In this document: piece after piece, positions 1 through 29,884 of the stretch
Numbering within the stretch: position 1 is the first letter of the stretch
Layout of the letters: each line of letters begins with the position of its first letter
DNA from: a virus
DNA length: 29,884 nucleotides
Strand: one strand, 5' to 3'
IMG/VR virus record: IMGVR_UViG_3300035698_035425
Span: 1 to 29,884 of that record
Translations under genes and position numbers: made by a program
Notes under the pieces: generated by a model
The model's database searches: none
What the model saw: only the letters and a program-made list of their open reading frames with translations
What the model was told of the DNA's origin: nothing

Positions 1-297
1 ATGAGCGACTCAGAAAACCAGATGAAAGAGGGTGGGAAATTTGTGTCTGAGTTCACGTTGTGGCGAGGTTATGTGACCAGGGCTCTTGAGGACATGTGCG
101 GAGATATTGAAAAGAACTCCGATTCGATTGGCTCTCAGGGGAAAAAGGTCCATGACAACGCGAAAGAAATCTTTGGCTTAAAAATAAAAGCAGGAATATG
201 GGGGCTATTTGGTGGCATGGTTTCTGGCGTTGCGGCCTTGTTGATATATCTGCTCTCACAATGGTTAAGAACGGGGGCACACCTACCTTCACCATAG
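1..297 (+). CDS. Small single-span membrane protein, holin/XhlA-like architecture
   Basis: A 98-residue protein whose ATG is the first base of the window, so its ribosome binding site and any upstream start cannot be seen. Residues 1-60 are polar and look helical. Residues about 64-88 form one hydrophobic segment rich in Gly, Ala and Leu (AGIWGLFGG...ALLIYLLSQW), followed by a short tail. A soluble helix followed by a C-terminal membrane anchor is the architecture of XhlA/haemolysin-like phage proteins and some holin accessory proteins, but I see no diagnostic motif. It lies upstream of the scaffold and capsid genes, which is not the usual place for a lysis gene. A virion- or assembly-associated membrane protein is equally possible. 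The coding call is solid and the function is open. Confidence 0.7.
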   Translation: MSDSENQMKEGGKFVSEFTLWRGYVTRALEDMCGDIEKNSDSIGSQGKKVHDNAKEIFGLKIKAGIWGLFGGMVSGVAALLIYLLSQWLRTGAHLPSP

Positions 298-298
298 T

Positions 299-339
299 TT
301 GAAAAAAAATTAAAAATAAGAAAGTTTATGTATTATAAT
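299..339 (+). promoter_or_regulatory. Candidate promoter upstream of the scaffold/capsid genes
   Basis: The AT-rich gap after the first gene contains a perfect TATAAT at 334-339, about 50 bases before the next ATG. A TTGAAA lies at 299-304, but the spacing (29 bases) is too long for a standard sigma-70 pair, and the bases at normal -35 distance (311-316, taaaaa) are a weak match. It may be a phage late promoter needing an activator, or chance in AT-rich DNA. This is one of the few real gaps in the window and it precedes the capsid genes, which supports a promoter. Confidence 0.35.
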
Positions 340-389
340 GAGCATCGTGATTGAAAGTAAACAGATCTAAAAACAAAAGGAGAGGTCTT

Positions 390-1121
390 ATGGAAAACAA
401 AGAGAATCAGGGCTTAGATAACCTCCTCAAGGATATCGATTCTTTTTTAGCTGCGAAAGATGAACGTGTCGTAAAAGCTAAAGAAGACGATGACGAGGTG
501 AAGGACGAGAAGAAGGAAGAGAAGAAAGAAGAAAAAGAAGAGAAGAGTGCTAAGAAAGCAAAAGATGAAGATGATAAGAAAGAAGAAAAAACTGAAAAGG
601 GTCCAGCCGAAGGCGGTGAAGATAACATTGGGCATGTGAAGGATCTTCCCTCTGACGCTGCTGGTTGGTCCAGCAAGAAATCCTTCGAGGCAAGCCCAGA
701 ATACCAGGAGTTAATTATGCTAAGAAAAGCGGAAGAAGATCGTAAATTTGAAACCATGAACAAGAGTTTTTCAACTCTTGCTGATGGACTGTCAGTATTG
801 ACGAAGAAGGTTGAAGAGATGTCAAAGGCTCCTGTTTCTGAGCCGAAGTCTGTTGACGGGTTAAAGGTCCTTGAAAAGGGAGTCGACACCACGAAGACAG
901 AGGTTGTAGACAATATTGCGAAGTCTCTCGAAGGGATGCCCGCTCCATTGCGTAAAGCAAAAGTTGCGAATGTTCTTTTTGAGGATGGCGTAAAGAAGGG
1001 GCTCTTAGGAGCAGAGGATGTAGCGGAGTATGAATTCTGTGGCCGTATCAAGGACTCTGAAAAACGTCGTGTTTCAGAAGTCATTGTGCGTAAGGCTCTT
1101 AACGAAGGTACTTTGGTATAA
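390..1121 (+). CDS. Putative capsid scaffolding / head core protein
   Basis: A 243-residue protein immediately upstream of the major capsid gene. The start chosen is ATG at 390, because a strong ribosome site (aaaggagagg, 376-385) sits just before it. A longer reading from TTG at 351 has no such site. Residues about 20-85 are an extreme Lys/Glu/Asp-rich segment (runs such as KKEEKKEEKEEK), predicted helical or disordered. The middle has coiled-coil character, and the C-terminal 60 residues are a mixed-charge helical region (EGMPAPLRKAKVANVLFEDG). Charge, predicted helicity and position just before the capsid gene fit a scaffold or internal core protein. I see no prohead protease catalytic motif. 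Assignment rests mainly on gene order. A decoration or internal head protein is the main alternative. Confidence 0.55.
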   Translation: MENKENQGLDNLLKDIDSFLAAKDERVVKAKEDDDEVKDEKKEEKKEEKEEKSAKKAKDEDDKKEEKTEKGPAEGGEDNIGHVKDLPSDAAGWSSKKSFEASPEYQELIMLRKAEEDRKFETMNKSFSTLADGLSVLTKKVEEMSKAPVSEPKSVDGLKVLEKGVDTTKTEVVDNIAKSLEGMPAPLRKAKVANVLFEDGVKKGLLGAEDVAEYEFCGRIKDSEKRRVSEVIVRKALNEGTLV

Positions 1122-1153
1122 ACAAAATTAATTAACGATATGAGGAGGAACAA

Positions 1154-2689
1154 ATGGATGTGAATACACTTTTCGGCCCTGATGCTTTTGCCGCTGATAC
1201 GGACTTAGTCGATAATCTGACTAAAGCCCTTACAGCTGGCTATGGCTACGAGGGTGCGCCCGGTTCTTTAACGGGTGGTGGTGCGTTACAGGTTGAATCG
1301 TTGGACAATACGTTGAAGTCAGTTACATGGTCTTATCAGCATCTTAAATTTTGGCCCGTCATTCCGAAAGATAAGGCGTTTAACACGGTTGAGCAGTTCA
1401 ATCGTCAAACGACTTATGGTTCGCAGCAAGAGGGTGGTTTCTTTGACGCAGAACTTGGGTTCTCGCCTCAGCCTCAAGATGCTAACTTCTTTCGTGACTA
1501 CCAGAAGGTGCGTTACATCGGAACTCAGCGTTCCGTTACGCATCCGTTAACTCTGGTTCGCACAGCGCATGCTCCGGCAGTCGCTTTGCAGATCAAAGCT
1601 GGTACGATGTGGATTTTAGAACAGATGGAACGTCAGTTGTGGATGGCGAATGGTTATTTTCAGAATGCTGCCGATGGTACGTACACTGGTAATACGACTG
1701 CCCTCCCAGCTTCGTCTTTGAAGTTTAATGGTGTGGATCAGCAGATCCGTTCCGGTATCTCGAATCCAAAGGTTCAGTACACTGGTTTCGACGGATACGG
1801 CCCGGCTCTTTCCCCAGTTAAGGATCAGGCTGGTTCGGTTCCTGATGAAGATGATATTACGGATTGGGCATATGTGCAGGCTGCCAACTTTGGCGTTCCT
1901 GGAACGGCTTTCTGGCCGCTCAAGGCTCTCGCTGACGTTAGTCGCACGATGTTGCCAAAAGAACGTATTGTTCCGCCAGGACAAGAAGGACGCGGTGGTT
2001 TCTTGATGTCTGAGTTCATCGCTGGTTCTGGTGTTTTTAAGATGGCTGGTTCACGTTTCTTGGAGCCTAAGCGTTCTCCATTAACCGCAGCTTCATCTGG
2101 TTACACGGATCCGTATGGCGTTTCGTCTTATAACCCGCCTGCGACTCCAGTTTTAATCGCTGTTGGTGGTCTCGCAACTGATTCAGGTGTTGAGGCGGAT
2201 GCAACTTCCACTCTTGCTGCTGGTAACTTTTATTACAGGGTTGCTGCAGTGAATAACGTCGGTGAGTCGCTTGCTTGCTCCGATCCGGGTGGTGTGCTTG
2301 CTGATTTACTGATTGCAGTTGCTGCTGGCCAACGCGCTAAGATCGCAATTGCGCAGCCTCTTGCTGGTGCGGCACCTTCGCATTACGCGATTTATCGTTC
2401 CAGTGTTCAGGGGTCTGGTTGGGAATTCATCGGCTTTGTTGCCCGTGAGGTAAACCCAGCTGTCCAGACCTATTTCCGTGATATTGGTGCAATGCATCCT
2501 GGCCTTGGCCATGCATATCTCATGCAGATGGATGCTGATAATATCGTTTGGCGTCAGTTAGCGCCATTGATGAAGATGGATCTGGCGATCATCGGTCCTG
2601 CGTATCGTTGGATGCAGTTGCTCTACGGTACCCCGATTGTGTTTGCTTCGCTTCACCACTCGATCATGGATAATATTGGTCGTGCGTAA
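1154..2689 (+). CDS. Major capsid protein with Ig/FN3-like insertion
   Basis: A 511-residue protein with a near-consensus ribosome site (gaggagg, 1142-1148) and a strong terminator right after it, the signature of a very highly expressed virion gene. Residues 1-325 and about 450-511 look like an HK97-fold capsid core. The N-terminal part contains segments such as WPVIPKDKAFNTVEQFNRQT and HPLTLVRTAHAPA, and the C-terminal part contains MKMDLAIIGPAYRWMQLLYG. Between them, residues about 328-445 form a fibronectin/Ig-like module. It begins after a Pro-rich linker (NPPATPVLIAVGG), contains FYYRVAAVNNVGES and HYAIYRSS strands, and ends near TYFRDIG. Such an insertion would probably project from the capsid surface. 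The role is inferred from size, position and expression signals; the family match is from memory rather than alignment. Confidence 0.8.
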   Translation: MDVNTLFGPDAFAADTDLVDNLTKALTAGYGYEGAPGSLTGGGALQVESLDNTLKSVTWSYQHLKFWPVIPKDKAFNTVEQFNRQTTYGSQQEGGFFDAELGFSPQPQDANFFRDYQKVRYIGTQRSVTHPLTLVRTAHAPAVALQIKAGTMWILEQMERQLWMANGYFQNAADGTYTGNTTALPASSLKFNGVDQQIRSGISNPKVQYTGFDGYGPALSPVKDQAGSVPDEDDITDWAYVQAANFGVPGTAFWPLKALADVSRTMLPKERIVPPGQEGRGGFLMSEFIAGSGVFKMAGSRFLEPKRSPLTAASSGYTDPYGVSSYNPPATPVLIAVGGLATDSGVEADATSTLAAGNFYYRVAAVNNVGESLACSDPGGVLADLLIAVAAGQRAKIAIAQPLAGAAPSHYAIYRSSVQGSGWEFIGFVAREVNPAVQTYFRDIGAMHPGLGHAYLMQMDADNIVWRQLAPLMKMDLAIIGPAYRWMQLLYGTPIVFASLHHSIMDNIGRA

Positions 2690-2711
2690 GGCTTAAGAAT
2701 AATGATAGCTC

Positions 2712-2748
2712 AAAAGGGGGCGGGGGCGGAAACTGCCCCGCCCCTTTT
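2712..2748 (+). terminator. Strong GC-rich intrinsic terminator after the capsid gene
   Basis: An inverted repeat lies just after the capsid stop. The left arm at 2712-2729 pairs with the right arm at 2733-2748. The inner stem GGGGCGG/CTGCCCC has an AAA loop and one G-T wobble. The outer stem CGGGG/CGCCCC-side and AAAA/TTTT continues it, with two bulged G residues (2716, 2722). The right arm ends in TTTT followed by AAG. This is about 17 paired bases. It should end or attenuate transcription and protect the 3' end of the capsid message. Confidence 0.85.
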
Positions 2749-2773
2749 AAGCATAAAAATAAAAGGAGCAGTC

Positions 2774-3088
2774 ATGGACGCTAAAAACATGTATGAGACA
2801 GGCAATCTTTCATTGTGTCCTTACTTGGCGATGAATGGTCTTAAATACGTTGGTATAAAAAAACAAAATACGAGTAAAAAGTATATATTCATTTTTGAAG
2901 ATGATAAGTTTCAGGGCACAGATTTAGCGATGGGCTTTTTAAATAGTGATGAAAGAAAATATAAGAATTTTTGGAGTTACTTCAGGAATGAATTAGCGAA
3001 TGCCTCAATAAGTGCTAGAGGAGAGCGTTTAGAGAAAAACTCTAAGATGAGTTATGGGGACCAAGATCTTGACCTTGATAGGAGATAA
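2774..3088 (+). CDS. DUF5659-like small protein
   Basis: A 104-residue protein starting at ATG 2774, with ribosome site aaaggag at 2762-2768. An upstream in-frame start at 2702 is rejected, because that reading would translate straight through the terminator hairpin. The sequence has the pattern I associate with DUF5659: a conserved start (LSLCPYLAMNGLKYVGIK), a central strand (KKYIFIFEDD), then a short helix region ending in an F..YF.NEL motif. That family is small, uncharacterised and found in phages and bacteria. The C-terminal 20 residues are charged and probably disordered. It is the first gene after the capsid terminator, so expression needs read-through or its own promoter, which I cannot see clearly. 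Confidence 0.6.
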   Translation: MDAKNMYETGNLSLCPYLAMNGLKYVGIKKQNTSKKYIFIFEDDKFQGTDLAMGFLNSDERKYKNFWSYFRNELANASISARGERLEKNSKMSYGDQDLDLDRR

Positions 3089-3094
3089 TTATGG
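3077..3094 (+). promoter_or_regulatory. Translation initiation region, copy 1 of an 18-base repeat
   Basis: The 18 bases gataggagataattatgg span the ribosome site and ATG of the beta-helix gene at 3091. An identical 18-base copy precedes the tail sheath gene (10916-10933). The AGGAG core lies 6 bases before the ATG. This copy also carries the stop codon of the upstream gene (TAA, 3086-3088), so it serves two reading functions. Confidence 0.6.
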
Positions 3095-4290
3095 TAGATG
3101 CATTGACTGCTCTGCAAAGAAGATTGCTCAATAAATACGACCCGGCTATGTCTAAAGTTGATCTAGCTGCTTTGTTGGAACGGGCTCTTGAGAGTGGCGG
3201 TGCAATTTATGGTGAAGCTGAGGATGTGATTTATGTGAACCCAGCTGCTGCCGATAATGGTGACGGCTCTCCAGCTAACCCATTTAACAATTTGGTAGAC
3301 GCCAATGCTGCTGCTCGTCTTTGGGACACTATTATAGTTCAGGGTTCCATTGATTTTCAGTGGCCAGGTGATCCATATGCGTCTGCTCCATCAAGCGCCA
3401 CCCAGATTGATGATTTTGTATTAAAGAGTGGCACAAACTACCACTTCTTTGGCTCATTCTTTATTTCTGGCAGGTGCCGTTGGGACGAAGGCCCCTGGGC
3501 TGGTATTTGGGGCACAAGAGTTGACGGCCACGGTTCTTATTATTCAATTAATGCTGGACAACTTTCTGGTACAGATGCTTGGCTTGAATTGGCCAACACA
3601 GAGAAATTTGCGGTGATATTTGAGAATTTAAATATGTTCTTCGATGGGTTTGAATTATTACATATTGATGACATTATAAATGTTGAAAGTGGGGCCATAT
3701 GTGGGTTACAATTTGATAATTGTAAGATTAACATAGAAGATGCCACTACATTCATGGTCAGTGAATCTGTTAGTAGTGCTGTTACTGTGAATGGTGGGCT
3801 CATAGAAGGTCAGCGTAGAACAATCTTTGATTGTACTGATGGTCAAATTAATCTTAATGACAATGCTCGTATAATAAATACGGGGGTGTTTAAAGAGACC
3901 ATTGAAATTCAAGGTTCCGCAGTGTTGACGGTTAAGGGGGCCACTGTTGAAAACAAAGGAACCCCACCAGCTGTTTATATGGACGGCCCAAATACTACTT
4001 GTAAGGTAGATGCTTCAAGTCTAATTAAAACACAGGGTACAAATGCATTGACCAGGGACAACCCATCGGCGGACATTTATACCGCTCCAGTTTTTTCTGG
4101 GAATTTTGATATTGGAATTGGGTCCAAAATTTCGCTTGGTGAAGGTGCTACATATGATTATGTGGCTGGTGATCCCGTAGCATTGGGGCTTTTCGGTACG
4201 TCTGGCCAGTTAGCGACAGACACAACGTCTGGTCCTGGGTTTAATTCATACATTTGTATAGGAAACAACAATTGGACTATCTTGCCATAG
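3091..4290 (+). CDS. Parallel beta-helix (pectate-lyase-like) virion protein
   Basis: A 399-residue protein. After a helical N-terminus (residues 1-45, with QRRLLNKYDP) comes a motif typical of DUF1565/pectate-lyase-like entries, VIYVNPAAADNGDGSPANPF (about 47-66). Then follow many short beta-rich rungs rich in Asn, Gly, Ile and Val (INVESGAICGLQFDNCKINI, AVTVNGGLIEG, GQINLNDNARIINTG), consistent with a right-handed beta-helix to about residue 330. The C-terminus (SFNSYICIGNNNWTILP-like) is a small compact cap. Beta-helix proteins of phages are usually tailspikes with polysaccharide-binding or lyase activity, but here the gene sits in the head module rather than with tail fibres. A head fibre or decoration role is therefore plausible. 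Its ribosome site is identical to that of the sheath gene, suggesting high expression. No catalytic residues can be assigned by eye. Confidence 0.65.
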   Translation: MVDALTALQRRLLNKYDPAMSKVDLAALLERALESGGAIYGEAEDVIYVNPAAADNGDGSPANPFNNLVDANAAARLWDTIIVQGSIDFQWPGDPYASAPSSATQIDDFVLKSGTNYHFFGSFFISGRCRWDEGPWAGIWGTRVDGHGSYYSINAGQLSGTDAWLELANTEKFAVIFENLNMFFDGFELLHIDDIINVESGAICGLQFDNCKINIEDATTFMVSESVSSAVTVNGGLIEGQRRTIFDCTDGQINLNDNARIINTGVFKETIEIQGSAVLTVKGATVENKGTPPAVYMDGPNTTCKVDASSLIKTQGTNALTRDNPSADIYTAPVFSGNFDIGIGSKISLGEGATYDYVAGDPVALGLFGTSGQLATDTTSGPGFNSYICIGNNNWTILP

Positions 4291-4309
4291 TTGTTTAGGA
4301 GGCATTAGT

Positions 4310-4684
4310 ATGCCAGGAAATCTTTCTTTAAGAGTAATCGGTGATTTAGGCGAATGCAATGTGCAGACTTTTGAGTTCTATCCGGGAGAGGATAGGACGA
4401 TGACTTTTCAACTCTATGGTGTTGATAACGATCAAAGGATTTGTATCTCGGCTACCGCTGTGAAAACGATGTATCTGCCTGGGACACCGAATACTCTTCA
4501 GGTTAATGATGCCGATATTACTGTAAATGCGGATGATTCGAGTATTTTTTCTTTTGCGGTGACAGCCGCTATGAGTGAGTTGATGATTTCAGGGTCTGTT
4601 CAGTTCAATTATGTTGTCGGCGCTATTACGAGAATCGCATACTTAGAGTATGGGCAGAAGAGGCTCGTGCCTCTAGCGGGGTAA
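4310..4684 (+). CDS. Hypothetical beta-sandwich-like head protein
   Basis: A 124-residue protein with a consensus ribosome site (aggagg, 4297-4302). The sequence alternates hydrophobic and polar residues in a way that suggests an all-beta fold: an N-terminal strand pair (LSLRVIGDL, VQTFEFYPGEDRTMTFQLY), a middle with ITVNADDSSIFSFAV, and a C-terminal pair (SGSVQFNYVV, RIAYLEYGQKRLVPL). The FYPGEDRTMTFQLY segment faintly recalls Ig-like N-domains of baseplate upper proteins, but the head-module location argues against that. No recognised motif. It ends one base before the connector gene, so the two are probably translated together. Confidence 0.55.
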   Translation: MPGNLSLRVIGDLGECNVQTFEFYPGEDRTMTFQLYGVDNDQRICISATAVKTMYLPGTPNTLQVNDADITVNADDSSIFSFAVTAAMSELMISGSVQFNYVVGAITRIAYLEYGQKRLVPLAG

Positions 4685-4685
4685 T

Positions 4686-5486
4686 ATGTCTGAAACTACG
4701 ATAATCTTTCCAGAAAATGCTGTTTCTACGCCGGGTTTTGATCGTTTTGAGTCCATGGTGACGGCTAAAGATGTTTGGAGCCGTTATCTCCATGGTGTTG
4801 ATGTGCGTGATAACACTGGTGATGAGTTGTCTGAAAAGACAACTGAATTTGCTATTGATGCCGCGATTTCACTTCTTGAGCATGATCTTGAGATGACGAT
4901 TACACCAACCGCGTATGCTGAGGATCATGATTACAAGATGGAAGATTACTGGAACTGGGGCTTCCTGCAGATGCAGCATAAGCCCATCATCAGTGTGGAG
5001 AGTTTTGAGCTGACAATTGATCCAGCGAATGCGAACATCCGTTATCCTAATGATTGGGTCAGGATTCAGCGAATGGCTGGTCAACTTCAGGTGGCTCCTA
5101 TCTCTGGTGCTGTTGGGGCTTTCAATATCGGGAACATGTCGTTTTTACCACGACTTTTAATGTTCAACTCTACATTCCCGAACTTTTTCCATGTGAACTA
5201 TACCGCTGGTTTTGAGCAGAATAAGATGCCTAAGCTCATAACACAGGCTATAGGAATTTTGGCTGCGCTTGATATTTTGAATATTGCTGGTGATCTTGTC
5301 CTCGGTGCTGGTATTGCTGCGACATCGATTGGTATCGATGGTTTGTCCCAGTCAATTACGTCTACTGCTTCAGCTGAAAACACAGCTTATGGAGCTAGGA
5401 TTAAACTGTACCAGGCTCAGATGAAAAAGATCATGGGCGTTCTCAGGAAATATTACGGGAAAACTGTTAAACATACGGTGTGCTAA
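4686..5486 (+). CDS. Head-tail connector (gp6/gp15-like adaptor)
   Basis: A 266-residue protein with the features of phage adaptor proteins that dock under the portal. The N-terminal half contains a helical segment with AIDAAISLLEHDLEMTITP, followed by the typical beta-turn region (HKPIISVESFELTI) in which a Pro-Ile-x-Ser-Val motif precedes a strand. The middle has FHVNYTAGFEQNKMPKLI followed by a long hydrophobic helix (QAIGILAALDILNIAGD), as in gp6-like proteins. The C-terminus (ARIKLYQAQMKKIMGVLRKYYG) is a basic helix. It starts one base after the previous stop and its own TAA overlaps the next ATG by one base (TAATG). The portal gene must lie outside this window. Confident in the adaptor class, less so in the exact subfamily. 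Confidence 0.75.
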   Translation: MSETTIIFPENAVSTPGFDRFESMVTAKDVWSRYLHGVDVRDNTGDELSEKTTEFAIDAAISLLEHDLEMTITPTAYAEDHDYKMEDYWNWGFLQMQHKPIISVESFELTIDPANANIRYPNDWVRIQRMAGQLQVAPISGAVGAFNIGNMSFLPRLLMFNSTFPNFFHVNYTAGFEQNKMPKLITQAIGILAALDILNIAGDLVLGAGIAATSIGIDGLSQSITSTASAENTAYGARIKLYQAQMKKIMGVLRKYYGKTVKHTVC

Positions 5487-6418
5487 TGAAAAATTATCTT
5501 GGACCTACATTATTAGATTTGTATGGGATGCGCCCTCTGAAGAAGGCCCGAAGCAAGTTTACCTTGGACGAGGCCAAAGCAGTTGGTGCTTCTGTCGGTA
5601 TCGATTGGGATAGCTCCCCATTTGATGCTGAACAGTTTCTGATGGGCCTTAATGTGGAATTAGAGCATGGGCTGAAGCATCCTGACACCAATGTCACGAA
5701 TGATGATGAGATTGCTACAGGTAAAATTGCTTTAGTTCATTTGAATGAAAAAGCTAATTATTATGATAAATTGAAGCTCGTAGAGAAAGCCTTTCTTCGT
5801 GCTTTGGATGCTGAATTTGATAAGTACCTCAATAAAAGCTTAAGCCAGAGGATTTTAGTTCCCCATGATTTTGTGGATAAGTTTGGTGGGTTTTTAGGAA
5901 TTGAGAAATCCGCCAGAGGTGAAGCGAAGCCTGGGCATCGCTATATTCGCAGAGAAGGTGTCCCAGGAAACTATACCTACATTTATGAAGAGACCGACGA
6001 TACTATTGGCGGCGAAGAAGCTATCCCTCAGAAACTCAAAAAACTGCTCCTTGAGTACAAGGAAGCAAAAGATAATGGGGAAGAAGGTGTGGCTGAGAAG
6101 TTGAAGCAAAAGATTAAAAATAACGCTGGAATCCTCAAATTGGACCTTAAGGATAAAGACCGTAAAAAAGCAATGTGGGAAATGACGAAAGAAGAGTTTG
6201 TGTCTTTTGCCACAAAATTGGACGATGAACTCTCTGATGCCAGAGGTTTAATGACAATGCATGAAGAAATAGTGTATGATGCTATTGTTTTTCAGGGGGT
6301 TGCTGTCCCAGATAAGGTAAGAGAAGAGTACCCGCAATTTAAGGACTTAAAAAAGAAAGAGTCTGAAAAGGGTGAGGCGAAAGATGATAAAGAAGATAAA
6401 AAAGGGAAAGAAGATTAA
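5486..6418 (+). CDS. DUF5661 protein with polyvalent-protein-type motifs
   Basis: A 310-residue protein starting at ATG 5486, which overlaps the connector stop (TAATG). Residues about 45-105 match the DUF5661 pattern: FDAEQFLMGLNVELEHG, then TNVTNDDEIATGKIALVHL and a YYDKL close. Residues 150-169 are an aromatic/basic stretch (GHRYIRREGVPGNYTYIYEE). Residues about 230-242 read WEMTKEEFVSFA, and residues 259-285 contain GVAVPDKVREEYP. The last three motifs are of the kind I recall from phage polyvalent proteins and large mobile-element methylase/helicase proteins, where they link domains. Residues 180-225 and the final 25 residues are Lys/Glu-rich helix or disorder. DUF5661 has no known function. 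The position between connector and other head genes suggests a virion or packaged protein, which is inference. Confidence 0.7.
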   Translation: MKNYLGPTLLDLYGMRPLKKARSKFTLDEAKAVGASVGIDWDSSPFDAEQFLMGLNVELEHGLKHPDTNVTNDDEIATGKIALVHLNEKANYYDKLKLVEKAFLRALDAEFDKYLNKSLSQRILVPHDFVDKFGGFLGIEKSARGEAKPGHRYIRREGVPGNYTYIYEETDDTIGGEEAIPQKLKKLLLEYKEAKDNGEEGVAEKLKQKIKNNAGILKLDLKDKDRKKAMWEMTKEEFVSFATKLDDELSDARGLMTMHEEIVYDAIVFQGVAVPDKVREEYPQFKDLKKKESEKGEAKDDKEDKKGKED

Positions 6419-6776
6419 ATTAAGTAAGAATTTTTGGTCCGATGAATGGGACTGTCATTGTTCCCATAGGGATTGCACTCATACTTTTATTTCAACTGAT
6501 TTGGTTAAGGAGTTGCAGAAAAAAAGAAGTGAGTGGAAGAGAGCCATTGTTTTGTCAAGTGGGTATCGTTGTCCTTATTGGAATAAGAAAAAGGGTGGTG
6601 CCAGGAAGAGCCAGCATCTTTTAGGAACAGCCGCTGATATTGCGGTCGCTGGCAAGAGCCCATCCTGGGTCGCAGATAACTGTGAGGACTTTAATGGACT
6701 CGGTCGTTACCCGAAGCACGGTTTCACACATGTCGATGTCAGAGGTGGCAAAAAACAGCGATGGAAGGAGCGGTAA
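6384..6776 (+). CDS. Peptidase M15-family peptidoglycan hydrolase
   Basis: A 130-residue protein starting at ATG 6384, overlapping the preceding gene by 35 bases; ggtgagg at 6371-6377 is the likely ribosome site. It has the complete zinc-peptidase signature of the M15/Peptidase_M15_3 type: SSGYRCP (58-64), SQHLLGTAADI (76-86, zinc ligands H78 and D85) and GFTHVDVRG (113-121, third ligand H116, with D118 likely catalytic). The N-terminal part carries a Cys/His cluster (CHCSHRDC, 24-31) that may be structural. Enzymes of this family cut D-Ala peptide bonds in peptidoglycan (carboxypeptidase or endopeptidase). The protein is very basic (pI high, KK-rich termini). It has no signal peptide, so it is either an endolysin needing a holin or a virion component. 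Its place in the head module is atypical for an endolysin. Confidence 0.88.
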   Translation: MIKKIKKGKKIKLSKNFWSDEWDCHCSHRDCTHTFISTDLVKELQKKRSEWKRAIVLSSGYRCPYWNKKKGGARKSQHLLGTAADIAVAGKSPSWVADNCEDFNGLGRYPKHGFTHVDVRGGKKQRWKER

Positions 6777-7112
6777 ATGTCTGCCAAAAAAGTAGATAAT
6801 GATAAGAACCCAAGAGGGCAAGATCGCCCTAAAGATGGATCTGGAGCTGGGCAAGGTAAGCCTGGTGGCCAACGTGGTGGGAAAAACACCGAAGATTGCC
6901 TTGATGGAGGGCCTGGTCATGGCCAAGGCGGTGGGCGAGGCAAAGGCACGGGGAGAAAAGATTCTAAGAAAAGAGCTAAAAAAGCTTTTGAATATATCCG
7001 TGAACTATTAAAAGCGTATCAAGAGAGTTCTGATGCCCTTCTTTTAGCCAGAATTTATGATCTTATGGATGATATTAAAAAAGGAATGGAGGCTGATGAT
7101 GAAAAAGAGTGA
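6777..7112 (+). CDS. Gly-rich disordered protein with C-terminal helix
   Basis: A 111-residue protein whose ATG follows the M15 stop with no gap. Residues about 8-60 are a low-complexity Gly/Lys/Arg/Gln-rich segment (GGPGHGQGGGRGKGTGRKDS and related), certainly disordered and strongly basic. Residues about 62-105 are an amphipathic helix (KKAFEYIRELLKAYQESSDA... and IYDLMDDIKKGM). No family is recognised. A basic disordered arm joined to a helix is compatible with DNA or RNA binding or with lining the capsid interior, but that is only suggestive. It overlaps the next gene by 14 bases. Confidence 0.6.
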   Translation: MSAKKVDNDKNPRGQDRPKDGSGAGQGKPGGQRGGKNTEDCLDGGPGHGQGGGRGKGTGRKDSKKRAKKAFEYIRELLKAYQESSDALLLARIYDLMDDIKKGMEADDEKE

Positions 7113-7875
7113 AGAAATTGGTGCCCCAGCGAATGCTCTGGGCAATCCTTCTTTTAAAGAAATGATTTTTAGAGAGTTTTACAGCCATTTGGCTATCGTG
7201 GAATCTCAGGTCGAGATTCATGGATCTATGTGGGATTATCCAGTGTCGAGTATTGCGATTGATGCTGACGGTAAAGAAACGAAAGACAAGGATTACGGCA
7301 AATACAAAGTAATGTTGACCATGTACGCCACGAAAGCCCATGAGGGGTTGGGGATGTGGGAAACCAACTATGAACCTCCGTTTGTTGCGCCCACAAGTGG
7401 CTATTATCAGGATGAATGGAGCAACATTGAGGGCAATGCTCCGCTACCTGCATCTGGATGCAATTGCCCGGTTTGCAGCGTCAAGGTGAAGAAAATTGAT
7501 CAGTGGGACGAGATTGATACTGCTATTGCAGCAGCCGCTATTGATTTTATGAAAAAGTGGTACGAGGATCCCAAAATTGAGAAGGAAGAATACAAGGCCA
7601 CGGTCTCCAGGAGAGGAGTGAAAAAATCTATGAATAAACTATTAACAATCGTGAATAAGATGAAGGACTCCGGTAAGACGAATGACGAGATTAAGGATGT
7701 CGTTCGTAAGGCGTATAGTAACGTCGGCGATGTGGAACTTTTTGGTAAGAGTGATTACGAATTGTTCCCCATGAGAGATAGCTTGGAAAAGCCGCTCGAC
7801 GATTTTTATGAGTCGAATGGCGTTTCTGTCACGACTGATATTTTGGATTTTTCTAATCTTTTGGAAAAAAGGTAG
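7099..7875 (+). CDS. Hypothetical protein with CxCxxC cluster
   Basis: A 258-residue protein. ATG 7099 is preferred over ATG 7096 and over an earlier in-frame start at 7057, because ggagg at 7088-7092 is spaced 6 bases from it; this overlaps the previous gene by 14 bases. The N-terminal half is mixed alpha/beta with conserved-looking aromatic stretches (FYSHLAIVESQVEIHG, YEPPFVAPTSGYYQDEW). Near residue 128 is a Cys cluster (GCNCPVC) that could bind zinc or iron, though only three cysteines are close together. The C-terminal half is helical (AIAAAAIDFMKKWYE, MNKLLTIVNKMKDSGKTNDE). No family is recognised. The location between head genes suggests a structural or assembly role. Confidence 0.55.
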   Translation: MKKSEEIGAPANALGNPSFKEMIFREFYSHLAIVESQVEIHGSMWDYPVSSIAIDADGKETKDKDYGKYKVMLTMYATKAHEGLGMWETNYEPPFVAPTSGYYQDEWSNIEGNAPLPASGCNCPVCSVKVKKIDQWDEIDTAIAAAAIDFMKKWYEDPKIEKEEYKATVSRRGVKKSMNKLLTIVNKMKDSGKTNDEIKDVVRKAYSNVGDVELFGKSDYELFPMRDSLEKPLDDFYESNGVSVTTDILDFSNLLEKR

Positions 7876-7884
7876 AAAAGTAAT

Positions 7885-8715
7885 ATGGCGAAGTACGACC
7901 CACAGAAGGCGTCGAACAATCTGTACCCTGCACCGAATTTGTATTCACCTAAATTCCGTGGTGTGCAACTGTATCAGGAGAAGTTTAACGCCGTATTAAA
8001 TGAATATGGGGTTAGGATTCGCCATGAGAAGGTGGCGTTGTGCCCCAATTTAGTCGGGAATGTTGACAGCAATTACCATGAATTAAATTGTACGTTATGT
8101 GAGAATAGTTTCGTGCATTTTGACCCGCAGGAGTTGTGGGGGCTATATCAGCAGAATGCTTTGGTGGAGTCTTTTTTCTCTCAAGGTATGTGGGATAAGG
8201 GTGTGGCAGTTATAACACTTCCCAGCCATAAAGAAGGGGATCCTAGTTATCAGTATTATTTCGATTATTTTGATAGGATAACTATCCTGGATTTTGAGGA
8301 AAGATTCTATGAGATAATCAATAAATCAGATGGCGATAAAGATAACCTTCGATATGAGGCGTTGTCTGTCCAATTTTTGAGGACTGTGTCTACTATATTT
8401 GAGTTCCGTAAGGATTTTGACCTCGACACAGATGGGAACATTATTTGGATTACGAATAATAGGCCTAAATATGACTTAGAAAGAGGGATTGGTGAGGCTT
8501 TTACAATTTCGTATTTGAGAAGGCCTGTGTACCGGATTGTTGAGATGCTTCATGAAGGGCGTTACAGTCAGAAGTTTTTTAAGGAGCCTGAACGTATCCC
8601 CGTGAGGATGCCTCAACAGGCCATCATGAAAAAAGATTTCCTTATTGATAAAGACGGGGCTGATCAACAGGGGAGGGTTTCTCAGGTAAGCGGCGGATCG
8701 GTGGTGGCCCCATGA
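7885..8715 (+). CDS. Putative neck/head-completion protein with zinc-ribbon-like cysteines
   Basis: A 276-residue protein starting 9 bases after the previous stop. Residues about 50-75 contain three cysteines plus a nearby His (LCPNLVG then H..NCTLCEN), resembling a zinc-ribbon-like turn. The middle has aromatic, acidic strands (YYFDYFDRITILDFEERFYE) and a strand WITNNRPKYDL. The C-terminal third includes SYLRRPVYRIVEMLHEGRYSQ followed by RIPVRMPQQAIMKKDFL, a basic segment with an unstructured end. Its stop overlaps the start of the gp10-like gene (ATGA), which points to a shared neck or tail-completion function. The family is not recognised; the neck assignment comes from gene order. Confidence 0.5.
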   Translation: MAKYDPQKASNNLYPAPNLYSPKFRGVQLYQEKFNAVLNEYGVRIRHEKVALCPNLVGNVDSNYHELNCTLCENSFVHFDPQELWGLYQQNALVESFFSQGMWDKGVAVITLPSHKEGDPSYQYYFDYFDRITILDFEERFYEIINKSDGDKDNLRYEALSVQFLRTVSTIFEFRKDFDLDTDGNIIWITNNRPKYDLERGIGEAFTISYLRRPVYRIVEMLHEGRYSQKFFKEPERIPVRMPQQAIMKKDFLIDKDGADQQGRVSQVSGGSVVAP

Positions 8716-9572
8716 TGAAAATGGATTTTGATCAAAAAGAAATAATGGATTTCATGGGTGGCCTTCAAAAGGACATGAAGGACGAAATGGATGCCCTTGT
8801 GGATGATATGACTTCCGCTGTATACGAGTTCGGCAGGAATTATGTCTCTGGGGAGCTTTCAACAACCAGAGATTTTTATCTTTCTAATTTCAAAAAAAGG
8901 AAGGTCAAAAAAGGTGAATACATAATTACACTGGCTGATAAGGCGGCTCATCTTGAAAATGGGTACGCTGGCTTTGATCTTACTACGGCCCTTTTAAAGG
9001 GTAGAGAATATAGGGTTATTCCTATTTCTATATTTGAAGCTACTGATTCTGGTATTAAGCAAGTGATAAAGGCCTATGGGTATAAGACTCAAAAACTAGC
9101 CAAAGATAAGGCCCAATTGATGAGGACCGCACAGTCTTCGCAGGTTCGTAGTCTGCTGCAAAGGCATAGCCTGTATAAGACAAAAACGCACCCATCGGTG
9201 ACCACTCAGTCGGCCACATCGAAGAATCCTCGTAAGAGGGCTGGTGGGTCGCCAAAGACGGGGTATGTGGGCAGACTTCCCACAATTCCCCACACGGCTC
9301 CTTTTTCTAAGCAAATTAACCCTGGTTTGGCGAATATCTCGAAGTATCAATTTGTTCAGGAAAGAGAGTCTTATGTTCGGACGGCTGAAGGAGGGCTTGA
9401 GAAGGGCCAGATGCCGTTCAGTAGAGCAAGGTATGTTGTTTTTAGAACTATTTCAAGGAAGCATCCTTGGCGTCCACACCCTGGATTCTCAGGTGTGCAT
9501 GCTTTTGATAAGATGGCGGAATTTTTGACTGCTAATAGTGGGGACAGGCTTTTAAATAAGATTTTGAAATGA
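8712..9572 (+). CDS. HK97-gp10-like neck / tail completion protein
   Basis: A 286-residue protein translated by ATGA overlap with the preceding gene; a second ATG follows immediately. The N-terminal third is helical (KDMKDEMDALVDDMTSAVYEFG) and then carries a strand region KGEYIITLADKAAHLENGYAG, which resembles the conserved turn of gp10-like proteins in which a Glu-x-Gly follows a strand. Near the C-terminus HPWRPHPGFSGVHAFDKMAE matches the family's final proline-glycine plus helix pattern. Residues about 145-185 form a basic, Ser/Thr/Pro-rich linker that is longer than in typical gp10 proteins. Position just before tail genes supports a neck/tail-joining role. Confidence 0.6.
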   Translation: MMKMDFDQKEIMDFMGGLQKDMKDEMDALVDDMTSAVYEFGRNYVSGELSTTRDFYLSNFKKRKVKKGEYIITLADKAAHLENGYAGFDLTTALLKGREYRVIPISIFEATDSGIKQVIKAYGYKTQKLAKDKAQLMRTAQSSQVRSLLQRHSLYKTKTHPSVTTQSATSKNPRKRAGGSPKTGYVGRLPTIPHTAPFSKQINPGLANISKYQFVQERESYVRTAEGGLEKGQMPFSRARYVVFRTISRKHPWRPHPGFSGVHAFDKMAEFLTANSGDRLLNKILK

Positions 9573-9603
9573 TAAGGATTAAAAATTTTTCTTTTTTTTG
9601 GGG

Positions 9604-9609
9604 TATAAT
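9604..9609 (+). promoter_or_regulatory. Candidate -10 element immediately before the tail gene block
   Basis: A perfect TATAAT lies in a 43-base gap that also holds a T-rich run (9586-9599). The following ATG is at 9616, only 7 bases past the element, so a transcript from it would start at or next to the start codon. No good -35 is visible at 17 bases upstream. The nearest thing to a ribosome site is GGGG at 9600-9603, 12 bases from the ATG. Confidence 0.35.
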
Positions 9610-9615
9610 TATTAA

Positions 9616-10551
9616 ATGGATGGAGTCCCTTTAACAGAATTTTATATTGAAGCCTTCATAAGAGAGGGACTTCAAGATCTTCGTAATGATCCTACGAAGA
9701 TTGACATGCTTTTTGCCAGGTTTTTGACGCCTATTTTAAGGGCACAGTATGGGCAAAGAGCTATCGATCTTTTGAAGGAATACATTATGAATGATTCCGT
9801 CAGTGTGGTGCAGGCGTGGACGTTGGCTCCTGAAAAAGTACCATGTTACAGCATCAATATTATAGATACGGCAGAAGATCCGGCCAGAGCCTTTTTTGAT
9901 GACGATGCTGGCTGGTCAAGGTTTGATACTACGCCTACGACGGTAGCCACTTTTGTTACCGACTCTTATGATAGCGTTGCGGGTTATGTGCATGTGGCTG
10001 ATTCTGTTGATTTAAGCACATTATACGTAGGCCTTAATTATGTTGATCCTGCCGGGAGCAGATTCCCCATTCTAGGGCCTATCTTGAATACTGTTGGCGA
10101 CAAGAAATTTGGCATCGGTGCGAATTTAACTGCTTCGGTAGGAGCTTCTACGGTTGAGGATAACGTATCGTTTTATGTTGTTCCTCACCACGAGACTCCT
10201 CTTTTAGAAACCGTTCAAATTGGTATTCATGCTGCAGATAATACAAATCTTTGTAAATATTTGTACTATTTACTGTTATACTTCTTTCAGAGCAAACGCT
10301 TGGCGATGGAAAAGATTGGGTTACAGATCCACACTTTCACTGTCAGCGATTTTGTGAGAATTGCAGAGTTGTTGCCTGATAATGTTTTGAATAGGTTTGT
10401 TAATTTAAGGACTTTGACTTGGTTTGGCTGGAACACAGAGATTTTTTCAGGTATTCCGGGTAGTGCTGGTGTTAATGTTAAAGTCGACAAAGATGAATGG
10501 ATTAAGGGTGGGGATTACACGGTTTTAACAACTGACGAGAATGACGAGTGA
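9616..10551 (+). CDS. Putative tail terminator / tail completion protein
   Basis: A 311-residue protein with no clear ribosome site and a possible promoter element just upstream. The N-terminal 75 residues are helical (FIREGLQDLRNDPTKIDMLF). The middle is beta-rich (residues about 80-190, with VADSVDLSTLYVGLNYVD). The C-terminal 100 residues show the alternating pattern of tail-terminator-type proteins: ETVQIGIHAADN, a long helix KYLYYLLLYFFQSKRLAMEK with a following strand GLQIHTFTVSD, and NRFVNLRTLTWFGWNTE. It directly precedes the sheath region, the usual place for a terminator or neck protein. The central insertion would be unusual for that family. A different neck protein is the main alternative. 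Confidence 0.5.
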   Translation: MDGVPLTEFYIEAFIREGLQDLRNDPTKIDMLFARFLTPILRAQYGQRAIDLLKEYIMNDSVSVVQAWTLAPEKVPCYSINIIDTAEDPARAFFDDDAGWSRFDTTPTTVATFVTDSYDSVAGYVHVADSVDLSTLYVGLNYVDPAGSRFPILGPILNTVGDKKFGIGANLTASVGASTVEDNVSFYVVPHHETPLLETVQIGIHAADNTNLCKYLYYLLLYFFQSKRLAMEKIGLQIHTFTVSDFVRIAELLPDNVLNRFVNLRTLTWFGWNTEIFSGIPGSAGVNVKVDKDEWIKGGDYTVLTTDENDE

Positions 10552-10558
10552 GGTTAAT

Positions 10559-10900
10559 ATGACGGAAGATATAAAAGCGAAGCCAGTGGTTAAGCCTGTA
10601 GAGGTTAAGAAGCCTGTAGAGGTTAAGAAGCCTGTAGAGGTTCCTAAAAAAGCAGTTGGGGGCGGGCAGACAAACCCTTTTGCAGTTTCCGTAGATGCTT
10701 CAAAAGTTGAGGGAACAAAAAAGAAAACGAATTTCCATGGGTCTCCGTTGCTGGCATTTGATGGATACTTCGAGATTTTAAAATCAGAGAATCCAAAAAT
10801 AAAAGAACATCATAGGGAACCGATTAAAAAGTTCGTAACGGAGAGTGGTGTTTCAACGGATACAAAAGAGAATTTTGATAAGATCATGTTGAAATACTAA
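10559..10900 (+). CDS. PEVK-repeat small protein upstream of the sheath
   Basis: A 113-residue protein. ATG 10559 is preferred over an in-frame ATG at 10541, since gagg at 10550-10553 is well spaced from it and the earlier ATG lacks a site. Residues about 8-28 are a Lys/Pro/Val/Glu tandem repeat (PVEVKK units), an extended, flexible, TonB-like linker. After a Gly-rich turn (GGGQTNPFAVS) comes a compact C-terminal domain (NFHGSPLLAFDGYFEILKS, then a helix KIKEHHREPIKKFVTESG). No family is recognised. Placement next to the sheath suggests a tail-assembly or virion protein. Confidence 0.55.
   Translation: MTEDIKAKPVVKPVEVKKPVEVKKPVEVPKKAVGGGQTNPFAVSVDASKVEGTKKKTNFHGSPLLAFDGYFEILKSENPKIKEHHREPIKKFVTESGVSTDTKENFDKIMLKY
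10592..10642 (+). repeat. 18-base tandem repeat in coding sequence (KPVEVK units)
   Basis: Three direct copies of an 18-base unit, aagcctgtagaggttaag, start at 10592, 10610 and 10628. The last is cut to 15 bases. The copies are identical at the nucleotide level, which indicates recent or conserved expansion. A degenerate fourth unit (aagccagtggtt) lies just upstream. Each unit keeps the reading frame and adds six residues to a flexible linker. Confidence 0.9.
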
Positions 10901-10915
10901 TAAAAACTTCAATGG

Positions 10916-10933
10916 GATAGGAGATAATTATGG
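10916..10933 (+). promoter_or_regulatory. Translation initiation region, copy 2 of an 18-base repeat
   Basis: This is an exact copy of the initiation region of the beta-helix gene (3077-3094), here in front of the tail sheath gene at 10930. The AGGAG core is 6 bases from the ATG. Confidence 0.6.
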
Positions 10934-13416
10934 CTATTATAACACAGTTTCACGGTGCACAGATTACAAAGCCAGGGGGATATTCCTACATCGACGTAGA
11001 ATTAAATCCACAGCCTCTTTCTGCGGCTGGGATCGTCGGCGTTGTGGGTGAGGCTCTTGGTGGGGCACCGGGTTTGACTGATGGGGTTCAAACTTTTGCG
11101 AGCACCCAGCTTTATGACATTGTCCAGAAATATGTAAGTGGCCCGATTGTGGATGCTGCTCGCGCTCTTTTGGCTCCGAGTAAGGACCCAGATATTCAGA
11201 ACGGCGCGAATACGATAAAAGTTTATAAAACGAATGCATCGGCGTTCTCTTCTGGTTCCGCTGTTCAGATGGACGATGCTGCGGTTCCGTTAGCGATTTT
11301 GACTTTTGACTCGAACAATTATGGAATCGACGAGAACAATGTCAATTTTTACGAAACAGAAGGCACGACATCTGATGATCAAGCTTCAATGACAAGCGGG
11401 GTTATCGCCCTTCCTGTGACAATTGTTATTGGTGAAACACTTGTGTTTACCGTTGCTGGTGCAGCTTACACTTTCACGGTCCCCGCTGGTGGGGCTGGTC
11501 CTCATGCGACGGTAGTCCCAGTTCTAGCTATGTTGAATGATGCTGCAAATTGGGCACCATCAAAACCTGCTGTTGCCACGGCAGTTGGCACCACAAAAAT
11601 CAAACTTACGGTAGATACTTCTTTAGCGGCTTTTGATGGTTATGAGAGTATGCACGAATATGCCGAGACTTATCTCAGTGGTGATGGTCTTGAAGAAGAT
11701 CTTAATTTCAGGAAACCAGTTGCTTTTGCCACCAACGGAACAGTTGGCGGTACGTTTACTGTCGCGGCTCTTGCTAATTTAGCTGCGAATCAGTGGACTC
11801 AGATTGGCGCAACGGCTCTCGCGACTCTCAATGTTAAGATTACATCGATCACGGGAACGGGACCGTATACGATCACAGTGGATAATGGTCTCACGGACTT
11901 GAGTCTTTATACCACTGTTGCAGCATCGTATATTTTTGATGCCCAGACCGCAGTCAATTCTTTGACCTTAGAAGTGACAAAGGGAACTGCTGGTTGGTCC
12001 AGAGGGCAGCGTGGAAGCCGTATCTTCTTTATTAAGAAGAATACGACTCTTGAAACTATTTCTGAGAACGCAAATGTTCCTGTGTTCCGCATCATGTATA
12101 TCGGTGCTGGAACGGCTTGCACGATGAAGATCTTAGACTCTGGTGGAACTCGTAAGTTAACGACCACTGTTACTGGTGGCCCAGGTTCAGAAGCTCTCGA
12201 CATCACACTGTCTAATCATAATACCATCCAACAGTTAGTTGATTACATCAGTAATTTTAACGCTGGTGCTTCTTACACCTGTTACACGGATTATTATAAT
12301 GCTGGTACAGTGAGCCCGCAGGATCTTGATTTTTACAATGATATTGATATTCGTAACTTCCCGCTTGATGTGAAAACGGCTATTGCGGATATCCTGGCTA
12401 ATATTAATACTTATTCTAGCCTGATGGCAGCCACTCGTGTGTCGAATATTTATGGTCAACTTGCGTTGATTTCTTCGACGGCTCGTAGGTTTTTGAGTGG
12501 CGGTGTCAATGGGGCAACGACTAACAGTTTGGTGCAGACGGCATTTGATGCTCTGCTTTCAGTGGATTGCGATATCGTGGTCCCACTGTTTAGCCAGAAC
12601 GCTTCTGCCGATATTTTAGATGGGTTAACGGATTCCAGTTCTTCGTACACAATCAGTTCTGTCAACGCCATGGCGGATTCTCATTGCCGAATGGCTTCGA
12701 GTACATTGAATCGAAGAGAACGCACCGCGTTTGTGGCGTTGAAAGATACGTATGATGCTTCAAAGACAGCCGCACAATTAATGAATAGTGAGTTTGTCTC
12801 TATGGTTCTCCAGGATGTATATACTCTTGATGGAACCGGAGCGACTCTTTGGAAGAATCCCCATGTATTTGCGGCGATGTGTGCTGGCATGGAAGCTGGG
12901 GCTGAGATTGGTATGCCACTTACGAAAAAGGCGCTGAATTGTTACGGTGTCAGGCATTCAACTTTTGACCCGCAGACTCAATATGCTGATGCTATTACGA
13001 ACGGGTTGTTTTTCGCTGAACAAGGTGACCAGGGTGGCGTGACCATCGTTTGTGGCAACACAACCTATCAGAGAGACTCTAGTTTCGTTTGGAATCGTCG
13101 ATCTGTTATCCGGGCATCTTTCTACACTGCGAAGACGTTGCGTTCTCAGCTTGAGTCTACTTTCGTTGGAAAGTATCGTTCAGCTGGTGCTTCGTTGGCA
13201 TCTCAGATTAAATCGGTTTCTCAGTCCGTACTGTCTGCGCTTCTGACCGCCAATATCTTGGCACCAGACGCAAAGAACGGTGGTCTTGGCTATCGTGGTC
13301 TTAAGGTCACGATTACCGGAAGTATTGTCACCTTGTACGTGATTGTGACCCCAGTTGCTGGGATTGATTTCGTGTTAGCGAACATTACGCTGGCACCAAT
13401 AAATGATATTGCTTAA
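10930..13416 (+). CDS. Contractile tail sheath protein
   Basis: An 828-residue protein with a strong ribosome site. Residues 1-40 include AQITKPGGYSYIDVEL, the usual start of a sheath subunit. The C-terminal half contains VDCDIVVPLFSQNASADILDG, SSTLNRRERTAFVALKD and MCAGMEAGAEIGMPLTKKAL. It ends with a domain (residues about 730-828) in which FYTAKTLRSQLESTFVGKYR is followed by GYRGLKVTITGSIVTLYVIV, as in other sheath proteins. Residues about 157-340 are an extra beta-rich insertion that would sit on the outer surface. The subunit is larger than typical sheaths (roughly 400-700 residues) because of this insertion. The tube gene follows, as expected for a contractile tail. Confidence 0.9.
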   Translation: MAIITQFHGAQITKPGGYSYIDVELNPQPLSAAGIVGVVGEALGGAPGLTDGVQTFASTQLYDIVQKYVSGPIVDAARALLAPSKDPDIQNGANTIKVYKTNASAFSSGSAVQMDDAAVPLAILTFDSNNYGIDENNVNFYETEGTTSDDQASMTSGVIALPVTIVIGETLVFTVAGAAYTFTVPAGGAGPHATVVPVLAMLNDAANWAPSKPAVATAVGTTKIKLTVDTSLAAFDGYESMHEYAETYLSGDGLEEDLNFRKPVAFATNGTVGGTFTVAALANLAANQWTQIGATALATLNVKITSITGTGPYTITVDNGLTDLSLYTTVAASYIFDAQTAVNSLTLEVTKGTAGWSRGQRGSRIFFIKKNTTLETISENANVPVFRIMYIGAGTACTMKILDSGGTRKLTTTVTGGPGSEALDITLSNHNTIQQLVDYISNFNAGASYTCYTDYYNAGTVSPQDLDFYNDIDIRNFPLDVKTAIADILANINTYSSLMAATRVSNIYGQLALISSTARRFLSGGVNGATTNSLVQTAFDALLSVDCDIVVPLFSQNASADILDGLTDSSSSYTISSVNAMADSHCRMASSTLNRRERTAFVALKDTYDASKTAAQLMNSEFVSMVLQDVYTLDGTGATLWKNPHVFAAMCAGMEAGAEIGMPLTKKALNCYGVRHSTFDPQTQYADAITNGLFFAEQGDQGGVTIVCGNTTYQRDSSFVWNRRSVIRASFYTAKTLRSQLESTFVGKYRSAGASLASQIKSVSQSVLSALLTANILAPDAKNGGLGYRGLKVTITGSIVTLYVIVTPVAGIDFVLANITLAPINDIA

Positions 13417-13441
13417 TACAATATGATGAAAGGAGTTCAAT

Positions 13442-13951
13442 ATGGCAGAGAATCTTTCAGGCTCCACGGTATCTGAGGGCATTAACCCTTCTGCTGTTAT
13501 CACTGGTGCGAAGGTGCGATTCCTTCTGGGTGATATAGCTGTTGGATATGCACAGGCTGTGAACTACAATATTAACCATGAATTAGTGCCTGTTTATGGC
13601 TTGGATCGGCTTTGTGCTTATGAGTACGCAGAGGTTGGGTATTCCTGCACGTTCTCTGTGAGTAGATTCAGAGTTCCGAAGGATAACAGAAGTTCTACTT
13701 CTGCGAATGCTGGTTCTTTAGGCTCCCCAGTTGAATTAGGCTGGCAGTCTAAGATCCAGAACATGCTTACTCAGGGTTGTATCCGCGCTGAAATCTATGA
13801 TAAGAGTGGTGAGCAGATGATCCTCAAGGTTGATGGTGTAAAAATGACTTCACGGTCTGGTACTATTGCGGCTCGTGATCTCGCTACAGAGACCTTGGAT
13901 TTCGTCGGACTTATTGCTTATGATGAAGCCGGAGAGCAGACGTTCGCTTAA
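13442..13951 (+). CDS. Tail tube protein
   Basis: A 169-residue protein with ribosome site aaaggag 6 bases upstream, directly after the sheath. It has the expected pattern of a contractile tail tube: GAKVRFLLGDIAVGYAQAVN near the N-terminus, a strand VPVYGLDRLCAYEYAEVGYSCTFSVSRF, then a helix (PVELGWQSKIQNMLTQG) and a C-terminal strand pair (RAEIYDKSGEQMILKVDGVK and ATETLDFVGLIAYDEAGEQ). The length matches the 140-180 residues usual for this family. A hairpin terminator follows, as for the capsid gene, consistent with a very abundant product. Tube subunits stack inside the sheath to form the DNA channel. Confidence 0.85.
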   Translation: MAENLSGSTVSEGINPSAVITGAKVRFLLGDIAVGYAQAVNYNINHELVPVYGLDRLCAYEYAEVGYSCTFSVSRFRVPKDNRSSTSANAGSLGSPVELGWQSKIQNMLTQGCIRAEIYDKSGEQMILKVDGVKMTSRSGTIAARDLATETLDFVGLIAYDEAGEQTFA

Positions 13952-13963
13952 CAAGAAGATTTC

Positions 13964-13996
13964 TGGAGGGGGCGGGGATTTACCTCGCCTCCTCCA
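13964..13996 (+). terminator. GC-rich hairpin after the tail tube gene
   Basis: The left arm 13965-13977 (GGAGGGGGCGGGG) pairs with 13983-13995 (CCTCGCCTCCTCC) across an ATTTA loop, with two G-T wobbles, and T13964 can pair with A13996. There is no long T run after it, only gttctt, so termination may be partial. Like the hairpin after the capsid gene it follows a highly expressed structural gene, and it could also stabilise the 3' end. Confidence 0.7.
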
Positions 13997-14043
13997 TGCA
14001 GTTCTTAAAATAATACATACAACATAAAAAAAAGGAGGAGTTT

Positions 14044-14424
14044 ATGGGCATCACGGGGCTTCCAGAGTTTTCTTTTCAATTCACTATAGATTCGGTTGGC
14101 GAAGTAACCGGGGAAAAATGGGCCGGATCTTTCACCTATGTGCGTCCCAATATTAGGGCTTTATCAGATATTGGGAGATATAAGGCTGCGTTAAATGGCG
14201 ACAGTCAGGGGGTGGAGGCGCATGTCCATGCCATGAATAGCGTATTGGCCAACTTAAGGTATACGCTCGTTGATTACCCTAGATGGTGGTATGATGCTGG
14301 CTACGGGATAGAACTTTATGATTTAAATGTTATTCTAGATATTTATACGAAGTGTGAGGAATTTGAGCGTAAGTTCGAGAAAGAAATTAAGGAAACCGCT
14401 CAAAAGAAACCTGAAAACAAATGA
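14044..14424 (+). CDS. Tail assembly chaperone-like protein (gpG-type)
   Basis: A 126-residue protein with a strong ribosome site (aaaaggaggag). It lies between the tube and tape measure genes, the classical place of tail assembly chaperones. The sequence is compact alpha/beta (PEFSFQFTIDSVGEVTGEKW, YVRPNIRALSDIGRYKAALN), then helical (VEAHVHAMNSVLANLRYTLV), ending with a basic helical tail (KFEKEIKETAQKKPENK). Its stop overlaps the start of the next gene (ATGA). The next frame is -1 relative to this one, as in lambda gpG/gpT, but no canonical slippery heptamer is visible in the short window (14415-14424) where a shift could work. The role is inferred from position and size. Confidence 0.65.
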   Translation: MGITGLPEFSFQFTIDSVGEVTGEKWAGSFTYVRPNIRALSDIGRYKAALNGDSQGVEAHVHAMNSVLANLRYTLVDYPRWWYDAGYGIELYDLNVILDIYTKCEEFERKFEKEIKETAQKKPENK

Positions 14425-14741
14425 ATTTATTGGAAGACAAATTAGAGAATATAAGAAAGATAGCCAAAAATAATGTAAGAGAAAAAATAGTAGGAATAGA
14501 TTCTCTCTTGCGTTTTTTGAAAAGGTGGTGGTGCAGGCAATATAATCGGCCATATAAAGATCCGCTGCTTGAGCAATATACTATAGAGGATTTGTTTTTA
14601 GAATTTTATGAGGTATACTATTTTGACAAAAAAGACGATCCTCTTGATGACGAGGACAAAGAAGAACTTCTCGGCCCGGAAGAAGATTTTAATGAATGGA
14701 TTGAGTCGAAAGAAGAGTTAGGGGGTTCCAATGGCGACTGA
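14421..14741 (+). CDS. Second tail assembly chaperone-like protein (gpT-type)
   Basis: A 106-residue protein in the -1 frame relative to the previous gene and joined by ATGA overlap. The N-terminal half is a basic helix (LEDKLENIRKIAKNNVREK). The middle carries the aromatic segment WWCRQYNRPYKDPLLEQYTIEDLFLEFYEVYYF, which resembles the conserved Pro-x-x-Asp-Pro-x-x-x-x-x-Tyr pattern of second chaperone ORFs in other phages. The C-terminus is acidic (DDEDKEELLGPEEDF). Position just before the tape measure supports a chaperone role. Here the second product is apparently made by coupled re-initiation, not as a frameshift fusion. Confidence 0.6.
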   Translation: MNLLEDKLENIRKIAKNNVREKIVGIDSLLRFLKRWWCRQYNRPYKDPLLEQYTIEDLFLEFYEVYYFDKKDDPLDDEDKEELLGPEEDFNEWIESKEELGGSNGD

Positions 14742-16572
14742 TAAGGAAGTAACCTTAAAATTATTGACCAAGGTTAATGATGCCATGGCCCGAATGGAAG
14801 GCAAGAAGCTGGGCTCTGTTTTTGGGAAAGCGATAGAGAAAGAGACAGTTAAGGCTTTAAATGGGGCCGCTGATGTGTTCGCTGCTAAGTTGGAAAAGGT
14901 ACTTAAAAAATCCTTGAACAGTTTAGGTGCTGCACAACGGTTAAAAGGCATGCAGTCGGAAGCGCAGTTGTCGGCTAATCTCGATGAAGTGTCTTCAGGA
15001 CTCTCTTATGTCGATCCGATGGTTAGCAGTTATATCACACACAGAAAACCCCCTCAAAGAGGCAGGTCAGGGCGATTCGAGAGCCCTCGTGCGTCAACCA
15101 TAGCCGACAGGATGTTCAATCAAGCCTCCGGGGTATATGGCTCAGGCTACAAGGGAGCGTCTGCCGAGGAACAGGCTGGCGGTGGTGGTGGAAAATTAGC
15201 TGGATCGTTGGGCCTTATGAGAGCCCTTGGTTTGGGGAAATTCGCAACTGCTGCAGTCGTTGCGGCCCCGTTTTTGTGGGGAGCAGGTTATGCAAAAAGT
15301 GGGATAAAGTCTTACAACGAAAGTCTCCCCGATTACACGAGTCTAATGAAAATGGGTGCATTAGGGGACATGTCGGATCTCAATACATTTAAAAAGGATG
15401 GCTTGTACCATCAGGCTGCATCAAACATCCAAGCCAGAGGTGCCCCAAATTTATTGCGTAAAGAAGAGAGCATCGCATTGGCTCAGGCGATTACAAGGGG
15501 TGCTGGTACATATAGCCAGGGCGGTAATGCTTTTGATATGCTCAGTCTGTTTTCAAAAGCAAAAGATGTCGGGATTCAAAAATTAGCACAAGTACCAGGG
15601 ATAATTGGTGGAGCATATGGTGGTCGAGATACGACTCTTGAGTCTTATAAGATTTTAACGAATATGTTGGCCTCTCGTCTTGAAAAAGGAAAATGGACAG
15701 AGATGTTTGACCAGACGGCCAAGGCGACTCGGTCTTTAGCTGATACTAGCCCTGGTGGTAATCTTTCGCAGGCTAGCCGTATGATGGGTATTTTAGCGAG
15801 GGAAGAGGAGGGGTATGGGACTGGCCTAATGACCCCAACTCGATCTGCTTCCTTTATTCAAGGTGTTGATCAAATGGTTAAGGGGGGTGGTAACCCTACC
15901 ATGCGAAGACTTTACTTGATGAATTTGGCGAATAAATTTGGTGGAGGTACGGAGGGGTATCTGAGGGCGGCAGCTGCCTCTTCAACGTATGGTGCTCAGG
16001 GGCTACCGACTACCGATCAATACTTAGAGGGCAATCCGGCTTTATTTAAAATGGTCCGTGATATGAATACGATTGGTGGGACTGAGGCGGATAAACTTAA
16101 ATTTAGAGAAGAGTCATACCGGAGGAATCCAGAATTAAGATTTCAATATGGGCAGTATAAGAGCTTGGAAGGTATGGGTACTTTTTCTCCAACTTTAGAG
16201 GCAATTAAGACGGCAATTGGTATTGAGAGGAATATACCTGGCAGAGGGTTAAGAAAATTGATTCGCGGAGGGATGTTCCCTAATCAGAATGCTGACATGG
16301 TTAGTGCTGCATTCTCAAAATATTATGAGGCTATGAATGCTCCTCCTGGGGAAGATAGGGCGCAGTTATGGAAAGGCGTAGAAGATTTTGCAAAAAAGAT
16401 GGATAAGACAGCTTATGTCCAACAAGAACAGGCGAGTATAGGGACAGACATTGCGCAGAATTTAGTCGCTTCTGGTTTTAGGCCTCTCACTGAAGCAATT
16501 GATAATTTAACGAAGATGTTTGGAGAGTACGTTACGGGGCCGTATGTCCCGGCTATGCCGATGGAGCCGTAA
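14731..16572 (+). CDS. Tape measure protein (short)
   Basis: A 613-residue protein overlapping the previous gene by 11 bases. It begins with a long helical region (residues about 8-75, with KLLTKVNDAMARMEG and KLEKVLKKSLNSLG). A basic disordered stretch follows (RKPPQRGRSGRFESPRAS), then a Gly-rich turn (AGGGGGKLAGSLG) and one hydrophobic segment at about 165-190 (KFATAAVVAAPFLWGAGYA), typical of tape measure proteins. The remainder (200-613) is mostly helical with repeated Gly/Ala patterns. At about 1.5 angstroms per residue it would specify a tail near 90 nm. It is short for a myovirus of this complexity. The neighbouring M23 peptidase is a separate gene, whereas many tape measure proteins carry it fused. 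Some of the C-terminal half may be cleaved or have another function. Confidence 0.7.
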   Translation: MATDKEVTLKLLTKVNDAMARMEGKKLGSVFGKAIEKETVKALNGAADVFAAKLEKVLKKSLNSLGAAQRLKGMQSEAQLSANLDEVSSGLSYVDPMVSSYITHRKPPQRGRSGRFESPRASTIADRMFNQASGVYGSGYKGASAEEQAGGGGGKLAGSLGLMRALGLGKFATAAVVAAPFLWGAGYAKSGIKSYNESLPDYTSLMKMGALGDMSDLNTFKKDGLYHQAASNIQARGAPNLLRKEESIALAQAITRGAGTYSQGGNAFDMLSLFSKAKDVGIQKLAQVPGIIGGAYGGRDTTLESYKILTNMLASRLEKGKWTEMFDQTAKATRSLADTSPGGNLSQASRMMGILAREEEGYGTGLMTPTRSASFIQGVDQMVKGGGNPTMRRLYLMNLANKFGGGTEGYLRAAAASSTYGAQGLPTTDQYLEGNPALFKMVRDMNTIGGTEADKLKFREESYRRNPELRFQYGQYKSLEGMGTFSPTLEAIKTAIGIERNIPGRGLRKLIRGGMFPNQNADMVSAAFSKYYEAMNAPPGEDRAQLWKGVEDFAKKMDKTAYVQQEQASIGTDIAQNLVASGFRPLTEAIDNLTKMFGEYVTGPYVPAMPMEP

Positions 16573-16574
16573 TA

Positions 16575-17072
16575 ATGGGCAATTTTTTAGGTGGTAGAAT
16601 AACAGATACCATAGGCAGTAGAGGTGGGCGGCATAAGGGGATTGATATCGCTACTCCTATTGGTTCCGAAGTGAATGCGCCTCCAGGGAATTGGACTGTT
16701 GAGCAGGCTGGTGTTCATGGTGGGTATGGCAAAAAAGTTACTTTAAGGAATGCCACCACAGGGGGATCAGTCATATACGGGCATCTTGACGATATCTTGG
16801 TCAAGATGGGGCAGCAAGTCGTATCAGGTGAGCTTGTTGGTTTTTCGGGAAACACTGGGAAGTCGACGGGCCCCCATGTCCATTTAGAAGCCCATAACGA
16901 GGCAGGGGATATTGTTAACCCCCTATCTTTATATGGCTCTGCTGCGAAAGGGTCTATATTTTCCAATATGAAGGCATTCGAGAAGCCATTAAAGGGCTTA
17001 ACTTTGTCGATGGCAAGATTGGCGATGACAATTAATAATGGTGCTAAGGATCTTAGGAAAGTGATCGGTTAA
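16575..17072 (+). CDS. M23 family peptidase, tail-associated
   Basis: A 165-residue protein starting 2 bases after the tape measure stop; ggag at 16563-16566 is a plausible ribosome site. It contains the complete LytM/M23 zinc-peptidase signature: HKGIDI (H20 and D24 as zinc ligands), VIYGHLDDI (H70) and GPHVHLEAH (H101 and H103), plus the G-x-T-G-x-S-T-G-P-H-V-H core. These enzymes cut peptide cross-bridges in peptidoglycan. Residues 120-165 are a helical extension (AAKGSIFSNMKAFEKPLKG) that probably binds the tape measure or hub. In other phages this domain is fused to the tape measure or sits at the tail tip to open the wall during injection, and a virion-associated role is likely here too. 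Confidence 0.9.
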   Translation: MGNFLGGRITDTIGSRGGRHKGIDIATPIGSEVNAPPGNWTVEQAGVHGGYGKKVTLRNATTGGSVIYGHLDDILVKMGQQVVSGELVGFSGNTGKSTGPHVHLEAHNEAGDIVNPLSLYGSAAKGSIFSNMKAFEKPLKGLTLSMARLAMTINNGAKDLRKVIG

Positions 17073-17073
17073 T

Positions 17074-18669
17074 ATGATAGGCGATATTCCTAACCAAAAG
17101 AACGATAAAAATACTTATGTGAGTTGCTCTTCCTTTTGCAAGGTGGTTGTTTTTCACTATAGCGAATATTCGGCAAACAATACTGACGATATAACAAAGA
17201 ATTTAGATTCAGAGACTCTTGTCATAGGTGGCAAAAACTCGAATGTTTTGACTAGCTTTAACTATTCAAAAAGCAACCACAGCCCGTCAGGAAAATTTAG
17301 TTTCACGTTGTTGCCTACAAAAAATTGGTCAAAGCATATAAGGCCTGGTGATTGGATATTATCTTATTTTGGAAATAAATCTGAATCTTTAGATATGGAC
17401 GAAACTTTAAGATGCGTCGGGATTGTTAATTCCATTGTTATGTCTGATGTAGTCTTGCCCGATGGACGTAGAGTTGTGCGGTACACGGTACACGGGGAAG
17501 ATTTTGGGAAAGTATTTGCTCGTTACGACATATGGGTGAACCCCTGGGCTCCAGATTCTTACCTTCCGTTACAATATAAGAAGATTTTTGCTGGTCAAAT
17601 CAGGGGCAACCCCGGTGAGATTGTGGACCAGCTTATAGATTTATTTTTAGGGAATAAAAGAAGTGTCTTTGGGGGAGGGACGGCAGCTAGAACTTTGGAT
17701 CAGTGGTATATTCCTAATTGGCTTAAATATGCGATTGAAACTGGTGACACAAATTTATCATTAAAAAATATTCAATTAGTGGCACCGTCTGAGTCTGCCA
17801 ATAAATTTGCAGACATACTGAGAAGAAATATTCAAAAGACCCCAGCCCTCTCTGGGTGGTGGATGATTCTTGATAACGATATTATGAATAGCATGTGGGA
17901 TGTGATGCTTAGGTACGTTAATCCACAAATTAATGAAATTTTTTGTGAGATTGACGATACTGGTGATTTTTATTCTCCAGCTTTATATGTCAGGACTATT
18001 CCTTTCTCTTTTAGAGGCTCCAACATTTCTTCGTCCGAAAGGTATTTCTTAGATCTACCTTCTGTTGAAATTCATGGAGATAGGATATTTAAGGCTTCTC
18101 TAGGGTTTAACGATAATGATCGTCCTACAATGATGATCATGATCTCTAACGCGCTGGACTCTTTTGGAAGTGCGGACTCTGAGCCCTCTATTTCTTATTT
18201 AACAGCTAATAAATACCCTAAATTATTGTGGGGTGCCAATAGAAGGTATGGCTTAGTTTTGAAAAAGTTCGAGACTGATTACGCTCTCGTTAAAGGCGGC
18301 CAAAACAGCGCGAAAATAGCTCCAAATTTATTGTTGGAGTACAATAAGTTACTTTATCATTGGTACGAGAACAATGCTTTGTTCGAGACAGGGCAGATTA
18401 CAATAGCTGGCGTTCCTGGTGTAAGGCTGGGGAAGAGATTGAATGTTATGAGTGGGCCTTTGTTGAAGGGGGTGGATCTCGGATCGCAGGGTGGGTATAG
18501 AAGCTACTATATAGAAGCGTATGATGAATATTGGGAGTTTGAGCGGCCATGGACACAAACATTATACCTTACAAGAGGTATTGCTGTCGTTAATGATAAA
18601 GAGTATTTTGTGAATGACAAGTATGATGATTCTCTATCCATTGGAATAAATGAGATAAACAAGGGGTAA
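17074..18669 (+). CDS. Baseplate hub protein (gp27/gpD-like)
   Basis: A 531-residue protein starting one base after the peptidase stop. The N-terminal half shows the beta-barrel hub pattern: GKFSFTLLPTKNWSKHIRPG followed by WILSYFG, then a repeat strand LRCVGIVNSIVMSDV and YTVHGEDFGKVFARYDIWVN. The middle contains an interface segment (GEIVDQLIDLFLGNKRSVFG). Another barrel follows (SMWDVMLRYVNPQINEIFCEI, ALYVRTIPFSFRGS). The C-terminal third has LLWGANRRYGLVLKKFE and GYRSYYIEAYDEYWEFERPW. Hub proteins of this type form the trimer at the end of the tube that holds the spike, and the next gene is the spike. Length is somewhat above T4 gp27 (about 390 residues). Confidence 0.75.
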   Translation: MIGDIPNQKNDKNTYVSCSSFCKVVVFHYSEYSANNTDDITKNLDSETLVIGGKNSNVLTSFNYSKSNHSPSGKFSFTLLPTKNWSKHIRPGDWILSYFGNKSESLDMDETLRCVGIVNSIVMSDVVLPDGRRVVRYTVHGEDFGKVFARYDIWVNPWAPDSYLPLQYKKIFAGQIRGNPGEIVDQLIDLFLGNKRSVFGGGTAARTLDQWYIPNWLKYAIETGDTNLSLKNIQLVAPSESANKFADILRRNIQKTPALSGWWMILDNDIMNSMWDVMLRYVNPQINEIFCEIDDTGDFYSPALYVRTIPFSFRGSNISSSERYFLDLPSVEIHGDRIFKASLGFNDNDRPTMMIMISNALDSFGSADSEPSISYLTANKYPKLLWGANRRYGLVLKKFETDYALVKGGQNSAKIAPNLLLEYNKLLYHWYENNALFETGQITIAGVPGVRLGKRLNVMSGPLLKGVDLGSQGGYRSYYIEAYDEYWEFERPWTQTLYLTRGIAVVNDKEYFVNDKYDDSLSIGINEINKG

Positions 18670-18670
18670 T

Positions 18671-19591
18671 ATGCCGCACGTATTTAAAGACGGGACAATT
18701 GGTAGTTCTAATTTTCGTTTGGTAAATAAAAAGGGTACTCTTACCAACAAGAATCAGGACTATAATATAATAAAAGCTCGAATAGACGAGATTCTATACG
18801 TTGATGATGAAATGAATCCGACTAAAGACACCAATAATCCACAGGTGATCTATAACTGCACTATTATTGGTGGATTTGATGCAGGCAAGAAAGTTACAAA
18901 TGTTGTCGATATGTCATATATGGGCGGCCCTTATTCTGGGAGTGAGAGAGTAAGAGAGCCGATGATCGAAAAAGACTTTAGTGGCCGTACCGAAAAAACC
19001 CCACCCAACACCCACGGAGAGATTGTTTTATTAGTTCGGCTTTATGGCGCTCCTGGTGGTTATGTAATAATCGGAGCATTAAAACATCCGAAATTTTCAA
19101 AGGCTGCCAAAAAAGCAGATGGACAGAGGTTGTACTGGGAATACAATGGTTTTACTTTTGAGATCAATAGGGATGGTGCATTAACTGCGACATTCGGCGG
19201 CGGCCCTAAAGATGCTGATGGGGAGCCCACAGACGAAGAAGCTGCTGGCTCTAAAATTGTTTTCTCAAAAAATGGTAGCATAGATTTGATTGATAAAGAA
19301 GGAAGTGGTATAAAAATCGATGCAGAGAATAAGAAAGTTGAGTTAATTGCTGGTACGGGGGGTATGGAGATAAGTTCTGGTGCAAACTGGAATATCCAGG
19401 TGAGTGGGAATGCGTCTATACAAGCTGATGGGAATGTCGAACTTAATGGTTCCATGGTTGCACTTGGTGGAGGTGGCGTTGGTGTGGCTAGAATTGGAAG
19501 TGTTGTTATGGGGACTGATGGGGAAGGTCGGCCAATAACCGCGTGGGTGGATACTGGCGGCAGTAGCTTGAAGGTTACGGCAGCAGGATAG
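18671..19591 (+). CDS. Baseplate spike protein (gpV/gp5-like, OB-fold plus beta-helix)
   Basis: A 306-residue protein with an OB-fold region at about 30-150 (IIKARIDEILYVDD, VIYNCTIIGGFDAGKKVTNV, HGEIVLLVRLYGAPGGYVII). A beta-prism/helix region follows at about 190-275, made of short repeats such as GSIDLIDKEGSGIKIDAENK, VELIAGTGGMEISSGANWNI and NVELNGSMVAL. This is the layout of contractile-tail spikes that pierce the outer membrane. The C-terminus (residues 275-306) lacks an obvious PAAR motif, so a separate tip protein may exist elsewhere. The stop lies 8 bases before the sugar nucleotidyltransferase gene. Confidence 0.8.
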   Translation: MPHVFKDGTIGSSNFRLVNKKGTLTNKNQDYNIIKARIDEILYVDDEMNPTKDTNNPQVIYNCTIIGGFDAGKKVTNVVDMSYMGGPYSGSERVREPMIEKDFSGRTEKTPPNTHGEIVLLVRLYGAPGGYVIIGALKHPKFSKAAKKADGQRLYWEYNGFTFEINRDGALTATFGGGPKDADGEPTDEEAAGSKIVFSKNGSIDLIDKEGSGIKIDAENKKVELIAGTGGMEISSGANWNIQVSGNASIQADGNVELNGSMVALGGGGVGVARIGSVVMGTDGEGRPITAWVDTGGSSLKVTAAG

Positions 19592-19599
19592 GAACGACT

Positions 19600-20517
19600 A
19601 TGAACACGAACATCTACGTTCTTATAATGGCTGGTGGATTTGGGACGAGGTTGCATCCTCTATCCAGTATCGAACGTCCAAAGCAATTTATTGAGTTTGT
19701 CGACGGGAAGAGTTTGATAAGACAAACATTTGAAAGAGCCCTAAAAATAACTGACAAAGAGAAAATCTTTGTTGCTACAAATTGGCAGCATACGGAAGCG
19801 GTGGCCTGTCATTTGCCAGAACTTCCTCCAGAGAACATTATATCGGAATCCTGCCCTAAAAACACAGCTCCAGCCATCGCTTTTGCGGCTTATCGCATCT
19901 TTGGGATGGACCCAAGTGCTACTATGATTTGCATGCCGAGCGATCATTTGATTACGGATGACGATAATTATGTGGATATATTAAAATACGCTTGTGAGTG
20001 TTTGCTGGAGCATGATTACCTGGTTACTCTTGGAATCAAACCGGAGTTTCCTTCAACTGAATTTGGATATATCAAAAGGCTTCCAAAACAGGTTAAGGCT
20101 CGGTTTTATGGGGTTGAGAGGTTTGTGGAGAAACCCAATCCCAAAAAAGCACGGAAATATTTTGATTCAGGGGAATACTACTGGAATAGCGGTACTTTTA
20201 TCTGGCGGGTTAAGACAATCATGGGTGCGTTTGTTGCGTATTGCCAATCGGTATCAGCGAATCTTTTGACGTTACCTATTCGTGATATTCAACCAGAGCA
20301 GTCTGATAAGTATTTCTATGATTGCGACAAGATTTCGATAGATTATGCAGTCATGGAACGGTCGGATAATATAGCAGTTGTTCCTGCTAATGTCAATTGG
20401 AGCGATGTCGGGAGTTGGGATGCCATTGGCAAACTTATGGTGAGGTCCGATATTCAGCTTTCAGAAGAAGTGAGATTTGCGTATCTTGAGAGGGTTAATA
20501 ATGGGACTTGTATTTGA
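19600..20517 (+). CDS. manC: Mannose-1-phosphate guanylyltransferase (GDP-mannose pyrophosphorylase core)
   Basis: A 305-residue enzyme that joins mannose-1-phosphate and GTP to give GDP-mannose and pyrophosphate. Its motifs are complete: GGFGTRLHPLS (12-22, R17), RPKQ (26-29, K28), ESCPKNTAPAIAF (83-95), PSDH (113-116, metal-binding D115), EFGYI (154-158), VERFVEKPN (172-180), WNSGTFIWR (195-203) and NVNWSDVGSWDA (264-275, second metal D269). It lacks the C-terminal beta-helix and isomerase parts of bifunctional ManC, and is shorter than typical stand-alone enzymes (about 340-360 residues). The ribosome site is agga just after the spike stop, and its own stop overlaps the next gene by 17 bases, so it is integrated into the operon. 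The product would feed glycosylation of virion or host surface; no partner enzymes are seen here. The function call is firm; the biological role is open. Confidence 0.9.
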   Translation: MNTNIYVLIMAGGFGTRLHPLSSIERPKQFIEFVDGKSLIRQTFERALKITDKEKIFVATNWQHTEAVACHLPELPPENIISESCPKNTAPAIAFAAYRIFGMDPSATMICMPSDHLITDDDNYVDILKYACECLLEHDYLVTLGIKPEFPSTEFGYIKRLPKQVKARFYGVERFVEKPNPKKARKYFDSGEYYWNSGTFIWRVKTIMGAFVAYCQSVSANLLTLPIRDIQPEQSDKYFYDCDKISIDYAVMERSDNIAVVPANVNWSDVGSWDAIGKLMVRSDIQLSEEVRFAYLERVNNGTCI

Positions 20518-22003
20518 CGCAGCGACCAGGAAGTCAGTGTCTAAGCAGATGATTGCTCTGCCTTTGCAGAACAATGCTATCGATTCAATGTTGGATAGCA
20601 TCAATGAAGAAAAGGCAGTGAACGACAATATTGATGGTGGGAACGATGTATTCTACGAAAATTATGCGGGACTTGTGTCGAATAACGAAATCGAGAGATC
20701 CCTTAAAGATGGAGTTCTTGCCGGAACCTTTGTTGAGGCCGATATTGAAAACGCAATAGATAGGGCGGATCCGAATCTTTTCTATCCTGTGGCCCCGGCA
20801 ACGCCAAACCCCGACTATGTGCCGTTTATCTGCCCAGAAGTGAATGGAGGCAATGCTACAACGGCGGCAAGCTACGAATACAATGCTGGGCCCCCGGCGA
20901 AAGGCGTTCTTCTCTGTAATGAAGCCACCAGTTCTCCGGCAGGCAATGGAATCGAAAATTTAAGCACTGTTATCCAAACTGGGTTTGCCCATGCGGGAGC
21001 GGCTACAACCCTTACCGGGAACTATTTGGTCGGCAATACAACAATAACGACTGTGGCAGCCCTCACCCTTGGGCAATATGTCTTGGTGGCAGGTTCAGGG
21101 CATTCTATGCTGTGTGTGGTGCTTTCTGTGGTGGGTGGGTTCACCTACAACATATATGTGGTTTGTGAGTCAACTGGAACGATTGTAGCGGGTGGTGCTG
21201 TTAGCCACTCCTGGACGGGCTTTACGGAGCCTGAGAGGACTTCATTGACGGCTACGGTCCCAACCTACCAGGATTTGATGGGCGCGTTGACCACAGTAGG
21301 CCTCAACAGTCTTGTGGAACGTGTGAACACCTGGGAAGTGGTAATAGCAGCTCAGAGAGTTCAGCTGGTTGCCAACGATGATCCCAATCACACTGTAGAG
21401 GTAACAGCAGAAATAGCTTCAATAGATGTTTTGAAAATAGCACTCGATAATTGGCTCGCTTTGGTAGGTGGAGCGAAATTTAGTAATGTTAATTTAGCAT
21501 CTCTTTCTTTGTTGAGTAGCAATAGGAGGGCGGCAAATCCTGCAAGAATCGCGGAAACGATTACAGCTTTAGGCGGTGTCACAAGGACAGGCGTAAACAC
21601 TTATGCTCCGACAGGAGTTGTGGATGACCTCTATTATCAGAGGTATGTGTATTTGGATGTAAGGATTAATATGGTGTTTGGGAGTCTCCGAAAATCGAGA
21701 AATGCGAATAAAGGGACGGCGAATCTTACCTATACTAAGGGTAACAATACTTTTCTTGAGAGCGAGTATGCGGGGGCTCTGGCGACATCAAAGATCTCGG
21801 CGAATGCTGATGGAAGTGTGAGGATCGCCCTAGAAGATGCTACTCAATTTTTAATCGCAGATAACGTCTACGTTTTGTCTGAATCTGTGGCTGAAATTGC
21901 AGCTACTATTCAAAATAAGTCTGGAAACGTGCTAACATTAAATGTCTCAATTCCCGGCACCATGACGGTCAGGGACTTGACAAGGGTGGTGAAAGAATTA
22001 TGA
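20501..22003 (+). CDS. Baseplate-associated structural protein, unknown family
   Basis: A 500-residue protein. ATG 20501 is chosen, preceded by agaggg at 20489-20494, and it overlaps the ManC stop by 17 bases; an earlier in-frame TTG at 20477 is rejected. The N-terminus (MGLVFDAATRKSVSKQMIAL) is helical. A region at about 100-250 is beta-rich with Thr/Gly/Val repeats (TTLTGNYLVGNTTITTVAAL, HSMLCVVLSVVGGFTYNIYV). A helical middle (QDLMGALTTVGLNSLVERVN, SIDVLKIALDNWLAL) is followed by a beta C-terminus (DGSVRIALEDATQFLIADNV). It is translationally coupled to the next baseplate gene (ATGA). No family recognised; a wedge or peripheral baseplate part is likely from position. Confidence 0.6.
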   Translation: MGLVFDAATRKSVSKQMIALPLQNNAIDSMLDSINEEKAVNDNIDGGNDVFYENYAGLVSNNEIERSLKDGVLAGTFVEADIENAIDRADPNLFYPVAPATPNPDYVPFICPEVNGGNATTAASYEYNAGPPAKGVLLCNEATSSPAGNGIENLSTVIQTGFAHAGAATTLTGNYLVGNTTITTVAALTLGQYVLVAGSGHSMLCVVLSVVGGFTYNIYVVCESTGTIVAGGAVSHSWTGFTEPERTSLTATVPTYQDLMGALTTVGLNSLVERVNTWEVVIAAQRVQLVANDDPNHTVEVTAEIASIDVLKIALDNWLALVGGAKFSNVNLASLSLLSSNRRAANPARIAETITALGGVTRTGVNTYAPTGVVDDLYYQRYVYLDVRINMVFGSLRKSRNANKGTANLTYTKGNNTFLESEYAGALATSKISANADGSVRIALEDATQFLIADNVYVLSESVAEIAATIQNKSGNVLTLNVSIPGTMTVRDLTRVVKEL

Positions 22004-23883
22004 GTGTAGCTCAAAGCATAGCAGAAGGTGGGCAGCTAGTCCTTGGTGATGGTCAAAGAATTTTTACTTCTTTTGGTAAAAATTATGGCTATCCCTACAA
22101 GGTGGTGATCCACTCTCTTCAAAAAGTAAGGGAAAAATACTGGAGATTTGATCTTGGTTATGCATTTGATGTCGAGAATGGGATGTCCGGTAGTGGTTTT
22201 AATCTTTCTAATTTTTATGATCCAACTAAAACCTTTTCTCAGTTCAAGCTTCAGATAAACCCCCAGGCCCTACAGCAGTCAGAGGATTTTTCTATTAATG
22301 TCACTCCATGTCAAACTGGGGTGGTTGTGGAGCATCAAGGTTTTGTGACAAAACAGCTGACAATTGCTGGGACCACAGGATTGAACCCTGTTCCGGGTGG
22401 GCGCAGTGGATATGCTGAAATGCTTCATCTTAGGAACTATTTTAGATCCTATGCGGAGCTGAAAAAAGACCCCACTAATAAAGATATGCGGTTAATCTTT
22501 CGTAATAAGAAAGATAATGAGCATTGGTATGTGGAGCCAGTTGGCCCAGGTGTAGTCACAAGAAGGAAAGCCGGGAAACCATTTTTATACGATTATTCGA
22601 TCCATCTTCTCATTGTTGGGAAGGCTTCTCCATATAAGAGGGTTTTTGGGGCGTTCAATGATGTTTTAGATTCTATTGATGAGTGGGAAGGCTACATTGA
22701 CGATGCGATTCAGAAAATACAAGATGCAGCGAGTTTAATCCGGTCTGTGTCTGATGTTGGTAAAAATATTTGGAATGATTTTACCTTAGTTGTGCTGCAG
22801 CCGATGGATAATGTTGTCAAAGTCTTGGAGTCGATGAAGTATGCGAAGTCGACATATTCTGCTTTGCCAAAGAAATTTTATGACGATCTTAAGTCCAGGG
22901 CGAAAGAGGTAAGGGATTCTAGCTATGATTTGGTCGGTAAGGGTTCCACAAGCTATAACAACCTAACTGGCAGGACAGCCATGCAGCCCCTAGACGTTCC
23001 ATCAGACAAATATTATACGATGGCTGAGGGTGCGAACAAACTTGTTATTGGCCTCGACAAGGTTCTTTCGTCGAATATGGCCTTTAGTGCGGAGACAGGT
23101 GTTGGTGGTTCTGTTGGTGCCTCATCTGACCTTGATACGGCCATCGAACTAAACAGCTCTGAGATTCAGATGGGAAGGTCTAACTCTTATCAATCGATAT
23201 CAAATTATTTTAATGGTGGTGTGAATTACATCCCACCGTCTTCGGTGCGGACAGCAGTTATTGAATATAATGACACACTTGAGAAGCTTGCGTTCAGAGA
23301 GATAGGGAATCCGGTTTTATGGTATCAGATTGTCCTTTTGAACAATCTTGACCCACCTTATTTTTCCGAGGCTCCTTTGCCTGGGAAAAGAACATTAAAA
23401 TATGGAGACACTATTCTCATCCCTGTTTATAGCAGTCAGGCGAAAAGACAGCAAACTACTAAGAATACGACTGAAAAGATCACTGAAGGTATGACGATTT
23501 ATGAGAGAAATCTCGGTGTTGACCTGCTATTGACGAACGATAATGATGTAGCGTGTGACACGTATGCGTCTGACTTGAGACTTGTCTCCGGGATGCCCAA
23601 TTTAGGGCAGGCAGTAAAAATCAATATTGGGCTTGAAAAAGGATCGTTACTTTATCACCCTGAAAAGGGTATAAATGCCCATGTCGGTGATAAAAATTCT
23701 GCGTCGGCGCAGGATATTTTGGAAAGCATAGAAGAATCTTTGTCTATAGATCCAAGAATTCAATCTGTTGAGGACATATCGGTGGTTAGAGATCAAAGCA
23801 TTTTAAGGCTGGACCTACATGTTACCCCAGCAAAGCTTGACCAGCCTATCCCATTACAGGTTGAACTTGAGGGGGGCACATAA
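22000..23883 (+). CDS. Baseplate wedge protein: gp53/LysM-like plus gp25-like fusion
   Basis: A 627-residue protein with three parts. Residues 1-240 form a beta domain with conserved-looking segments (FSQFKLQINPQALQQSEDFS, GRSGYAEMLHLRNYFRSY, KPFLYDYSIHLLIVGKAS), resembling phage proteins that carry a LysM domain and bind the hub. A helical linker follows at 240-400. Residues about 410-472 match a LysM/gp53-type domain (VIEYNDTLEKLAFREIG, VLWYQIVLLNNLD, LKYGDTILIPVYS). Residues about 490-627 look like gp25 (GVDLLLTNDNDVACDTY, a helix SAQDILESIEESLSIDPRIQ close to the conserved EPRI loop, and SILRLDLHVTP). In T4, gp53 and gp25 are separate wedge subunits; here they appear as one chain. The last base overlaps the next gene. 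Confidence 0.7.
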   Translation: MSVAQSIAEGGQLVLGDGQRIFTSFGKNYGYPYKVVIHSLQKVREKYWRFDLGYAFDVENGMSGSGFNLSNFYDPTKTFSQFKLQINPQALQQSEDFSINVTPCQTGVVVEHQGFVTKQLTIAGTTGLNPVPGGRSGYAEMLHLRNYFRSYAELKKDPTNKDMRLIFRNKKDNEHWYVEPVGPGVVTRRKAGKPFLYDYSIHLLIVGKASPYKRVFGAFNDVLDSIDEWEGYIDDAIQKIQDAASLIRSVSDVGKNIWNDFTLVVLQPMDNVVKVLESMKYAKSTYSALPKKFYDDLKSRAKEVRDSSYDLVGKGSTSYNNLTGRTAMQPLDVPSDKYYTMAEGANKLVIGLDKVLSSNMAFSAETGVGGSVGASSDLDTAIELNSSEIQMGRSNSYQSISNYFNGGVNYIPPSSVRTAVIEYNDTLEKLAFREIGNPVLWYQIVLLNNLDPPYFSEAPLPGKRTLKYGDTILIPVYSSQAKRQQTTKNTTEKITEGMTIYERNLGVDLLLTNDNDVACDTYASDLRLVSGMPNLGQAVKINIGLEKGSLLYHPEKGINAHVGDKNSASAQDILESIEESLSIDPRIQSVEDISVVRDQSILRLDLHVTPAKLDQPIPLQVELEGGT

Positions 23884-26800
23884 TGGCTATATTTACTCTT
23901 AAATCGTTTGCACAGATTGTTACCGATATGGTTTCTACTGTGACGGCGAATTCACCGATTACCGATATCAATGCGGGATCAGTGATATTAACACTTCTTG
24001 AGGCTTCGGCATCTGAAGACGCGAACTCTTATATCCAGATGTTGAATATTATTAGAGCATATAGTCTCGATACCACTTCAGGGACAGAGCTTGATGATAG
24101 GGCGTATGAGTATGGACTTATTCGTTATCAGCCCAAAATTGCTTCAGGTTCTGTAGATTTTTATGACACTGCTTTTACAAGAGTACAAACGACCATTTAT
24201 GCTGGGTTGCCTGGACCGAGTGCAGGAAATACTGCAATAAATATTTATGACTCAACTGATCTTCCTGCTTTAGGAGACATCGTTAATGTTGGCCGTGGTA
24301 CCATTAATGCGGAAGTTGTCCCATATGGCACTATTACAAATATGGGCGCTTATTATCGTTTGAACCTTACTGCTCCGTTAACAAAAGACCATGGTGTGAA
24401 TGAGACTGTGATCTTATCACAGGGCGGGATCCGTGTAATTCCGGCGGGCACGACGGTATACGTTCCAGAGTCTGATCTTTCCAATCAAATCAATTTTGTT
24501 CTTCAATCTGATGCCGTAATACTTGATGGTGAAACTCAGGTCACAGATAATATTGCTGTGTGTGCTGAAGCGGGATCAATCGGTAATGTAAAGACGGGCG
24601 CGATAAGGTATTTTGGATCTCTTCCGTTCCCAACTGCCGTCGTGAATAACCCCATGTCTTTCACCAATGGCGGCGACTTAGAGAGTGACGCTGAATTAAG
24701 GGATAGGATCAGGGATACTGTTCAGAGTTTGTCCAGAGGAACTGTTTTGGCTATTCTTACGGCAATGAACCAGATTAGTTCTGCTGTGCAGAACAATAGG
24801 GTTGTCTCCACATCTTTTGTTGAAGCAACAGCTTTAAATGAGCTTAACTTCTTATATATAGATGATGGTTTGGGGCTCGAACCGTGGTTTGATAATGTCC
24901 CGACAGAGATGCTGATGGAATACGCTCTTGGTGGGGAGAAATTCCTTCAGATAAGCAACGACCAAACGCCCGTCACAAAGGCCTCTATGGTTACAGCTGC
25001 CGGAGAGCCATACGGCCTTTCTGGTGGAGAAACATTAACGGTAAAGGTCCAAACTCAGTCTCAATCGATGGCTTTTGATGCAGCTAAGATTTCCATCCCA
25101 GGGATGGCTACTGCAGAAGAAGTTGTGAGATGCATTAATGATGATCCTAATGTTGGCGCGATTGTCGAAGCCAGGACAACTGAGAATAGAACCAAGGTTG
25201 TTATTGAGCCTGTGGTGAATTCAGCTGAGAGGATTGAGGTTATTTCCGGTACTTCGTTGCCCGCACTTCAGTTTACGGCTGGCGTTGAATTCAGGACATT
25301 AAACCTTTATAAAAATGATGTTATTCTGAACAAAGACGGTGAAAACGCATTTCTTCAGAACATCGGCCCTGAACCAGCTGCTGGTGGATACGTTGGTTTA
25401 GCCGGAACTGATTTTAACATCCAAGTTGATGGTGCTGCGACTATTCAGAATGTTGCCCTTACCACAGAAACTACGGCAGATGATGTTGCTAATTCGATAA
25501 ATGCTCAGATTTCCGGTGCTAGTGCTGTTGTGATTCAGGATGTCCCCACCATTGGGGGCGACACTGGACGGCGTATATTGATTACCTCGACCAACCCAGA
25601 GCCCGGTGACTCGGCTTTATTGGTTACGGCAGGTGCTCCAGATGCCAACGCTATTCTCCAATTCCCGGTAACGGTAAGCACTGGGGCGGCCAGAGATTAT
25701 ATTTTTAATAGGTATAACGGACAAATTGAGTTTGTGGTGCCGTTGACTGCAGGTGATGAAATTTTAGCTGGGACACCAAACACAAGGGCTTATCTGGAAT
25801 CTACTTCTGCGAGTCCGAATATCGTTACTGGTGGCCAAGAGCTTATTTTCCAGGTGGATGATATAGTCGATAGTGCCGTGACAACTCAAGTTGGTGCATC
25901 TGATTTTATAGACATAAATTTGATCCCACCTATTGGTGTGTTTGATGTTGATGATCACTTTATTCGCAGATGGGTGCGTTTTAAGAGCACCACCACAACT
26001 GTGGCCTTACAGGGAGTACGTAGAGAAATATCTGTATATGACGGTACTATAGGACAGTTTACAGTCGCTGTGGCTTTCCCTGCTGTCCCTGCTGTTGGTG
26101 ACGTTTATGAGATCGTCCAGGTCCTAACCATTCCTGGCGGTGTTCCGGTCGCTTACACGCCAACTAGCGCACAAGATGTTTTGGCTCCTTTGGTTGAAGG
26201 TGTTAGCTTTTATGGAAAAACGAAGAACCTCAACACGTATATGAGGATTCAGACGAATACCTTTGGAAGTGACGGTAAAATTAGGATCCATTCGGCTTCA
26301 ACTGCCGTGAACTTTACGTTCCCGACAGATGTGACGAAGTCTTCGGGCGAGTCGAATACTGGATATGTTGAGAGTGCGAATGAATCTCCGTTCACCTTTG
26401 GGGTTGGGCAATCGATTACTTTTGTGGCTGATAAAGATGTCTCGGATAAAACGGTTAGTATGACCATGCAGGTTCCTGGGACTGTGACCACACAGGTGAG
26501 CAATGTCGCTTTCAACGCGAGTGCTTTGACAGTGGGATACGTCACGGACGATTTTTTCACAGACATGGTCTGTCGGTTTAGGGATACAACACCAACGGTT
26601 GCTCTGAGATCTGAAGAGAGAACCATAGATACGTATGACCATCTTACTGGCCAAGTGCATGTGACTCTTGCGTATTCTGCGATTCCAGCTGTGAATGATT
26701 TGTTTGATATCGTGCCCAGAACTGCGGTGAACGTCAGGGATCTATTTGAAAACCCGGCATTTACGAATCTTTCTACATATTGCAAAACAGATCTTTCCAG

Positions 26801-27575
26801 TGACGGAACAAAAATACAGATTAGCACCTTGACGGCTGGAGGAGATGGGGCCGTGCAGTGCGCGGGCGGCACAGCGAATAGTTTTGCATACCTGCTTCCA
26901 ACTGACGCCACAGTATTAGGGCAGTTTGAGATGGATTCTGATTCTGGGTTGAGCATCGGTATGAGGATAAAGATCTTTAAGACAGGCGGCCCTGCTCCTG
27001 ATACCTATGATTTGCTTATTTCCGATATAGTAGCGAACCCGTTGCCGCATCCGTATCTTATCACGGTTACGACTTTGGCTGGGGCTTTGATCGATCTCAG
27101 TGAATTTACTTCTGCCAGGACTTCTTATATAACTGAATTTAATCAGTTTGATTTCTCTCTTATCATTGGAGAGGGACGAGATGCGTATAAATATTATATT
27201 GGGCTGGTTCAAGAAGCTCAGTGGAAATTAGATGGTAAGGATACTGACACCCAGAATTATCCCGGTGTTAAGGCTGCGGGCGTAATGATTGAAGTTAAGG
27301 CCCCTGTGATTGAATATATTAGCCATGTGAATGTGGATATAACCTCAAAAGAAGGTTACAATGTTATTAGCTTAAAGAATAATGTTATTTCTGCGATAAG
27401 TTCTTACATCAACACTCTTGGTGTCGGTGAGGATGTCATTTTAAGTGAGATCATCAATAGAGTCATGGATGTTGGTGGAATTCTTGATGCGGTTATCGTG
27501 TATCCACTATCGAATGTTATTATAGCTGCCAATGAGAAGGCCAAGATACTCGAAAGCAGCATATTGGTGGGATAA
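23883..27575 (+). CDS. Baseplate J-like protein (gp6/gpJ), giant with internal repeats
   Basis: A 1230-residue protein. Residues 1-80 (ITDINAGSVILTLLEASASE and TTSGTELDDRAYEYGLIRY) and about 180-330 are the classical Baseplate_J core, including RVIPAGTTVYVPES and GGDLESDAELRDRIRDTVQS (about 263-282). The C-terminus (about 1120-1230, with HVNVDITSKEGYNV, GEDVILSEIINRVMDVGG) is the matching end of the family. In between are about 750 extra residues: two flagellin-hook-like modules (about 380-465 and 502-596), then two copies of a 190-residue module (637-826 and 827-1013). In T4 the equivalent gp6 (660 residues) forms the iris of the baseplate; the extra modules probably radiate outward. Start overlaps the previous stop by one base. 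Confidence 0.85.
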   Translation: MAIFTLKSFAQIVTDMVSTVTANSPITDINAGSVILTLLEASASEDANSYIQMLNIIRAYSLDTTSGTELDDRAYEYGLIRYQPKIASGSVDFYDTAFTRVQTTIYAGLPGPSAGNTAINIYDSTDLPALGDIVNVGRGTINAEVVPYGTITNMGAYYRLNLTAPLTKDHGVNETVILSQGGIRVIPAGTTVYVPESDLSNQINFVLQSDAVILDGETQVTDNIAVCAEAGSIGNVKTGAIRYFGSLPFPTAVVNNPMSFTNGGDLESDAELRDRIRDTVQSLSRGTVLAILTAMNQISSAVQNNRVVSTSFVEATALNELNFLYIDDGLGLEPWFDNVPTEMLMEYALGGEKFLQISNDQTPVTKASMVTAAGEPYGLSGGETLTVKVQTQSQSMAFDAAKISIPGMATAEEVVRCINDDPNVGAIVEARTTENRTKVVIEPVVNSAERIEVISGTSLPALQFTAGVEFRTLNLYKNDVILNKDGENAFLQNIGPEPAAGGYVGLAGTDFNIQVDGAATIQNVALTTETTADDVANSINAQISGASAVVIQDVPTIGGDTGRRILITSTNPEPGDSALLVTAGAPDANAILQFPVTVSTGAARDYIFNRYNGQIEFVVPLTAGDEILAGTPNTRAYLESTSASPNIVTGGQELIFQVDDIVDSAVTTQVGASDFIDINLIPPIGVFDVDDHFIRRWVRFKSTTTTVALQGVRREISVYDGTIGQFTVAVAFPAVPAVGDVYEIVQVLTIPGGVPVAYTPTSAQDVLAPLVEGVSFYGKTKNLNTYMRIQTNTFGSDGKIRIHSASTAVNFTFPTDVTKSSGESNTGYVESANESPFTFGVGQSITFVADKDVSDKTVSMTMQVPGTVTTQVSNVAFNASALTVGYVTDDFFTDMVCRFRDTTPTVALRSEERTIDTYDHLTGQVHVTLAYSAIPAVNDLFDIVPRTAVNVRDLFENPAFTNLSTYCKTDLSSDGTKIQISTLTAGGDGAVQCAGGTANSFAYLLPTDATVLGQFEMDSDSGLSIGMRIKIFKTGGPAPDTYDLLISDIVANPLPHPYLITVTTLAGALIDLSEFTSARTSYITEFNQFDFSLIIGEGRDAYKYYIGLVQEAQWKLDGKDTDTQNYPGVKAAGVMIEVKAPVIEYISHVNVDITSKEGYNVISLKNNVISAISSYINTLGVGEDVILSEIINRVMDVGGILDAVIVYPLSNVIIAANEKAKILESSILVG
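25791..26360 (+). repeat. First copy of ~190-residue tandem module in the J-like protein
   Basis: Residues about 637-826. It begins AYLESTSASP, runs through QELIFQVDDIVDS, then VRFKSTTTTVALQGVRREIS and FPAVPAVGDVYEIV. After a loop come SFYGKTKNLNTYMRI, SDGKIRIHSAS and FPTDVTKSSG. The second copy begins directly at 26361. Similarity is visible only at protein level, so the duplication is old. Confidence 0.7.
26361..26924 (+). repeat. Second copy of ~190-residue tandem module in the J-like protein
   Basis: Residues about 827-1014. It begins GYVESANESP, runs through QSITFVADKDVSD, then CRFRDTTPTVALRSEERTID and YSAIPAVNDLFDIV. After a loop come LSTYCKTDLSS, SDGTKIQISTLT, GGTANSFAYL and PTDATVLGQ. 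Element order is identical to the first copy. Confidence 0.7.
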
Positions 27576-27578
27576 AAT

Positions 27579-29141
27579 ATGGATAGAATAGAACGATTGT
27601 ATCAATTTATGCCGAGCATGTATAGGCCAGGGCACAACGCCATGCTTACGGCGATCCTGGGTGCCTTTGCGGTTGGTGATGAAGGTGTGTCTTCCCAGCT
27701 TTATAACGCTAAAGACCAGATCTTTGTAAAAAGAGCTTCTGGAACATTTTTGGATTATTTAGCTGCTAATTATAAAGTTACGAGACCATCAGAGATTCCA
27801 TTTGTTGACGACCTGTTCCGCCAACTTATTCCTGTTTTAACATGGTGGCCGAAACAGGTTAAGCCCTCTATCTATAAGGCTCTCGAATTATTTTGGCCTT
27901 ATGACTATTCTCATTCAACTTCTGTCTCGGTAAACGCTGGAACGTATAATTTTGTTGGTGGCGAAACATTGGAATTGATGGTGGATAGAAAGCACCCCCT
28001 TGCTGTCGTTTTTACTGCCGATAGCATTACCGCTGGAGCTGCTACCGCCCAAGAAATTTGCACCAGAATTAATGCATGGTTTCCAGAATATGTTTATGCT
28101 CACCCAAGTGCCGATCAGAATACTGGGCTTGTTACTGTCAAGATTAGTACCCTGACCTTTGGTGTTGCCGGATCCGTTCAGATCACTGGCGGCACGGCAA
28201 ATGGTACTCTTACGACAGGAGCCGTTGTTGGTGCCGATCCGATGGACTTGGCTGTTTTGGAACAAGCGGTTAGCCTAGCGAGCGCCAAGGTTACGTATGC
28301 TGGCACTGGTGTGTTGTCTCTTACTGATGTAACAGGCACCTTTGATCTTGTGAATGTTGTGACAGGGACAAATCCTGATGGAACGACATTTACTTTCACC
28401 CCGACCGCCACGAACCCAGGGCTTGGATTCAGCTCTTATTTGTTCCAATACCCAAGAATCTCAATACACGAGGAGTTCCCGACCGAATTGGTCGTGAGGA
28501 TCCCAAAGAAGTTTATCTTGAACTGGGATACCAGATATTGGTCTCACAGATTTCATCCAGGTAATCCTCCTTGGGATGTTGATATTCTCAACGGCAGAAA
28601 CCCAATCACTGGTGTTTTCGAGCCGAATGAAAATCCTCCTTCTGGCACAAATTCTGGCCCGTATTGGCCTGGTCATTTCTTTTTCGATTGGGCAGTTGGG
28701 GGAACCGGGAGCATAACTCTTAGAAATTTGAAAACAACTTTAGTTACACCCATGGCTACAGACGGTAATACGGTTATCGAACTCGCAACCGATGTGTCTC
28801 AGTTCCCTGTGAACGGATACGTAGTGTTTGATTTCGGGAATACCCGCCAGGAGATTTGTAGATACGTGAGTAGGCCAGATAATCTTCATCTTATGCTGGA
28901 CCCACTGTACAAGCAGTCAACTCCTGATGCATTGGGTTTTTACCACCAGTTTAACCATGTGCACCCGCCTACAGAGAATGTGAATTTATGTGAAGTATCA
29001 CCTGTAAAGCCAAGAGTAACTGGTGAAGATTACCCAATATTCTTTATCGACACTGAAATTGCTTATGACATCGTCAGCGTTTTCGTCCTTCTGTTGAAGG
29101 CTGCTGGAGTGGTTGTAAGATGGATATTAGATGACGAATAA
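27579..29141 (+). CDS. Baseplate protein, gpI/tail protein I-like
   Basis: A 520-residue protein following the J-like gene, the classical J-I order. The N-terminal 75 residues show the tail protein I pattern (RLYQFMPSMYRPG, KDQIFVKRASGTFLDYLAAN, YKVTRPSEIPFVDDLFR). Residues about 116-211 are a flagellin-hook-like module similar to those in the J-like protein (GGETLELMVDRKHPL, ATAQEICTRINAW, GSVQITGGTANG). Residues about 290-400 include the strand HEEFPTELVVRIPKKFILNW and a Trp/Pro/Asn-rich loop (NPPWDVDILNG). The C-terminus is a beta domain ending with a hydrophobic segment (YDIVSVFVLLLKAAGVVVRW). It would link wedge and fibres. The inserted modules make it over twice the length of P2 gpI (about 176 residues). 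Confidence 0.7.
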   Translation: MDRIERLYQFMPSMYRPGHNAMLTAILGAFAVGDEGVSSQLYNAKDQIFVKRASGTFLDYLAANYKVTRPSEIPFVDDLFRQLIPVLTWWPKQVKPSIYKALELFWPYDYSHSTSVSVNAGTYNFVGGETLELMVDRKHPLAVVFTADSITAGAATAQEICTRINAWFPEYVYAHPSADQNTGLVTVKISTLTFGVAGSVQITGGTANGTLTTGAVVGADPMDLAVLEQAVSLASAKVTYAGTGVLSLTDVTGTFDLVNVVTGTNPDGTTFTFTPTATNPGLGFSSYLFQYPRISIHEEFPTELVVRIPKKFILNWDTRYWSHRFHPGNPPWDVDILNGRNPITGVFEPNENPPSGTNSGPYWPGHFFFDWAVGGTGSITLRNLKTTLVTPMATDGNTVIELATDVSQFPVNGYVVFDFGNTRQEICRYVSRPDNLHLMLDPLYKQSTPDALGFYHQFNHVHPPTENVNLCEVSPVKPRVTGEDYPIFFIDTEIAYDIVSVFVLLLKAAGVVVRWILDDE

Positions 29142-29212
29142 TGTTGGAAAAAGGTGTAAACAATGGTTTCAAATTATGTTAAAAGATATATGATGATTAA
29201 GAGGGAGAGTAT

Positions 29213-29884
29213 ATGGCACATCAAATAAAACTGAAAATGTGGGCGCAGGAAAGATACGATCTTCCTGACTTTAATTCGATACAAACGTACATATCTCAGG
29301 ATTTCGAGCGTTTGCATCGTGGCCTTATCACTGGTGATGAGACATATATCGCCAAGGGTTTTGCTGTAGCTCATGCATCTCCTAGTTTAGATTTTAATAT
29401 TATTGTAGATGGCTCCGTGATTTTTCAAGGTGCTAATGATGGTGCGATGTATATTGGCGAATCAGGCGCGACTGCTATTCCTTGTTCAGCTGTAAGTAAT
29501 ACGACCACCTATTTTTGGCTTGAAATGACAAATCAGGACACGACTTTAGCCGCGAGAACATTCTGGGATCCAGCTATGTATGATGGTCTTGGTGGTGAGT
29601 TCGAGCAGGATGTCCTCACTAGAAATGAGCTTATTTTAGAGATGAACAGCAGCACCATGGGTTTCCCTGTTGGTGCCAACATCATCCCTATTTGCACTAC
29701 TTTGGCGAACGCATTACCCCCTCCTGCCGCAGACATCACATCTTTTACGGATTGCAGATCAATGCTTTGGCGTTTGGGTAGTGGTGGATCAGTTCCCGAT
29801 GTAGACTATGTCTATCCGTGGGCTGCAGGCCGCACAGAGCCAGGAGTTAGTGGTGCAGCTGCGATATTCGCCAGTGGTGATAAG
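29213..29884 (+). CDS. Tail fibre or baseplate collar protein, 5' part (truncated by window end)
   Basis: An open frame of 224 codons without a stop, running off the window. ATG 29213 is preceded by gggagag at 29203-29209. Residues about 15-60 contain DLPDFNSIQTYISQDFERL, then GLITGDETYIAKGFAVAHAS and a beta strand LDFNIIVDGSVIFQG. This resembles the conserved head of phage tail-fibre-type or collar proteins, in which a helix is followed by 'KGF/VDG' strands. Residues about 110-200 are beta-rich and end with YVYPWAAGRTEPG. The family is not certain, and the full length and C-terminal receptor-binding part are not visible. Confidence 0.6.
   Translation, partial: MAHQIKLKMWAQERYDLPDFNSIQTYISQDFERLHRGLITGDETYIAKGFAVAHASPSLDFNIIVDGSVIFQGANDGAMYIGESGATAIPCSAVSNTTTYFWLEMTNQDTTLAARTFWDPAMYDGLGGEFEQDVLTRNELILEMNSSTMGFPVGANIIPICTTLANALPPPAADITSFTDCRSMLWRLGSGGSVPDVDYVYPWAAGRTEPGVSGAAAIFASGDK

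What the first reader, a model, noticed from the sequence alone, without database searches (positions are those of the whole stretch)
19600..20517. Complete GDP-mannose pyrophosphorylase core embedded in the tail operon between spike and wedge
The reading frame has all motifs I know for mannose-1-phosphate guanylyltransferases (GTR, PKQ, NTAPA, PSDH, WNSG, WSDVGSW), so it looks active. It starts 8 bases after the spike stop and overlaps the next baseplate gene by 17 bases, so it is expressed with late tail genes. Known phage sugar-nucleotide genes usually sit in early or auxiliary clusters. A role in making GDP-mannose for glycosylating virion proteins, or altering host surface sugars late in infection, would be new. 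The missing C-terminal domain may mean a minimal enzyme.
Basis: partly seen in the sequence, partly recalled or inferred. Interest (0 to 1): 0.75.

Follow-up and report, generated by a model that had tools for sequence, protein, structure and literature searches.

The report
Phage GDP-mannose enzyme among tail genes
A phage carries an apparently intact gene for an enzyme that makes the activated sugar GDP-mannose, squeezed between two tail genes; relatives carry the same enzyme elsewhere in the genome or a cluster of sugar-decorating genes beside their structural genes (one complete genome has both), so it is probably part of a phage glycan toolkit rather than a stray gene.

Summary
Confirmed: window 19600-20517 is an intact 305-codon ORF with every conserved GDP-mannose pyrophosphorylase (GMP) residue, 8 nt after the spike stop and overlapping the next tail gene by 17 nt. 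Its AlphaFold model (pLDDT 95.5) best matches T. maritima GMP (TM 0.86). Codon usage is that of its neighbours. The window is a 29.9-kb fragment of an uncultured myovirus. Nine distinct relatives show the same tail junction; none has manC there. It is not a one-off: a complete 109-kb relative (G004) has a GMP-only gene plus a separate isomerase-type cupin gene in its auxiliary region, another record (G005) has the two fused, and the three phage GMPs form one clade (99/90; holds when either relative is dropped). G004, G002 and G001 carry a glycosyltransferase cluster right after their tail-fibre genes; three 113-121-kb relatives lack both cluster and GMP. Best reading: a phage-lineage GMP moved into the tail operon to supply GDP-mannose late for phage-encoded glycan building, on virion or host surface. 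Activity, late expression, target and the window's own glycosyltransferases are not shown. Sugar-nucleotide genes in phages are known; the placement and the split/fused/relocated domain history are the new part.

The parts
19600..20517 (+). manC-like gene: GDP-mannose pyrophosphorylase catalytic domain only (305 aa)
19590..19593 (+). AGGA Shine-Dalgarno-like site for manC, overlapping the spike stop codon
   Evidence: sequence
18671..19591 (+). spike-like baseplate gene (weak DUF2345 hit), conserved in the clade at this place
20489..20494 (+). AGAGGG Shine-Dalgarno-like site for the next gene, inside manC
   Evidence: sequence
20501..22003 (+). conserved clade-specific structural gene of unknown fold; its start overlaps the manC end by 17 nt
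   Evidence: no Pfam/PHROGs hit; AlphaFold uninformative
22000..23883 (+). tail tube initiator / sheath-initiator-like fusion protein (used to find relatives)
   Evidence: PF23980 2.9e-18, phrog_975 5.3e-30
23883..27575 (+). baseplate J-like wedge protein
   Evidence: PF04865 4.5e-16, phrog_6 6.6e-39

Best explanation
The gene encodes a GDP-mannose pyrophosphorylase reduced to its catalytic domain (GTP + mannose-1-phosphate -> GDP-mannose + PPi). It belongs to a GMP lineage carried by this group of uncultured myoviruses. Relatives keep it in an auxiliary gene region, near or fused to a mannose-isomerase-type cupin; in the window's phage it sits in the spike-to-initiator junction of the tail operon, where its reading frame is interlocked with tail genes, so it is probably made late. 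It most likely supplies GDP-mannose for phage-encoded glycosyltransferases that decorate the virion or the cell surface; relatives carry such a cluster directly after their tail-fibre genes. Shown: intact catalytic residues, predicted fold, phage clade, variable junction, cluster in relatives. Inferred: activity, late expression, presence of the cluster in this phage, the glycan's target.
For: Family and fold; AlphaFold pLDDT 95.5, pTM 0.93; Foldseek top hits are the T. maritima, T. thermophilus and H. pylori GMP-family structures (TMq 0.86, 0.82, 0.70), ahead of ADP-glucose and UDP-glucose enzymes. All invariant residues of 47 homologues are kept: GxGxR, PKQ, E83, T89, D115, EKP, WN, D248, D269. 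Catalysis without a C-terminal domain is possible: truncated Arabidopsis VTC1 keeps about a third of its activity (PMC9168903). Phage lineage: clade of window + G004 + G005, 99/90, holds with either relative left out (97 and 98). Codon usage and GC3 typical of neighbours. G004 is complete (127-bp end overlap) with GMP, cupin and a GalE-like epimerase and an 11.5-kb cluster of GTs, pyruvyl transferase, methyltransferases, sulfotransferase and APS kinase just before its capsid genes; the cluster is also in G002 and its first gene in G001. G007-G011 lack GMP, PF04230 and PF00534 alike.
Against: No activity, expression or glycan data. The window holds no glycosyltransferase, cupin, phosphomannomutase or GDP-mannose-using enzyme that I recognised; it ends before the place where relatives keep the cluster. 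The phage GMPs share only about 38-40% identity, no more than with Bacteroidota enzymes, and are long branches, so common phage descent is likely, not certain. GMP and GT cluster occur together in only one complete genome. The direction of the move (auxiliary to tail) is inferred, not shown.
Confidence: 0.5

Rival explanations
1. It works on the host: GDP-mannose (or a derived sugar) is pushed into host surface polysaccharide during infection, for example to block adsorption of progeny or rival phages, with host glycosyltransferases as users; no virion glycan is made.
For: Phage GDP-mannose and LPS-type genes with this proposed role are reported in cyanophage S-SCSM1 (PMC9602691) and groundwater phages (PMC10980836, PMC12911398); pyruvyl transferase and sulfotransferase in the relatives' cluster are polysaccharide-type activities.
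Against: The relatives' cluster sits between tail-fibre and capsid genes and brings its own GTs, which fits a structural target as well or better. A surface change made only once tail assembly starts would have little time to act in a lytic cycle (inference).
Confidence: 0.27
2. The activated sugar is used for DNA hypermodification.
For: G004 encodes an ADDT-family (amino acid:DNA transferase) protein with a radical-SAM protein close by; phage DNA glycosylation is an established use of phage GTs (cited in PMC12619734).
Against: No gene recognised in the window points to DNA modification; the relatives' cluster carries pyruvyl transferase, sulfotransferase and APS kinase, which are polysaccharide-type; the manC copy here sits in the tail operon, away from replication genes.
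Confidence: 0.07
3. A neutral passenger gene in a variable junction, with no role in phage growth.
For: The junction holds different genes in different relatives: nothing in L008/L009 and L129, an 88-aa ORF in L002/L003, other ORFs in L124, L126, L130; endonuclease-like ORFs interrupt structural gene blocks in relatives.
Against: All catalytic residues kept despite about 60% divergence; phage-like codon usage; phage GMP clade; tight fit with Shine-Dalgarno-like sites on both sides.
Confidence: 0.08
4. The enzyme makes another nucleotide sugar (for example a GDP-heptose or other NDP-hexose) rather than GDP-mannose.
For: Substrate specificity within NTP transferases cannot be read with certainty from sequence; the TIGR01479 equivalog cut-off is not reached (228 versus 372.95 bits).
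Against: The match covers only the N-terminal part of the profile (positions 2-279 of 467), so the missing C-terminal half can account for the shortfall; [quoted passage not shown]
Confidence: 0.07
5. Assembly chimera: a bacterial manC was joined into the phage contig by mistake.
For: Metagenomic contig; the named 'phage' hits to manC that I opened in GenBank are unverified records.
Against: Overlapping reading frames on the 3' side and a Shine-Dalgarno-like overlap on the 5' side, no frame damage in either neighbour, phage-like codon usage, closest tree partners are phage genes.
Confidence: 0.01

Closest known systems
Type II GDP-mannose pyrophosphorylase (ManC; T. maritima GMP 2x5s/2x65, TIGR01479 N-terminal domain)
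   Same: Predicted catalytic fold (TM 0.86), all invariant active-site residues, about 36% identity
   Different: Ends about 25 residues after the catalytic core; no left-handed beta-helix and no isomerase domain; phage-encoded in a tail operon
GMP and cupin genes of the relatives G004 (split) and G005 (fused, 388 aa)
   Same: Same phage GMP clade (99/90); same catalytic residues; G004 is syntenic with the window over the capsid and tail block
   Different: Located in the auxiliary region, after a DUF932-like gene; accompanied by or fused to a mannose-isomerase-type cupin. The G005 record shows no window homologue other than GMP, so its kinship rests on G004-like genes
Phage auxiliary nucleotide-sugar genes (cyanophage S-SCSM1 mannose-6-phosphate isomerase, gmd, fcl; groundwater phages)
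   Same: Phage genes for the GDP-mannose pathway, proposed surface-glycan role
   Different: The passages read name the isomerase and downstream enzymes; here it is the pyrophosphorylase itself, inside tail genes
Mycobacteriophage virion glycosylation (Freeman et al. 2023, as cited in PMC12619734)
   Same: Phages with glycans on capsid and tail proteins and phage GTs as the likely makers
   Different: No glycan shown here; the relatives' cluster also has pyruvyl transferase and sulfation genes

Membership tests
GDP-mannose pyrophosphorylase catalytic domain | NTP_transferase (PF00483) domain over the curated cut-off | tested here: met
   128 bits versus cut-off 21.2
GDP-mannose pyrophosphorylase catalytic domain | GxGxR, K of PKQ, metal aspartates, EKP and WN residues conserved | tested here: met
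   All identical to the invariant columns of 47 homologues; residue roles by analogy with VTC1/TmGMP as described in PMC9168903 and general knowledge
GDP-mannose pyrophosphorylase catalytic domain | Fold closest to GMP rather than to other nucleotidyltransferases | tested here: met
   2x65 TMq 0.86; ADP-glucose and UDP-glucose enzymes about 0.54-0.63
GDP-mannose pyrophosphorylase catalytic domain | Enzyme activity with GTP and mannose-1-phosphate | not testable with these tools
   needs purified protein
Bifunctional GMP/PMI (TIGR01479 equivalog) | Full-length score over 372.95 bits | tested here: not met
   228 bits, profile positions 2-279 of 467 only
Bifunctional GMP/PMI (TIGR01479 equivalog) | C-terminal cupin isomerase domain | tested here: not met
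   Absent from the protein; tblastn with the G004 cupin and the G005 fusion finds none elsewhere in the window
Phage glycan-modification cluster | Phage-encoded glycosyltransferases | tested here: inconclusive
   Present in G004 and G002, first gene in G001; the window ends before that position
Virion glycosylation system | Glycan on virion proteins | not testable with these tools
   needs virions and mass spectrometry

The most novel reading that the evidence does not exclude
This myovirus group encodes its own route to a mannose-containing, possibly pyruvylated and sulfated glycan coat for its virions, with the sugar-activating enzyme in this member built into the tail operon so that donor supply is tied to tail assembly.
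Probability: 0.22. Interest if true: 0.75.

Novelty: new variant of a known kind. Interest (0 to 1): 0.45.

Why it matters
It ties a sugar-activation gene to structural genes and to a phage lineage whose members carry glycosyl-, pyruvyl- and sulfo-transfer genes beside the capsid and tail genes. If virion glycosylation is confirmed, it would extend it from mycobacteriophages to an uncultured myovirus group and give a concrete donor pathway to test. It also shows GMP and cupin domains as separate, fused and relocated genes in related phages.

Tried and rejected
Close relatives of the window protein in viral contigs by single-sequence patterns: none. Spike-adjacent protein 17074-18669 as a query: none. 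Named phages with manC in GenBank: five hits; the four opened are all unverified records and the fifth was not opened, so none is used as phage evidence. AlphaFold of the gene after manC failed (pLDDT 32). The promoter and terminator scan around manC is near shuffled expectation (21 versus 15.6 +/- 3.8; 5 versus 5.0), so no own promoter can be claimed. End-repeat check of G007-G009 found none, so their lack of GMP is not from proven complete genomes. A recent bacterial acquisition was rejected on codon usage and the tree. Papers on phage GMP genes as such: none found by the searches used; absence from this library is not proof. Freeman et al. 2023 is not held and was not read.

Full report
What is there. 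The window is a 29,884-bp virus record without end repeats. It carries the capsid and contractile-tail genes of a myovirus: major capsid 1154-2689 (phrog_752), sheath 10930-13416 (phrog_279), tube/sheath initiator 22000-23883, baseplate J 23883-27575. ORF 19600-20517 is intact and encodes a 305-aa NTP transferase of the mannose-1-phosphate guanylyltransferase type (TIGR01479 2.1e-67 over the N-terminal domain only; PF00483 6.1e-37; T. maritima GMP 3.1e-55). The gap to the spike stop is 8 nt and the overlap with the next gene is 17 nt; both starts have Shine-Dalgarno-like sites, AGGA at 19590-19593 and AGAGGG at 20489-20494.

Is it a working enzyme? The AlphaFold model is confident (pLDDT 95.5, pTM 0.93). 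Foldseek ranks T. maritima GMP with mannose-1-phosphate first (TMq 0.86, 36% identity), then T. thermophilus and H. pylori GMP-family proteins; ADP-glucose and UDP-glucose enzymes score about 0.54-0.63. Every column invariant among 47 homologues is kept. In plant VTC1 removal of the C-terminal domain leaves about one third of activity (PMC9168903), so a catalytic-domain-only enzyme is plausible. Activity itself is not shown.

Where do relatives have it? Using the tube initiator, the spike and baseplate J as queries I found relatives G001-G004, whose conserved capsid, sheath, initiator and baseplate-J proteins are mostly 45-66% identical to the window's, and six more distant ones (L124, L125, L126, L128, L129, L130). 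G003 and G004 are near-identical in the tail region and count once, so nine distinct junctions are visible. None has manC: G003/G004 have nothing in between, G001/G002 an 88-aa ORF (no Pfam hit for the G001 copy), the others nothing or different ORFs. So the spike-manC-next-gene order is so far unique to the window, in a junction that is variable.

It is not a one-off gene, though. G004 is complete (exact 127-bp end overlap). Across its contig ends lie a mannose-isomerase-type cupin gene (107906-108355), then, after short ORFs, a GMP-only gene (552-1487), and further on a GalE-like epimerase (4934-5863). G005 has GMP and cupin fused in 388 aa, likewise downstream of a DUF932-like gene, a name I gave by eye; G005 has no other window homologue, and its kinship with G004 rests on shared genes such as the minor head protein. 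A maximum-likelihood tree of 91 GMP domains puts window, G004 and G005 together (99/90). The tool warned of long branches; leaving out G004 or G005 keeps the window with the other (97 and 98). Identity between the phage copies is only 38-40%, as low as to Bacteroidota enzymes, so descent from one phage acquisition is likely rather than proven. Codon usage of manC is ordinary for the window (GC3 0.408, log-likelihood per codon -1.082, within the range of the other genes).

What could use GDP-mannose? In G004 an 11.5-kb block after tail-fibre-like genes and before the capsid genes (22702-34265) encodes GT1-type and GT2/GT7-type glycosyltransferases, a polysaccharide pyruvyl transferase, methyltransferases, a sulfotransferase and an APS kinase. 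G002 has a similar block after its tail genes, and G001 ends in the homologue of its first GT gene. The 113-121-kb records G007-G009, and G010-G011, have neither TIGR01479, PF04230 nor PF00534 matches; G007-G009 have no end repeats, so absence is not final. The window ends before the place where the block would lie, so its presence in this phage is unknown. G004 also has an ADDT-family DNA-modification protein, which keeps a DNA target open.

Mechanism, with steps marked. Shown: intact GMP domain, its place, its phage relatives, the variable junction, the glycan cluster in relatives. Inferred: co-transcription and late expression with tail genes (no separate promoter above chance); GDP-mannose as product; use by phage GTs; target virion protein or host surface. 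I hold the whole chain at 0.5.

Comparison with the known. [quoted passage not shown]). Glycans on capsid and tail proteins are reported for mycobacteriophages (Freeman et al. 2023, as cited in PMC12619734; not read directly). What differs here is the pyrophosphorylase itself, reduced to its catalytic domain and placed inside the tail operon, with split and fused forms in related genomes. I rate it a new variant of a known kind.

Noticed in passing
L020 1-1516 (G005 27075-29373): The minor head protein gene appears interrupted by a naturally split intein: an N-terminal half carrying an endonuclease-like domain ends in a stop, and an overlapping separate ORF supplies the C-terminal half ('GVVTHN' before 'CPHCRKF'); the flanking sequence matches the uninterrupted G004 protein.
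   Followed up: partly
L109 10702-17927 and L110 946-4265 (G004 22702-34265): Phage cluster of glycosyltransferases, polysaccharide pyruvyl transferase, methyltransferases, sulfotransferase and APS kinase between tail-fibre-like and capsid genes.
   Followed up: yes
L018 13083-16433 (G004 73082-76432): Radical-SAM protein, FkbM-type methyltransferase and an ADDT-family (amino acid:DNA transferase) protein in a row, suggesting DNA hypermodification in this phage.
   Followed up: partly
window 3091-4290: A 399-aa ORF inserted among head genes, weakly like a G004 fibre-region protein (31% over 150 aa) and not at this place in G004 or G002; no Pfam hit.
   Followed up: no
L002 13421-14302; G002 6219-7820: Zinc-finger/endonuclease-like ORFs (by eye) inserted between structural genes of relatives; weak DUF7487 hit for the first.
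   Followed up: no
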